A stretch of 64,000 nucleotides of DNA from contig JAKZES010000004.1 of the NCBI GenBank assembly GCA_022548915.1, forward strand, positions 1-64,000, read 5' to 3'. The notes below the pieces were generated by a model. It was given only the letters and a program-made list of their open reading frames with translations, made no database searches and was not told the origin of the DNA. This document shows, one piece after another, positions 1 to 64,000 of this stretch. The stretch comes from Verrucomicrobiaceae bacterium E54. Lineage in GTDB: Bacteria > Verrucomicrobiota > Verrucomicrobiia > Verrucomicrobiales > Akkermansiaceae. The translations under genes and the position numbers were made by a program. Every line of letters starts with the position of its first letter. The first letter of the stretch is position 1.

Positions 1-46
1 TGATGAAATCGGCATCAGCCGGGCCGATTTCATCATCGGCGCTCCA

Positions 47-1273
47 TTACCACCTCGATGTCGGCATTTCAGTGGCCAACCGGGCGGCATGACCCTCCGG
101 CAGGCCCGCCGTGGCCGCAAATTCCGGCCAGCGCCGCACGACATCGATGACCCGGCCGATTTTTTCGTCGATCCGCCGGACCGACTGATCCCGGCCCAGT
201 CGGCGGAGATCGTCGGGCTTCAGCTCCGCATGGCGGCCATTCACGGCCGCGCTCCGGAGATTCGACGTGAGCGGATTGGAGGCAAAGGTCAGGTCGTAGG
301 CCGGACTCGGGTGCCACTGGTGTTCGGAGTCCATCAGGAAGGCGTGATTTCGCCCGTGATCATCGTCGTTGCCGACACTGACGTTGAACACCGCTCGAAG
401 GAAGAACTCATCGACCGCGGATTCTTCGGCACAAAGCATCCGCGCGAGATTCATCAGGTCGGCATAGTCCAGCCCGTCGCCGGGCGATGTGTGGGTCAGC
501 CCGCACCAGGTGTGGACGTGGAAACGCTGACCATCCAGGCGGTCGAATCGACGGGTGAGGAAATGCGCCCGCCCGCGCGCGTCGGTGAGAAGTCGGGTCT
601 CCGGCACGTGGATGCCTGCCGCAGCGGCCATCAGATGGCAGGCATGCTCTTCCCGCGTCTCCATCCCCTCCGCATCGAGCTGGAACTTGAGAAGCCAAGG
701 CGACGAGCCTTCAGGTGGGTTGCCGCCTCCGGGCCAGAGTGTGGCAAAGTCCTTGGAGAGGTGGACCAGTGCTTTGGGCTGGGCGCCCCCGGCCGTCATC
801 CCGGATCGAATCAGCTGGGTGATTCCTTCGGCGGGTTCACCGTCGTAAACCCGCCGCGCGGTATCCACCAGATCGGCCACATCGATGGCGACCTCGGAGC
901 GGAAATCCGGAGGCGCTTCGTCCGGCTCGTAGCCCAGCACCCCAATCCCATAGTCGCCTTGGGCGGCCAGCTTCTGCAGGGAGCCCACGCGCCGCCACGG
1001 AATGCCCTTCTCGTCAAAGAACCGCTTCAGCAACCGGGTGCCCCACCAATCGGGCATCGAGTCCTCGAACAAGCCGAACAGCGGCCCGAAGGCGGGAGTG
1101 GGCGTCGTGACCGAGCCCGGGGTGTTGGCCGGGAGGTAGATGGGCGAAAGCTCGATGCCACGTGCCGCCCACTCGGAATCAAATTCAAAAAAGACCCGGT
1201 GGTCGGGTGCCTCGAAGAGCCGGCCAATGACCGGTCCCTCCGGAATGCCCAGATGGCGGACGGTGAGCTTCAT
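47..1273 (-). CDS. hipA: HipA-family Ser/Thr kinase toxin
   Basis: 408-aa ORF with HipA-like N-terminal lobe and kinase core (GGAQPKALV, NDDDHGRNHAFL, SPAYDLTF); overlaps upstream HTH gene at an ATGA-type junction. Confidence 0.9.
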   Translation of the reverse strand: MKLTVRHLGIPEGPVIGRLFEAPDHRVFFEFDSEWAARGIELSPIYLPANTPGSVTTPTPAFGPLFGLFEDSMPDWWGTRLLKRFFDEKGIPWRRVGSLQKLAAQGDYGIGVLGYEPDEAPPDFRSEVAIDVADLVDTARRVYDGEPAEGITQLIRSGMTAGGAQPKALVHLSKDFATLWPGGGNPPEGSSPWLLKFQLDAEGMETREEHACHLMAAAAGIHVPETRLLTDARGRAHFLTRRFDRLDGQRFHVHTWCGLTHTSPGDGLDYADLMNLARMLCAEESAVDEFFLRAVFNVSVGNDDDHGRNHAFLMDSEHQWHPSPAYDLTFASNPLTSNLRSAAVNGRHAELKPDDLRRLGRDQSVRRIDEKIGRVIDVVRRWPEFAATAGLPEGHAARLATEMPTSRW

Positions 1274-1575
1274 GATCTGATCGAGCCGCGGGTGGCCTTC
1301 TCAACCGCTTCGAGCGAGGCATAGGCAGGCGTCTCCGCGAAAAGCTCCCGCAGGCCGCCGTCGAGATTGAGGATCACCGCCACCTTCGCCAGGCGCTGCA
1401 GCGAGCCCTTGCCCTCACGCTCCAGCAGCTTGAGCGTCGAAAGGCTGATCCCCGACCGCTCGGCCAGCTCCGCCTGGGTCCAACCCCGGGCCTTGCGATG
1501 ATCGCGAATCCGGTGGCCAATCTGACGCGTCAAGTGAGTCGGGTTCCGTTGTTGAAAAGTCGATATTTTGTCCAC
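1270..1575 (-). CDS. hipB: HipB-like XRE-family HTH antitoxin
   Basis: HTH motif RKARGWTQAELAERSGISLSTLKLLEREGKG; immediately upstream of and overlapping hipA. Confidence 0.82.
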   Translation of the reverse strand: MDKISTFQQRNPTHLTRQIGHRIRDHRKARGWTQAELAERSGISLSTLKLLEREGKGSLQRLAKVAVILNLDGGLRELFAETPAYASLEAVEKATRGSIRS

Positions 1576-1772
1576 AAAAGCTCAATAAGGGCAAAATAGA
1601 CAAAATACAAGCTCTTATGGAGCGCGCGACGCTGTCGCGCATCGCTGGGCTCGAGGTGTTCTTTTCCCGGCAAGGGTCGAAAGGCGGTCGCTGCCTGCCT
1701 TTCCGGGAGTTTGAGCCGTGGGGAAGATTCGGGACTTCTTGGGTTCGCGGGGAGCGACGGCGTCGCGCGTTC

Positions 1773-3131
1773 TTACCGCTCCATCTGCTGCCGCCAGTAG
1801 TCGAGGCGCTCCTTGATCCGCTTCTCGAGGCCGTTCTCGGTGGGCGTGTAGTATTTCCGGCCCTCGGGCAGGTAGGCCTGGGGGACGTAGCCCCCCTCGT
1901 AGTCGTGGGAGTAAAGATACTGGAGTTTCTCGTCTTCCGTTCCGCTGGCGGACGCCAGCTTTTTCCGGGTCTTGGTGCGCAGGTGCTCCGGTACCGCCAG
2001 CGTCCGGCCCTTTTCGATGTCCTTCATCGCGGCACCGAGGGCGGCGTAGGCGCTGTTCGATTTCGGTGCCGTGGCGAGGTAGACGGTGGCGTGGGCCAGC
2101 GGGATGCGGCCCTCGGGCATGCCGATGAACTCAAAGGCCTGGTGGGCGTCCATCGCCACCCGCAGGGCGTTGGAGTCCGCCAGACCGATGTCCTCGCTTG
2201 CCGAAATCACCAACCGGCGGGCGATGAAGCGGGGGTCCTCGCCGGCGTGGAGCATTTTTGCCAGCCAGTAGAGGGCGGCATCGGGGTCCGAGCCACGGAT
2301 GGACTTGATGAAGGCCGAGGCGGTGTCGTAGTGGGCGTCGCCATCCGCATCGTAGGCAATCGCCTTGCGCTGGATGCTCTCTTCGGCGACCGCCAGACTC
2401 AGGTGGATCGTGCCATCCCCCGCGGGAGGCGTGGTCAGGACCGACAACTCCAGCGCCGTCAGGGCTTTTCGGACGTCGCCGTCGGACATCTCCGCCAGGT
2501 GCCTCAGGGCCTCCGATTCAGCCTCGATCGCCATCGAGCCAAAGCCGCGATCCGAATCCGATATCGCCCGCTCCAACAATTGAATCAAGCATTCGCTTGA
2601 AACAGATTCAAGCTGAAAGATCTGGGAGCGGGACACCAGCGGCGAGTTGACGTAAAAGTAGGGATTATGGGTGGTTGCGCCGATGAAACGAACGGTTGCT
2701 TTCTCAATGTGAGGCAGCAGCACGTCCTGCTGGGACTTGTTGAAACGGTGGATCTCATCAATAAACAAAACGGTCGTTTGGTTGCGGAGATCGCGGTAGG
2801 TGCGTGCCTGATCGATCTTGGCGCGGATTTCGGCGACGTTGGACTCGACGCCATTCAGTGCCTCGAAGCGGGATCCGGTCGTGCGGGCGATGACGTGGGC
2901 GAGGGTGGTCTTTCCGGTGCCCGGGGGGCCGTGGAAGATCAGCGAGGTGAAGCGGTCGGACTCGATCGCCCGGCGCAGCAGCTTGCCTTGGCCGAGGATG
3001 TGGTCCTGTCCGAGGATCTCGTCGAGCGTGCGCGGGCGCATCCGCGCGGCGAGCGGTTCATCGGCGGAGGCCTCGCGGGGTCTCGAGGGTTCCGCGTCGC
3101 TGGCGAAGAGGTCGGCCACGGGATGATTCAA
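1773..3131 (-). CDS. rarA: Replication-associated recombination protein A (AAA+ ATPase)
   Basis: Full-length ORF with RPRTLDEILGQDHILG, Walker A GPPGTGKTT, Walker B FIDEIHRF. Confidence 0.93.
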   Translation of the reverse strand: MNHPVADLFASDAEPSRPREASADEPLAARMRPRTLDEILGQDHILGQGKLLRRAIESDRFTSLIFHGPPGTGKTTLAHVIARTTGSRFEALNGVESNVAEIRAKIDQARTYRDLRNQTTVLFIDEIHRFNKSQQDVLLPHIEKATVRFIGATTHNPYFYVNSPLVSRSQIFQLESVSSECLIQLLERAISDSDRGFGSMAIEAESEALRHLAEMSDGDVRKALTALELSVLTTPPAGDGTIHLSLAVAEESIQRKAIAYDADGDAHYDTASAFIKSIRGSDPDAALYWLAKMLHAGEDPRFIARRLVISASEDIGLADSNALRVAMDAHQAFEFIGMPEGRIPLAHATVYLATAPKSNSAYAALGAAMKDIEKGRTLAVPEHLRTKTRKKLASASGTEDEKLQYLYSHDYEGGYVPQAYLPEGRKYYTPTENGLEKRIKERLDYWRQQMER

Positions 3132-3175
3132 GATTGGAGATTGCCCGATGACGATTTCGGAATTGGGATTTCGGC

Positions 3176-3826
3176 ATGCAGACGCTGAAGCACCTCCTGG
3201 AAAAGAATCGTGAGTGGGCTGCGGGCCAGCTCGAGGAGGATCCCGGTTTCTTCAGTCGTCTGGTCGCCCAGCAGAACCCCGAGTACCTCTGGATCGGGTG
3301 CTCCGACAGCCGCGTGCCCGCCAATCAGATCACCGGCCTCGCGCCCGGCGAGGTCTTCGTCCACCGCAACGTGGCCAACGTGGTCGTGCAAACGGATTTC
3401 AGCATGCTTTCCGTGCTCCAGTACGCCGTGGACGTCCTCAAGGTCCGCCACGTCATCGTTTGCGGGCACTACGGCTGCGGCGGCGTGCAGGCGGCGCTCG
3501 AGACCGTGCCGCACGGAATCATCGACAATTGGCTGCGCCACATCCGCAACATCGCGCGCCGGAGGGCGGACGAACTCCAGGACCTCGAACCCGCCGAGCG
3601 GATCGACCGCCTGTGCGAGCTCAACGTGCTGGCCAATGCCGAGAACATCGCCCGCTCGACCATCGTCGAGGATGCGTGGGACCGCGGCCAGCAGGTCGGC
3701 GTCCACAGCTGGATCTACGACCTCGGCAACGGCCTGATCAAGCCGCTCGCGCCGTCGATCAATCACGCCGTTTTCGACCCGGCGGTGTTCCGCGGGCCGG
3801 ATGCCGGAAAATTGCCGGTTGAATAA
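3176..3826 (+). CDS. Beta-class carbonic anhydrase
   Basis: CSDSRVPANQI, EVFVHRNVANVV, CGHYGCGGV zinc-site motifs. Confidence 0.95.
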   Translation: MQTLKHLLEKNREWAAGQLEEDPGFFSRLVAQQNPEYLWIGCSDSRVPANQITGLAPGEVFVHRNVANVVVQTDFSMLSVLQYAVDVLKVRHVIVCGHYGCGGVQAALETVPHGIIDNWLRHIRNIARRRADELQDLEPAERIDRLCELNVLANAENIARSTIVEDAWDRGQQVGVHSWIYDLGNGLIKPLAPSINHAVFDPAVFRGPDAGKLPVE

Positions 3827-3864
3827 TCGGCGGGGCAGGGGCATCTTGCGCCGACTCAGCAAAC

Positions 3865-4219
3865 GGGGGCGTTCTGGTTTCGACGGGATGTTCGACGAGC
3901 TGGCTGCACGTGGAGGTTGATCGGTTGGCCTCCTAAAAAGCCGATCAAACAGAATAATTGCAGACTCTAACGAGCTCGCACTTGCTGCTTAATTGACGGC
4001 AACGTCTGAACCCTGATGCCTGTTAAGGGGGAAGGCGACCAACCAACAGGCTGGCTGGCGGACCGGGCGACCGGGTCCGGCGGTGAGATTCAACAGGACG
4101 CTAGGGTGGGGGACGCGGCTGACGGGCTGATCCCATCCGAAGCAACGAGTGTCAGCTAAACGTGTAGATGCCAGCACTGAAGGCATTTCGGACAGGGGTT
4201 CGACTCCCCTCGCCTCCAC
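3865..4219 (+). ncRNA. ssrA: tmRNA (ssrA)
   Basis: 5' GGGGGCGTTCTGGTTTCGACGGGAT; tag ORF GCAGACTCTAACGAGCTCGCACTTGCTGCTTAA (ADSNELALAA*) at 3960-3992; 3' T-arm GGTTCGACTCCCC and acceptor CGCCTCC pairing with GGGGGCG. Confidence 0.95.
4199..4219 (+). repeat. attL of tmRNA-integrated island (21-bp direct repeat)
   Basis: TTCGACTCCCCTCGCCTCCAC identical to 37717-37737. Confidence 0.93.
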
Positions 4220-4396
4220 TTTTCTTTCCTTTTGATTTTGAGTTACTTACGGACCGGGGTTGTGGTCTGATCGGCACTTTCAAAAGGATTTCAAAAAATC
4301 AGGCCCGAATTTGGGGGTCTCCCGGGCACCTGTCGAAGCGGTCATTCAGATCCATTAGTCGGCAATCCTGCTCGCCAGTCGCCAGCGGGTTGAGCT

Positions 4397-4795
4397 TCAG
4401 GAAATGGCTCCGAGCGCTCCCTGATCGAAGGTGCCGTTTTTGCAGGATGGACACCTTCGGCCGGCGAGCTTCGCCACGTCGACGAGAGCGGAGCTGCCGC
4501 ACTCGGTGCACGTGAGTTCGTCGCGGTCGGGATCCCGCTTCACGATCTCGAGGCAGGCTTCGCAGAGGTAGTCGGATTCGTTTCCGCCACGCTCCTTCAC
4601 GACCTGCTCGATCTCGTTGGCGGTTGGTGGATGGCCGAGGATGTCGGCGACGATCTCCTCGAGTTCCTGTTCGCCCCCGGGGTGGTAGAAGTGGTGGCGC
4701 TCTCCGTCCGGTCCTTGGACGTACGGATTCCCGTCATCCCAGGAGTCGACCGTGAAGTCGCAGCTGGGACAGGTGTAGCTGGTGCAGGACGCCAT
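4397..4795 (-). CDS. Hypothetical zinc-ribbon protein
   Basis: 132-aa ORF with several CxxC pairs (YTCPSC, YLCEAC, LTCTEC, RRCPSC). Confidence 0.65.
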   Translation of the reverse strand: MASCTSYTCPSCDFTVDSWDDGNPYVQGPDGERHHFYHPGGEQELEEIVADILGHPPTANEIEQVVKERGGNESDYLCEACLEIVKRDPDRDELTCTECGSSALVDVAKLAGRRCPSCKNGTFDQGALGAIS

Positions 4796-5219
4796 TGGGT
4801 TGATCGAGTGTTGGGATCCTTCAGGCCAACCGGAGGCCCTTGGAAGTCGTCATCGCCGGGCTAATCGGGGCGGCCGAGTGGGTCATTTTTACGCAAGATT
4901 CGCGCTGCGGAAAAAGCCATTGAGAAGATGACCTCTCAAAAATCATGCTTTTTCGGAGATTTTGTGCATTCGATCTGGATAGGAATTGTTCCCACCAAGG
5001 AGGCCAAAACCCGAAGGGCCAGAGGCTGCAATTCGTTGTAGATCAGGCATCAACAGAGAATTGAAAATACACGAATGGAGCAGCCAGTGGTCGAAGCTGC
5101 TGCCACATCGGATCCAAGAACCGATTGAGGAGACCGCTTTCAGGCTCCCAGGAGGCACATATTCTGGAAGAGCGTCACGAAGCTGCCTTGAAGCGGTGGG
5201 ATTGGTTTGCATCATTCGG

Positions 5220-5528
5220 CTACTCCGAAGCGAAGGCAGCCCAAGTCACCCGCCAGTTGTTTTCGCACGCAATCTTTGCGGTGAGTTTGTGACCGCCCGG
5301 AGGAAACCTGAGGTTGATGCGGAATCCGGACTTGCTGGGGTGGTAGATGGCTGATGCCCCCTCGGCCACCCAGTGCTGGGAGTCGCCTGCCAGCGAACAG
5401 ACGTAGACGGGGGCGGCTTCCAGGTGCTCGAGTCCGGTGGCGACCTGGACGAAGATCTGCCCTTCCTGATCGGGGTGATCTTTCCAGTCGGAGGGGCAGG
5501 AGGAACCGGCGGCGATGGCGACAGACAT
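5220..5528 (-). CDS. Hypothetical protein
   Basis: 102-aa ORF; product unrecognised. Confidence 0.5.
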   Translation of the reverse strand: MSVAIAAGSSCPSDWKDHPDQEGQIFVQVATGLEHLEAAPVYVCSLAGDSQHWVAEGASAIYHPSKSGFRINLRFPPGGHKLTAKIACENNWRVTWAAFASE

Positions 5529-5587
5529 GTTCCTACCTTGCGGAGCGGTGTGGTGTGTCGGCGAGCCAATTCCCGGCTGCTGACCGC

Positions 5588-5628
5588 TAAGAAAAAGAAC
5601 CCGCCCCGGCCGGGGCCGGGGCGAGCTC
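5588..5628 (-). terminator. Rho-independent terminator after 5640-6143 gene
   Basis: On - strand: GCCCCGGCCCCGGCCGGGGC hairpin followed by T-rich tract (GGGTTCTTTTTC). Confidence 0.7.
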
Positions 5629-5639
5629 TTGGGACGGGA

Positions 5640-6143
5640 TCAGTTGTAATGCTCGTAGGGGTGGTGGCGATCTGGTCGCCGGGTAGCCCGATGCCGTTGG
5701 ATCAGCTTCACCACCAGGAAGGCGGTGGCCAGAGCCAGGACGATCGGCGGCATGGCCGAGACTGCGGTGGTGATGTTGGTCAGCGAGGTGCTGACCAGAC
5801 CGCTCCACGATTCCAGGCCGGCGAGAAGTGCCGTCACGGGTGGGATGATGAGCACGGCAGCGACGGTCAGGACGACAGCCAACCACAGGCTCACCCGGAT
5901 CCACTCCCGGAGGAATCCACTCGGTGAGAGCCAGTGCTCGGCTCTCAACAGATTGTAACGCACCACCTCGGCGGAGCGCTCCGGCCATCGGAGTCGGTCG
6001 AGCTGGGCGATGATCACGGGCCTGGCCACCGGGGCCGGCCTCCAGACCTGCCGAGCGAGTTGGAACACCGGCCGGCCGGGTGGCCCGAGCGGTGCCGGCT
6101 CTTCGGGCACCGGCTTGCCGGGATCAGGAGGTAGCGCTTGCAT
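5640..6143 (-). CDS. Hypothetical membrane protein
   Basis: Two hydrophobic segments (VSLWLAVVLTVAAVLIIPPVTALLAG; MPPIVLALATAFLVVKLI); overlaps upstream lipoprotein gene. Confidence 0.6.
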   Translation of the reverse strand: MQALPPDPGKPVPEEPAPLGPPGRPVFQLARQVWRPAPVARPVIIAQLDRLRWPERSAEVVRYNLLRAEHWLSPSGFLREWIRVSLWLAVVLTVAAVLIIPPVTALLAGLESWSGLVSTSLTNITTAVSAMPPIVLALATAFLVVKLIQRHRATRRPDRHHPYEHYN

Positions 6144-6486
6144 GGCTGCTCTCCCCCCTTGAGCTGGATCCGATTGCTGTTCCTCCGACAAAGGCAATCA
6201 CGGTGACGAAGGCCAGACCCAGGGCGGCCAACTGCCATCGGCCCTTGCCCATGGTTGCCTTCTCGACCTTGGCCTCTGCCTCTTGGACTTCGGCTTTGGC
6301 TTCTTCGACCTTGGCTTCGGCTTGTTGTCGGAGCTGGCGTTCGGCCTTCACTCGATCCTCGATCACGCTAACCGGACTGGCACCCGGCGAACGCGGTGGT
6401 GGTGGTGCGCCTCCGCTGGATTCATCACAGCTGCTCAGCAGAAATGCGGTCAGCAGGAGGAGCACGGTATTGATGATGGTCTTCAT
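6124..6486 (-). CDS. Putative lipoprotein with coiled coil and C-terminal TM
   Basis: Lipobox-like LLTAFLLSSC, coiled-coil EAKVEEAKAEVQEAEAKVEKA, then LAALGLAFVTVIAFVGG. Confidence 0.65.
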   Translation of the reverse strand: MKTIINTVLLLLTAFLLSSCDESSGGAPPPPRSPGASPVSVIEDRVKAERQLRQQAEAKVEEAKAEVQEAEAKVEKATMGKGRWQLAALGLAFVTVIAFVGGTAIGSSSRGESSHASATS

Positions 6487-6499
6487 GGTGCTCCTCCTT

Positions 6500-7303
6500 T
6501 CAGTTGGCGAGTCCGACGACGCCGTCGCAAAGCCCGTGGAGGGCTTCGCTGCGGGCGAGTGTCAGGCTCGGGTTTTGGCCCTTGTAGACCTCGGTGAAGG
6601 CGTTGAAGAGGCTCCAGACCGTTCGTGGCCTGAAGGCCGCGTGACTCGGCTCTCTCCATTCGTGGACGACGTCCGGCACCTGCATCGGCGTGATCGCCCC
6701 GCAGTCGGTGGCCCGAATGACGAGGTCGTGAACCTCCCAATCGGCGAGGGGCCGATCCCGGTAGGCGTCAATGCGTCGATCCAGACCGCGGAAGCGATCC
6801 CCAAGACGACCGACGGCACGGGCCGTCAGATGCCTCAGGTCACGGTAGGCGAAGCGGGTGTGCTTGCGGCTGATTTTCACCTCGCCGGAGAAAGCGAGGT
6901 TGTCGCAGGTGAAGACCGAGGTGCCCGCCACGAGTCCGGCCGGGAAGGTCTTGTCGTGGCTGTTCCGCAGGCCGACGACCCAGGCGTAGTCACGCTCGGG
7001 TGTGTCGGGCTGGCGAACCTCCATCACGCCGAAGTAGCGTCGGCCCTCGTGGGAGAGGGCGTGGCTTTCGCGGCCGATCTGGAAGCCGGCGGTTTCGAGC
7101 TGGGTCTGGACTTCCTCCAGCAACGCCCGATGGGCGAGTGGATACCAGGTGGTGGTGCCCCTTGGGGTGGGCACGGCATTGAGGGTGGGCCGGTCGACGA
7201 GTTCCGCCCCGCAGTGGAGCAGCATTCCGGCGACGGGCCTTTCGATGGGTGGATCGACGATCTCGTATGGCACGGGAACGTCGGGATTCATCAGTTCAGT
7301 CAT
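6500..7303 (-). CDS. DUF932 domain-containing protein (phage/plasmid-associated)
   Basis: TWYPLAHRALLEEVQTQLE and VVGLRNSHDKTFPAGLVAGTSVFTCDNLAFSGEVKISRKHTRFAYRDL, typical of DUF932. Confidence 0.8.
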   Translation of the reverse strand: MTELMNPDVPVPYEIVDPPIERPVAGMLLHCGAELVDRPTLNAVPTPRGTTTWYPLAHRALLEEVQTQLETAGFQIGRESHALSHEGRRYFGVMEVRQPDTPERDYAWVVGLRNSHDKTFPAGLVAGTSVFTCDNLAFSGEVKISRKHTRFAYRDLRHLTARAVGRLGDRFRGLDRRIDAYRDRPLADWEVHDLVIRATDCGAITPMQVPDVVHEWREPSHAAFRPRTVWSLFNAFTEVYKGQNPSLTLARSEALHGLCDGVVGLAN

Positions 7304-7339
7304 TTGGTTTGGCTGGTTGTTGGTTTCTAGGAATGCACG

Positions 7340-7370
7340 AAGGGCGGCCCCGGAAACCGGAGCCGCCCTT
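7340..7370. terminator. Strong GC hairpin in DUF932 upstream region
   Basis: AAGGGCGGC-CCCGGAAACCGGA-GCCGCCCTT nested stem; no long U-tract, so function uncertain. Confidence 0.45.
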
Positions 7371-7774
7371 GGTGCGGAGAATCAGAGTCTGGCCGAAAAG
7401 CTTCCGCCTTGAGCCATCAAAGGAGATGAGGAAAGCTGGAACAGCTGCTGAGGAACCCATGTGCTACCACTTCCGACGCCCGTCACCTCCAATGGTCGGG
7501 ATGCTCCGAGCCTGTATCGTCGCCCAAGGCGGGATGGACGTGGGCGTGGTGACGAGTAAGCTGCAATTAGGCAACGCCCATGAACCGCACCTCACGCCTC
7601 GGCATCAAAGCCCGTGTCTAGCCCTGACCCCCCTGAGTTTTGAGCTCAACCCGGATAAAGCCTTTTTAGGCCTCCTTCGTGCAGGGCAAGCCGATCAACC
7701 TCGGTTCAATCGGTCCAACTGAAGCGGAACTATTGTCGCAAGAAAGCCAAAGCATTTTACCACTACGAATCTTC

Positions 7775-8524
7775 ATGAACTACCTAGACACACAGCAAGT
7801 TTGCCTAAACGGACATCAGATCACGGATGGAATCAAGTTTAGTCCCGAAGCCATGAGGGACCACTGCCCAGAATGTGGTGAGAAAACCATCACAGAATGC
7901 CCTAAATGCAGCAAAGCAATTCCAGGCCATCAGCATTACGAGGGAGTTTTTGTGGCCGGTTCTGAGCCAGTCCCATCACACTGCACATCCTGTGGAGCAC
8001 AATTCCCTTGGACAGAGAGAAGAAAGAAGATGGCGACTCAATCCGGAAAAGATTCGGGAGTCGACTTTGCTGATCTAGTGCGGGTAGCGTGCTCTAGGTT
8101 TCATCTTGTCACCAAACAGCTTCGAGAGCGTCACGCTTCTCGCTCAACACTCGATGTTGAGGATGAGTACGATGTGCAGGACCTACTGCATAGCCTCTTG
8201 CGACTCTATTTCGACGACATCCGGCCTGAAGAGTGGACGCCCAGCTATGCGGGAAAGTCTTCCCGAATGGACTTTCTCTTGAAGGCTACTGGAATTGTGA
8301 TTGAGGTCAAAATGACTCGAAAGGGCCTCGGGGCGAAGGAGCTCGGAACACAGCTCATCGAAGACATTGGCCGTTACCAATCCCACCCCGATTGTGAGCA
8401 CTTAATCTGTTTTGTTTATGACCCAGACGGCCGTGTCGCAAATCCGAGAGGCATTGAGCGGGACTTAAGTCGCTCTGAGGGAGGTCTTAAGGTGACTGTT
8501 TGGATAGTGCCTCAAGGCTACTAA
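7775..8524 (+). CDS. DUF2321-like zinc ribbon fused to DpnII/MboI-type restriction endonuclease domain
   Basis: N-terminal CPECGEKTITECPKC ribbons; C-terminal RFHLVTKQLRERHASRSTLDVEDEYDVQDLLHSLLRLYFDDIRPEEWTPSYAGKSSRMDFLL with IVIEVKMTR. Confidence 0.75.
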   Translation: MNYLDTQQVCLNGHQITDGIKFSPEAMRDHCPECGEKTITECPKCSKAIPGHQHYEGVFVAGSEPVPSHCTSCGAQFPWTERRKKMATQSGKDSGVDFADLVRVACSRFHLVTKQLRERHASRSTLDVEDEYDVQDLLHSLLRLYFDDIRPEEWTPSYAGKSSRMDFLLKATGIVIEVKMTRKGLGAKELGTQLIEDIGRYQSHPDCEHLICFVYDPDGRVANPRGIERDLSRSEGGLKVTVWIVPQGY

Positions 8525-8679
8525 AAATCAAATTGCATTCAGAGCTGCAATCAGCCTCGAGAACCTACCTGCACCATTGTCAGAGCTGTCTAGTCGGTTT
8601 TGAGTAAAACCCCTAGAGAACGGGACATGTGAAGCCCGATCCTCACCCACTCGGGCAGAGGACCGGGCCCGAATTTGCT

Positions 8680-9507
8680 CTACGCCGAAGTCCTGCTAGA
8701 TGGCGGCCACGCGGCACAGTCCTTGCGAAACTGGCACCACGAGCAGTGCATGCCGGGCTGTGGGAAGAACCGTTCTTCAACGATCCCCTCCACGGCGGTC
8801 TCGAGCATCCGAACGACCCGGTCCTTCCGTTGCCGGTCGGCGGGTGGGGAGCTGACCTTGATGACCTGCGGCGTCTTGGTCTTCACCAGGAACACGAGGT
8901 CGAGCGACGGCGGGGTTTCTCCCGTCGCGCCCTCGACCAGCAGCTGGTAGCTGACCAACTGGATCTCGTGGTCGAAGGCCGCCTGCTTCGGGTCGGGGCG
9001 CGCCGCGGCGGACTTGAAGTCCACCGGGACGCCGTCGTGGGTGACGAGGTCGATGACCCCGCCCAACGGCACCGGGAGCCCGTCGAGCTTCTGGTCGAGG
9101 GGCACTTCCACCGCCTTGGGGCGCTCGGTGGGTGCCTCCCCGGAGTCGAGGTAGGCGGCCAGCACCCGCAGCCCGTCTTCCCGGGCCTTGGTGCGGGCCT
9201 TGTCGTCCTTCCAGGACACCGGGCCTTCCTCTTTCTCCAGACGCCGGAACTCGACCTCGAAGACGCTGGCGAGCATCTCGGGCGAATCGTTTCCACCCCG
9301 CCAGCGGGCGAGGTGGAAGGCCTGTAGCCCGGCGTGGATCGCCTTCCCCAGATGCAGGGACGGCGACACCGGGGCCGGCAGACGCAGCACGCGCTCGAAG
9401 AAGAACTTCAACGAGCACGACAGGTACGACTTCGCCGCGCTGGGCGAGATGTGGTCCGGGAGGGTCCGGGGGGCTGGCGCCACCGCCTGCTGGGTCGGGG
9501 CGATCAT
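8680..9507 (-). CDS. RecB/AddB-like PD-(D/E)XK nuclease family protein
   Basis: ISPSAAKSYLSCSLKFFFERVLRLP, PVDFKSAAARPDPKQAAFDHEIQLVSYQLL, C-terminal CSWCQFRKDC. Confidence 0.8.
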   Translation of the reverse strand: MIAPTQQAVAPAPRTLPDHISPSAAKSYLSCSLKFFFERVLRLPAPVSPSLHLGKAIHAGLQAFHLARWRGGNDSPEMLASVFEVEFRRLEKEEGPVSWKDDKARTKAREDGLRVLAAYLDSGEAPTERPKAVEVPLDQKLDGLPVPLGGVIDLVTHDGVPVDFKSAAARPDPKQAAFDHEIQLVSYQLLVEGATGETPPSLDLVFLVKTKTPQVIKVSSPPADRQRKDRVVRMLETAVEGIVEERFFPQPGMHCSWCQFRKDCAAWPPSSRTSA

Positions 9508-10001
9508 GAGTGACCTCCCTTCCCGTTGGCGTAGGCCCGGCCGCTGGAACGGCGCTGGGGCTTTCCGCCGTGCGTGTCGAGCAACTCGTCGATCAGGCCG
9601 GAGGCCTCCATCTTGTTGAGTTGCTTCACGCCCTTGCCGAAGCGTTGGCGGGCGAGGTGGTCGACCTCGTCCTTGTCGAGGCTGTGCTCGTCGACGAGCT
9701 TCAGGATGAGTTCCTTCTGCTTGTCGCTGCACTGCCAGCGGTCGCCATTGGGCGAGTGCCCGTTGGAGCCGTCGGTGTGCGGTTGGGCGTCGTCCATCCC
9801 GTAGTCGCCGGGCGGGACGAAGCCGGTGGATTGGATCTGCTCGTCGACATTGGTCTGGAGCAGGTCGTAGAGCCGCCGGGACTCGGCGGCGACGTCGTCG
9901 GTAGCCACCAGTTCGGTCTCAACGGAGACGGAGAACTGATGACTGGAGTAGCCCGGGAGTCCCAGGCGTTTCGAGTAGGTTGCATTCAGGCGGATAGCCA
10001 T
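9504..10001 (-). CDS. Hypothetical protein of phage/plasmid-like module
   Basis: ORF from MAIRLNATYSKRLGLPGYSSHQFSVSVETEL; overlaps RecB-like nuclease start by 4 nt. Confidence 0.65.
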   Translation of the reverse strand: MAIRLNATYSKRLGLPGYSSHQFSVSVETELVATDDVAAESRRLYDLLQTNVDEQIQSTGFVPPGDYGMDDAQPHTDGSNGHSPNGDRWQCSDKQKELILKLVDEHSLDKDEVDHLARQRFGKGVKQLNKMEASGLIDELLDTHGGKPQRRSSGRAYANGKGGHS

Positions 10002-10035
10002 GGCTGGTTGTGTGTTTGTGGTTGTGCCCGGGCAC

Positions 10036-10063
10036 GAAAAAGCCCGGCCGTGATGGGCCGGGC
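10036..10063 (-). terminator. Rho-independent terminator
   Basis: On - strand GCCCGGCC-CATCAC-GGCCGGGC-TTTTT, downstream of 10093-10803. Confidence 0.8.
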
Positions 10064-10092
10064 GTCGTCGTGGCGGGCGGTTTGTGGGGTCT

Positions 10093-10803
10093 TTATTTGA
10101 GGCAGGTCGTCGTCGGCTTCGTAGTCGAGGTCGTGTGGCAGGCATGCCGCTCGCGTGCGGACCGCAGATCGGATTCCCAAGAGGGTTTCACGCCATCGAG
10201 CAGTCGCCGAATCACGTCCTCGCCGAAGAACTCGATCAGGTCGGTGGCGATCCTCCGCTTCAGGATCAGTGCGGCACTGTCCTTGATGCCGCAGCGTTTC
10301 CCGGCCTCCCGCATGGTGCCGCCTTCCGCCAGCGCAAGGATGGCGATCCGGTGGCGGGGCGGATGAGCGGCCATGAAGGCCTCCCAGTCGAGGTTGCGGG
10401 CGGCTTCCTCGGAGGGGTCGGGTTCCTGCCCCTGGTAGGGGTGGCAGGAGACGACCTCGTGCAGGGTGCCGATGTCTCCGAACTCCGTCTCGACGGACTC
10501 GTCCAGCCATTCGTGGCGGGCCTTGCCGTCGAGCTGGCAGCCGGGCGACATGGCGTCGCTGCGACCGGTGTAGTAGCTGCGGCGTCCGCTGCGGGCGGCC
10601 TTGGTCGCATACCACACCATGTTGCCGGCGGTGAAGCGCCGGCCGGCTTTCTCGGCGGAGTCCATCATCCGGGCGGCCATCAGGGTGGCGTCCTGGGTGA
10701 TTTCCTCGTCGTCCTCGTGTCCGACCTTGGGGATCGTCCTGGCCGCGTGACTGAGGCGGGGCGCGACTTGATGTTCGAGCATGTCATTGAGCACTGGGCT
10801 CAT
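10093..10803 (-). CDS. Hypothetical protein, possibly sigma-like/HTH
   Basis: 236-aa ORF; C-terminal HPPRHRIAILALAEGGTMREAGKRCGIKDSAALILKRRIATDLIEFFG resembles a region-4-like HTH. Confidence 0.6.
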   Translation of the reverse strand: MSPVLNDMLEHQVAPRLSHAARTIPKVGHEDDEEITQDATLMAARMMDSAEKAGRRFTAGNMVWYATKAARSGRRSYYTGRSDAMSPGCQLDGKARHEWLDESVETEFGDIGTLHEVVSCHPYQGQEPDPSEEAARNLDWEAFMAAHPPRHRIAILALAEGGTMREAGKRCGIKDSAALILKRRIATDLIEFFGEDVIRRLLDGVKPSWESDLRSARERHACHTTSTTKPTTTCLK

Positions 10804-10950
10804 CGTGTTGGTTTCCTTTCGGTTAGGGGTTGAAAGGCAACCGCACGACGGCCCCCACCGCGGGAGCCTGCCGTGGCGATTGCCAGGGTGGCTCCCGTTC
10901 CCGCGGGTGGAACGCGGATGGGGGGAGAGGGATTGATGCCCGGCAGCACG

Positions 10951-10974
10951 AAAAAGCCCGCCGGTGAGGGCGGG
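10951..10974 (-). terminator. Rho-independent terminator after 11007-11192
   Basis: On - strand CCCGCC-CTCACC-GGCGGG-CTTTTT. Confidence 0.75.
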
Positions 10975-11006
10975 TTGGTCGTGCTGCCGGGCGGGATTGG
11001 TTTCGA

Positions 11007-11192
11007 CTACCGATGGCGGTAGTCCTGTCGTGTTTCTTCCCGGAGTCGGGTGGTCTCGCCGGCCTTGAGGGCCGGACGGAGGAGGTCGTCCACGAGCTTG
11101 GTCATGGGGATCCTCCGGTGCTTCGCCTCGTGGTAGAGGGCAGACACGAGATCACGCTCGATCCGGGGAGAATAGCTGCGGTTTCGGGCCAT
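11007..11192 (-). CDS. Small RHH-like hypothetical protein
   Basis: 61-aa ORF MARNRSYSPRIERDLVSALYHEAKHRRIPMTKLVDDLLRPAL; followed by terminator. Confidence 0.55.
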   Translation of the reverse strand: MARNRSYSPRIERDLVSALYHEAKHRRIPMTKLVDDLLRPALKAGETTRLREETRQDYRHR

Positions 11193-11521
11193 TTTCTCCG
11201 TGATTTCGGGTTCAGAACGAGCCGCGGATAGCTAATCCACGGATCATGTTATTATGGCTGTTTCGACCCAATTTCTTTACTCAGGTAGCCATTCCTCCCT
11301 CGATTTCAGCCATTTTTCGACGCTTCGCCGGTCAAATCGGAGGGTGAGACGCTCTCAGGGAGGCACTTTGATGACTGGAGTGTTGTGCTCGCAGGTGTAG
11401 GGATCGATGTCTTCCGGTCGGAGACTCAGATGAGCGGCAGTGTCTTGCCAGGTGGGCAGGTCAAGCGGATCCACGCTGATTCAATCTTCCGCTTCGGCGG
11501 GGACCGTGGTGAACTTCAAAC

Positions 11522-12721
11522 ATGACCTCACTCGGACAGTCTCAATACTCCGTCCCGATGCTTGTCAACCCGACGGGAGACATCGGATCGGTCGCTCTTG
11601 AGCCCGTGGATCTGGCGGTGCGAGGAGAAGGAGCCCACGACGAGGAGTGGCTGCAAAAGCTCCTGCACGACCAACCGAGCCTGATTCCCGTTGATGACAT
11701 CGAGCCGGCGTTCTCGGGGCTGACTCCGGTATGTCGGGAGCTTCCGACCGGAGTTGGCCCGATCGACAACGTTTACGTGAACGAACGAGGGCTGCTGACC
11801 TTCGTGGAATGCAAGCTGTGGCGAAACCCTGAGGCTCGCCGCAAGGTCGTTGGCCAGATTCTGGACTACGCCCAGCAGGTGAGTCGCTGGATGCTCGCGG
11901 ATTTCGATGCAGCCCTTGGCAAGTCCGTCGCTCCCGCGGGTGCCGGATTATGGGAGATCGCGAAGGAGGCGTTCTCGCTCGATGACGAGGCTCGGTTTTT
12001 GGATCGAGTGCAGCACCACTTGAGCAATGGAACGTTCCTGTTGCTCATCGTCGGGGACGGAATCCGGGAGAGCACGGAGGACATCGCCCGCTTCATGAAC
12101 CAGCACGCCGGTTTGAGCTTCGCTCTCGGGTTGGTGGAGATGGGACTTTTCAATTTGCCCGGAGACGAGCGCCTGTTGGTGCAGCCCCGCGTTCTGGCGA
12201 AAACAGTGGAGATCGGTCGGCTCATCGTTCGGGCGGAGGATGGAGTTCGGATTGAGCAGACGGACAACAAAGCGGCAAAGCAGTCGCCGGGGAGCTCGGG
12301 ATCAAGCCGTCGAACTTTGACCGAAGAGCTTTTCATCGAGGAGGTGGCCGGGAATTCGTCGCTGGCCGACAAGCTGCGGGAGTTCTTCGCCAAGATTCAG
12401 GAGAACGGCTTGCGTATCGAAGCCACCCCGCGGGGAGCCAGCTTGAAGATTGTGGCGGGCGAGCCCGGCATGAACATCGCCACCCTCTCGAAGAAGGGAA
12501 CATGGCGGAACTATGGATGTGGTGACAGCGAGGAAGGCAGACGGTATCTCCGTGCCCTCGCCGCGTTGTTCCCTGACGGAGTCGTCAAGGAAGGAGGGAA
12601 CGACGGCGGATGGAGTTGGACCGTGCAAAGTGCCGACGGCCGCAACTACCACATCGAAGACCTGGTCGCTCACGCCGATGAGTGGCTGGCGTTGCTTCGG
12701 GATCTCGAGGCGAATGATTGA
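11522..12721 (+). CDS. Hypothetical PD-(D/E)XK nuclease-like protein (NucS/DUF91-like core)
   Basis: PIDNVYVNERGLLTFVECKLWRNPEARRKVVGQILDYAQ matches D-x(n)-ExK nuclease pattern. Confidence 0.65.
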   Translation: MTSLGQSQYSVPMLVNPTGDIGSVALEPVDLAVRGEGAHDEEWLQKLLHDQPSLIPVDDIEPAFSGLTPVCRELPTGVGPIDNVYVNERGLLTFVECKLWRNPEARRKVVGQILDYAQQVSRWMLADFDAALGKSVAPAGAGLWEIAKEAFSLDDEARFLDRVQHHLSNGTFLLLIVGDGIRESTEDIARFMNQHAGLSFALGLVEMGLFNLPGDERLLVQPRVLAKTVEIGRLIVRAEDGVRIEQTDNKAAKQSPGSSGSSRRTLTEELFIEEVAGNSSLADKLREFFAKIQENGLRIEATPRGASLKIVAGEPGMNIATLSKKGTWRNYGCGDSEEGRRYLRALAALFPDGVVKEGGNDGGWSWTVQSADGRNYHIEDLVAHADEWLALLRDLEAND

Positions 12722-12808
12722 TATTGCCTGCTGTCAGCCTTCGCCCGTGCGGACCGGGCTCAAAGCAGATCTTTCCTTGATGGTGTCACAGGCCGAGCGG
12801 GGAGGTGT

Positions 12809-13165
12809 TTACCCAGCCAATGGCTTGTCTTCACCAGTAGCAGCTTTCTCGCTGGTCTCTTCTTTAGTTGCCCTTCTCACGATCAGAACAAACAGCGCTC
12901 CACAACCCAGCATCAGACACCAGACCGCGAGCTTCAGCTTCACCACCTTTTCCCAAGTGTAGTCGTAGTAGCGAAGGACGAGCTCGGTCTCTCGGTAGTT
13001 CAAGGAGACGGGCTTCCCGGCGTATTGGGCCATCTGAGCCTCTCTCATCGTTGGAAACGTCTCCTTGATGTAGCTCGGAGCTGGGAGTGCCTCCGCAACG
13101 AGCTGCCAGATCAAGATTAGGAGGCAAAGAGCCGCTCCGATGGATGCGGTTTTCTTGATGGTCAT
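12809..13165 (-). CDS. Hypothetical membrane protein with two TM segments
   Basis: MTIKKTASIGAALCLLILIWQLVAEAL and LAVWCLMLGCGALFVLIV. Confidence 0.55.
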   Translation of the reverse strand: MTIKKTASIGAALCLLILIWQLVAEALPAPSYIKETFPTMREAQMAQYAGKPVSLNYRETELVLRYYDYTWEKVVKLKLAVWCLMLGCGALFVLIVRRATKEETSEKAATGEDKPLAG

Positions 13166-13246
13166 GGCTTTGATCAGTTCGGTTTGCTCTGTCTTGGGCT
13201 CAGCCAGTGGATGTCGCCAGTCAACCCCTTGGCACGCTGACAGCGT

Positions 13247-13262
13247 GTTCCCCACGGGGAAC
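13247..13262. promoter_or_regulatory. Operator-like near-palindrome 1
   Basis: GTTCCCCACGGGGAAC, upstream of XRE gene. Confidence 0.55.
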
Positions 13263-13292
13263 CAATCCAGCCAACCCGCATGCCATTGTCAA

Positions 13293-13308
13293 GTTCCCGG
13301 TCGGGAAC
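13293..13308. promoter_or_regulatory. Operator-like near-palindrome 2
   Basis: GTTCCCGGTCGGGAAC, 46 bp from copy 1 and 5 nt before ATG at 13313. Confidence 0.55.
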
Positions 13309-13312
13309 AGAA

Positions 13313-13591
13313 ATGGAGCAGCGATTTCGCAACTGTGTTGGGCCTCAAGTCCGTGATCTTCGGATGGCTGGCGGACTGACGCAGGAGCAGTTGGCCGCCA
13401 AGCTGCAGCTGGCCGGTCTCCACTCGGTCGATCGGGTGGCGGTGGCGAAGATCGAGTCCCAGATCCGTTCGGTTTTCGATTTCGAGCTGGCCGTCATTGC
13501 CCAGGTGCTCGGGGTGGATGCCTCGGCGCTGCTGCCACCGGTGAAGGCTCTCAAGGCCGACCTCGATGACCTGATCGAGGGGCGGCGCTGA
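13313..13591 (+). CDS. XRE-family HTH transcriptional regulator
   Basis: VRDLRMAGGLTQEQLAAKLQLAGLHSVDRVAVAKIESQIRSVFDFELAVIAQVLGV; alternative start at 13280. Confidence 0.75.
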   Translation: MEQRFRNCVGPQVRDLRMAGGLTQEQLAAKLQLAGLHSVDRVAVAKIESQIRSVFDFELAVIAQVLGVDASALLPPVKALKADLDDLIEGRR

Positions 13592-13888
13592 GACCCCCCA
13601 AAAAAAAAGTTGAACGATCTCTTGGATGGAGGACGTTCTGCTGCTGGTGACTGTCGAAGGTCACTGGAGAAATCCCGGCAACGGGAGTGTAGTTCCCCTT
13701 GGTGGATCCTTAGGTCCAGAGAAGCCGAAAAAGGGGTCGGCCGCATGAGTGAAACGCTCCGCGGCCATCCGAACGGACCTGACAGGAAATCACTGACCCA
13801 CATTTCGGATGAGCTCATTCCTATTTTTTAGGCCGATGATTCGTGCCCGCGATGCGGGTGGTGGTTTCCGCCACCTGAAACACGAATA

Positions 13889-14710
13889 GTGAAACAGAAT
13901 ACGATTGGAGACGGCAAGGTCGTCTCAACGAAGAAAGTCGCCAAGGGCCCTAAGCCCCAGGCAGATCGAGTGAAGAAGGAGACCGTGGCGGCACTTGCCG
14001 GTCACGAGGAAGACGAAAAGAAGGCCCGCGAACTGATCGGTGAGATCAACGCCTCGGAATCCGAGGTCGAGAAATTGCACAGGAAGCTCGTGGCCAAACA
14101 GCATGCCAGCTTCGAGAAGGCCCTGGATCTCGGCGAGATCTTCTGCCGCCTCAAGGAGGCGTGCGGTCACGGTCGGTGGGAGGCCTACGTGGAGAAACAC
14201 CTCGGCTGCTCGTCCAAGAAAGCGAGCATGTACATGCGGTTCCACACCCACCGCGGTGATCTGGAGAAATCGGAAACGTTTCCGAAACTGAGCATCCGTG
14301 AGGCCAACGGGCTTCTCAAAAAGCCGAAGAAGCCGGTCGCAGCGAAGACTGCGGCTACCGACAAAACGGCCGAGGAGGAGGCGGTGGACTCTGGTTCGGA
14401 ATCTGAGCCAGGGGACGGACTGGAGCTTGCCGACGGCAAGAGTCTGTCGCTGACCAACGCGAACTGGTCGGAGGGGCTCATCAGCCGTGGTGAACTGGAA
14501 CACTTGATCCAGCAGGCAGCCCCGCGGAAGAACAGGCCGGCGAGCCGCATCGTCGCCGCCCGCGAGCAGCGGCTCATCGTCGCCATCGTGGCCGGCGTGA
14601 ACCGGGAATGCGACGGCACCCAACACGACCAGGCAGTGGCTCGGGTCCGTTCGGCCCTCGACAAGATCCTCGGACTGCTGTCGCCAGTCGGCGCTGACGA
14701 GGCCGCCTGA
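13889..14710 (+). CDS. DUF3102-like hypothetical protein
   Basis: KALDLGEIFCRLKEACGHGRWEAYVEKHLGCSSKKASMYMRF; GTG start. Confidence 0.65.
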   Translation: MKQNTIGDGKVVSTKKVAKGPKPQADRVKKETVAALAGHEEDEKKARELIGEINASESEVEKLHRKLVAKQHASFEKALDLGEIFCRLKEACGHGRWEAYVEKHLGCSSKKASMYMRFHTHRGDLEKSETFPKLSIREANGLLKKPKKPVAAKTAATDKTAEEEAVDSGSESEPGDGLELADGKSLSLTNANWSEGLISRGELEHLIQQAAPRKNRPASRIVAAREQRLIVAIVAGVNRECDGTQHDQAVARVRSALDKILGLLSPVGADEAA

Positions 14711-14950
14711 TCGAGGAAACCCTCTCCCGGTGGCCGGACAGCCCGTCCACGCCACCGGGAGCAGAGGCATGCCGTCGGGGTGGCGGATTCTTTGTCCCCC
14801 CGGCGGCTCTCCAATGGCGGCGGAAATTCTGGAATCCCTTGGGAGGCCCCCTCTAATGTGAGCCCGTCCGAGGAGGAATCTATCAACCGCCCCCTGCGGA
14901 TGTCCGACCCGGTCGGCGATGCTGACGACCTTTCGACCCTTTCCCACCCC

Positions 14951-17353
14951 ATGGCCCTCAAAAAATCCGAACTCTACTCCTCCCTCTGGGCGTCCTGCGA
15001 CGAGCTGCGGGGCGGCATGGATGCCAGCCAGTACAAGGACTACGTGCTGGTGCTGCTGTTCATCAAGTACATCAGCGACAAGTACGCCGGCAAACCCTTC
15101 GCCGCGATCAAGATCCCGGCCGGCGCGAGCTTTGCCGACATGGTGAAGCTGAAGGGCAAGAAGGACATCGGCGACCAGATCAACAAGACGATCATCGCCC
15201 CGCTGGCTGCGGCCAACAGCCAGCTCTCCCAAGCCGATTTCCCCGACTTCAACGACCCGAACAAGCTCGGCAGCGGCAAGGACATGGTCGACCGCCTCAC
15301 GAACCTGATCGGCATCTTCGAGAATCCGGCCCTCGACTTCTCACGCAACCGGGCCGACGGCGACGACATCCTCGGCGACGCCTACGAGTTCCTGATGCGG
15401 CACTTCGCCACCGAGAGCGGCAAGAGCAAAGGCCAGTTCTACACGCCGGCGGAGGTGAGCCGCATCATGGCCCGGGTGATCGGGATCGGGCAGACGGAGA
15501 CGAGTCCGGACACCACCGTGCTCGACCCCACCTGCGGCTCCAGCTCGCTGCTGCTGAAGGTCGCCGACGAGGCTCGCACCCCCGTCTCCCTCTACGGGCA
15601 GGAAAAGGACTCCGCCACCTCGGGCCTGGCCCGGATGAACATGATCCTGCACGACTACCCGACGGCGGAAATCAAGCAGGGCAACACGCTCGCCAACCCG
15701 CTCTTCAAGGACGGCGACGGCCTCAAACTCTTCGACTTCGTCGTCGCCAATCCGCCCTTCAGCGACAAGCGGTGGAGCAACGGGGTCGATCCCGAGAACG
15801 ATCCCTACGACCGTTTCAGTCACTTCGGCGTGCCGCCGGGCAAGCAGGGAGACTACGCCTACCTCCTGCACATCATCCGCTCGCTGAAGTCGACGGGGAA
15901 GGGGGCCTGCATTCTGCCTCACGGCGTGCTGTTCCGGGGAAATGCCGAGGCCGCCATCCGCCAAAAGCTGATCCGCAGCGGCTACCTCAAGGGCATCATC
16001 GGCCTGCCGGCCAACCTCTTCTACGGCACCGGCATCCCGGCCTGCATCCTCGTCCTCGACAAGGAGCATGCCGCCGCCCGCAAGGGAATCTTCATGATCG
16101 ACGCCAGTGCGGGCTTCCAGAAGGACGGCAACAAGAACCGCCTCCGCTCCCGCGACATCCACAAGATCGTCGATGCCTTCACCAAGGGCGTCGAGATCGA
16201 CGGCTACTCGCGGATGGTTCCGGTCGCCGAGATCGAGAAGAACGACTTCAACCTCAACCTGCCCCGCTACATCGACAACCGCGAGGCCGAGGACACTCAG
16301 GACATCGAGGCTCACCTACAGGGCGGCATCCCCGAGGCCGACCTCGAAGGCCTCGCCGAGACCTGGGCCGTCTGCCCGGGGCTGAGGAAGTCCCTCTTCA
16401 AGGCCAACCGCCCCGGCTACCTCGACCTCACGGTCGAAACGGGTGCCCTCAAGGAAACCATCCACGGGCATCCCGAGTTCGCCGCCTTTGTGGAGGGCAC
16501 CGAGAAGCACTTCGCCACCTGGCGGGACGCCATGGCCAAGTCGCTCCGCCAGCTCGAGCCCGCCTGCCAGCCCAAGCAGGTCATCCACGACCTCTCCGAA
16601 GGCCTGCTGGCCCACTATCTGGGCCAGCTGCTGCTCGACGCCTACGCGGTTTATCAGCACCTCATGGACTACTGGGCGGAGACCATGCAGGACGACGTCT
16701 ACCTGATCGCCGCCGATGGCTGGAAGGCCGAGACCTACCGCATCCTCGTCGAAGACAAGAAGGGCAAGACCAAGGACAAGGGTTGGACCTGCGACCTCGT
16801 GCCGAAGTCACTCGTGGTTGCCCGGTATTTTGCCCAGGAGTTGGACGACATCGAATCCGCCACCGCCGACCTGGAGGCGCTGGTCTCGGCGCAGACCGAG
16901 CTTGAGGAGGAGCACGGCGGCGAGGAAGGGGCGTTCGGCGAGTTCGAGAAGATCAACGCCGCGGCGGTCAAGGCCCGGCTGAAGGAACTCAAGGCGGGAG
17001 GCGACGATGCCGATGAGCGGGCCGTCCTGAAGGAGTGGCTCGACCTTAGCGAGGAGATCTCCTCGCTGAAGAAGGTCATCAAGGACGCCGAGGCGAAGCT
17101 CGATGCCGCCGCCTACGCCCAGTATCCCAAGCTCACCGAGGGCGAGGTGAAGACGCTGGTGGTCGAGGACAAATGGCTTGCCACCCTCGGCACCGCCATC
17201 CACGGCGAAATCGACCGCATCGAGCAGGCCCTTACCGGCCGGGTCAAGGAACTTGCCGACCGCTACGCCACCCCCATGCCCGCCATGACCGACCGCGTGG
17301 CCGAACTCGAAGCCAAGGTCGCCGCCCACTTGGAAAGGATGGGCTTCGCATGA
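14951..17353 (+). CDS. hsdM: Type I restriction-modification methyltransferase subunit
   Basis: KGQFYTPAEVSRIMARVI, VLDPTCGSSSLLLKV, VVANPPFSDKRW (NPPF); ORF open from 14780, MALKKSELYSSLW start at 14951 likely. Confidence 0.93.
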   Translation: MALKKSELYSSLWASCDELRGGMDASQYKDYVLVLLFIKYISDKYAGKPFAAIKIPAGASFADMVKLKGKKDIGDQINKTIIAPLAAANSQLSQADFPDFNDPNKLGSGKDMVDRLTNLIGIFENPALDFSRNRADGDDILGDAYEFLMRHFATESGKSKGQFYTPAEVSRIMARVIGIGQTETSPDTTVLDPTCGSSSLLLKVADEARTPVSLYGQEKDSATSGLARMNMILHDYPTAEIKQGNTLANPLFKDGDGLKLFDFVVANPPFSDKRWSNGVDPENDPYDRFSHFGVPPGKQGDYAYLLHIIRSLKSTGKGACILPHGVLFRGNAEAAIRQKLIRSGYLKGIIGLPANLFYGTGIPACILVLDKEHAAARKGIFMIDASAGFQKDGNKNRLRSRDIHKIVDAFTKGVEIDGYSRMVPVAEIEKNDFNLNLPRYIDNREAEDTQDIEAHLQGGIPEADLEGLAETWAVCPGLRKSLFKANRPGYLDLTVETGALKETIHGHPEFAAFVEGTEKHFATWRDAMAKSLRQLEPACQPKQVIHDLSEGLLAHYLGQLLLDAYAVYQHLMDYWAETMQDDVYLIAADGWKAETYRILVEDKKGKTKDKGWTCDLVPKSLVVARYFAQELDDIESATADLEALVSAQTELEEEHGGEEGAFGEFEKINAAAVKARLKELKAGGDDADERAVLKEWLDLSEEISSLKKVIKDAEAKLDAAAYAQYPKLTEGEVKTLVVEDKWLATLGTAIHGEIDRIEQALTGRVKELADRYATPMPAMTDRVAELEAKVAAHLERMGFA

Positions 17354-18489
17354 ACTTCGACCAACTCGTCACCCTCTGCGGCGACACGCACCGGCGGTTC
17401 GCCGCCGCCGCCGGTCGCACGATCAACGCCCACCTCACCGCTCGCAACTTCCTGCTCGGGCTCTACATCGTGCATTTCGAGCAGGAAGGCGAGGACCGGG
17501 CCGGCTATGGCAAGCAGACCCTCAAGGCCTTGTCCTCCGCCCTGCAGGCCGCGGTCGGGCGCGGCTTCTCGGTGGACAACCTTGAATTGATGCGGCGCTT
17601 CTACCTCCAATTCGGCCCCGAGATCCTCCGTCACGGGATTTCCGAGACACCGTCCCGGATTTCCCAAGCGGCCACGCCGGACAAATCCGAGACGCTGTCT
17701 CGGATTTCCACCGAGATCGCCCGGGCGGCCCTGCCCGGCGGGGAAATGATGGCCGAGCTGCCCGCTCTTTTCCCCCTCGGCTGGTCGCACTATGTCGAGC
17801 TGCTCACCATCGATTCCCCGGACGAACGCCGGTTCTACGAAATCGAAGCCGCCGCCAACCAGTGGGGCGTCCGCGAACTCCGCCGGCAGATCGCCAGCTC
17901 CCTCTACGAGCGCCTCGCCCTCAGCCGCGACAAGGAGGAGATCCGCCGCCTCGCCAGCGAGGGCCAGGTCGTCGAGAAGGCCGCCGACCTCATCAAGAAC
18001 CCGCTGGTCCTCGAGTTCCTCGGCCTCGATGAGCGGCCGCACTATTCCGAGGACGACCTCGAATCCGCCATCATCGACCGCCTGGAGAGCTTCCTGCTGG
18101 AACTCGGCAAGGGCTTCCTCTTCGAGGGTCGGCAGAAGCGCTTCACCTTCGACAACGACCACTTCTTCGTCGATCTCGTCTTCTACAACCGGCTGCTCCG
18201 CTGCTACGTCCTCATCGACCTCAAGCGCGACAAGCTCACCCACCAGGACCTCGGGCAGATGCAGATGTATGTGAACTACTTCGACCGCCACGTGAAGCTG
18301 GACGACGAACTCCCCACCATCGGCATCGTCCTCTGCCACCGCAAGAACGACGCGCTGGTCGAACTCACCCTGCCCGCCGACGCCAACATCTTCGCCTCGA
18401 AATACCAGCTCTACCTCCCCTCCAAGGAGGAACTCAAGGCCCGCCTCGAACAGATCACCGAAGACCTGGAAGGAGGGCTGCCGCAGTGA
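17350..18489 (+). CDS. DUF1016/YhcG-like PD-(D/E)XK nuclease
   Basis: C-terminal FLLELGKGFLFEGRQKRFTFDNDHFFVDLVFYNRLLRCYVLIDLKRDKLTHQDLGQMQMYVNYFD; ATGA overlap with hsdM. Confidence 0.9.
   Translation: MNFDQLVTLCGDTHRRFAAAAGRTINAHLTARNFLLGLYIVHFEQEGEDRAGYGKQTLKALSSALQAAVGRGFSVDNLELMRRFYLQFGPEILRHGISETPSRISQAATPDKSETLSRISTEIARAALPGGEMMAELPALFPLGWSHYVELLTIDSPDERRFYEIEAAANQWGVRELRRQIASSLYERLALSRDKEEIRRLASEGQVVEKAADLIKNPLVLEFLGLDERPHYSEDDLESAIIDRLESFLLELGKGFLFEGRQKRFTFDNDHFFVDLVFYNRLLRCYVLIDLKRDKLTHQDLGQMQMYVNYFDRHVKLDDELPTIGIVLCHRKNDALVELTLPADANIFASKYQLYLPSKEELKARLEQITEDLEGGLPQ
17635..17707. repeat. Two palindromic repeats inside DUF1016 CDS
   Basis: GGGATTTCCGAGACACCGTCCCGGATTTCCC and AAATCCGAGACGCTGTCTCGGATTT. 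Confidence 0.7.
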
Positions 18490-19751
18490 AGCCCGGATAC
18501 AAGCAGACCGAGGTCGGGGTGATTCCGGAGGATTGGGAGACGCCGTCCATTGGAGACTACCGACCATTTGTCACCAGCGGATCTCGTGGGTGGGCTGCTT
18601 ACTATGAGGAATACGGGTCGCCATTCATCAGGATCACCAATCTGAACCGGGGATCGATCCACTTGGATCTCGATGACCTCCGCTTCGTCGCTATTCCGCC
18701 TCAAAACACCGAAGGTCAGCGAACTGTCCTGCAGGACGACGATCTGCTCATTTCGATCACAGCTGACATTGGCATCGTCGGCATCGTGTCCCACGAATTG
18801 CCTAAACCGGCCTACATAAATCAGCACATCGCCTTGGTGCGATTCGATCGGGGGCGGATATCACCGAAGTATGTGACCTACTTCTTGGGGTCCGAACGAA
18901 CCCAACGGATCTTCCGGGCATTGACTGACTCGGGAGCAAAAGCAGGGATGAATCTCACGACCGTTCAGCAAATTCGCTTTGCGGCACCACCCACCCTCGC
19001 CGAACAAGAAGCCATCGCTGCGGCCTTGAGCGATGCGGATGCCCTCATCGACTCCCTGGAGCAACTCATCGCCAAGAAACGCCTCCTCAAACAAGGGGCC
19101 ATGCAGGACCTCCTCACCGGCAAGAAACGCCTCCCGGGGTTTGAGGGGGAGTGGGAGGTGAAGACGTTGGGCGAGCTGTTCACGTTCAAGAATGGCCTCA
19201 ATAAATCGAAGGAGTTTTTTGGGCACGGGACCCCTATCGTAAACTACATGGACGTATTCGAGGCACCGATGCTCACCCCCCAGCGACTCATCGGCAAAGT
19301 GTCACTGACCCGAAGCGAGTTGAACGCCTACGACGTCCGCTCCGGAGACGTCTTTTTCACCAGAACTTCGGAGACCCCGGATGAGGTTGGGATGGCGGCG
19401 GTCATTACAGGAGAGCCAGTCGACACCGTTTTCAGCGGATTCGTTCTTCGGGCTCGGCCCAAACAAGATGTGTTCGACAATGCATACAAAGCTTTTTGTT
19501 TCCGGACTCCAGAGGTTCGGGATCAGATCGTGGCGAAAGCCTCTTACACGACTCGGGCACTGACGAATGGGCGGGCTCTGTCCACCGTGAAGATCAGGGT
19601 GCCCGAGAAATCAGAACAAACCGCCATCGCCGCGATCCTGAGCGACATGGACGCCGAGCTCGCCGCCCTCGAAGCCAAGCTGGCCAAGGCCCGCCAGGTG
19701 AAGCAGGGCATGATGCAGGAACTCCTCACCGGAAAGACGAGGTTGATTTAG
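18486..19751 (+). CDS. hsdS: Type I restriction specificity subunit
   Basis: Two target-recognition halves, each followed by EQxAIAAxLSDxDAxxxxLExxxxKxRxxKQGxMQxLLTGKxRL; GTGA overlap with DUF1016 gene. Confidence 0.93.
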   Translation: MKPGYKQTEVGVIPEDWETPSIGDYRPFVTSGSRGWAAYYEEYGSPFIRITNLNRGSIHLDLDDLRFVAIPPQNTEGQRTVLQDDDLLISITADIGIVGIVSHELPKPAYINQHIALVRFDRGRISPKYVTYFLGSERTQRIFRALTDSGAKAGMNLTTVQQIRFAAPPTLAEQEAIAAALSDADALIDSLEQLIAKKRLLKQGAMQDLLTGKKRLPGFEGEWEVKTLGELFTFKNGLNKSKEFFGHGTPIVNYMDVFEAPMLTPQRLIGKVSLTRSELNAYDVRSGDVFFTRTSETPDEVGMAAVITGEPVDTVFSGFVLRARPKQDVFDNAYKAFCFRTPEVRDQIVAKASYTTRALTNGRALSTVKIRVPEKSEQTAIAAILSDMDAELAALEAKLAKARQVKQGMMQELLTGKTRLI

Positions 19752-19763
19752 CCCGCCACCGAT

Positions 19764-21440
19764 ATGCCTGCTAAGAAATCATCTAACCGGCTGGTGAAGA
19801 AGGCCACGACGAAGAAGGCCACGACGAAGAAGGCCACGGCGAAGAAAGCCACGGCGAAGAAGGCCACGGCGAAGAAAGCCACGGCGAAGAAGGCCACGGC
19901 GAAGAAGGCCACGGCGAAGAAGACCCCTCCGAAGAAGGTAACCCCGAGATCCGTTCTTAAAATGACGGCCGCGGAGGCTCGGTCATTCTTCCTGAAGGGA
20001 GAGAGCTACTGCAATCTTGACCTCCCGCCGTATTTCGACTTCGAGCCGATCCTTCGCAACGTCGATGCCATTCTTTCCGGGAGGCTCCTCAGCTCGATGT
20101 GGTCGAACAGCCCTTGCGAAGTCGATGCGATCAGCCACACGATCCTGAACAATAAGGATGGTCGTTACGCCTGGCGTCCAATCCAGCTTACGCATCCAGC
20201 ACTCTACGTGTCCCTCGTTCATCACCTGACCGATCCGGCCAACTGGACGAAGATTCTCGACGCGTTCAAGCGATCCCGTCGTGATCCGCAGATCCACTGC
20301 TTGAGCCTTCCGGTCGAGTCTCGAAATGCCCAGCAAGACAAGGCAGCTCAGGTCCTCCAATGGTGGGAAGATGTGGAGCAGCGGTCCATTCAGCTTTCGA
20401 TCGAGTATGAGTATCTCTTTCACGCCGACATCACGGACTGCTACGGATCGATCTACACTCATTCGCTGAGTTGGGCCTTGCACGGTCGAGCGGTCATGAA
20501 GCAACCGGTGAACAGGAACAACCGGGTCCTCATCGGTAACATCATCGACCGACACCTCATGGACATGAGTCACGGTCAGACGAACGGGATTCCTCAGGGG
20601 TCGGTGCTGATGGATTTCATTGCCGAGCTTGTCCTCGGCTATGCTGACCGCCTCCTCAGAATCAAAATCCGCCGAGCCGGAATTCGGGACTACCAGATTC
20701 TTCGCTATCGCGACGACTACCGAATCTTTACCAATCACCCAACCGAGGGGGAAGAGATACTCAGGCTTCTCACCGAGACGATGCATTTCCTCGGAATGAA
20801 GCTCAGCCCCGCCAAGACCGGCCCTTCGTCCAGCGTCGTCGCCGGGTCGGTGAAGCCGGACAAGATTGACTGGATCACGCAGATGGAATTCAACCGCAAC
20901 CTCCAGAAGCACCTGTTGCTCATCCACGGGTTTTCACGGAAGCACCCGAACTCAGGCAGCTTGATCCGGGCTCTGGTCAAGTTCTACCGCAGGATCCATA
21001 GGCGGAAAAAGGCGATAGCGGACCCTAAGCCGATGATTGCTTTGACTGTCGATATTGCAGCAAACAACCCAAGGGCTTACTCCATCACTGCCGCGATCAT
21101 CAGCAAGCTACTGAGCAACATTGGCAAGGGGGTCGAGGTCAACGACCTGTTGGGCAAGATCAGGAACCGCTTCGAGCGTGTCCCGAACACCGGCCACCTT
21201 CAGATTTGGTTGCAGCGGATCTCCCACTTTCATCAAGGGGCGGCCATCGGATACACGGAACCCATCTGCAAATTGCTTGGGGGCGGGAATCCGACGATTT
21301 GGAAGAACGACTGGATCCAGTCGCGACGATTGAAGGCGGCAATCGATCCAAAACGCATCGTGGACAAGAAAGTCGTCAGGAAGACGCACCTTGTGATTGC
21401 CCTGGATGAAGTTCAGTTGTTTAACCCGTATGCAACGTGA
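19764..21440 (+). CDS. Reverse transcriptase (Abi/UG/DRT-like group suspected) with lysine-rich N-terminal repeat
   Basis: HADITDCYGSIYTHSLSWALHG, GQTNGIPQGSVLMDFIAELVLGYAD, catalytic YRDDYRIF, GMKLSPAKT; long helical C-terminus without an evident maturase/endonuclease domain. Confidence 0.88.
   Translation: MPAKKSSNRLVKKATTKKATTKKATAKKATAKKATAKKATAKKATAKKATAKKTPPKKVTPRSVLKMTAAEARSFFLKGESYCNLDLPPYFDFEPILRNVDAILSGRLLSSMWSNSPCEVDAISHTILNNKDGRYAWRPIQLTHPALYVSLVHHLTDPANWTKILDAFKRSRRDPQIHCLSLPVESRNAQQDKAAQVLQWWEDVEQRSIQLSIEYEYLFHADITDCYGSIYTHSLSWALHGRAVMKQPVNRNNRVLIGNIIDRHLMDMSHGQTNGIPQGSVLMDFIAELVLGYADRLLRIKIRRAGIRDYQILRYRDDYRIFTNHPTEGEEILRLLTETMHFLGMKLSPAKTGPSSSVVAGSVKPDKIDWITQMEFNRNLQKHLLLIHGFSRKHPNSGSLIRALVKFYRRIHRRKKAIADPKPMIALTVDIAANNPRAYSITAAIISKLLSNIGKGVEVNDLLGKIRNRFERVPNTGHLQIWLQRISHFHQGAAIGYTEPICKLLGGGNPTIWKNDWIQSRRLKAAIDPKRIVDKKVVRKTHLVIALDEVQLFNPYAT
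19797..19916 (+). repeat. 15-bp tandem repeat (8 units) encoding (KKAT[T/A])8
   Basis: AAGAAGGCCACG(A/G)CG-type units in tandem within the RT CDS. Confidence 0.93.
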
Positions 21441-21524
21441 AGCTGGCGCATCATGGTTGATGTTGGCTGGCTTACTCAGGAAACGCGGTTCGGGCATGAT
21501 ACCGGAGGCGATTCTTTGTGAGCT

Positions 21525-22232
21525 ATGGTGACTGAGGAAACGACTGGCTGGCAGGGCATTGGGGAACTGCTCGACGACTGGATGAGGCTCGACGCCACGA
21601 TCGCCCGGTCGAATCACGCCGAGGGCCGGTCGTTCAATCCGCTACCTTGGCTCAAGATCGGCGAGACCATGCACAGTCGGATCCTCGGCGACTTTCTCGA
21701 CCCACAAGGAAGTCACGGACAGGGAGCGATATTTCTGATGCCTTTTCTTGAGGAGTTGGGAGTGCCCGAACCGCAAGCCGGCATCTGGCACGTAACGGTG
21801 GAGACCGGTCGTGTGGACATCCTGATCTGGAGGAATGAGCCGAGGAGAAGTGCGGTGATCATCGAGAACAAGGCGAAGGATGCGGTCGACCAGTTGAACC
21901 AGATTTATCGGTATTGGCACCATGAGGTTTTCCTCTGGGATCCTGCAGCATGGCCGATGGGAAACCCGATGGCGATCGAGGAGCGGCGGCGCGATTTTCA
22001 CGTGGTCTATCTGCCGACCGGGAAGGACAAGGGCCCAGCCGCTCACAGTATGGAGAGGCCGCAGGGGATGGAGAAAGCGAACCCCTGGGATCGGGTCCCG
22101 TTGAAATGCACGATTATGCCGTTGGCGGACCTGATGGAACTTTGGGAGCGGGAATCCGTCGGCAAGGTGCCGCCGACAAACCATCGTCTCAATGCCTTCA
22201 TCGGCCTTTATCAGGAACTCTGGAAAAAATGA
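21525..22232 (+). CDS. PD-(D/E)XK nuclease superfamily protein (PF14281-like)
   Basis: ETMHSRILGDFLDPQGSHGQGAIFL, VETGRVDILIW, SAVIIENKAKDAVDQLNQIYRYW. Confidence 0.78.
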   Translation: MVTEETTGWQGIGELLDDWMRLDATIARSNHAEGRSFNPLPWLKIGETMHSRILGDFLDPQGSHGQGAIFLMPFLEELGVPEPQAGIWHVTVETGRVDILIWRNEPRRSAVIIENKAKDAVDQLNQIYRYWHHEVFLWDPAAWPMGNPMAIEERRRDFHVVYLPTGKDKGPAAHSMERPQGMEKANPWDRVPLKCTIMPLADLMELWERESVGKVPPTNHRLNAFIGLYQELWKK

Positions 22233-22852
22233 AAAGGGAACTTATCGACCGAGCCGGCGAAGTCTTCCATTCAATGGAGCGTTGGACTGCGTTCTATCAA
22301 ATCGAGTCACAGGTGATTCATATCATGGACCACTGGCTCCGGATCGGTGCCGAGGCTTTGAGGAAGGACTTCGAGCTCAACCCGTGCGGCTCATGGCAGT
22401 GCTCGGCTTGGGGTGGGGAGACGAGAGACACCCACTGGTATCTCAGCGGTGACGGTGAACCGGGTGAGGTGGGGATCGGACTCGGCATTGGATGGCGGGA
22501 ATTCGAGCTCCACCTTATCCATGGTGGCAATGACCAGGAAGCACGCCAGCGGGCGGTCGCAATCCTTGCCTCAGCGGAGTTCGAGCCGCTCCGTATTTTG
22601 ACGGGATCGCCCGAGGTGCGTGCGGAACGCAGGAAATACGGCAGCATCCTTTCGATTCGGAACTTCAATCCTTTTGACGAGGTTCGCGATCCTGCGATGA
22701 GGGCAAGGATGATCGCTTGGCAGGCGGGGCAGGCCACGGAGCGGTTCGTGGAACGCACGTCGGCCAGGATCCGGCAGATCACGGATGATCTCATGATCAC
22801 CCGGTTGGTTCGCGAACTGAACATTCGGGTTGGAAAAGGGCCTTCCGCTTAG
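22229..22852 (+). CDS. Hypothetical protein translationally coupled to PD-(D/E)XK nuclease
   Basis: ATGA overlap with upstream stop; 207-aa ORF MKRELIDRAGEVFHSMERWTAFYQIES. Confidence 0.65.
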   Translation: MKRELIDRAGEVFHSMERWTAFYQIESQVIHIMDHWLRIGAEALRKDFELNPCGSWQCSAWGGETRDTHWYLSGDGEPGEVGIGLGIGWREFELHLIHGGNDQEARQRAVAILASAEFEPLRILTGSPEVRAERRKYGSILSIRNFNPFDEVRDPAMRARMIAWQAGQATERFVERTSARIRQITDDLMITRLVRELNIRVGKGPSA

Positions 22853-22865
22853 AAGCAAGGAGTCG

Positions 22866-23807
22866 ATGAGCACGAAGTTGATCACCACAGGTGTTTGGAA
22901 GGAGCTCACCAAGGCAGCGAAATCCGCCCGGAAGCCCTGCCATGTGGCGGTTGCGTACTTTTCGGAAGGAGCGGATCGTTTGCTGCCGCTGCCCAGTGGC
23001 AGTCGGCTGGTGGTGAATGCGAACGAGCGGGTCGTAGCGGCGGGCCAGACGTGTCCGACGACTCTCGAAAGGTTGCTTGAGAAGGGGGTGAAGATCTACA
23101 GCGTGGAGAACCTTCACGCGAAGGTCTTCGTGATCGGTGAAACCGCTTATGTCGGTTCCAGCAATGCTTCATGGAATTCGGAACGCCGTTTGGTGGAAGT
23201 GGTGGTCCGTTCCAACGACGCCGGCGTTGTCCGAAGTGCACGGAAACTTGTGGAGGGACTCTGCCTCAGCGAGCTGACTCCCGGAGCGTTGGCGAGGTTG
23301 GCGGGTATTTATGTCCCACCGAAGTTCCCGCACGGCAAAGGCAGGAAGCGGGTGGCCGGTCAAACCACCGTTGCGGCTGAGATTGCGCCGCTGAGAATCG
23401 TCAGGCTGAGGGACGTCGAGTGGTCGGAGTGGGACCAAGAGAACATCGACAAGGGTGAAGCCGAGGCAGAACGGAGTCGTGAACACGGCGAAGGGTTTCG
23501 TCTGGATCACTTCAAGTGGGCCGGAAACTGTGCGGTCCAGGAGGGGGACGCGGTGATCCGAATTCTCACCGAACGGGATGGGCGGGCCTTCGTCTACCCT
23601 CCGGCGAGTGTCATCAAGAAGGACGTGCGGAAGAGAGATGGGAAGCTGGTGAGCTACCTGTTTGTGGAGGGGCCTGATCGCCGTCGACGGCGGTTTTCGA
23701 CGTGGGTCCGGAAACTGGGCAGTGCTGCCGAGAAGAAGGTCGGGCGTAGCGGCGTCGTGAAGGATGCCGCCCTGGTGCGGAAGCTCTTGAGATCGTGGGA
23801 AGGCTGA
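22866..23807 (+). CDS. Phospholipase D-like (HKD) domain protein
   Basis: LHAKVFVIGETAYVGSSNASWNS (HxK...GSxN). Confidence 0.75.
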   Translation: MSTKLITTGVWKELTKAAKSARKPCHVAVAYFSEGADRLLPLPSGSRLVVNANERVVAAGQTCPTTLERLLEKGVKIYSVENLHAKVFVIGETAYVGSSNASWNSERRLVEVVVRSNDAGVVRSARKLVEGLCLSELTPGALARLAGIYVPPKFPHGKGRKRVAGQTTVAAEIAPLRIVRLRDVEWSEWDQENIDKGEAEAERSREHGEGFRLDHFKWAGNCAVQEGDAVIRILTERDGRAFVYPPASVIKKDVRKRDGKLVSYLFVEGPDRRRRRFSTWVRKLGSAAEKKVGRSGVVKDAALVRKLLRSWEG

Positions 23808-23873
23808 CCGGTGATGTCTTGCAGCGATGGACATCGACGAAGGGGAAGGGATCGGGAAAATGAATGAACGGCT

Positions 23874-24182
23874 ATGAGTGAAGGCATGGAAACACCGGAT
23901 TCGCTGTGGGAAGTCTGCACGGCCAACAAGCGGCTCGTGCCGATGCCGGACCCTTGGAACCAGCTCTACGGCATGCTCAAGAACACCCGGCGGAAGCCGT
24001 CCGGCGGCTGGGAACCACCGCTGCCGCTCATTCTCGCCGCATGGGATGAATCCATGCCGATCCAGAAGCAGCTGCGATTCAAGGAGCACCTGAAGTGGGC
24101 GGAGGGCCAGGGACAACTGCAGGAAGTCGGAGCGTTCCTCCGCTCGCTGTCGGAGGAGCAGTGGTGCCATTTCGGGGAATAG
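23874..24182 (+). CDS. Small hypothetical protein
   Basis: 102-aa ORF in operon orientation. Confidence 0.55.
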   Translation: MSEGMETPDSLWEVCTANKRLVPMPDPWNQLYGMLKNTRRKPSGGWEPPLPLILAAWDESMPIQKQLRFKEHLKWAEGQGQLQEVGAFLRSLSEEQWCHFGE

Positions 24183-24224
24183 CGAGGCCCGGGAAAGTGT
24201 TTTTCAGCACGATTTCACCAGATA

Positions 24225-24692
24225 TTGGTTGCAAAGGGTGTCAAAAAGCACCCTATTCTCTCCAGCGAGGCGATGTCATCCCTTCCAGCCAAGGCCTCGA
24301 AAGCCGTCCGTGAGACCATCATCGAAGCCCTGGGGAATCCCGGGCAGAGGTTTCTCGACCGGGCGGGCAGTTCGGGCAACTGGCTGGCCAAGTGGGGCAT
24401 CACCGAAGCGACGATTTACGAGGAGTTGATCGCCGGGCTGCAATGCTCCGATCATCTCTTTCTGAAGAAACGACAACCTGGGAAACCGCAGGCCTACCAG
24501 TGCATCCTCGATTGTCCGGAAGACGGCGACGACTACCCTGCGATCGTGATCCACGTCACCCTTGCACCGCGGGGTGAGCCGCCAAGGGTCCGCGTGGCCG
24601 TCCATCCGAGCGATACTGTTCGCACCCTGCCAGCGCTTCCCTATCCCGATGAAACCGATGAAACCGATGAAAACGACCAAGCCAAGAACTGA
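24225..24692 (+). CDS. Hypothetical protein, candidate toxin partner of downstream MqsA-like gene
   Basis: Small ORF overlapping downstream MqsA-like antitoxin gene; start may be ATG at 24273. Confidence 0.55.
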   Translation: MVAKGVKKHPILSSEAMSSLPAKASKAVRETIIEALGNPGQRFLDRAGSSGNWLAKWGITEATIYEELIAGLQCSDHLFLKKRQPGKPQAYQCILDCPEDGDDYPAIVIHVTLAPRGEPPRVRVAVHPSDTVRTLPALPYPDETDETDENDQAKN

Positions 24693-26010
24693 CGCCTCTC
24701 AGGGTATCCCCTGCTTCGAGTGTGAGGAGGGAACCTTGGTTCCGACTCTCTGTGACCACCAGGTGGAAGTCGCCGGGGGGAAGGTGCTGACCATTCCCGA
24801 GGTCCCCATGCTGGTGTGCGACCAATGCGGGGACCGGGTCACGGGAGACGAAGGCAACGCACGCATCAACGCATTCCTCGACAAGGCCCTCAACGCCATC
24901 AGTCCCGAGGAGGTGCAGCAGTTTCTCGCCAAATACGGCCTGACGCAGAAGGAGGCCGCCCAGATCACCGGCTACGGCGAGAAGAACATTTCCCGCTGGG
25001 CCTCGGGGCGCGCCCGTCCCTCGGAGTCCGTCAGCAACATCCTGCGTCTGCTGCTCAGTGATGAGGAGGCGTTCGAGCGACTTCGTCGCAAGGATTTCTC
25101 GTCCCGGCCCAAGGTCAGCTACCCCAGGGAACACCGGCAGCCGGACGCCAACGAAAAGAAGGTCTTGTCGGCCATCGACTATCCCAGGCTCGTGGAGATG
25201 GAGTTGGTTCAGGCCACTGCCAGCCCGAAGGAGAAACGGAGCGAAGTCTGCAAACTGACCAAGTCCGGGGACCTGAATGAGCTGGAGGTCCACATGACAC
25301 GGCGCTGGCAGCAGATTGCCGCCTTCAAGGACACCCGCCAGAAGTTCAACCCGGTCAGTGCGGGCCTCTGGAGCTACATCGGTGAACAGAGGGCCGCCAG
25401 CATCGCCACCGAGCCCTACGATCGGAAAAAGCTGCACAAGGCGGTCAAGTCACTGCGTGAGCTGACCCAGCATCCGCTCGCCGACGTTGCCGACCAGGCA
25501 CGCGACATCCTGGCAAAGGCGGGCGTGGCGCTCGTCTTTGTTCCCATCATGAAGGACTGTGCCCTACGCGGCTCCACGCGGCTGCTGACGCCATCCAAGG
25601 CCCTGATCATCCATGGCCTGAAGTTCCGCAGTCTTTCCCAGTTCTGGATCATCTTGTTCCACGAGATCGCCCACCTCCTTCTCCACATCAAGTCACCGAA
25701 GGACGTCTTCACCGATTACGAGGATCAGGATCAGGACGAGCGTGAGCAGAATGCGGACCGATGGGCCTACGACACCCTCGCATCCCTCGATCGGGAACTG
25801 GAATTCAGGTCCAAGTACCCCAAGCCTACCATCTGGCAACTGGAGAGCTACGCCGCAGAGATCAAGGTTCACCCGGCGATTGCCGCCGAGGTTTTCAACA
25901 AGCGTGCCGGGGAAGACGTCATCTCCTATGCCTACCTGAAGAAAAAGAAGCTGTTCCCACAGCTTAGTGAGATCGAGAGGAAGGCCCTGATGACGAGCGC
26001 CTCGACCTGA
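24649..26010 (+). CDS. MqsA-type (YgiT zinc finger + HTH) antitoxin fused to ImmA/IrrE-like metallopeptidase domain
   Basis: CFECEEGTLVP...MLVCDQCGD, HTH FLAKYGLTQKEAAQITGYGEKNISRWASGRARPS, C-terminal FHEIAHLLLH (HExxH) with NADRWAYDTL. Confidence 0.82.
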   Translation: MKPMKPMKTTKPRTDASQGIPCFECEEGTLVPTLCDHQVEVAGGKVLTIPEVPMLVCDQCGDRVTGDEGNARINAFLDKALNAISPEEVQQFLAKYGLTQKEAAQITGYGEKNISRWASGRARPSESVSNILRLLLSDEEAFERLRRKDFSSRPKVSYPREHRQPDANEKKVLSAIDYPRLVEMELVQATASPKEKRSEVCKLTKSGDLNELEVHMTRRWQQIAAFKDTRQKFNPVSAGLWSYIGEQRAASIATEPYDRKKLHKAVKSLRELTQHPLADVADQARDILAKAGVALVFVPIMKDCALRGSTRLLTPSKALIIHGLKFRSLSQFWIILFHEIAHLLLHIKSPKDVFTDYEDQDQDEREQNADRWAYDTLASLDRELEFRSKYPKPTIWQLESYAAEIKVHPAIAAEVFNKRAGEDVISYAYLKKKKLFPQLSEIERKALMTSAST

Positions 26011-26228
26011 ACGGGACGGAAGTCAGTCCCGGCCGGGGGAAACGGGAGACCGATGAGTAGAGGTTCCACTGGCGCAGGGGCCCGAAACACACCGCATGGA
26101 GCGGAATTTCGTTCACCGGTCGCGGAGACGATGAGCCAGGGGAGAATGACCGCCAAACCCGGAGCCACCGGCGGTGGCGAAGATCGGGTTGCCTCCCGAA
26201 TCCGGAAGGGTTAGGATCGGCTCACGCG

Positions 26229-26471
26229 ATGAGCAAGAAAACGCTGGATCAGGAGAGCCTCGAGATCAGGGAGCTGGAAGCACACTTCCCGACCCTTTCG
26301 GCCGAAGCGTTTTCAGCGGCGGCGAAGCGGTCGCTCGCAGCGGGCGAAAGCGTGACCCAGGCCTTTGGCACCAAGGTGTTCCGAATTTCCCCTGGCGGCG
26401 GACGAGTGGTGGTGAAGACGATCCCCGAGCCGCTGGCGGTTGAGGCCGGCTCGAAGATCCGGATCCGGTGA
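26229..26471 (+). CDS. Small hypothetical protein, putative zeta-toxin partner
   Basis: 80-aa ORF overlapping zeta-like start by 4 nt. Confidence 0.6.
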   Translation: MSKKTLDQESLEIRELEAHFPTLSAEAFSAAAKRSLAAGESVTQAFGTKVFRISPGGGRVVVKTIPEPLAVEAGSKIRIR

Positions 26472-27208
26472 GCGACTCCCGGCCAAGGGTGCGAATGTTC
26501 GCCGGGCCCAACGGCTCCGGGAAGAGTTCACTGAAGGAAGTCCTTCCGGAGAAGCTTCAGGGGATTTACCTGAACCCCGACGAGATCGAGGCTACGCTCA
26601 GGCGGGAGCGACGGCTCGATCTCGCCGCCATCCAGCTCGCCGGGGCATCCGGGAAGATCCTTGAGCGGCTTGGCTCGCTTCGCCGTCCTGGATTCACGGG
26701 ATTTGCCGACAGGATTTCGCACGGTGAATCGGAGGATGTGCTCGAGGTGGAACCCGAGGCTGTGGACGCGTATTTCGCGTCGGCCCTCGTCGAGTGCCTG
26801 CGGGAGGAATTGATGGAACGCCGGGTGAGTTTTACGTTTGAGACCGTCATGTCACACGAGTCGAAGGTGGACGTGCTGGTGCGGGCCAAGGACCTGGGAT
26901 ACCGGAGCTACCTCTACTACGTGGCAACCGAGGATGTGGAGATCAACGTCTCGCGGGTGGCCAACCGGGTGGCTCTCGGAGGACACCCGGTACCTGAGGC
27001 CAGCATCCGCAGTCGCTACGACCGGTCGCTCGGGCTGCTCTTTGACGCGATCGTTGCGAGCAACAGAGCCTACATTTTCGATAACTCGGGCGATGGTTCG
27101 CGTCGTTCATGGATCGCCGAGGTGACGGACGGCGAGGAAATCGAACTCAAGACCTCGACAATTCCGTATTGGTTCAAGGAGGCAGTGTTGGACAAGATCG
27201 GCCAGTGA
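26468..27208 (+). CDS. Zeta-toxin family P-loop protein
   Basis: VRMFAGPNGSGKSSLKEVL, GIYLNPDEIEATL, FTFETVMSHESKVDVLVRAKDLGYRSYLYYVAT. Confidence 0.85.
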   Translation: MSDSRPRVRMFAGPNGSGKSSLKEVLPEKLQGIYLNPDEIEATLRRERRLDLAAIQLAGASGKILERLGSLRRPGFTGFADRISHGESEDVLEVEPEAVDAYFASALVECLREELMERRVSFTFETVMSHESKVDVLVRAKDLGYRSYLYYVATEDVEINVSRVANRVALGGHPVPEASIRSRYDRSLGLLFDAIVASNRAYIFDNSGDGSRRSWIAEVTDGEEIELKTSTIPYWFKEAVLDKIGQ

Positions 27209-30200
27209 GCGACATCGGCAAGCCAGAGCGAGAGACGCAGGACCGGGTGATCGCCCTGTTCGTGGACGAGCTCGGCTACACCTACCTTGGCGACTGGTCG
27301 GACCGGCCGGCGAACAGCAACGTCGAGGAGGGCCTGCTGACGGCCAATCTCACCCGCCGCGGATATTCGCCGGCGGCGATCAATGGGGCGCTGGAGAAGT
27401 TGCAGAGGGAGGCGGGCAACAAGAGCCGGAAGCTCTACGACAACAACGAGGCGGTCTATGGACTGCTCCGCTACGGGGTGCAGGTGAAGACCGAGGCCGG
27501 CAAGGAGACGGAGACGGTCCACCTGATCGACTGGGAGGGCGGCGAGAACGACTTCGGCATCGCCGAAGAGGTCACGCTCAAGGGGGATCACGAACGGCGA
27601 CCGGACCTGGTGCTCTACGTGAATGGGCTCGCCCTCGGAGTGATCGAGCTGAAGAACAGCCGGGTGAGCATTGGCGATGGGATCCGCCAGCTGATCTCGA
27701 ATCAGAGGCCGGAATTCAACGACTGGTTCTTCAGCACCGTGCAGTTGGTTTTCGCCGGCAGCGACAGCGAGGGGCTGCAATACGGCACCACCGGCACGCC
27801 GGAGAAGTATTTCCTGAAGTGGAAGGAGGACGAGGAGGACGACGAAGGCTACAAGCTCGACAAGTACCTCTCGAAAATGTGCCGCAAGGACCGGCTGCTG
27901 GAGCTGATCCACGATTTCGTGCTCTTCGACGGCGGGGTGAAGAAGGTGCCGCGGGTCCACCAGTATTTCGGCGTGAAGGCCGCCCAGGAGAAGGTGAGGG
28001 CACGGGAGGGCGGCATCATCTGGCAAACCCAGGGCAGCGGGAAGAGTATCGTCATGGTCCTGCTGGCGAAGTGGATCCTGGAGAACCGGCACGACGCCCG
28101 GGTGGTGGTGGTGACCGACCGCGACGAGCTCGACAAGCAGATCGAGAAGGTGCTCAAGCAGGCCGGGGCGGTGCCCGAGACCGACGAGGTGAGGGCCACC
28201 AGCGGTCACGACTTGCGGGAGAAGCTCGGCCAGGCGAATCCGCGGCTGATCTGCTCGCTGGTCCACAAGTTCGGCGTGGCGGGCGTTGACGACTTCGACG
28301 AGTTCATCAAGGAACTCGAATCGCAGCCCAGCAAGACGGTTGGGGAGGTCTTCGTCTTCGTCGATGAATGCCACCGCACCCAGAGCGGGAAGCTGCACAA
28401 GGCGATGAAGGCGATGATGCCGAACGCGGTGTTCATCGGCTTCACGGGCACGCCGCTGCTGAAGAAGGACAAGGCGACCACGCTGGAGGTCTTCGGCCGC
28501 TACATCCACACCTACAAGTTCAGCGAGGCAGTCGAGGACGAGGTGGTCCTGGATCTGATCTACGAGGCTCGCGACATCGACCAGGTGCTGGGCTCCGAAG
28601 AGAAGATCGACGCGTGGTTCGAGGCCAAAACCAAGGGCCTGAACCAGTGGCAGCGGAATGAGCTGAAGAAGAAGTGGGGCACCATGCAGAAGGTGCTCAG
28701 CTCACGCTCGCGGATGGAGAAGGTCGTGGCCGACATCCTCTTCGATTTCAGCACAAAGGCCCGGCTCAGCAGCGAGCGGGGCAATGCGATGCTGGTGGCC
28801 GGCAGCATTTACGAGGCCTGTTGCTACTACAACCTCTTCCGCAAGACGCCGCTGAAGGACAAGTGTGCGGTGGTGACCTCCTATGACCCGAAGGCCGGTG
28901 ATGTGACACGGGAGGACACCGGGGCCGACTCGGAAACCGACCGGCAGACGATCTACCATACCTACACCGAGCTGCTGGAGGACGTCACCCCCAAGGCCGG
29001 CAAGAGCAAGACCGAAACCTATGAGGACGAGGCCAAGCGGCTTTTCACCGACGAGCCCGCCCGGATGAAGCTGCTGATTGTCGTCGACAAGCTGCTGACC
29101 GGCTTCGACGCCCCGAGCTGCACCTACCTCTACATCGACAAGTCGATGCAGGATCACGGCCTGTTCCAGGCAATCTGCCGCACCAACCGGCTCGACGGCG
29201 ACGACAAGGACTTCGGCTTCATCGTCGACTACAAGGATCTCTTCAAGAAGGTGGAGGACGCGATCTCGGTCTATTCCGAGGAACTCGACCACTCGGACGG
29301 CGGACCCGATCCCGAGGTGTTGCTGAAGGAACGTCTGAAGAAGGGAAGGGAGCGGCTGGACAACGCGATCGAGCAGTTGGCCCTGCTGTGTGAGCCGGTG
29401 GAGGCCCCGAAGGACGAGTTGCAGCACATTCGCTACTTCTGCGGCAACACCGAGATCCCCAAGGACCTGAAGGACCGGGAGCCGCAACGGACCGCCCTCT
29501 ACAAAGGTGCCGCCGGTCTGCTGCGGGCCTATGCGAACATCGCCGATGACCTCGACGCCGCCGGCTACGACGCGGCGGCCCGGAACCGGATCAAGGACCG
29601 GCTCGACCACTATGTGAAGCTCCGCGACACGATCCGCAACGCCAGCGGCGAGTCGATCGACCTCAAGGCCTACGAGGCCGACATGCGGCACCTGATCGAC
29701 ACCTACATCGAGGCACGGGACCCCAAGAAGATTTCGCCCTTTGACGACATGCCGCTGCTCGACCTGATCGTGAAGAGCGGCATTTCCAAGGCCATCGGCG
29801 GCAGGCTGAAGAATCTCAAGGGCAACAAGGACGCGATCGCCGAGACCATCGAGAACAACGTCCGCAGCAAGATCATCAAGGAGCAGCTGAACGATCCGGC
29901 GTTTTTCGCCAAGATGTCGAAGCTGCTCGACGAGATCATTGCCGAGCGGAAGCGGAAGGCCGTGGCCTACGAGAAATACCTCCAGAAGATCGCCGCCCTG
30001 GTGGGCAAGGTGCAGGCCGGGCACGAGGATGACGTTCCCGAGGCCCTGAAGAAGAGCAGGGCCGTCCGGGCGATCTACAACAACCTGCTCGACAAGACCG
30101 GCGGCAACCCAAGCGAATCCCCGGCTGCCTATTCCACCGACAAGGACGCGGCCCTGCAACGAGCGCGGGACATCGATGCCGAAGTGCGGCGGGTGAAGCG

Positions 30201-30327
30201 GGCGGACTTCCGCGGCAACCAGGCGAAGGAGAACGAGATCAAGGCGGCGATCTTCCCGCTTCTCGGTGACGACATCGACGAGGTGAACCGGATTTTCGAG
30301 ATCATCAAGCAGCAGGCGGAATACTGA
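27205..30327 (+). CDS. hsdR: Type I restriction endonuclease subunit R
   Basis: RRPDLVLYVNGLALGVIELKNS, IIWQTQGSGKSIVMVLLAKWI, FVDECHRTQSG, GFTGTPLL; GTG start overlapping zeta stop. Confidence 0.95.
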   Translation: MSDIGKPERETQDRVIALFVDELGYTYLGDWSDRPANSNVEEGLLTANLTRRGYSPAAINGALEKLQREAGNKSRKLYDNNEAVYGLLRYGVQVKTEAGKETETVHLIDWEGGENDFGIAEEVTLKGDHERRPDLVLYVNGLALGVIELKNSRVSIGDGIRQLISNQRPEFNDWFFSTVQLVFAGSDSEGLQYGTTGTPEKYFLKWKEDEEDDEGYKLDKYLSKMCRKDRLLELIHDFVLFDGGVKKVPRVHQYFGVKAAQEKVRAREGGIIWQTQGSGKSIVMVLLAKWILENRHDARVVVVTDRDELDKQIEKVLKQAGAVPETDEVRATSGHDLREKLGQANPRLICSLVHKFGVAGVDDFDEFIKELESQPSKTVGEVFVFVDECHRTQSGKLHKAMKAMMPNAVFIGFTGTPLLKKDKATTLEVFGRYIHTYKFSEAVEDEVVLDLIYEARDIDQVLGSEEKIDAWFEAKTKGLNQWQRNELKKKWGTMQKVLSSRSRMEKVVADILFDFSTKARLSSERGNAMLVAGSIYEACCYYNLFRKTPLKDKCAVVTSYDPKAGDVTREDTGADSETDRQTIYHTYTELLEDVTPKAGKSKTETYEDEAKRLFTDEPARMKLLIVVDKLLTGFDAPSCTYLYIDKSMQDHGLFQAICRTNRLDGDDKDFGFIVDYKDLFKKVEDAISVYSEELDHSDGGPDPEVLLKERLKKGRERLDNAIEQLALLCEPVEAPKDELQHIRYFCGNTEIPKDLKDREPQRTALYKGAAGLLRAYANIADDLDAAGYDAAARNRIKDRLDHYVKLRDTIRNASGESIDLKAYEADMRHLIDTYIEARDPKKISPFDDMPLLDLIVKSGISKAIGGRLKNLKGNKDAIAETIENNVRSKIIKEQLNDPAFFAKMSKLLDEIIAERKRKAVAYEKYLQKIAALVGKVQAGHEDDVPEALKKSRAVRAIYNNLLDKTGGNPSESPAAYSTDKDAALQRARDIDAEVRRVKRADFRGNQAKENEIKAAIFPLLGDDIDEVNRIFEIIKQQAEY

Positions 30328-31043
30328 TGAGCACCCGCCTCCAGATCGGCGAACTCGAGGTGGAGGTGATCCGCAAGGACATCAAGAACGTCCACCTGAG
30401 CGTGCTGCCACCGGTCGGCAAGGTCCGGCTGTCCGCTCCGGAGCACGTGAAGATCGACACTCTGCGGGTCTATGTGGTGTCCCGGCTGCAGTGGATCCGC
30501 AAGCAGCAGGAGAAGCTCAAGGGTCAGGACCGGGAGACTCCCCGGGACTACGTGGAGCGTGAGAGCCACTATCTGTGGGGAAAGCGTTATCTGCTGACGA
30601 TCGATGAAAAGGATGAGCCCCCGAAGGTCGAGCTGACCCATCGGCAGATGATCCTCCAAGTGCGTCCTGGGGCGACGCAGGCGAAGCGGGAGGAGGTTCT
30701 GGCTTCATGGTATCGGGACCGGTTGCGGGAGGCGGTGCCGCCGCTCATCGCCCGCTGGGAGCCGATGCTCGGCGTGAAGGTGAAGAGGTTCTTCATCCAG
30801 CACATGAAGACGAAGTGGGGCGGATGCAGCCCGGAGCGGGGAACGGTCCGGCTGAACAGCGAGCTGGCGAAAAAGCCACCGGAGTGCCTCGAATATCTCG
30901 TGGTGCATGAAATGGTCCACCTCCTCGAGCCGACCCACAACGATCGGTTCCTCGGCCTCATGGACCGCTTCATGCCGAACTGGCGGAGCCGGCGGGCGAC
31001 ACTGAACAGCCTACCGGTGCGGCACGAGACGTGGGGGTATTGA
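30327..31043 (+). CDS. YgjP/SprT-like (DUF45) M48-type metallopeptidase
   Basis: TKWGGCSPERGTVRLNSELAKKPPECLEYLVVHEMVHLLEPTHNDRF (HExxH). Confidence 0.85.
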   Translation: MSTRLQIGELEVEVIRKDIKNVHLSVLPPVGKVRLSAPEHVKIDTLRVYVVSRLQWIRKQQEKLKGQDRETPRDYVERESHYLWGKRYLLTIDEKDEPPKVELTHRQMILQVRPGATQAKREEVLASWYRDRLREAVPPLIARWEPMLGVKVKRFFIQHMKTKWGGCSPERGTVRLNSELAKKPPECLEYLVVHEMVHLLEPTHNDRFLGLMDRFMPNWRSRRATLNSLPVRHETWGY

Positions 31044-31078
31044 TGGGGGAGGCCAGTAGAGAATTTCCAGTATTAAGC

Positions 31079-31528
31079 ATGAAACATCCACGGGATTGGA
31101 GTCCCAACACCCTCAATTACATTGCCCTGATTCCTGCGGTGATTCTGATCTACTCTCTCATGGAAGGCGAGTTGTTCGTGCGGGCCGCAGTGGCCATCTT
31201 GGCCGGTTTTCTTGGTCCGCTCTTCCTATGCCTTGCCAGCTTGTTGTGTGGTGTCTTGTTTGATCATATTCTTGGGCAAAACACAGCTCAGGCAAGAACG
31301 ACGAAGGGTGAGCTTTCTGGATTCTTCCGCTCGTTCATCGGTCCATTCTACCTCGTGCTGATCCTCTGCATGGCCCTGCCTGTGCTTCCGAAGAACCGTG
31401 CCACACACCGCGAGGCACTCATGGATCGGGCCATCCAGAGTTTGCTGGAGGACGATGGTCCGCGGTTCAGTCCGGTCTCTATCAACGCACTGAAGGCCGA
31501 GATGCGAGAGATGGACAGCGGGGAGTAG
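31079..31528 (+). CDS. Hypothetical membrane protein
   Basis: Several hydrophobic segments; ORF open from 31031. Confidence 0.55.
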   Translation: MKHPRDWSPNTLNYIALIPAVILIYSLMEGELFVRAAVAILAGFLGPLFLCLASLLCGVLFDHILGQNTAQARTTKGELSGFFRSFIGPFYLVLILCMALPVLPKNRATHREALMDRAIQSLLEDDGPRFSPVSINALKAEMREMDSGE

Positions 31529-31754
31529 GAGGGCCAGGAAGTAGACGCTTTGGCATGACCGCAGCGAGCGACTCATTCGTTCATAGCGATTAGAATGACA
31601 GGAATGGATCAATGGGTTGCAGCGCGGCCCGCGTAGGCGGCTTGTTGGTCGGTAACCGCGAGGGGAGGAGTTGGAGCATTGGCTTGCCAAATACCGATCA
31701 GCCACTGCTCCAGTGGGGCGGTAGGCCCTGACAATTTCGGATGAGTCAGGGAGC

Positions 31755-31890
31755 GGGACCAGGCTCCGACTCTCTACGGGTTTGCTCCAGTCGGTCTCTG
31801 CACGGCTGCGCCGTGCAGCAGCCCTCCTCCGCAAACCGTAGAGAGTCACGAGCGGTCCCTCTGATAGCTGCCGGCTATCGCCGGCAGCTA
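31755..31890. other. Multi-hairpin element beside gpII-like rep gene (candidate replication origin)
   Basis: GACTCTCTACGGGTTTGC (31768-31785)/GCAAACCGTAGAGAGTC (31831-31847) enclosing CTGCACGG-CTGCG-CCGTGCAG (31798-31818); outer GGGACC/GGTCCC; adjacent TAGCTGCCGG-CTATCG-CCGGCAGCTA (31865-31890). Confidence 0.5.
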
Positions 31891-31953
31891 CGCTTGACCC
31901 TATTCCTCGTTGATGGGGAGGATGGTGGGTCTGCTGGTAGGAGGGTTAGGGAT

Positions 31954-32985
31954 TCAGGCTGGGTCGTCGGCGTAGAGGTCTGCGACCAAGCCTTGGGGAG
32001 GCCACTCGGGCGGAAAAATCTCCGCGAAGTCGATTTCAAGGTCGTTGAGCTGTGTGGCAGCAATGGCCGCAAGCATCCTCCTCCCCGTATCGCCCCTTGT
32101 GTAATTCTGCCTACAGAAGTTCGAGAAACCACTGAGCAGATCCACACCGTCGGTCAACGTAACGCCCTGTCGGGCGAGGTCGGCCAGAAGGGTTACCATG
32201 TAGGCCTGCAGGCGGCTAAGGCGGAAGTGGCCCTGCGGGCAGCGGGCCTGCAGGGAGCGGACGGAGGGAAACCCGAGCATGATCCCTCGGAATGCCTCGT
32301 AGCAGCGGTCGAACTGCAGCCAGGTCGGGAATTCGTCGTCGCCCGGACCGAGCAGCTCCTTCAGCACATGCTTGCGGAGTTTGATCTCAAAGCGGACCAC
32401 ATCGCCGGGAATGTGGTCTCTCTCAAGACGCTTGTCGTAGGCCCCGATCTCGAGGTTGGTGCCTCGGAGCTGGATCCCCGACCGGTCCCCTCGAACCTTC
32501 CATTCGACCGCATCCGCCTGGATCCGTGGGTGGCGGGCGTTGCGGAAGCAGGTGAAGAATTGTTGGGCGGAAACGCCTGGCCACCGGACCTGAAGGGTGA
32601 GGTGGAGATACACGAACTGGAGGGGGATGGAAGTCAGATGGACCGGAGAGATCTCGGAGACCAGCTCGGCCACGCGTGCAAGGGCTCGGTCGAGCTCCGC
32701 CTGTGAGGTGGGCAACCGGGCGTTATGACCGTAGAGCAGGTTGGGGAGGCTGACCTTGAAGCCGTCGATGACGTCGTTGTAGCCATAGACGGTCAGGTAT
32801 TTCTTGGGGGCAATCATCCGCTTGAGGACGAACTTGGAACGGTGTTCACCCTGGTAAGTGACGGGTTTCTGGGGCAGGAACTCCCATCCCTCATGGTTGT
32901 CCAACTGGGACTCCATGCGGTTGAGGGGAATGACCCCATTCCGGCAGGGGGAGGGTCCAAAGTTGGCGATGGTTGTATCGTTCAT
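31954..32985 (-). CDS. Putative phage/plasmid replication protein (filamentous-phage gpII/CRI-like)
   Basis: SLPNLLYGHNARLPTSQAELDRALARVAELV, QLRGTNLEIGAYDKRLE, VVRFEIKLRKHVLKELLG arrangement resembles gpII-type Rep proteins. Confidence 0.55.
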   Translation of the reverse strand: MNDTTIANFGPSPCRNGVIPLNRMESQLDNHEGWEFLPQKPVTYQGEHRSKFVLKRMIAPKKYLTVYGYNDVIDGFKVSLPNLLYGHNARLPTSQAELDRALARVAELVSEISPVHLTSIPLQFVYLHLTLQVRWPGVSAQQFFTCFRNARHPRIQADAVEWKVRGDRSGIQLRGTNLEIGAYDKRLERDHIPGDVVRFEIKLRKHVLKELLGPGDDEFPTWLQFDRCYEAFRGIMLGFPSVRSLQARCPQGHFRLSRLQAYMVTLLADLARQGVTLTDGVDLLSGFSNFCRQNYTRGDTGRRMLAAIAATQLNDLEIDFAEIFPPEWPPQGLVADLYADDPA

Positions 32986-33141
32986 GGTCTTGAAGGGGGG
33001 ATTGATGAGCTGACGGGAATGTACGAATGCAAAAATGCAGACGAGTTACCCTATATTAGTAGAAATCGATCGAATGAAGGTATCGAGTTTGGGCAGCGCC
33101 GGCGGCGTTGAAGCGGGGCCCCACCGCTACCGGCGGTTGAT

Positions 33142-34242
33142 TCAGACGGCGACCTCGGTTTCGACTTCACCGGGGCGGCGGAAGATGTAGGGCATCTCAC
33201 GGACACGCATTTCGTCAGGCCAGCGGCCCCAGTAGCCGATCCGGCCGCCGCCGAGACGGAGCTCACGACCGTCGTCGATTTGCCTTGCCCCCAACCCTTG
33301 AATGAAGAAGGGGATACGCAGGATTCGGCACTGGGTTTGTAAACTGCGGACCCAATCCAGATTGAACGGGCGTGCGTACTCGCCGGATTCGCCACCCACT
33401 ACCACCCAGTCGATGCCGGTGAGATCGACCACCACTTTTTCCACGAGTGGTTCAAAACAGACGGCTTTGAACCCGGGGACATTCCGCAGTTCATCGACAA
33501 GGTAGGCGGTGGCTTGGTTCGTCACCGAGGTCATCGACATAAGGTTGCCCGGCCAGAGCTTGCCGTGTTCGGTCCGAAGCCAAGCAGCGAAATCTGCCAT
33601 GCGGCTGGGCCGCTTCGTCATCCAGATCCAGTTGTGGCGGGAGCCGGGCTCGCTGTCGACGTTGTGGATGATCTCTTCACTGAGAAAGGAGAACGGGATT
33701 GCCTCGCTCAACGCGTCGCCCATGGACGAGATGAGGATCGTCCGGGACAGGTTGCTGAGCCAGGGCTTACCACCGCGAGCCTGTCCGCGAAGATCCGACC
33801 AAAGGCTGGCGTTTTCCATCCGCCCGGGCATGGGGGTGACGTTCTCGAAGATCGGCAAACGTTCTTTGTCACCCGTGGCATTGGAAGCCACAAACCTGGA
33901 GTCGTGATCGGCAATCTTGACGCCGGCGAAGCAGCGGAAGGGCTCAAGAATCCACCGCTCGAACCAAGAATAGTGGATCTTGGGAAACTCTTCGTTCAGG
34001 CGGTCGATGATTTGATACCGAGCATGCAGTATCGAAGTTCCGGTTTGGTAGGATGCCAAAACGCGTTCGACGCGGGTACGGAGTTCGTCGGCATGCATAG
34101 AAATGCGCTGTCCGATACCCGAAACAAGACCCGGGATGATTTCGGATGGGTGCGGCCACAACTCGCAGCCGTCGCATCCGACGATGGGGTTCACAGTATT
34201 GTCACAGATGGGGATTCTGGTTTGTCTTGGTAGAGTATTCAT
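33142..34242 (-). CDS. DUF5131 (phage Gp37/Gp68-like) family protein
   Basis: NPIVGCDGCELWP, WIWMTKRPSRMADFAAWL, LMSMTSVTNQATAYLVDELRNVPG, VGGESGEYARPFNLDWVRSLQTQC. Confidence 0.78.
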   Translation of the reverse strand: MNTLPRQTRIPICDNTVNPIVGCDGCELWPHPSEIIPGLVSGIGQRISMHADELRTRVERVLASYQTGTSILHARYQIIDRLNEEFPKIHYSWFERWILEPFRCFAGVKIADHDSRFVASNATGDKERLPIFENVTPMPGRMENASLWSDLRGQARGGKPWLSNLSRTILISSMGDALSEAIPFSFLSEEIIHNVDSEPGSRHNWIWMTKRPSRMADFAAWLRTEHGKLWPGNLMSMTSVTNQATAYLVDELRNVPGFKAVCFEPLVEKVVVDLTGIDWVVVGGESGEYARPFNLDWVRSLQTQCRILRIPFFIQGLGARQIDDGRELRLGGGRIGYWGRWPDEMRVREMPYIFRRPGEVETEVAV

Positions 34243-34551
34243 TTCGTTTCGTTGGTTAGTGCCCGCGGGACGACGCTGTGCGCCATGGAGAGGCAATCAG
34301 CCAATTGCTGGTGGGTGTCCCTAAGGCGGGACAGTCCTCTCCCCGGCGGCTTTAGGTCCGCCCTCGTCGAGCCAAGTGTGAGGGCTTCAGCCCTCGGTAA
34401 TCTCCTTAGTGGCACTCGGGACACGGGGGGCGCTGCCCCCGGTCCGTCGTGATCTCGATCATCAAAAAGGGCGCTTCCGAAGCGGACCCTGGATCCACAC
34501 ATTTCCCAGTGGAGGGGATCTCACTGTTGGCCCGTTTGCCGGGCATCATCA

Positions 34552-34752
34552 TTACTCCGGAAGGTAGTCCTCCCGGGATCTCAACCAGGCCTCCACGCTG
34601 GGGCGACTGAACCTCACGGACCGTCTCTTCCCCCTGGGGAGGTTGATGACGGGCAATCCGTGATCGCGGATCAGCACCTCGATGCGTTCGGGCCGGATAC
34701 GGAGCCAACGGGCGATTTCGCGCCGAGTCAGCAGCCTGTCTGGTCTTTCCAT
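34552..34752 (-). CDS. Excisionase/MerR-like HTH protein
   Basis: LLTRREIARWLRIRPERIEVLIRDHGLPVINLPRGKRRSVRFSRPSVEAWL. Confidence 0.68.
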   Translation of the reverse strand: MERPDRLLTRREIARWLRIRPERIEVLIRDHGLPVINLPRGKRRSVRFSRPSVEAWLRSREDYLPE

Positions 34753-34935
34753 ACCATTGCTCCGGACACGCAGTGCAGCCCACCCCAACCGCGGGGAGGG
34801 CCTTCTGCTGATTCCGGGGATTTGGAGGCATGGAAATCACAGTGACAGAGGTCCCCTACGCCCGGAAGTTGAAGAGGTCAAAAGAAAACACAGAAAAACT
34901 TATGTGCCGAGGCCCCATTCGTGCTATTTTACCGC

Positions 34936-35296
34936 CGTGAGCCGCTACAAACCATTTAGTGTCAGTCTTCTGCCCGAACGGATCGAGATGATCGAAGCCC
35001 GTGCGAGGGAGCTTGGGCTTTCCAAGTCGAAGTACTTGCAGGCACTCGTCGATGCCGACATCGATGTCGGCCTGCTGGACTGCACCGTTGACGCCAAAGG
35101 CGGGAAGCCGGTGGTTACATTGAAGGACGGGGTGAGCGTGGTCGTGCTGGACAAGGCCGCGGTCGAGTCGTTGAGTGTGGACCTAATCGAGAATGCGGTT
35201 CGCACCCTGGGTCGCATCTACCCGGATCTGAGGATGAGCTCGCTGGCGAATCCCATCCGTAAGACGGCCACCCAAGTCGTGAAGGAGAAGCGATGA
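34936..35296 (+). CDS. Small RHH-like protein upstream of integrase
   Basis: FSVSLLPERIEMIEARARELGLSKSKYLQALVD; GTG start; overlaps integrase start by 4 nt. Confidence 0.6.
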
Positions 35297-36537
35297 GCCA
35301 AAAGACGGGAAAGCCCTACAAGATCATCAAAGACGGTAGCGTCTCGGTGAGAATCTACCGGAACTTCATGGCTGGGAAGTTCCGCTTTCAAGTCGCCTGG
35401 AACGAAGGTGGTCGCACCATCGCCAAGACCCGGACCAAGGAGGCAGACGCCATCGACCTGGCAGAGAAAGTGGCCGCGAGGCTGGCGGATCACGGTAGCG
35501 CGAAGAAGCAGGTGGTCTCGGGCCGCAGCTACCAGGCACTGCGCCGGCTGCAGGACCTTGCCGACGGTGACGTTCACGCCCTGCTGTCCGAGCTGGAAGC
35601 TGCGAAGAAGCACCTCGGCCAGGCCAACTGGATCGAAGCGGCACGATTTTGGAAGATGCACGCACCTGAGAATTTCAAGGAGAGGATGGTCTCCGAGGTG
35701 TTCGAGGAATACATGGAGCTCATCGCCGACAAGCCGCAGAAGGCCCGAAGCGGTATCCGCTCCAAGGTGAAGAAGTTCACCGATCGGTTCGGTGGCGAAC
35801 TCATCGGGCTGGTGACCACGAAGGACTTCGAGAAGTGGTTCCGTCAGCTACCGGGCACGAAGAACTACGCCAACAAGGTCCGGGCCGAGCTGGTGACCTT
35901 TTTCCGGAAGGCCCAGGTCTGGGGCTACCTACCGGAAGGGGAAGTCGTCCCCGCCAAGATCGCACCCCACCGGCTTGAGAAGAAGGAGCCGGCAATTTTC
36001 AGCGTCGAGAAGGCCCAGGAGGTTCTCGGCAAGGTCCGGGACGACTGCGTGCCGTATGTGGCGATTGGGCTCTTCGCCGGCCTGCGGCCATTCGAGCTCG
36101 CCTGCCCGGGTGAGACTCGCTCCCTTCGCTGGGAGGACATCGATTTCGAGAAGGGCTACATCAAGGTCCGGGCCGAGGTGGATGGAAAGAACCGCATCGC
36201 CCGTTGGGTGAAGATGAGCGCGAACCTGATGGAATGGCTGCTGCCGTATCGCAAGCTCGAGGGCAAGGTGGCGATGACCCGGGCCGCCGTGATCGTGAGC
36301 AAGGACCTGCGGGACAAGGGCGTGATCAAGGATTGGCCATGCGACGTCATGCGCCACTCGTTCTGCAGCTACCTGCTGGCCAAGGAGCAGAACATCGGCC
36401 TCGTCGCCGAGCAGGCCGGCAACAGCCCGGAAATGATCCGGAAGCACTACCGCCGCCCCCTGACCCAGGAGGAAGGCGAGGCCTGGTTCGAGATCCGCCC
36501 CGACCATGGGGAGGCGGAGGGAGCCGAGGTGGCGTGA
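35293..36537 (+). CDS. int: Tyrosine-type site-specific recombinase (island integrase)
   Basis: IGLFAGLRPFE, CDVMRHSFCSYLLAKEQNIGLVAEQAGNSPEMIRKHYRR; about 1.2 kb inside the right att repeat. Confidence 0.85.
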   Translation: MSQKTGKPYKIIKDGSVSVRIYRNFMAGKFRFQVAWNEGGRTIAKTRTKEADAIDLAEKVAARLADHGSAKKQVVSGRSYQALRRLQDLADGDVHALLSELEAAKKHLGQANWIEAARFWKMHAPENFKERMVSEVFEEYMELIADKPQKARSGIRSKVKKFTDRFGGELIGLVTTKDFEKWFRQLPGTKNYANKVRAELVTFFRKAQVWGYLPEGEVVPAKIAPHRLEKKEPAIFSVEKAQEVLGKVRDDCVPYVAIGLFAGLRPFELACPGETRSLRWEDIDFEKGYIKVRAEVDGKNRIARWVKMSANLMEWLLPYRKLEGKVAMTRAAVIVSKDLRDKGVIKDWPCDVMRHSFCSYLLAKEQNIGLVAEQAGNSPEMIRKHYRRPLTQEEGEAWFEIRPDHGEAEGAEVA

Positions 36538-36588
36538 GCGATGAATCGCTCGATTTGAATGCAGTGCCGACCGGGGGCATAATCCGGC

Positions 36589-37539
36589 ATGAGCGCCGCC
36601 AACACGGAGGATTGGAAGGAATTGCAGCAGAAGCTATCAGATGCATTCACCACTGATGGGATCATTGGCAAGCGGGTGGGACATATTCTCGACGCCGAGG
36701 CCAGATACGGGGAGTTCGTGGAGACAAATTTTCGAGGGGTTGGGCTGCTTTCACATGCCTTTCAGGAGTTCTACATGGACACGATCGAGCTCGCGGCCGC
36801 GGGATGGGAAGAGCAAGGGCGAGATCCGACACCGGCCACCTACACGGAGGTGTGGCTTTGGCATCTCGCGAACTTCCGGAGTGTCCGGGCTGTCGATATC
36901 CTCTTTCACAACGGGTACCCGATGGATGGGCTCACCCGGCTGCGGCACCTCAAGGAATCTGCCCTCCTGCTTGGTGGAATGCTCTCCGGGCTGACCAATT
37001 ACACGAAGCTGAAAGCGTGGGAGACACCCGACGGCCAGCAAACCGCAGCGCCAACTGATCAACGCCGGCGAAGGGAGATAATGGCCGAGGAACGCCGTGT
37101 CCTCGGCCTCATGATCCGAGCAGAATCAGGAATTCCCAGTGATGATCTCGATGAGCTTCGGATCTGGGAGAGCTTCTTCAATATGGAGGTGCATGGTGCT
37201 TTACTCACCCAGGTCCTCGAGCATGGTCCAACTGTTCTGGGGAGGGACACGATGTCGGTCGCACCGAAGCCCCGGAACGACTCGATAGGTATGTTCATGA
37301 ATCGAATGTGTGAAGTCGCATGGATGTTGCACCGGACCCTACCGATTCTGCAGCTCTCGGATCGCCGCTTTGACTCCTCATGGGAGCAAAAGTGGACGCT
37401 GCTCGACGAGAATTTCCTCGCCATGGAGCAGTCACTCGCTGATCTGGGGAAAGAGATCGGGAACGTGCTCATTCGATTCATCGAAGAGAAACTCCCCTTC
37501 GATCACCAGGCCTGCTTCGACACTCACGTCCGCGCCTGA
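36589..37539 (+). CDS. Hypothetical protein between integrase and attR
   Basis: 316-aa ORF, no recognised domain. Confidence 0.6.
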   Translation: MSAANTEDWKELQQKLSDAFTTDGIIGKRVGHILDAEARYGEFVETNFRGVGLLSHAFQEFYMDTIELAAAGWEEQGRDPTPATYTEVWLWHLANFRSVRAVDILFHNGYPMDGLTRLRHLKESALLLGGMLSGLTNYTKLKAWETPDGQQTAAPTDQRRRREIMAEERRVLGLMIRAESGIPSDDLDELRIWESFFNMEVHGALLTQVLEHGPTVLGRDTMSVAPKPRNDSIGMFMNRMCEVAWMLHRTLPILQLSDRRFDSSWEQKWTLLDENFLAMEQSLADLGKEIGNVLIRFIEEKLPFDHQACFDTHVRA

Positions 37540-37716
37540 AGACCGGTTGGGAGCTCTGCCCGCAGCTGTCCGGGCCTCAAAAAATTCAAATGGAATCGGG
37601 GTACAAGCGGGGCAATATGTGGCAGAAATGCACTTCGAGTGACGCCGCAGTACGCCGTCGCTAAGCGCTGAACGTCTGTCAGTTGCGACGAGAACGAGCC
37701 TTCCATGATGAGTGGC

Positions 37717-37737
37717 TTCGACTCCCCTCGCCTCCAC
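37717..37737 (+). repeat. attR of island; displaced native tmRNA 3' end (followed by CA to give CCA)
   Basis: TTCGACTCCCCTCGCCTCCAC, followed by CAT so ...CTCCACCA is present. Confidence 0.93.
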
Positions 37738-38236
37738 CATTCACATATTCCTGATTGTGAGTTGGTTGCAAATCTCAAGGAGAGGGGAGAAATCGGGGGT
37801 TAAAACTGATTTCAAACAAATCTGGGTGGAATTCACCCTTCGACATCGAGTTCACCCTCAAGGCCGTCGTGGGGTCCGCGTCTCCGGTGCTCGGCGTGAT
37901 CACCTCCTTCCAGGAGCAGATCGAGTGGCACCTGCGGATCCTGTCCCTTCTCGTGGGCCTCGCGGTCGGCGTGCTTTTGCTGATCGTGCTGTGACGGAAG
38001 GTGCGGGGGCGGCGTCGAAATGGCTTCCTCGTCAAGGTGCCGCATCGGGCCGTGAGTCTTTCCGCCTCCGGGTCGCGGTGGTGCCACCATGGCGCGGGTG
38101 GCGAGCCACCGGCGGGACACCGATTCTTTTGGAAAGACATTGCCGTGCCGCTGCATGATTCGCTTGATTTCCTCGACTCTGAAGTGAAGACATCGACCCA
38201 TTCCCCACATTTGGGGAATCCGCACTCCGGCCTGCC

Positions 38237-38854
38237 ATGCCAGCGAATCCCGACATGTTGCCAACCCGGCATTCTCTCATCGAGAGGGCCCGCTCGCACC
38301 ATGACACCAGGACATGGGAGGATCTGCTCGATTACTACGAATCCTTCATCAGCAAGATCCTCCTGCGGATGGGTTTCCGGGGCATGGATCTGGAGGATGT
38401 CCGGCAGCAGGTGTCGCTCAAACTCTGGCAGGGGCTCAAGTCCTACCGGCGGGACGCAGGCGGGGCCCGTTTTCGGAACTGGCTCTCGACCTTGATCCGC
38501 AATTCCGCGATCAATTGGATCAGCGCGCAGCGCCAGGTCGGGCGCGAATCCATGCTGGAGTCGGGCGACCTGGAGCGCATCGCCGCCAAAGGACCGGAAA
38601 TCGAGCAGCTCATCGAGCAGGAATGGCAGCGGCATGTCGTCACCCTCGCGGTCGAGAACCTCAAGAAGGTGTTTTCCGGCAAGGCGATGGAGGTGTTCGC
38701 GCTCTCGCTCGAGGGCGAGTCGGTGGACTCGATCGCCGCCACCCTCGACCTGCGCAAGGAAAGCGTCTACGTCCTGAGGACGAGGGTGAAGTCCAGGGTC
38801 CGACAGGAGATCGCACGGCTTCAGCAGGAATTGGAGGGGGGGCGCCATGAATGA
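38237..38854 (+). CDS. ECF-type RNA polymerase sigma factor
   Basis: DLLDYYESFISKILLRMGFRGMDLEDVRQQVSLKLWQGLKSY...FRNWLSTLIRNSAINWI, region 4 VFALSLEGESVDSIAATLDLRKESVYVLRTRVKSRVRQEI. Confidence 0.88.
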   Translation: MPANPDMLPTRHSLIERARSHHDTRTWEDLLDYYESFISKILLRMGFRGMDLEDVRQQVSLKLWQGLKSYRRDAGGARFRNWLSTLIRNSAINWISAQRQVGRESMLESGDLERIAAKGPEIEQLIEQEWQRHVVTLAVENLKKVFSGKAMEVFALSLEGESVDSIAATLDLRKESVYVLRTRVKSRVRQEIARLQQELEGGRHE

Positions 38855-40868
38855 GTCCGACCCGTTCTACGAGAGGTCCTTGCAAAGAATCGACGCTTTC
38901 GCCGCTGACCTCTACGCCGATGCGGAGGCGCAGACCAGCACCTGCGAGACCCGCGATGACCCGGCGCCGCTGTTCCATGCCCTGAAGGGCATCCCGGCCC
39001 GTTACGAAGGGGCGGAACGGATCGGCCGTGGCGGGGCCAAGGAGATCTTCCGGGTCCGCGACCTGCGCTCGACCCGCGAGGTCGCGATGGCGAAGCCTTT
39101 GCCGTCCCTCGGTGAGGATGACTTTGACGCCTTCCTGCGCGAGGCGCACATCACCGCACGACTCGACCACCCCGGGATCGTGAAGCTCTTCGACATGGGA
39201 GTCGATGAGGACGGGCGACCGTTCTTCACCATGGAACTCAAGAAGGGCCGCTCGCTGCGGGAAATGCTGCGGGAGGCAAAGGAGGGCCGGGAGTTTCCCT
39301 TGAGGCAGCGGCTCTCGATCCTGCTCCGTGTCTGCGAGGCGGTCGCCTACGCCCACTCGCGCCGGGTTCTCCACCTCGATCTCAAGCCGGAGAATATCCA
39401 GATCGGCGAGTTCGGGGAGGTGCAGGTTTGCGACTGGGGCATGGGCGTGGTGCTTCGGCCTCCCGAGGGCGAATTGGAACAGACCGAAGTTCTCCTCGAC
39501 CCCGACCTCTACGGGCCGCTTCTGCGGCACTCTCGCGGCACGCCCGGCTACATGGCACCGGAGCTGTCGGAGGCCGGCAGGCCGAAGTCGGTTGAGATGG
39601 ATGTCTTCTCGCTTGGCTGCATGCTGCAGGAGCTGCTCACCCTGCAGGCGCCGGATGGCCCGGAGCTTGCACCGGAGAGCGGCGACGAGGTGCTGGGGGC
39701 CATCGTGGCCAAGGCCACGAGGAAGAATCCGGTCAAGCGGTATTCCTCCGTGGCCGGGCTCCAGCGGGACCTGTCGCGCTACCTCGCCGGCTACAGCACC
39801 TCGGTCGAGCATGCGGGGTTTGTTCGGGAAGTGCAGTTGTTTTACCGCCGCCACCGCACGCCCTGCCTGCTGGTGGCGGGGTTCGTGCTGCTGTTCGTGG
39901 CGGGGACCACCGTGTTCATCGAAAGGCTCGAACGAAGCCGCGAGGAGGCCGTGGTGGCGCGGCAGCTTGCCGAGCAGGCCCAGGACCTCTACCGCGCCCA
40001 GAAAGTCGAGGCGGAAACCGCCCTGCAGAACTATCTCGCCGCCACCGAGGAATCCGACCGCCGACTCGAAGAGCAGGGGCGCCTGGCTGCCGAGTCGGTG
40101 AGCCGCCTGACAGGGAAGCCATTTTTTGAGAATGAAGCCATCCTGCCAAAAATGGTCCGCGAAGGGCATCGGCGCCTGGACCGGGTGATCGCGCTCGACC
40201 CACCCCCTGAGTCACCGGTTTGGCAATATAAGTTCTGGCTGCTGTTTCTCACCCAGGATCTCAAGGGCGCGCTCCAAGTCCGGAGCGGAAACCTCGACAA
40301 CGTCGAGGACCTGGTCGCCCTGGCGCACGAGCATGCTCCGGCTCAGACCGAATCCGGGTGCCTTCCAGCCCCAGCCTTCGCCGAACTGCTGAGGACCCTC
40401 GCCGGCTTGAAGGATCCGAGCCGCAACCCCCTGATGGAACGGATGCTGATCTATGACCAGCAGTTCCCCAGGCCGGATGAGGAGCGGGTGGCGATCCTCC
40501 GCGAGGTGCTCGCCGTGGTGAATTCGGATGCCTCCGAGGTGGAACTCACCTTCGACTCCCGGGACCGGTCCCTCGTGGTGCGCGGCGCCAAGGTCCGTGT
40601 GCTTTCCCTGCGGGCAAGGCACGGCTGTTCCGACCTCAGTCTGCTGCGCTTCCTCAAGCCCGTCAGGCTCGTGTTGGAGGGGACCGGCGTGACCGACCTC
40701 GAGGAACTCAACGGCCTGCAACCGGTGTTCCTCGATCTCCGTGACACCGACGTCCGAGACCTCCAGCCGCTGACCCGGATGCCCTCCCTGCAGGAGGTCA
40801 AACTGACACCGGGGCGCTTCACCGAAGAGGAACTCTCGATCCTCGAGGAGCGGGAGGAACGGGAGTAG
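38847..40868 (+). CDS. Membrane-anchored Ser/Thr protein kinase with leucine-rich-like C-terminus
   Basis: HITARLDHPGIVKLFDMG, VLHLDLKPENIQIG, GTPGYMAPEL, TM TPCLLVAGFVLLFVAGTTVFI, LRR-like tail; overlaps sigma gene by 8 nt. Confidence 0.92.
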   Translation: MNESDPFYERSLQRIDAFAADLYADAEAQTSTCETRDDPAPLFHALKGIPARYEGAERIGRGGAKEIFRVRDLRSTREVAMAKPLPSLGEDDFDAFLREAHITARLDHPGIVKLFDMGVDEDGRPFFTMELKKGRSLREMLREAKEGREFPLRQRLSILLRVCEAVAYAHSRRVLHLDLKPENIQIGEFGEVQVCDWGMGVVLRPPEGELEQTEVLLDPDLYGPLLRHSRGTPGYMAPELSEAGRPKSVEMDVFSLGCMLQELLTLQAPDGPELAPESGDEVLGAIVAKATRKNPVKRYSSVAGLQRDLSRYLAGYSTSVEHAGFVREVQLFYRRHRTPCLLVAGFVLLFVAGTTVFIERLERSREEAVVARQLAEQAQDLYRAQKVEAETALQNYLAATEESDRRLEEQGRLAAESVSRLTGKPFFENEAILPKMVREGHRRLDRVIALDPPPESPVWQYKFWLLFLTQDLKGALQVRSGNLDNVEDLVALAHEHAPAQTESGCLPAPAFAELLRTLAGLKDPSRNPLMERMLIYDQQFPRPDEERVAILREVLAVVNSDASEVELTFDSRDRSLVVRGAKVRVLSLRARHGCSDLSLLRFLKPVRLVLEGTGVTDLEELNGLQPVFLDLRDTDVRDLQPLTRMPSLQEVKLTPGRFTEEELSILEEREERE

Positions 40869-41022
40869 TCGGCCGCCACGAAGCGCCCTCCTGCGTGCCC
40901 CCGCGCGGCGAAACCGCAGAAACTTTGGGAAAATTTCGCCCCGAGTGTTTCGATTTTCCCGTCGGGACGGTTCTTCCCTGCGAATGCCCGAAATCCGGGC
41001 GTTCTGTCAGTTTCGTGTGTCC
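40790..41022 (+). repeat. Copy A of ~220-bp duplicated kinase 3' end plus downstream non-coding segment
   Basis: Near-identical to 46024-46246, including CAGGAGGTCAAACTGACACCGGGGCGCTTCACCGA and CTATCGGCC-like flank TAGTCGGCCGCCACGAAGCGCCCTCCTGCGTGC. Confidence 0.92.
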
Positions 41023-41146
41023 ACCAAGGAAATGCGAGCATAGCTGGCATTCAGTCACCATTCAGATTGCGCACAAGAAAGCACTTTTGCACTCTCTTCG
41101 CTGGAACTACCTGAACCACCTGCAAATCACGACCTCATTCCCAATC

Positions 41147-41887
41147 ATGGAATCCAAGAAATCCATCGTCTCCGTTGCTCTCTTTCTCGCTTCGATTCTC
41201 ACCACTTCCGCGACCACGGTTGTCCTGAATCAAGCCACCATCAATGCCTCCGCCGAAGTTTCCGGAGCCAGCATTACCGGAGCCACTGATCTGGATCTGG
41301 GCACGTCGACGCTCACCTATGCTGATTTCACCATCAGTTCGACCAACAATGGCAGCGCATCGAATATTTTTGTAAGTGACATTGGATCCGGCACCGAGAT
41401 GGTTCAGATCGGTAACAATGGTCATAGCGGCTGGAAAGCTTCAGAGCTTTCCAACAATGAACTCGTGACCGTCACATTCAATCAACAGGTCAATCTCACC
41501 CAGGTTACCTTGCACGCCTGGGGGAATAATGACGACCCTGCCTTCATCGGGCTTGCGGGTGATCCGGGAGTGATTTCGGTTTCAAGCTTCACCAATACGG
41601 GAGCCGTTGATGGCGATGGTCTGGAGGCCCAGCCGAACGGTTACGTTTACGACGGCGTGGGTGATCTGCTCACACTGCGGATCGATGGATTTGCCCATCA
41701 GGTCACCGTCAACTTTGAGAATCCCGTCAGCTTGAACTCATTCACCGTTACCTCCGGAAGTAGCGATGCGGGCGCAGGCGGCATCGGCTTTGGCGGTTTC
41801 ACCTATACCGCGATACCGGAGCCTTCCACGGCCCTCTTGGGAGCGATGGGTCTGCTGGCGCTGCTGCGGCGCCGTCGTGGATTCTGA
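41147..41887 (+). CDS. PEP-CTERM sorting domain protein
   Basis: Signal peptide and C-terminal AIPEPSTALLGAMGLLALLRRRRGF. Confidence 0.9.
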   Translation: MESKKSIVSVALFLASILTTSATTVVLNQATINASAEVSGASITGATDLDLGTSTLTYADFTISSTNNGSASNIFVSDIGSGTEMVQIGNNGHSGWKASELSNNELVTVTFNQQVNLTQVTLHAWGNNDDPAFIGLAGDPGVISVSSFTNTGAVDGDGLEAQPNGYVYDGVGDLLTLRIDGFAHQVTVNFENPVSLNSFTVTSGSSDAGAGGIGFGGFTYTAIPEPSTALLGAMGLLALLRRRRGF

Positions 41888-42006
41888 TCCGGACCGCTGG
41901 TGGCCTGGCGAGGCCTCCAACCTGCTGCTTCAGATTCCGTCCGAACGAAGGTCGGGACGCTCTCTGAGTGCCTATCCTCGCATGGCCCCTCAAGAACCCG
42001 GCTCTG

Positions 42007-45000
42007 ATGAACGGTGCGAAAACCCTCTCGTTGCTGGCGAGCTTAACGCTCCCGCTTGCGGCTGAGACCTTGCTCCCCGCCGAATTGGGGCCGACTGGCA
42101 GTCTCCCGCAAGTGGTTCGAAACGCCACCCTGCGAGTCCTGGCGCAGAGTGGGAGCCAGCTATTCAGAGGCGATTTGAACGGGACTCCCATTCTCGGGAT
42201 TGAAGGAGGCTTTGATAATGCAACCGTGTCCGGAACGGAAACCCTCAGCCTCTTCTTCGACCGCAGGAACCGGATTGATGCCCTGGAACTCGGCGGCTTC
42301 GACCCCTCCGATTCGCCGGTGCTCATTTCGGGTTTTACCAGCGATCCTGGGGCTCCGCTGAGCAATGGCACGACGAGTTTTGCCAATGGCGTCCTTTCCC
42401 TCACCGCGACCAGCTTCGTCGAGGTCGCGGCCGTCGCGTTTGCAAACCCGCAGAACGTCGACCTCTTTACCATCTCTGCGCCGGAGGCGGATGCCGAAGG
42501 CAAGGGCATAAGCCTGGTCAGCCTTTCCCATACCCCGCAGCCACAAACGCTCTATCGGGAGGAGTTCCCAAACGGTCGCCGCAGTGCCCGTCCGCTTGCC
42601 GCCTGCGGCTGGGATGCAAGCTCGGCGACGGGCACTGGGTCGGGCGGCAGCATTTCCCCCACACAGACCGTGGTCGCTGCAGGCGACCTCGGCAGCGGTG
42701 ACCTCGGCAGCGCCACGGCGAGTTCAGGAGGACTCAGCTTCAGCAGTGCCTCGGGCAACCTCTTCATTGGCGAGGAGGCCACCTACACCTCGATCGGGAT
42801 CGTTGGCTCGTTTAAGTCCACCACCCTTAGCCAGGGAGAGAACTGCGACATCACCCCTGTCGACAGCATGGTGGTGGATGAGATCACTTTCTCGGGATTT
42901 GGCGGCAACGATTCGCCCATTCTGCTCTCCGGCTTCCCCTCGGATCCGGGGGCCACACTCAGCAACGGAACCGCTGTTTTCGCCGGCGAGACCCTGACCC
43001 TGACCGCCACCAGCTTCGCGCAACTCGCCACTCTCAGCTTCGCCACTCCCCCGGTCCTCAGCACACTCAACATCCGCTGCAACGGAACAGATTCCGGTGC
43101 CGGCGGCGTCGGAATTCACACACTTACCTACCGTGCCGCCATCGGCGGCTTGCCCTCCACCGCGCAGATTGCCGGCATCTTCGGTGACGACCACGCGGAG
43201 ATCTTCGCCAGCCAGTCCAATGGGGACACCAAGGCGATCATTTCCACCGAGGAGGATTGGATCGACCACGACCCGGCGCGATATACCGGACTTGAACTCC
43301 GCTGGGAGCAGGCCGGTGGAGCCAACGGCGCCAACGTCGAGGTCCGCCCCATGATCGAGGTGAGGGGGCAGTGGTTCGCATCGGCAACCTCCTTCGGAAC
43401 CTCCGCGGACAATTCTCCCTTTGAGAACAAGAGCCTGACCCTCTCGACCGCCGCCGCTGACTGGCGCTCTGTCACGCTTTCCGACAACTCGGCGGTTCTT
43501 GGTCCACCGCCTGCCGGTGATCTCAGCGGCCCGATTACCAATCTCGGATTCTTCGCCGACTTCAGCGCGGATGAGGAGGATGAGACCCTGCTTCTCGATC
43601 GCGTTGAACTGGTCGGCCATCCACTCTTCCCCGACGAAGAGGCGTGGACCTTTGTGTCGATGCCCGACTTCACCAATGCTGACATCGCCGACATGTCCGG
43701 TGCGCTCACGGGGGTGCCCGCCGCCTCCGGTTGGGATGGCGGTCAAAATGGCAGCACGGCCGAGATCGAGGACAGTTTTCTCGGCCTCTTCCAGTCGATG
43801 ACTTCCGAGTCACCGGACCTCTTCCTTGTGGCCGGCGACCTCGTCGAGGGCGAGTGGTTCAAGGACGCCGCCGGGCGGCAGATCATCGGCCCGGTCAACA
43901 GCGATGCAAACCGGGAGCTCGCCTTCATCGAGGGCTCCTACTACTTCTACGGCCACTATCAGAACGCCTGGTTCGGCGCCAACGACCTCCGGGTCATCGC
44001 CTGCGTGGGCGACCATGAACTCGGTGACAACGACTGGGGAATCAACGGTGCCAACACCAAGCTGATCCCGACCATGCGCAGCGAGTTCTCGCGCTGGTTC
44101 ACCCGCTTTCCGGCCGGCCAGTGGTCCACTTACACGCCGGGCGGACGGCCCGACCGCACCAGCCCCGACTTTGCCGACACGCCGGCTCCGCTCATCTACC
44201 CGGACCGGCCGGTGGGCTCGCCGCACGAGCAGACCGCCTTCGCCCTGCGCCACAAGGACACCCTGATCATTTCGCTGGACGTCTGGCAGCACGTCGGGCC
44301 GGGCACCTTCCTCTACCCCTATGGCGGCACGGTCAAAGCGGAGCTGGAAGCCACTCAACTCGCCTGGGTCCAGAACCTTCTCGCCGAGGCGGAAGCGGAT
44401 CCGACCATCCGCCACATCATCACCCAGTGCCACACCCCGATCCTGCAGCCGGTGCTGACCACCGCTTCCTCAGGCATGACCTACATCGATGGCGAGTCCA
44501 GCCCGCTGTTCCAAGCCATGGCGGACTACGGGGTCGATCTGCACTTCTCCGGTGAAGTCCACGACATCGCGGCTTCTCTCGCACACGAGGGCGTCCAACA
44601 AATCGTCCACGGCTCTCCGCCCGGATCACGCGTCCTCAACTACCTTCTCGTCCGGGTCTTCCCCGATCAACTGGACTGCACGATCAAAACCGGTCGCCAG
44701 TATCGCGACACCTCCGTCCCCTACTGGCAACCGGAGGACGGCAACGGCAAAGCAGGCTTCGCTGAAATCCGGGAACCCTTCAAGGCCTCCGGCCGAATCA
44801 CGATCGACAAGTCCGGCCCCGAAAAAGTCGTCTCGGACAGCACCGGGTTTCTCGCCAATATCGAGCACGACGATTATCTCCTCCACTATTCTTTCGATCA
44901 TCCAGCCGGGACCCGACAGATGCCGAACGAGGGCACGCTTCCCGACCTCAATGCCGACGGCCAGAAGAAGTGGCTCGGCGACCTCGACTCCGCATGGCTC

Positions 45001-46008
45001 GCCTCACCCGATTTCGGCCCCGGCAAATTCGGCAACGCCCTCAGCTTCGCAGGGGTCGCGGGCAACCCCGACCAGATCAATGCGGGGGAATGCCCCACTC
45101 CGCTCGCCAAGCCGCGCACCCTCGCCTTCTGGCTCAGAACGTCCCGGCCCGGCTTCATGAACATCGCCGGATACGGAGACGACGAGAGACCTTTCGGGGA
45201 GTTCAACGCACAGATCAGCGCGGACGGTCGCCTGCAACTCGACATCGGCGCCTACACCGCCGCCGCGCTTGGGGGACCGGTGATCAATGACGGATTGTGG
45301 CACCACTGCGCCATCGTCGTCCCCGCCTGGGACCAATCGACCCTTGGCGAAGTCCTGTTCTACGTGGACGGTGTCCAGTATGCAGCCGACACCACAGATC
45401 CGGGTGAGACCATCCTGACAAAGACGACCTCGTCGAGAGGGCAGATGTTCATCGGGCGTCATCCCCTCAACACCAACGCACCCTTCGTCGGGGAACTCGA
45501 TGATCTGGTCCTCTGGGGCCGCGGCCTGGGCGCCGCCGAATTGTCCCTCCTGCATGCCTTCGGCTCATCCACATTGGCCTACGATGTCGCCAGGGCCGAC
45601 CCACTACTCAAGGCGTTCCGGCGCGGCGAGGGGGTCGAGATCGACGGCACCACCTGGTTCTACGTCGGGGAGGACCTGCGCGGTTCTCCCGGAACTCCCT
45701 ACGACCTTGACAGCGACTACCTGACTCCCCTCGCGCCCGGCAGCGGCATGTCCACCATCGGAAGTGCCATCGACCGCTCGCTGAAGGGGCGGCTCACCAA
45801 TGTGGATCGACAAGCCGCCACGGTCACGCTGCAGTGGAACTCCCTTCCCGGAGCCACCTACGACATCGAGGGTTCAGACGACTTCATCGGATGGGACCCC
45901 GAGCCGACCGGCCTCAATATTCCCTCCGAGGGAACGACCACCACCCACGAGTTGACACCCACCAGCCTTCCGGCCCGGAGATTCTACCGCATCACCGAGA
46001 CCCCATGA
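42007..46008 (+). CDS. Large exported protein: duplicated N-terminal domain, calcineurin-like metallophosphoesterase, LamG/concanavalin-like domain
   Basis: Two N-terminal repeats (LSNGT...LTLTATSF), DLFLVAGDLVEGEW...ACVGDHELGDND, LAFWLRTSRPGF...DGLWHHCAIVV...FIGRHPLNTNAPFVGELDDLVLW. Confidence 0.8.
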   Translation: MNGAKTLSLLASLTLPLAAETLLPAELGPTGSLPQVVRNATLRVLAQSGSQLFRGDLNGTPILGIEGGFDNATVSGTETLSLFFDRRNRIDALELGGFDPSDSPVLISGFTSDPGAPLSNGTTSFANGVLSLTATSFVEVAAVAFANPQNVDLFTISAPEADAEGKGISLVSLSHTPQPQTLYREEFPNGRRSARPLAACGWDASSATGTGSGGSISPTQTVVAAGDLGSGDLGSATASSGGLSFSSASGNLFIGEEATYTSIGIVGSFKSTTLSQGENCDITPVDSMVVDEITFSGFGGNDSPILLSGFPSDPGATLSNGTAVFAGETLTLTATSFAQLATLSFATPPVLSTLNIRCNGTDSGAGGVGIHTLTYRAAIGGLPSTAQIAGIFGDDHAEIFASQSNGDTKAIISTEEDWIDHDPARYTGLELRWEQAGGANGANVEVRPMIEVRGQWFASATSFGTSADNSPFENKSLTLSTAAADWRSVTLSDNSAVLGPPPAGDLSGPITNLGFFADFSADEEDETLLLDRVELVGHPLFPDEEAWTFVSMPDFTNADIADMSGALTGVPAASGWDGGQNGSTAEIEDSFLGLFQSMTSESPDLFLVAGDLVEGEWFKDAAGRQIIGPVNSDANRELAFIEGSYYFYGHYQNAWFGANDLRVIACVGDHELGDNDWGINGANTKLIPTMRSEFSRWFTRFPAGQWSTYTPGGRPDRTSPDFADTPAPLIYPDRPVGSPHEQTAFALRHKDTLIISLDVWQHVGPGTFLYPYGGTVKAELEATQLAWVQNLLAEAEADPTIRHIITQCHTPILQPVLTTASSGMTYIDGESSPLFQAMADYGVDLHFSGEVHDIAASLAHEGVQQIVHGSPPGSRVLNYLLVRVFPDQLDCTIKTGRQYRDTSVPYWQPEDGNGKAGFAEIREPFKASGRITIDKSGPEKVVSDSTGFLANIEHDDYLLHYSFDHPAGTRQMPNEGTLPDLNADGQKKWLGDLDSAWLASPDFGPGKFGNALSFAGVAGNPDQINAGECPTPLAKPRTLAFWLRTSRPGFMNIAGYGDDERPFGEFNAQISADGRLQLDIGAYTAAALGGPVINDGLWHHCAIVVPAWDQSTLGEVLFYVDGVQYAADTTDPGETILTKTTSSRGQMFIGRHPLNTNAPFVGELDDLVLWGRGLGAAELSLLHAFGSSTLAYDVARADPLLKAFRRGEGVEIDGTTWFYVGEDLRGSPGTPYDLDSDYLTPLAPGSGMSTIGSAIDRSLKGRLTNVDRQAATVTLQWNSLPGATYDIEGSDDFIGWDPEPTGLNIPSEGTTTTHELTPTSLPARRFYRITETP

Positions 46009-46023
46009 CGGATTCACCTCCCA

Positions 46024-46246
46024 GCAGGAGGTCAAACTGACACCGGGGCGCTTCACCGAGGAGCAACTCTCGATCCTCGAGGAACGGCAATAGTCGGCCG
46101 CCACGAAGCGCCCTCCTGCGTGCGCCCGCGCGGTGAAACCGCAGAAATTTGGAAAAATTTCGCCTCAACTGTTTCGATTTTCCCGTCGGGACGGTTCTTT
46201 CCTACAGATGCCCGAAATCCGGGCATTTCGGCGAGGTCGTGCGTCC
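46024..46246 (+). repeat. Copy B of duplicated kinase-tail/downstream segment
   Basis: Encodes in frame QEVKLTPGRFTEEQLSILEERQ* then conserved non-coding flank; matches 40790-41022. Confidence 0.92.
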
Positions 46247-46312
46247 GCCCCGGACCCTCGATCCCCCGTCAGCATTCAACCACCGCTCATCGCAAGGATC
46301 ACAAAAGGAGGC

Positions 46313-48952
46313 ATGAATCATCACTTCAAACTCCCACTTCTCGCGGCCCTTCCCTCTCGCATGATGACAGCAATCTCGAAAGGTTTCCTTCCTCCCGCCA
46401 TCATCTCGCTGGTGCTCACTGCCGCCAGCCATGGCGACACGACATTTCTGACCAACAATACCTCGCCCAAGACCCTGGCCCCGGACGAGGGCGATGGTGC
46501 GCCTCTCGCAGGGATCGGCGCCAGTGACGTCACGGCCCTGACCCTGAGCGCTGACGATGGAGGGAGTGCGCTTAATCTCACCACCGTCAGTGTCGTCGAC
46601 CAGAATGGAGCCACCACCCTCGGCATGGATGGAGATTCCCTTGGCGTCAACAATGACAAGTGGGGCGTCGACCAGGTCTGGACCTTCTCCTTTGACCAGG
46701 CTCGCAGCCTCAAGGACATCTCACTCTCTGATGCGAACACCGTTCAGGACAGACTGACCATTTCATCAACGGCGTGGGGGAGTGACACCGTGGTCGATGG
46801 CGGCAATTGGACGTTCACGACCGATGGCACGGTTGGCACGATCACCACGGCGGTGATTCCGGGGTCGCCGACTATTTTCGACTTCGACGCCTCCGGCCTG
46901 TCGAGCGTACCCGCCAACACGACGATCACCATTGCCCACCTTTCCGGCGGAGGGGGTGTCCAGCTGCATAGCTTCACCGTCGGCACGGTCGTACTCGATC
47001 CCGACCCGCCGACCCCCGACCCGATGACCTGGGAAAGCGAACCGGCAGCCATCGGCGAAACCAGCATCACGATGACGGCCACCACCGCCATCGACCCGAG
47101 CGGCGTCCAGTACTACTTCACCGAAACCTCCGGCGCCGGCAATGACAGCGGGTGGCAGACCAGCCCGACCTACATCGATACCGGACTCAGCCCCAACACC
47201 ACCTACACCTACACGGTGAAAGCGCGCGATGCCCTCGGTCTTCACGAAACCGGGGCCTCGGGGGCCGTGGCCGCCACCACTGATCCTGCCGCCCCGCCGA
47301 CCCCGAATCCGATGACTTGGGCGAGTGTGCCGACGGCGACCTCCGAAAGCATCATCACCATGACGGCCACCACCGCCAGCGACCCGAGCGGGGTGCAATA
47401 CCAGTTCGTCCGCAGGCTTGGGTTGGGAGGCAGTGTGGAATTCACCAGTGCCTGGCAGGACAGCCCGGAATACACCGATACCGGCCTGAATCCAGGCACT
47501 GAATACAGCTACACCGTGGCGGCAAGAGACTCCCTGGGCAACACGACCGATCCGTCCGGCGAGGAGGCCGCCACCACCGATCCTGCGGATGTGACGCCTC
47601 CATCACCCAGTACGATGACATTCTCCACCGCCCCGATCGCCATCACCCCCACGAGCATCACCATGACGGCGACCACCGCCACCGACCCCTATGGCGTGGA
47701 GTACTTCTTCGACGAGACTTCCGGCAATCCCGGCGGCAGCGACAGCGGCTGGCAGGACAGCCCGACCTACCTCGACACCGGCCTGGATCCAAACACTGAA
47801 TACACCTACACCGTCATCGCGCGGGACAAGAGCCTCGCCCAGAACCCCACGACGGCATCATCACCCGCCTCGGCGACCACCCACCCTTCAACGGGCATCG
47901 GGACGCTCCTCATCGGCGGCTTTGGCGGGACCTCCGCAACCGCGATTCAGAGCGCAACGATCAGCAACGTCGACGTGACGCTCACCAGCTCCGAAGTGCC
48001 CGGTGTGCCGACAGACGGCAACGCGCAGATGGATGGCATTCTCTGGGGCAACTCCGCGCTCGATGTCGAGGCACCTTCCATTTCGAACACCCAGGATCCC
48101 GGCCGTGCAGCCGTCATCCAGGAAGGAACCGGGACCAGCTGGACCCTGGTGCTGACGGTGACCAACAACGGGGCCGACGAACTTTCCCTGGAGGGCCTTC
48201 ACTTCAAAACGAAGAAGGATATAAATAATCAGGGGCCGAATTACTGCACCATCGCCTATGCTTCGGGCAACTTGGGTGCGCCAGCCAGCATCATTATGGC
48301 CATCCCCAATGGTGCTGGCAATGGGTTCGATATCCCGCTCGCGGGTTTCCTCGCGGATACGACGCTCGCGGGTGGTGAGACCGCCACCTTCACCTGGACC
48401 CCGGGGCCTCCGGAAGACCCCGCCGGCAATACGGGCTTCCGCCTGGACAACTTCGCCCTCTCCGGTTCCGTGGCCGGAGGATCCCCTGCCTTCAATACAT
48501 GGGCGGCGCGGGATGGAGCCAGCGGCGTCACCTTCGAAGGCGACGCCAATGGCGACGGAGTGATCGATGGCCTTGCCTTCCTGCTTGGCGCGGACAATCC
48601 CAACGTCAATGCGACCGGCCTGCTGCCGAGCAGCGATGAAAATGGCGGAGATCTCGTCATGAGCTTCGACTGCCTGGCCGCCGCAGCCCGCGGGACGGCC
48701 GTACTCACCCTGGGGTGGGACGGTGACCTGGCCGGATCCTGGCTCGGTGTCCCGGTGCCCGGCGCAGTGGGTGCTCCCAATCCGATTGTCGAGGCCAACG
48801 GCACCGGAAGCGTCAGCTTCGTGGCGACGGACGGTGGCACGAATACCAGTGGCGACCCCCTGATCGCCATCGAGGCCACCATCAGCGACGCCACCCAGTC
48901 TGCCGGAGGCAAGCTCTTCGGACGCCTCGAGGGTGCCGAGTCCACCCCCTGA
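46313..48952 (+). CDS. Exported multi-FN3 protein with shared TTFLTNN N-terminal module
   Basis: AAAGGAGG-ATG start; signal peptide, shared N-module, repeated PDPMTW...SITMTATTA...YTYTVKARD FN3-like units. Confidence 0.82.
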   Translation: MNHHFKLPLLAALPSRMMTAISKGFLPPAIISLVLTAASHGDTTFLTNNTSPKTLAPDEGDGAPLAGIGASDVTALTLSADDGGSALNLTTVSVVDQNGATTLGMDGDSLGVNNDKWGVDQVWTFSFDQARSLKDISLSDANTVQDRLTISSTAWGSDTVVDGGNWTFTTDGTVGTITTAVIPGSPTIFDFDASGLSSVPANTTITIAHLSGGGGVQLHSFTVGTVVLDPDPPTPDPMTWESEPAAIGETSITMTATTAIDPSGVQYYFTETSGAGNDSGWQTSPTYIDTGLSPNTTYTYTVKARDALGLHETGASGAVAATTDPAAPPTPNPMTWASVPTATSESIITMTATTASDPSGVQYQFVRRLGLGGSVEFTSAWQDSPEYTDTGLNPGTEYSYTVAARDSLGNTTDPSGEEAATTDPADVTPPSPSTMTFSTAPIAITPTSITMTATTATDPYGVEYFFDETSGNPGGSDSGWQDSPTYLDTGLDPNTEYTYTVIARDKSLAQNPTTASSPASATTHPSTGIGTLLIGGFGGTSATAIQSATISNVDVTLTSSEVPGVPTDGNAQMDGILWGNSALDVEAPSISNTQDPGRAAVIQEGTGTSWTLVLTVTNNGADELSLEGLHFKTKKDINNQGPNYCTIAYASGNLGAPASIIMAIPNGAGNGFDIPLAGFLADTTLAGGETATFTWTPGPPEDPAGNTGFRLDNFALSGSVAGGSPAFNTWAARDGASGVTFEGDANGDGVIDGLAFLLGADNPNVNATGLLPSSDENGGDLVMSFDCLAAAARGTAVLTLGWDGDLAGSWLGVPVPGAVGAPNPIVEANGTGSVSFVATDGGTNTSGDPLIAIEATISDATQSAGGKLFGRLEGAESTP

Positions 48953-49077
48953 AGCAGAGTTCACGCGCTTCTCATCACATAACCCATCTGTCCCATCCTT
49001 CATCCGCCGTTGCCCCGAACGAATTCTGCCACTGATCAGTTCCACCTTCGAAAATCAACATCCAACACTTCCCTATC

Positions 49078-49761
49078 ATGACTACCACCTCCCAATTTCT
49101 CCTGCGCTCCGCCATTGCCTCGCTCGCGCTTGCCGCCTCCAGCCACGCTGCCACGGTCTTCGTCACCAACGACAACGGCAACGCCGCTGACCTTGATGGA
49201 GCCGTCGCGACCACCGTGACACCGCTGACCCTGAGCGCTGGTGACGGCGGCGGCACGCTCAACGTCACCACCTTGTCAGTCCTTCAAGATGCCAAGGAGA
49301 ACAGTCTCGGAATGGACGGTAACTCTCTAGGAGTCGCTGGAGACAGGTTTGGAATAAATAATGGAAACTTTCAGACTTGGATTTTTTCCTTCGATCAAAC
49401 CCTCAGCTTTGATGGCGTGCAATTCATCGACGAGGTCACAAATACTAATCGAGATTCCATGTCCATTTCATCCAGTGCATGGGAAGGCCTTACCGGCGTG
49501 ACGGACGGCAGCAATTGGACCTTCGACAGCGTTACCGGCACGATTACGACCGGCGATGTGCCTTACTCGTCGACAGTCTATGATTTCACGGGTGCCGGCC
49601 TCGCAAACATCACTTCCGGCACCTCGATTACCATTGCTTTTGCGGGCGGCAACGGCGGCACCGGCCTCGAGAGCTTCACGGTCAGCGTGATCCCCGAACC
49701 CGGTTCGCTGGCGCTGATCAGTCTGGCAGGTCTGTCGCTCCTCGCCCGCCGTCGGCGTTAA
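49078..49761 (+). CDS. PEP-CTERM protein consisting of shared N-module only
   Basis: Shared module plus VIPEPGSLALISLAGLSLLARRRR. Confidence 0.9.
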   Translation: MTTTSQFLLRSAIASLALAASSHAATVFVTNDNGNAADLDGAVATTVTPLTLSAGDGGGTLNVTTLSVLQDAKENSLGMDGNSLGVAGDRFGINNGNFQTWIFSFDQTLSFDGVQFIDEVTNTNRDSMSISSSAWEGLTGVTDGSNWTFDSVTGTITTGDVPYSSTVYDFTGAGLANITSGTSITIAFAGGNGGTGLESFTVSVIPEPGSLALISLAGLSLLARRRR

Positions 49762-49787
49762 GGTCAGCGCAAATCTGCATTTCAAGG

Positions 49788-49821
49788 AAGCCGCTGCATG
49801 GTTTATGCGGCGGCTTTTTTT
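49788..49821 (+). terminator. Rho-independent terminator
   Basis: AAGCCGCTGCAT-GGTTT-ATGCGGCGGCTT followed by T-tract. Confidence 0.85.
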
Positions 49822-49858
49822 GACCCCGCTTCCATCGAATAAAACCCTCAATCATCGA

Positions 49859-52063
49859 ATGAGAAACTCACTCCACTTCATCATTGCCTCGCTTGCAATG
49901 ACCGCTGCCAGCCACGGCGACACGACCTTTTTGACCAACAACACCGCCTCCAAGATTCTTGCCCCCAATGAGGCGGATGCGGCGGCATTGGAAGGGGTTG
50001 GTGCCACAGATGTCACCGCCCTCACCCTGAGTAGCGATGATGGCGGCGGCACCCTCAATTTGACCACGAATTTAGTAACGGTGAATGCGGGCACTCCAAC
50101 CCTGGGCATGGATGGAAACTCAATGGGTGCCAACAACGACAAATGGGGGACCAACCAGATTTGGACCTTCACCTTCGATCAAACCCTCAGCTTCGATGGG
50201 TTTCAACTCTTTGACAGTAATCAAATTAAAGATAAAATGTCGATTTCATCGACTGCATGGGGTGGTGATACGGTGACCGACGGCAGCAACTGGGTATTCA
50301 CGCAGGCAGGTGGCGTCGGCACGATCACGACAGGCATTGTTCCGGCGGCCTCCACTGTCTATGATTTTACCGGTTCCGGCCTGTCCAATGTCGCTGCGGG
50401 CACTGAAATCACGATCGCATGGGTGGAAGGAAACGGTGCGGTCGAAATGGAGAGCTTCACGGTTGGCTCGGTCGGGGGAGGGGGCACGCCCAACCCCGCC
50501 ATCCAGTCCTTCACATCCAATGTCGCCAGCGCAACACCCGGTTCTTCGGTGACGCTCAACTGGAGCGCCTCCAACTACGACACGCTCGTCATCGAACCCG
50601 GCAGTATCGATGCCGCTGCGCTGAGCACGAACGGAAGCGGCAGCACGAGCGTCACGGTCAACGCGACGACCACCTACACCCTGACGGCCAGCAAGGACGG
50701 CAACGAGGCCACCCGCAATCTCGAAGTCACGGTGACGGAGTCGGTGGATAACAGCTCTCCCTCTCAAGTTTCGCTCTGGACGCAGTGGTACCGGCCAGTC
50801 GACCAGCCGGTCTTCTCCACCACGGACGGCAACAACCACGATGCGGTCATCTTCCACGAACCGACCGGATCCACCTACAAATACTACCTGATCGTCAGCC
50901 ATGAGCCCTCCAACGCCTTCCTCTGGGGCACCAACACCTTCTCATGGAACAGCGCCGACTGGACCCTGATCGAGGGCAACTACCAGATCAACGGACAGTA
51001 TGAATACGACGACGGCGTCAAAGTGGGCGACACCTACTACCTCTTCGAGGCCGGCAAGGTCCTCACCTACACCGGCGACCTGGTCAACTCGAGCGGCAAC
51101 TGGACCCAGGCCGGCACCTTCCCCTCGGGCACCTGCGACGACATCGGCGTCTTCCATGAAGACGGCGTCTTCCACATCTTCGGGGAGTATGGCAACTTTC
51201 CCTATGGACCGGATGGCACCAGCCTGTCCCACTACACTTCCACCACCGGCCTCGGAAACTGGACCCTGGTCGATGCCAAGGCTGTCGATCCCAATCCCGA
51301 TGGGGGCAATGCCAATGGCGTGGGCGACGCCACCATCATCAAGGTCGACGGCATCTACTATCTCTTCTGCGATTTGGAAACGCAGACCAATCCCTATCGG
51401 GTGATCGCCTGGTCATCGACTGACATCAATCAACCATTCACCTACCTCGGCATCGCCTTCGAACCCCGCGAGGGCGAAACCGACGACTGGGACAACTATC
51501 GGGTCCAGGACGCCGACATTCTTTACGTCCCCGAACTGAAGCGCTTCATCATGGTCTGCAACATGCGGGACCTTGACGGAAACCCGGGGCCCAACGCGAC
51601 ACGCGTCATCGGCACCTTCTACTCGAAGGTGACCGACGGCGGTTTCGATGCCTACCTCGAGGGCTTCCCGACTCTGGCTGGCCCCGATGCCCTCGTCGAT
51701 GCCGATCCCGACGGCGACGGAGCCACGAACGGCGAGGAATACGCCGGGGGCACCCTGCCCGATGATTCATCCAGTGTTCCGCTTCATCATTTTACCAGCG
51801 TCGAGGACAGCGCACTCGACTACCCGGCTCTGGTCTTCGACCGCATCAAGGTCGATCCCCAGGCAACCCGGACCGGCGAGACCAGCAACGCCGGCAGCCT
51901 CGATACCGGCGCGTTCTCCCCGGCTGCGGGTGTGGAAGTCCTCACCGGCCCGAGCGAGATCGGGGCCTTCTTCGAGAAGGTGACCTATCGTTCCACGACC
52001 CCCTGTGGAGCGGCGGACTCCCAGTTCCTTCGTGTGCGCACCACCATCGCTCCCACACCGTAG
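49859..52063 (+). CDS. Exported protein: shared N-module fused to GH43-like beta-propeller
   Basis: N-module TTFLTNNTASKILAPNEADAAALEG; C-terminal HDAVIFHE...YYLIVSHEPSNAFLW...GVGDATIIKVDGIYYLFCDLE. Confidence 0.75.
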   Translation: MRNSLHFIIASLAMTAASHGDTTFLTNNTASKILAPNEADAAALEGVGATDVTALTLSSDDGGGTLNLTTNLVTVNAGTPTLGMDGNSMGANNDKWGTNQIWTFTFDQTLSFDGFQLFDSNQIKDKMSISSTAWGGDTVTDGSNWVFTQAGGVGTITTGIVPAASTVYDFTGSGLSNVAAGTEITIAWVEGNGAVEMESFTVGSVGGGGTPNPAIQSFTSNVASATPGSSVTLNWSASNYDTLVIEPGSIDAAALSTNGSGSTSVTVNATTTYTLTASKDGNEATRNLEVTVTESVDNSSPSQVSLWTQWYRPVDQPVFSTTDGNNHDAVIFHEPTGSTYKYYLIVSHEPSNAFLWGTNTFSWNSADWTLIEGNYQINGQYEYDDGVKVGDTYYLFEAGKVLTYTGDLVNSSGNWTQAGTFPSGTCDDIGVFHEDGVFHIFGEYGNFPYGPDGTSLSHYTSTTGLGNWTLVDAKAVDPNPDGGNANGVGDATIIKVDGIYYLFCDLETQTNPYRVIAWSSTDINQPFTYLGIAFEPREGETDDWDNYRVQDADILYVPELKRFIMVCNMRDLDGNPGPNATRVIGTFYSKVTDGGFDAYLEGFPTLAGPDALVDADPDGDGATNGEEYAGGTLPDDSSSVPLHHFTSVEDSALDYPALVFDRIKVDPQATRTGETSNAGSLDTGAFSPAAGVEVLTGPSEIGAFFEKVTYRSTTPCGAADSQFLRVRTTIAPTP

Positions 52064-52269
52064 ACATGTTGCGATCCCTGAAACCAACGCGCCTCAAGGA
52101 GTCGAAACACCTCGAAGCTACCTTTCAAGTCAGCTTTTCGCAGCATCCGCAGACTGCGGGTGTTTCAGCGGCGAGCAGTGAGTTGGTCCCCACCGGCAGC
52201 AGTGGCGGTGGTCCGACCGTCCGGGCGACATTCAGCGGGCTTTCCTGTTTCCTGACTTCATTTCCATCC

Positions 52270-55200
52270 ATGCCTCGAATCTCGCTCTTCCTTTGCCTGC
52301 TGGCACTGTCGACTCTGTCGGCCCAGGGTCGGCCAAACATCATCATCTTCTTCACCGACGACCTCGGCTACGGTGATCTCGGTTGCTTCTGGCAAGACCA
52401 GCGCTCGGCCACGAAGAAGTTCGACACTCCGGCGCTCGACCGGATGGCCGCCGAGGGGGCGAAGCTGACGCATCACTATGTCGCCGCCTCGGTCTGTGCA
52501 CCGTCGCGCGCCTCACTGTTGACCGGCCGCCACCAGGGCCACTGCGAGGTCCGCAACAGCCAATTCGACAAGGCGCTCCCCGATAGCCACAACGTCGCAT
52601 CCGTTCTCAAGGCAGCCGGATACCGCACCATTCATATCGGTAAGGACGGTTTGTCCGGTGGGGAGGGATCCACCAATCTGACCGGGACCGGTTCGCAGAA
52701 TCTGGCCGCCCACCCCCTGGACCGGGGCTTCGACCGCTTCTTCGGCTACCTCTTTCACTCCGACGGCCATGAGCACTACCCGCGCAACGGGACGACCAAC
52801 AAAAGCGCCCACATCTACGACGATTACCAGCAGATCACCAATGCCTCGGTTGACCTCTACACCACCGACGCCTGGACCGCTTGTGCCAAGCAGGAGATCA
52901 TCAACGAGGCCACTGATGGCGATGACCAGCCGTTCTTTCTCTACATCGCCTACGATGCCCCGCACTTCAACATGCAGCGGCCCGCGGTGGCTTATCCGCC
53001 CATCGACAATGACGGTGACCCACTGACCGGGGGCATCCAATGGACCACCGCCACCGACGGATCGGGAAACGTCCGCTACGCCTCGACGGCCGACGGGACC
53101 GGCACCATCGACGGCTACACCCACCCCGACATTCCCTCCGCATGGGCGGCATCAGAAAAGCAGCACGTGGGCATGATCCGGCGCATCGACAATTCGGTCG
53201 CCGACATCCTCCAGACCCTCAAGGACCTGGGCATCGACAACAACACGATCTGCATCTTCAGCTCCGACAACGGGCCGCACAACGAGGGCAACAACCCGCG
53301 CACCTTCGAGTCCTTCGCCAACATGGAGGGCATCAAGCGCGACATGTGGGAGGCGGGAATCCGCGTGCCCACCATCGTTCGCTGGCCGGGCAACATTGCC
53401 GGAGCCACCGGCAACGAAGCCAATATTCACGAGATTGATTATCCCAGTGCACTTTGGGACTGGATGCCGAGCTTCTGCGAGATGGCCGGCGTGCCGGCTC
53501 CGGCCTGGTGCGACGGGGTGTCCCTGCTGCCCGCGCTGACAGGTAGCGGCACCCAACGTGACAAGGGATACCTCTACTTTGAATTTCAAAACAGCGGAAG
53601 CACCCCGGACTGGACCGAGTTCCCCAATCACCGGGGAGAGACCAAGGGTGAAATGCAGGCTCTGCGCATGGGCAATCACATGGGCGTCCGCACGGGCATC
53701 AGCACGGGCAGCGAGCCCTTCAAGATCTACGACGTCACCACCGATCCCGGGCAGGCCACGGACCTGGCGGGCAGCCTCCCCGAGCTCGCCGCCGAGATGC
53801 AGACCCTCGCCCTCACCGCGCGTCGTCCGGGCGGCGGTGTCAGTCGGCCATACGATGGTCTTGCGCTGCCTGCGCTATCGTTTGCCTACACCCTGACCTC
53901 CGGTGTCGACTGGAAGAGCTACACGGATCCCGGAGCCACCTGGCAATGGGTGCCCGAGTTCCGGGACCTGACGCCGACGGCCACCGGCACCACCACCAAC
54001 ATCAGCCTCGACGTGCGCCCGGCCGACGAACACTTCGGCATGCTCTACAGCGGATACATCGAGATCCCGACGTCAGGCAGCTACACCTTCCGCCTGGACT
54101 CGGATACCGGGGTCGACTTCTTCCTGCACGATGGCCACCTCATTGCCAACGATTACGACCACAGCCCCAGCGCCACATCGGTCGCCGTGAACCTCGAAGC
54201 CGGACTGCATCCCTATCGCCTCTACTACCGGCACGCCACGGGGGGGCGCAACCTTTCGCTCCAGTGGTCCGGGCCTGGTTTGACGCAACAGCCGGTGCCG
54301 GACTCCGCGCTCTTTGCGTCCACCCCGCAGCCGCTGACGGCAGTCGCAGATCTTTCCACTACGATCATCGGTCAATCCATACTCATCGACGTGCTGGCCA
54401 ATGACTTGGATGACGGCCTGCCTTCACCCATTTCCATCCAGAGCGTGGCCACCCCCGACTTCGGCACGGCAGGCATCGAAACCGGAAAGATCCGCTACAC
54501 GCCACCCGCGGGTTTCGAAGGCACCGCCGCTTTCAGCTACACCATCACCGACGGTGATGGCAGCGACAGCGCGACCGTGACAGTGGACGTGGCTCCGCAA
54601 CAACCGCCCAGCGCCGTCGACGACGAGGCCGCGACCAGCGGAAGTCTTTCGGGTCCGGGCGATCCGGTCACGATTCCGGTGCTGGCCAACGACAGCGACC
54701 CGGACGGTGGGCCTTCGCCGCTATCCATCAGCTCGGTGGGCGAGCCGATTGGTGGCAGCGTCGTCATTTCCGGAAATGACCTCGTCTACACCCCGGCCAG
54801 GAACTTCATCGGCACCGATGCCTTCCCTTACACGGTCAGTGACGGGGCCGCGGCGGCGACCGCCCGGGTGGTGGTCGAGGTCAGCGGACCAAGCCCGGGA
54901 AATTTGACCGCTTATTGGGATTTCGAGGGTGTGGACCCTTCCGATGTGACCGATTCCGTCAGCAGCGCGGTCGGCACGCTTGTCGGCTCGGCGGCGACGA
55001 ATGGCGCGGCCATCGCCCCGACGGGGTCGAATTCGCTCAATCTGCCAAGCTCGGGTTCGTATTTCGATGCCAACACCAATGGCGGACTGGGGGGCACCGG
55101 ATCGTTCACCGTGTTTGCCTTTATCCGACACACCGCCGACACCTTGGGAACCTTCTTCAACTACTCCCCGAGCCCCAACCAAGGCGGCAGGGACCTGCGC

Positions 55201-55977
55201 CTGTTTGTCATGGGCAATGGTGGCTACCGCATCGAAATGACTGCCGGCGCCTTCTTCGAGTTGTCGTCCACGGACTTTGATTTGAGTGACGGCAACACCC
55301 ATGCGGTGGCGGCCGTCTTCGACAGCTCGACAGGCGACAGCTTCCGGGACGTCGACCTTTATGTGGACGGCAAGCTGTATGACGTTCCGAGCGGCACCGA
55401 CCATATCGTCAATCTGCTGGCGGGTGGAAGCATCCAGATCGGCCGGGATCAGGTCGGTGCCAACAACCGACCCTTCGTCGGGCAGGTCGATGATGTGGCC
55501 GTCTACAATGAGGCCCTCAGCCTGGCTCAGTTGGATGATCTTGCAGCCCGGGGAGTCCCGGCAGCAGAACTGAACCTCTTTTCCATCTGGATGGCGAACC
55601 CCGACTTCGGATTGCCGGTGGAAGACCGCGCCTTCGGCGCCGACCCTGACGGCGATGCACTTGCCAATGGTCTGGAGGCCTGGTTCGGCACTCACCCCGG
55701 TGTGGCCAATGCAGGTCTGACCATCCTGATGACCGGCGCCAACGAAACGCGCATCCAACATCCGCAAAACCCGAATCCCCCGGCCAATTTGTCCGCCGGC
55801 TACGAGTGGTCGCCCGACCTCTCCGACTGGTTCCCGCCCGACGGGGTTTCAGGCCCGAGCAACGGCACGAAGGCCACCTCTCTCATGGAAACCACCGATG
55901 GAACCCGAACCATCACCATCACAACCACCCCGGAACTGGAGGCACTTTTCCTCCGGCTGGCGGTCACTCAAGAATAG
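52270..55977 (+). CDS. Multidomain arylsulfatase (sulfatase + PA14-like + Ig/cadherin-like + LamG-like)
   Basis: NIIIFFTDDLGYGDLGCF, CAPSRASLLTGRHQGHCEVR (CxPSR formylglycine motif), PA14-like YSGYIEIPTSGSYTFRLDSDTGVDFFLHDG. Confidence 0.92.
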   Translation: MPRISLFLCLLALSTLSAQGRPNIIIFFTDDLGYGDLGCFWQDQRSATKKFDTPALDRMAAEGAKLTHHYVAASVCAPSRASLLTGRHQGHCEVRNSQFDKALPDSHNVASVLKAAGYRTIHIGKDGLSGGEGSTNLTGTGSQNLAAHPLDRGFDRFFGYLFHSDGHEHYPRNGTTNKSAHIYDDYQQITNASVDLYTTDAWTACAKQEIINEATDGDDQPFFLYIAYDAPHFNMQRPAVAYPPIDNDGDPLTGGIQWTTATDGSGNVRYASTADGTGTIDGYTHPDIPSAWAASEKQHVGMIRRIDNSVADILQTLKDLGIDNNTICIFSSDNGPHNEGNNPRTFESFANMEGIKRDMWEAGIRVPTIVRWPGNIAGATGNEANIHEIDYPSALWDWMPSFCEMAGVPAPAWCDGVSLLPALTGSGTQRDKGYLYFEFQNSGSTPDWTEFPNHRGETKGEMQALRMGNHMGVRTGISTGSEPFKIYDVTTDPGQATDLAGSLPELAAEMQTLALTARRPGGGVSRPYDGLALPALSFAYTLTSGVDWKSYTDPGATWQWVPEFRDLTPTATGTTTNISLDVRPADEHFGMLYSGYIEIPTSGSYTFRLDSDTGVDFFLHDGHLIANDYDHSPSATSVAVNLEAGLHPYRLYYRHATGGRNLSLQWSGPGLTQQPVPDSALFASTPQPLTAVADLSTTIIGQSILIDVLANDLDDGLPSPISIQSVATPDFGTAGIETGKIRYTPPAGFEGTAAFSYTITDGDGSDSATVTVDVAPQQPPSAVDDEAATSGSLSGPGDPVTIPVLANDSDPDGGPSPLSISSVGEPIGGSVVISGNDLVYTPARNFIGTDAFPYTVSDGAAAATARVVVEVSGPSPGNLTAYWDFEGVDPSDVTDSVSSAVGTLVGSAATNGAAIAPTGSNSLNLPSSGSYFDANTNGGLGGTGSFTVFAFIRHTADTLGTFFNYSPSPNQGGRDLRLFVMGNGGYRIEMTAGAFFELSSTDFDLSDGNTHAVAAVFDSSTGDSFRDVDLYVDGKLYDVPSGTDHIVNLLAGGSIQIGRDQVGANNRPFVGQVDDVAVYNEALSLAQLDDLAARGVPAAELNLFSIWMANPDFGLPVEDRAFGADPDGDALANGLEAWFGTHPGVANAGLTILMTGANETRIQHPQNPNPPANLSAGYEWSPDLSDWFPPDGVSGPSNGTKATSLMETTDGTRTITITTTPELEALFLRLAVTQE

Positions 55978-56076
55978 GACCTCGGCGGTTTTCTGAATCT
56001 GCGAAACGAATTGTCTCAAATCCACAAGCCACCGATGCCGAAGCAATCTGACCCCGATCCAAACAACCCACCTGCC

Positions 56077-59000
56077 ATGAAACGCAACCCAAAAATCCTG
56101 GTCTTCTCCACCCTCGCCTCGCTTGCGCTCACTGTCGCAAGCCACGCGGATACGACCTTCGTAACCAACACCTCCGGCAACGCGGCTGCGCTTGCGGGAA
56201 ACGGCGCGGGGACAACGACACCTTTGACCCTGAGCGCCGCCGATGGCGGGGGCACGCTTAACCTCACCACCGTGTCAGTCCTTCAAGATAATGCTGAAAG
56301 CGCACTTGGAATGGATGGCACTTCGGTAGGCGTCTTTAACGACAAATTCGGAATCAACAATGGCAACCCTCAGACGTGGATTTTCAGCTTTGATACAACC
56401 CTCAGTTTCAAAGGCTTCACCTTTGCAGACGAGAATGGCACGGGAGATACCATAACGATCTCCTCGAGCGCATGGACCAGCGATACGGTGACAAATGGTG
56501 CCAATTGGACCTTCAGTGGCGGCACGATTACAACCAACGGCATACCAGGCACTCCGACAGCCTATGATTTCAGCGGTTCCGGCCTTTCCAACATCGCTGC
56601 GGGAACGCAAATCACGATCGCATTCGGCTCCGGTAATGGTGGCGCTGCTTTGCACAGCTTCACGGTCGGCACGATCGCCGCCGACACCGACCCACCGACC
56701 CCCGACCCGATGACCTGGGCCAGCGTGCCGGCAGCCGTGAGTGACAGCAGCATCACCATGACGGCCACCACCGCGAGCGATACCAGCGGCGTGGAATACT
56801 TTTTTACCTGCACCTCCGGTGCAGGCAATGACAGCGGCTGGCAAAGCAGCCCGACCTACACGGATGAAGGCCTGAGCCCGAATACGACCTACACCTACAC
56901 GGTGAAAGCGCGTGATGCCGTCGGTCTTTACGAAACGGCAGCCTCGGACCCGGAGTCCGCTACCACCGACGCGCCGGACACGGCCAAACCCAGCCCCGAC
57001 CCGATGACCTTCGCGGTCGTTCCCACGGCGGCGGGTTCCTACTCGATCTCAATGACGGCCACCACGGCCACCGACGCCAGCGGCGTGGAATACTACTTCG
57101 CCGAAACCTCCGGAAATCTCGGGGGCAGCGACAGCGGCTGGCAGGACAGCCCGGAATACACGGACAACGGCCTCAGCCCCGACACCACCTACAGCTACAC
57201 CGTGACCGCGCGCGACAAGAGCGCCAACCAGAACCAGACCGCCGCGTCCACCCCGGCGGCCGAGGCCACCACCGACCCGGAGCCGGTGGAGCCCGTTCTG
57301 GTGGGCGGATTCGACGGGACCAATGACGTCGCCCTGCAGAGCCCCACCATGGCCAACACCACGGTGACGCTGAGCAGCACCACGGGTGCCATCGCAAACG
57401 CGGGCAACTTCCAAAGCAACAGCATTCTCTGGGGCACCACGGACCTCGACGTCGATCCCGTCGATACGAACTCGAAGGCGATCGTCCAGTTCGGTTCACC
57501 GTTCACGCTGACGCTGGTGGTGCAGAACAACAACTCCCTGGACCTTGCGCTGGATAAGATCCACTTCCGGGTGAAGAAGGACGTCAACAACGAGGGTCCC
57601 AACAAGGTGACCATCACCTACACGGCGGGTGCGCTGGGACCCGCCGGCGTCAGCACCGAGGTCACCATTCCCAACGGGGTGACCGGTCATGATGTGAGCT
57701 TCGGCGATTTCCTCGCCGACACGACCCTCGCCACCGGCGAATTCGCCTACTTCACCTGGTCGCCCGGTCCCCCCGAGAATCCCGCGGGCAACACCGGATT
57801 CCGGGTCGACAACTTCGCGGTCTCGGGAACGCTGACCATTTCGGACTACCTCTCCTGGGGCAGCGGGCAGAACTGGACACTTGGCGACCCCGGGACCGGC
57901 GAGCAGGAGGACTACGACGGAGACGGCCTCAGCAATGACACGGAGCGGATCTTCGGCCTGGACCCGGCGGATTCGAGTTCGGTGACCCCGTTCACGTCCC
58001 CCTTCGACCCCGCCGCCGGGACCTTCAGCTACACCCGGCGGAGCCCGTCACTCACGGGGCTGACCCACCAGATCTTCTATTCCACGGACCTCGACCAGTG
58101 GGAACTCGATGCCGGCGCCCTCCAGACGCCCGGCGCCCTGCTCAACGGTGTCGAGACCGTCGATGTCGCGCTGACGCCTGCCCTGCTCGACGAGCCCCGG
58201 CTTTTCGTCAGGGTCGCCGCACAACTGATCGTCCTCGGACCCTCACCCGAGCTGATCAGCCTGTGGGGCACCGGCAGCACCATCACCTTGAACTTCACCG
58301 AGGCGCTGAATGAAGGGACAGCGACCAACACCGAAAACTACACCGTGGAACTGGACGGGGGAGGCAGCATCACTGTCACCGGAGCATCGCTCAGCGAGAA
58401 CGGCAAGACGGTCACCCTGAGCCTGGGTTCCAGCCTCAGCTTGGCCAGCGCCTACAACGTGACGCTTGGCAATGTAACCGGCCCCAACGGCGAGCCGCTC
58501 GTCGGCGACAGCGTGGGGCAGTTCCAGACCTGGGACGACGACCCGAACGGGATCAAGGTCTTCATCCTCGCCGGACAGTCGAACATGGTCGGCTACGGGC
58601 GTGAGGGCAGTGGCGTCGACGTGAAGGGCACCCTGCGCTACCTCGCAAACAACGATGCCAGCTATCCGGAATACGCTTACAGCACCATGCTCGATACGCC
58701 CAGTGATCCCGCCAACAGCACCTGGGCCTCCCGCAGTGATGTCCGGGTCTGGTGGCTCGCCAACACCTCGGGGAATGACACCCTCGGCACCACCAACATC
58801 CGCAAGGGCGACCTGACGGTCGGCTTCGGCAAGGACGGCACCATGATCGGCCCCGAGTATGCCTTTGGCCAGGTTCTGGGCGACTTCTACGGCTCCAATG
58901 ATGTGCTCATCATCAAGACCGCCTGGGGTGGCAAGGCACTCGCCTCCGAGTTCCGCCCGCCCAGTGCCGTCGCCGACCGCGGCGGCGAAGTCGGGTTCTA

Positions 59001-59478
59001 CTATCAGGCCATCATCGATCAGACACGCCAGGCACTCGACAACCTCGACACCGAATTCCCGGACTGGAGCGGACAAGGCTACCAGATCGTCGGCATCGGT
59101 TGGCACCAGGGTTTCAACGACAAGGTCAACCCGGACTTCTCCGCCGAATACAAGGACAACCTGCCCGACCTGATCAGCGACCTGCGGGGGGAATTCGGCA
59201 AACCCGACCTGCCCTTCGCCATCGCCAGCAGCGGCATGACCGCGGCGCCGGTTGAGGCCTTCCCCTACTCCGGCTACTCACTGGTGGAAAAGGCGCAACT
59301 CTGGGTCGCCGGGGTGGCCCAACCCGCCGAGACCCAATCCAGCGATACCCGCCCCTTCTGGGAAGCGGTGGCGGATTCCCCGATGGACCAGGGCTACCAC
59401 TGGAACCAAAACGCCCGCAGCTACTTCCGGATCGGTCAGGCGCTGGGTGACGACATGGTGGACCTGCTGACGCCGTGA
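56077..59478 (+). CDS. Exported protein: shared N-module + FN3 repeats + sialate O-acetylesterase-like (SASA) domain
   Basis: TTFVTNTSGNAAALAG N-module; PDPMTWASVP FN3 units; KVFILAGQSNMVGYGREGSG. Confidence 0.85.
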   Translation: MKRNPKILVFSTLASLALTVASHADTTFVTNTSGNAAALAGNGAGTTTPLTLSAADGGGTLNLTTVSVLQDNAESALGMDGTSVGVFNDKFGINNGNPQTWIFSFDTTLSFKGFTFADENGTGDTITISSSAWTSDTVTNGANWTFSGGTITTNGIPGTPTAYDFSGSGLSNIAAGTQITIAFGSGNGGAALHSFTVGTIAADTDPPTPDPMTWASVPAAVSDSSITMTATTASDTSGVEYFFTCTSGAGNDSGWQSSPTYTDEGLSPNTTYTYTVKARDAVGLYETAASDPESATTDAPDTAKPSPDPMTFAVVPTAAGSYSISMTATTATDASGVEYYFAETSGNLGGSDSGWQDSPEYTDNGLSPDTTYSYTVTARDKSANQNQTAASTPAAEATTDPEPVEPVLVGGFDGTNDVALQSPTMANTTVTLSSTTGAIANAGNFQSNSILWGTTDLDVDPVDTNSKAIVQFGSPFTLTLVVQNNNSLDLALDKIHFRVKKDVNNEGPNKVTITYTAGALGPAGVSTEVTIPNGVTGHDVSFGDFLADTTLATGEFAYFTWSPGPPENPAGNTGFRVDNFAVSGTLTISDYLSWGSGQNWTLGDPGTGEQEDYDGDGLSNDTERIFGLDPADSSSVTPFTSPFDPAAGTFSYTRRSPSLTGLTHQIFYSTDLDQWELDAGALQTPGALLNGVETVDVALTPALLDEPRLFVRVAAQLIVLGPSPELISLWGTGSTITLNFTEALNEGTATNTENYTVELDGGGSITVTGASLSENGKTVTLSLGSSLSLASAYNVTLGNVTGPNGEPLVGDSVGQFQTWDDDPNGIKVFILAGQSNMVGYGREGSGVDVKGTLRYLANNDASYPEYAYSTMLDTPSDPANSTWASRSDVRVWWLANTSGNDTLGTTNIRKGDLTVGFGKDGTMIGPEYAFGQVLGDFYGSNDVLIIKTAWGGKALASEFRPPSAVADRGGEVGFYYQAIIDQTRQALDNLDTEFPDWSGQGYQIVGIGWHQGFNDKVNPDFSAEYKDNLPDLISDLRGEFGKPDLPFAIASSGMTAAPVEAFPYSGYSLVEKAQLWVAGVAQPAETQSSDTRPFWEAVADSPMDQGYHWNQNARSYFRIGQALGDDMVDLLTP

Positions 59479-59610
59479 CGGACCGCTCTCACCTCCACGC
59501 CGAGGCCGCTTCCGGGTCGTCCCATTGTGGGACTAGCCAGACGCCGGTCGACCGCGCTGCAATCGATCGGAAAGCGACCAGTCGAACACCCCCGTCCAAC
59601 GAAACACCCG

Positions 59611-60408
59611 ATGAAGCACTCCGCCACCCTCCTCTCATGCATGTTCGCCCTGTGCGGACTCCACGCCGCGGCTTCTCCGCCAACCGCCGAGCCCATGCCA
59701 TGGGAGAATCCCGCCTACGAGACCACCATCCGGGCCACGCAGGCCGAATCCCGGCCCGGGCCGGAGGAAGATCCCAACAGCTGGACCGCCTGGCTGCGGC
59801 ACCACGAGGACCGCAAGCGCTGGTGCACCGAGCAGGAAGTCGACCTGCTGATGGTCGGCGACTCGATCGTATTCGGCTGGTCGCGCGTGGGAAGGAAGGT
59901 GTGGGACGAGTTCTATGGCAATCGCAAGGCGGTGAACATCGGTTCCAGCGGCGACCGGACCTACCACATGCTCTGGCACTTCCAGAATGGCGGGCTCGAC
60001 GGCATGAAGGACCGCAATCCGAAGCTGGTCGTGATGATGATCGGCACCAACAACCGCGGCATCCCGGAGCTGCACGGGCATGACACCGCCTACGGCATCC
60101 TCGCCCTGCTCAAGGAGATCCACGCCAAGCTGCCCGAGTCGAAGATCCTGCTGATGCCGATCTTCCCGCGCGGCGACACCCCGGAGGACCCAGGTCGCCT
60201 GCGGAACGACCAGATCAACAGAATCATTCGTAGCTACGTGGACCATGAAACCGTCCACTGGCTGGATGTCGGCCACGTCTTTCTCGACGGGGCAGGCCGG
60301 ATCAATCGCGAACTCATGCCGGATGGGCTGCATCCCAACGAGCAAGGTTACCGCGCCTGGGGCAGGGCGATGGAGTCTATGGTCGAAGAGTTGCTGTGCA
60401 ACGAGTAG
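59611..60408 (+). CDS. SGNH/GDSL hydrolase
   Basis: LLMVGDSIVFGW, NIGSSGDRTYHMLWH, MMIGTNNRG, DGLHPNEQGY. Confidence 0.9.
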   Translation: MKHSATLLSCMFALCGLHAAASPPTAEPMPWENPAYETTIRATQAESRPGPEEDPNSWTAWLRHHEDRKRWCTEQEVDLLMVGDSIVFGWSRVGRKVWDEFYGNRKAVNIGSSGDRTYHMLWHFQNGGLDGMKDRNPKLVVMMIGTNNRGIPELHGHDTAYGILALLKEIHAKLPESKILLMPIFPRGDTPEDPGRLRNDQINRIIRSYVDHETVHWLDVGHVFLDGAGRINRELMPDGLHPNEQGYRAWGRAMESMVEELLCNE

Positions 60409-60597
60409 GTCCGGGGACATGCAGGCTTCCCGCACCAAGCATGTGGCGTGGAGCTGCGGGTGGACGGGGATCGGCGCGCGGCAGCGGTGCGTGCTTGTGC
60501 TCGACGCCCCCGGGGTCGTTTTGAGATATTCCAGTCCTGTCGATGCGAGGAGAAGCTTGTGGGCGGGATCAGCAGGAAGAATTCAACACCCAGAGAA

Positions 60598-61839
60598 ATG
60601 GACAAAAATGAGAGACCGGTGGGATGGGGGGTGGCTGGCACGGCCCTGTGCCTTCTGGCCGGCAACGCGTCCGGCTCGGGCGGCTTTGCCGACGATGTGG
60701 ATTTCATGAAGCAGCACACCCCCGTGGTGGTGCTTGAGGATGGGGAGGCGGCGGTGGCGGTGGCGCCCGACTACCAGGGGCGGGTGATGACCAGCACCTA
60801 TGACCGAGAGGCGGGACCGAGCTTCGGCTGGATCAACCGGCCGGTGATCGAGAAGGGGTTCCTTTCGGATGACGAGAACAAGGGGAAACTCGAGGAGCAC
60901 ATTTACATCTTCGGCGGCGAGGAGCGTTTCTGGCTGGGACCGGAAGGCGGGCAGTATGCGATCTTCTTCAAGCCTGGGGCCAAGTTCGAGTTCTCCGACT
61001 GGCGGACGCCGGCGGTGATTGACACCGAGCCCTTCGAGTTGGTCGAGAAGACGCCGACTTCCGCCCGCTTCAAGCACGCGGCCGAACTCACGAACTACAC
61101 CGGCACCCGGTTCGAGCTGGGGATCGAGCGCACGGTCAAACTGCTGGGCAGGAAAGAGGCGTCGGAGCAACTGGAGGTGGAACTCGGGGAAGGGATCCGC
61201 ATGGTCGGCTATGAAACCGACAACCGCCTCACCAACACGGGCTCGCGGGCATGGACCGCGGAGACGGGACTGCTCTCGATCTGGATCCTCGGGATGTACA
61301 ATCCGTCGCCGGAAACGACGGTGGTTGTTCCTTTCAAGGCCGGGCCGGAGGAGGAACTCGGTCCGAAGGTGAACGATGCCTATTTCGGCAAGGTGCCTGC
61401 CGAATATCTGAAGGTGGAGGAGGATGTCCTGTTCTTCAAAGGGGACGGAACCCGCCGGGGAAAGATCGGAGTGACGCCGCAGCGATCCAAGGGCATCGCC
61501 GGCAGCTACGATGCCGCGGGCAAGGTGCTCAACCTCGTGACCTACAACGTGCAGGCGGCGCCGGATGGATTCGTCAACTCGATGTGGAAAATGCAGGAGG
61601 AACCCTACGCAGGGGACGTGATCAATGCCTACAACGACGGATCCCCCGAACCCGGGGTGCCTCCGCTCGGGCCGTTCTACGAGCTGGAAACCTCGTCGCC
61701 GGCGGCAGCCCTCAAGCCCGGAGAGACGATGAGGCACGTCCAGCGCACCTTCCACATTCACGGCACGGAGGAGCTCCTCGATCCGATCGCAAGAAGGGTG
61801 CTCGGCGTCGGTCTCGAGGAAATCAACGAGGCGCTCTGA
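60598..61839 (+). CDS. DUF6786 family protein
   Basis: VAVAPDYQGRVMTSTYDREAGPSFGWINRPVIEKG, IYIFGGEERFWLGPEGGQYAIFFKPG. Confidence 0.75.
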   Translation: MDKNERPVGWGVAGTALCLLAGNASGSGGFADDVDFMKQHTPVVVLEDGEAAVAVAPDYQGRVMTSTYDREAGPSFGWINRPVIEKGFLSDDENKGKLEEHIYIFGGEERFWLGPEGGQYAIFFKPGAKFEFSDWRTPAVIDTEPFELVEKTPTSARFKHAAELTNYTGTRFELGIERTVKLLGRKEASEQLEVELGEGIRMVGYETDNRLTNTGSRAWTAETGLLSIWILGMYNPSPETTVVVPFKAGPEEELGPKVNDAYFGKVPAEYLKVEEDVLFFKGDGTRRGKIGVTPQRSKGIAGSYDAAGKVLNLVTYNVQAAPDGFVNSMWKMQEEPYAGDVINAYNDGSPEPGVPPLGPFYELETSSPAAALKPGETMRHVQRTFHIHGTEELLDPIARRVLGVGLEEINEAL

Positions 61840-61942
61840 GAAACCTGACGGGATCATGGGTGGCGGGTGCCATCCGGCCCTTGGCAGGAGCCATGCTCCC
61901 TCTTAGGATGGCTCCCCTTCGGAACGCGAAACCCTTGAAATC

Positions 61943-63226
<1,284 letters not shown>

Positions 63227-63282
63227 TCCGAGGGTGGCTCCCGGGCGATGCGGGGGCATGCTCCCCCGGTCCCTGGCCAATA

Positions 63283-64000
63283 CTACGCCAGCACTTCCTT
63301 GACCACGCGGGCGTGCTCGACGCCGGTCAGCTTGAAGTCGAGACCCTGGAACTTGTAGGTCAGGCGTTCGTGATCGATGCCGAGCTGATGCAGCATGGTG
63401 GCGTGGAGGTCGTGGACCGAGACGCCGTCCTGCGCGACGGCATAGCCGAGTTCGTCGGTGGAGCCCCAGGTCGTGCCGCCCTTGATCCCGGCACCGGCGA
63501 GCCACAGTGAGAAGGCCTGGATGTGGTGATCGCGGCCGCTGCCCTGGGCCATCGGCGTGCGGCCGAACTCGCCACCCCAAATGACCAGGGTGTCGTCGAG
63601 CATGCCTCGTTCCTTGAGGTCCCTGACCAGCGCGGCGGTGGCCTGGTCGACATGGCCGGCGACGGTCTGGATGCCTTTCTTGATGCCGCCGTGGTGGTCC
63701 CAGCCGCGGTGGTAGAGCTGGATGAAACGCACGCCGCGCTCGGCCAGACGGCGGGCGAGCAGGCAGTTCGAGGCGAAGGATCCGTCGCCGGGCTTCGCGC
63801 CGTAGCTTTCGAGGACGGCATCCGACTCGTCGGACACGTCCATCAGTCCCGGCACGGAGGCCTGCATCTTGAAGGCCATCTCATACTGGGCGATGCGGGT
63901 GGCGATCTCGGGATCGTTCTGCCGGCGCCCGAGCAGGCCGTTCATGCCGTTGATCGTGCGGACCATCTCGGCCTGGTCGGCGCGGGTCACTCCGGCGGGG
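63283..64000 (-). CDS. DUF1501 family protein (partial, 5' end outside window)
   Basis: GSFASNCLLARRLAERGVRFIQLYHRGWDHHG, DDTLVIWGGEFGRTPMAQGSGRDHH. Confidence 0.9.
   Translation of the reverse strand, partial: PAGVTRADQAEMVRTINGMNGLLGRRQNDPEIATRIAQYEMAFKMQASVPGLMDVSDESDAVLESYGAKPGDGSFASNCLLARRLAERGVRFIQLYHRGWDHHGGIKKGIQTVAGHVDQATAALVRDLKERGMLDDTLVIWGGEFGRTPMAQGSGRDHHIQAFSLWLAGAGIKGGTTWGSTDELGYAVAQDGVSVHDLHATMLHQLGIDHERLTYKFQGLDFKLTGVEHARVVKEVLA

Follow-up and report, generated by a model that had tools for sequence, protein, structure and literature searches.

Does an island integrated in the genome of Verrucomicrobiaceae bacterium E54 encode its own replication initiator and, directly past that gene, the origin on which it acts? 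The question was raised by the window, i.e. the whole stretch of 64,000 nucleotides analysed here, where the initial annotation had proposed a gpII-type replication protein beside a candidate rolling-circle origin. The reading favoured here, and considered likely, is that of an integrative element with a Rep_trans-like initiator or relaxase and a candidate origin just downstream of rep. Island ends, an integrase, catalytic motifs, a fold resemblance, strong local structure and a partial recurrence of downstream hairpins were all computed and are presented below.

The island was 33.5 kb long (4220-37717) and inserted in the tmRNA gene between att repeats. These repeats and the integrase bore out the earlier claim of a genuine island. 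Ends and recombination genes were as follows:

4199-4219, plus strand, attL, 21-bp repeat inside the tmRNA gene (3865-4219), at its 3' end
37717-37737, plus strand, attR, second and identical copy of this repeat
35293-36537, plus strand, tyrosine integrase of the island, near the right end
34552-34788, minus strand, excisionase-like HTH protein, near the right end

No further copies of the 21-bp repeat were found at up to three mismatches. Past attR the sequence read CA, just as it does at the intact tmRNA end of the relative G398 (...CCTCCACCA), which amounts to CCA continuity. With direct att repeats, an integrase and an excisionase-like gene, the locus is an integrative element at tmRNA. 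Beyond it, attR and a citrate synthase-like gene were separated by about 24 kb (37738-61900) of repetitive genes of secreted/PEP-CTERM-like type; in G398, the latter was found 1.5 kb past tmRNA, and the 24-kb stretch of the window is possibly a second insertion.

The other island genes comprised three that are shared with the elements of relatives and a large block of defence genes:

6500-7303, minus strand, DUF932 protein, common to the elements of many relatives
8680-9732, minus strand, PD-(D/E)XK (PDDEXK_1) nuclease, common to relatives' elements
9504-10145, minus strand, conserved protein with motif LGLPGYSSHQ, common to relatives' elements
14780-30327, plus strand, defence cargo, including:
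14780-17353, hsdM; 18486-19751, hsdS; 27109-30327, hsdR (type I RM)
17173-18489, DUF1016/YhcG nuclease (PADLOC PDC-S02)
19764-21440, AbiP2-type reverse transcriptase
21525-22232, PDDEXK_4; 22830-23807, PLD-like
24562-26010, MqsA-like antitoxin; 26468-27208, zeta-toxin-like protein

The reverse transcriptase displayed an N-terminal KATAKK repeat tail and was located between hsdS and hsdR, while the DUF1016/YhcG nuclease separated hsdM from hsdS, and its ORF, as annotated, overlapped the end of hsdM. The MqsA-like antitoxin/HTH-peptidase protein adjoined the zeta-toxin-like protein (24562-27208), and both are possible toxin-antitoxin genes. Among the island proteins scanned, neither phage coat, morphogenesis or structural genes nor T4SS, coupling protein or conjugation genes were recognised.

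The presumed initiator was encoded at:

31954-32985, minus strand, ATG start, Rep_trans/gpII-like predicted rolling-circle initiator or relaxase of 343 aa

It was adjoined by a DUF5131 (radical-SAM-like mobile pair) gene (33142-34296), and the presence of homologues near rep in L015, L102, L103 and L108 suggests that this gene is a conserved partner of rep. No Pfam, PHROG or NCBIfam model matched the window Rep above threshold; Rep_trans (PF02486) gave no match even at E=1, Phage_CRI (PF05144) gave none either, and no phage or plasmid homologue emerged from direct sequence searches. Relatives were gathered by profile searches of Verrucomicrobiota genomes, seeded by a single weak match and then iterated. 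The resulting family was composed of 46 usable loci, window included, all from Verrucomicrobiota, with named records from Verrucomicrobium sp. and Verrucomicrobiia MAGs. The family profile did not retrieve L004, a genus match interrupted by an internal stop, as a member. Scans of viral_contigs with five different queries yielded no relatives, nor did phage records. Two outlying relatives (L033 and L034) matched PF02486 at E about 1e-3, scoring 19-20 bits where the cut-off is 29.6.

Residues Y183, K185 and E200 were unchanged in all 46 members of the family alignment, and R198 was conserved in 45 of them. Motif III (YDKRLE, 183-188) fitted the YxKxxE pattern of Rep_trans, and motif IV (VVRFE) the W/LxRxE pattern, of which the W/L position was variable. 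The aspartate of motif N' was found in 41 out of 46 members and corresponded to D3 of the window protein, in an N-terminal part modelled with low confidence. More diversity was encountered at the ligand position of motif I, occupied by Asp in 33, Glu in 11 and His in two members; the window protein belonged to the His pair, its YLH departing from RxD. Motif II (T/SxY/ExG) had no clear match in the window protein and read TLYFG in L034. Motifs N', I, III and IV of the family are those described in the literature on Rep_trans and MOBT enzymes (PMC5714925, PMC6499999). Y183 is predicted to be the catalytic residue, and D3, H128 (replacing the usual Asp) and E200 to occupy the metal-ligand positions. 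Since the equivalent motif-I aspartate of RepSNJ2, D207, is nearly dispensable (PMC13107129), the histidine alone is no argument for inactivity.

Single-sequence AF2 gave a pLDDT of 38, which is why the model was built from a 4-row alignment (pLDDT 62, pTM 0.63, moderate confidence). Foldseek gave five PDB hits at E<=0.001, all of them to Rep_trans initiators 4CIJ/4CWC (probability 1.00, E 7e-6); the TM-scores of the model were low (0.32-0.46). The top match in a viral structure library was A0A345MNV4 (E 2.8e-7), the Inoviridae Rep_trans protein to which archaeal RepSNJ2 had been matched structurally (PMC13107129). As rolling-circle Rep_trans initiators were returned by this search, the modelled fold is Rep_trans-like (TBP-like), not HUH. 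The initial annotation had called for a Rep/HUH-like fold; its expectation of a rolling-circle initiator stood, that of HUH did not. The protein was treated as Rep_trans-like but not classed as a PF02486 member, because its motif I departs from the pattern and the profile threshold was not reached.

The gpII-type assignment was upheld by the motifs, the fold search and M13 gpII, which was collinear with the family over the same motifs and whose Y197, presumably the gpII nucleophile, fell on Y183; the island is nevertheless not a filamentous phage, no coat or morphogenesis gene being recognised among the proteins scanned and no relative found in viral_contigs or phage records. HHalign of the family against the single M13 gpII sequence gave a low probability (3.8 %), so kinship with gpII is based on the collinear order of motifs and not on this score. 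Rep is a divergent, previously unclassified family of predicted DNA-nicking replication initiators.

Directly past the rep stop, a series of inverted repeats extended over 31672-31890:

31755-31862, minus strand, multi-arm cruciform with nested arms and apical hairpin, candidate origin nick/binding site
31865-31875/31880-31890, no strand assigned, perfect 11-bp hairpin belonging to the candidate origin, its rep-strand loop being GATA
31726-31732/31745-31751, no strand assigned, CCCTGAC/GTCAGGG, a 7-bp inverted repeat forming the distal arm of the cluster
31672-31684/31700-31712, no strand assigned, 13-bp, 92 % inverted repeat TGGAGCATTGGCT/AGCCACTGCTCCA, outermost arm

Two elements reported earlier, the outer GGGACC/GGTCCC pair (31755-31760/31854-31859) and the inverted repeat 31768-31785/31831-31847, were both confirmed; the inner arms read GACTCTCTACGGGTT (31768-31782) and AAACCGTAGAGAGTC (31833-31847) and continued inward. 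The 7-bp and 13-bp repeats had escaped the initial annotation. Two hairpins were present but longer than reported: the apical one counted 9 bp instead of 8 (31798-31806/31810-31818; loop GCA, apex GGC-GCA-GCC on the rep strand) and the separate perfect one (31865-31890) 11 bp instead of 10. As single-stranded DNA, 31720-31920 (201 nt) folded at -59.7 kcal/mol against -34.4 (sd 3.1) for its shuffles (z -8.2, 0/200 as good), and the claim of structured repeats beside the rep ORF was sustained above chance. Segments within 31726-31950 ranked second and third of 852 in the window by structure. Folded as RNA, the same element was just as stable (z -8.5); the 31726-31890 cluster showed no U-tract terminator and matched no Rfam family. 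A reading as dispersed repeat or transposon was rejected on account of its single copy in the window's genome. The cluster is probably the start site from which Rep copies or transfers the island, and is taken as the candidate origin.

According to the initial annotation, the element should be conserved in related islands, which proved partly true: downstream hairpins recurred, but about half of the loci lacked the motif that characterised them. Several of the relatives inspected first had hairpins whose apex read GCGNAGC, located on the rep strand 78-142 nt past the rep stop; this apex belongs to a known class of very stable DNA mini-hairpins. Within 300 nt downstream of rep, GCGNAGC was found on the rep strand in 24 out of 45 loci (35 hits, versus seven on the opposite strand), a set that includes the loci where the motif was first seen. 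Upstream of rep it occurred in four and six loci, and among controls in 12-13 % of genes and about 18 % of intergenic ends, equally on both strands. The corresponding p-values (binomial 3e-11 and 1e-7, Fisher 3e-5, strand bias 8e-6) are optimistic because the loci are related. The motif was mostly absent where the next gene followed rep at once, and was as frequent with a co-directional next gene (16/29) as with a convergent one (7/14). Control intergenic ends also somewhat favoured GNA-type loops (11 vs 4). Folding at z<-3 was observed downstream in 22 and upstream in 15 of the 46 loci, a modest difference. Globally, rep-strand hairpins capped by GCGNAGC recur downstream of rep in part of the relatives.

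Individual loci were compared as well, although the window's own hairpin has no close relative. L085, L088 and L091 shared two long hairpins with nearly invariant cores and diverged flanks. Two stems common to L003 and L064, loci other than the window, displayed one compensatory change each and were 100 % paired, versus 37-63 % when slid; these compensatory pairs fell within the shuffle range (128/500), only two sequences being available. A hairpin compared by eye between L016 and L066 showed one compensated and two broken pairs and, being mixed, was left out of the support. The downstream regions of L080 and L031 were too diverged or tRNA-confounded for alignment.

In most large relatives examined, rep was located 0.1-3.4 kb from tRNA genes, and the DUF932, PD-(D/E)XK and LGLPG genes recurred alongside it. 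No tRNA att repeats were found within the relatives' stretches examined. One genome, G1034, contained two rep-bearing copies of 7.8 kb (L102:5553-13365 and L103:5466-13278) that were 99.6 % identical and adjoined different tRNAs, tRNA-Lys and tRNA-Thr, which argues that elements of this kind have moved recently. In the ORF listing for the L102/L103 stretch, no integrase was noticed.

Compared with Rep_trans proteins (PF02486; RepDE of pT181-type plasmids, Rep of pSTK1), the window Rep shares the predicted fold, the N' Asp, the YxKxxE and xRxE motifs, a single catalytic Tyr and, as a prediction here, nicking at a hairpin origin. It differs by remaining below the Pfam threshold, by a His in place of the motif-I Asp, by a family setting in tRNA/tmRNA-integrated islands and by a candidate origin downstream of rep. 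Common to M13 gpII (Phage_CRI, PF05144) are the collinear motifs xxLxGHN, RxD, YxK and RxE and a hairpin cluster beside the gene; in contrast to gpII, the protein has no Pfam match, the island has no recognised phage structural genes and the candidate origin is downstream. Origins of filamentous phages lie upstream of gene II, so the likeness to them drawn in the initial annotation holds for the hairpins beside rep but not for their position.

MOBT relaxases (NicK of ICEBs1, Orf20 of Tn916 and RelSt3 of ICESt3) are likewise Rep_trans-type enzymes of integrative elements. They differ from the window Rep, for which neither an HTH nor a PF02486 match was obtained and which lacks their N-terminal HTH architecture, and from the island in its lack of recognised T4SS genes and in the placement of oriT. 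In layout, the published system that comes nearest is Rep-Arvir (RepSNJ2, PF25227), known from archaeal viruses and plasmids; it is a distant Rep_trans relative in an integrating element, where a hairpin immediately past rep serves as the origin (PMC13107129). Rep-Arvir is archaeal, however, and has a C-terminal MarR-like wHTH fusion, whereas the window family is bacterial; no sequence relation was detected between them.

For the favoured integrative element, a possible course of events can be outlined. The integrase would drive excision of the island, and a hairpin or cruciform within about 31726-31890, downstream of rep, would be extruded single-stranded. Rep would then nick whichever hairpin carries the site, Tyr183 attacking the DNA and remaining attached to its 5' end, so that the 3' end would be free to act as primer for rolling-circle synthesis. 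Given a helper, the same nick could feed conjugative transfer.

That last step leads to a possible, if rather doubtful, alternative, in which Rep is chiefly a MOBT-like relaxase, the hairpins are its oriT and the island is mobilizable via the conjugation pore of a helper, replication being secondary. Rep_trans proteins such as NicK, Orf20 and RelSt3 act in both replication and transfer (PMC5714925, PMC6499999), the island combines integrase and att sites with an absence of recognised T4SS or phage-packaging genes, and relatives are placed at many tRNA genes. The defining N-terminal HTH plus PF02486 architecture is nevertheless absent from the window Rep, no coupling protein was recognised among the island proteins scanned, and the oriT of ICESt3 lies between orfK and orfJ with no comparable downstream cluster. 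It is unlikely that the hairpins are terminators or an RNA element unrelated to Rep. The cluster does lie in the gap between the convergent ORF 31031-31528 (plus strand) and rep (minus strand), its folding as RNA is equally good, and downstream hairpins, some with GNA-type loops, also occur at other genes; but its size and branching exceed those of a terminator, neither U-tract nor Rfam match was found, and the motif in relatives is independent of next-gene orientation and strand-biased (35:7), unlike control ends.

A decayed filamentous prophage, of which rep and origin would be relics without current function, is very improbable. The nearest named phage protein, the endonuclease of Thermus phage Zuza27, was reached via a Rep relative (E 7e-3) and speaks for it; the intact rep ORF with its conserved catalytic residues, the lack of recognised coat or morphogenesis genes, the absence of family members from viral_contigs and phage records, and the near-identical duplicates of G1034, which argue for recent family mobility, speak against it. 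Least credible of all is a rolling-circle transposon, in which rep plus hairpin would by themselves constitute a small mobile unit and its end: although a tyrosine nickase beside a terminal-looking hairpin recalls IS91-type layouts, the duplicated unit of G1034 measured at least 7.8 kb and started near tRNA genes instead of rep or hairpin edges, and the window's genome has just one copy of the element.

Should the favoured integrative element with its own initiator be confirmed, a self-encoded nickase with an adjacent origin would offer a testable mechanism for the movement of defence islands devoid of conjugation or phage genes of their own. Such islands would be annotated as immobile, as the Rep family is missed by current profile libraries. 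A wider reading is proposed tentatively: a so far unrecognised family of rolling-circle integrative elements may be widespread in Verrucomicrobiota, with a Rep_trans-like initiator, a downstream strand-specific GNA-triloop mini-hairpin origin, tRNA/tmRNA integration, a core of rep, DUF932, PD-(D/E)XK and LGLPG genes, and anti-phage defence cargo. Through its downstream hairpin origin, the Rep family would be linked with Rep-Arvir elements, a recent description from archaea, and the Verrucomicrobiota family, if true, would represent a bacterial parallel to their downstream origins.

A second hairpin cluster was encountered in the same island at 10876-11025 (within 10800-11100), the top-ranked segment of the window by structure (z -7.3). 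It included a 14-bp stem (GCCCGGCAGCACGA), was located upstream of a minus-strand ORF (10093-10803) and may represent another origin, a leader or an attenuator.
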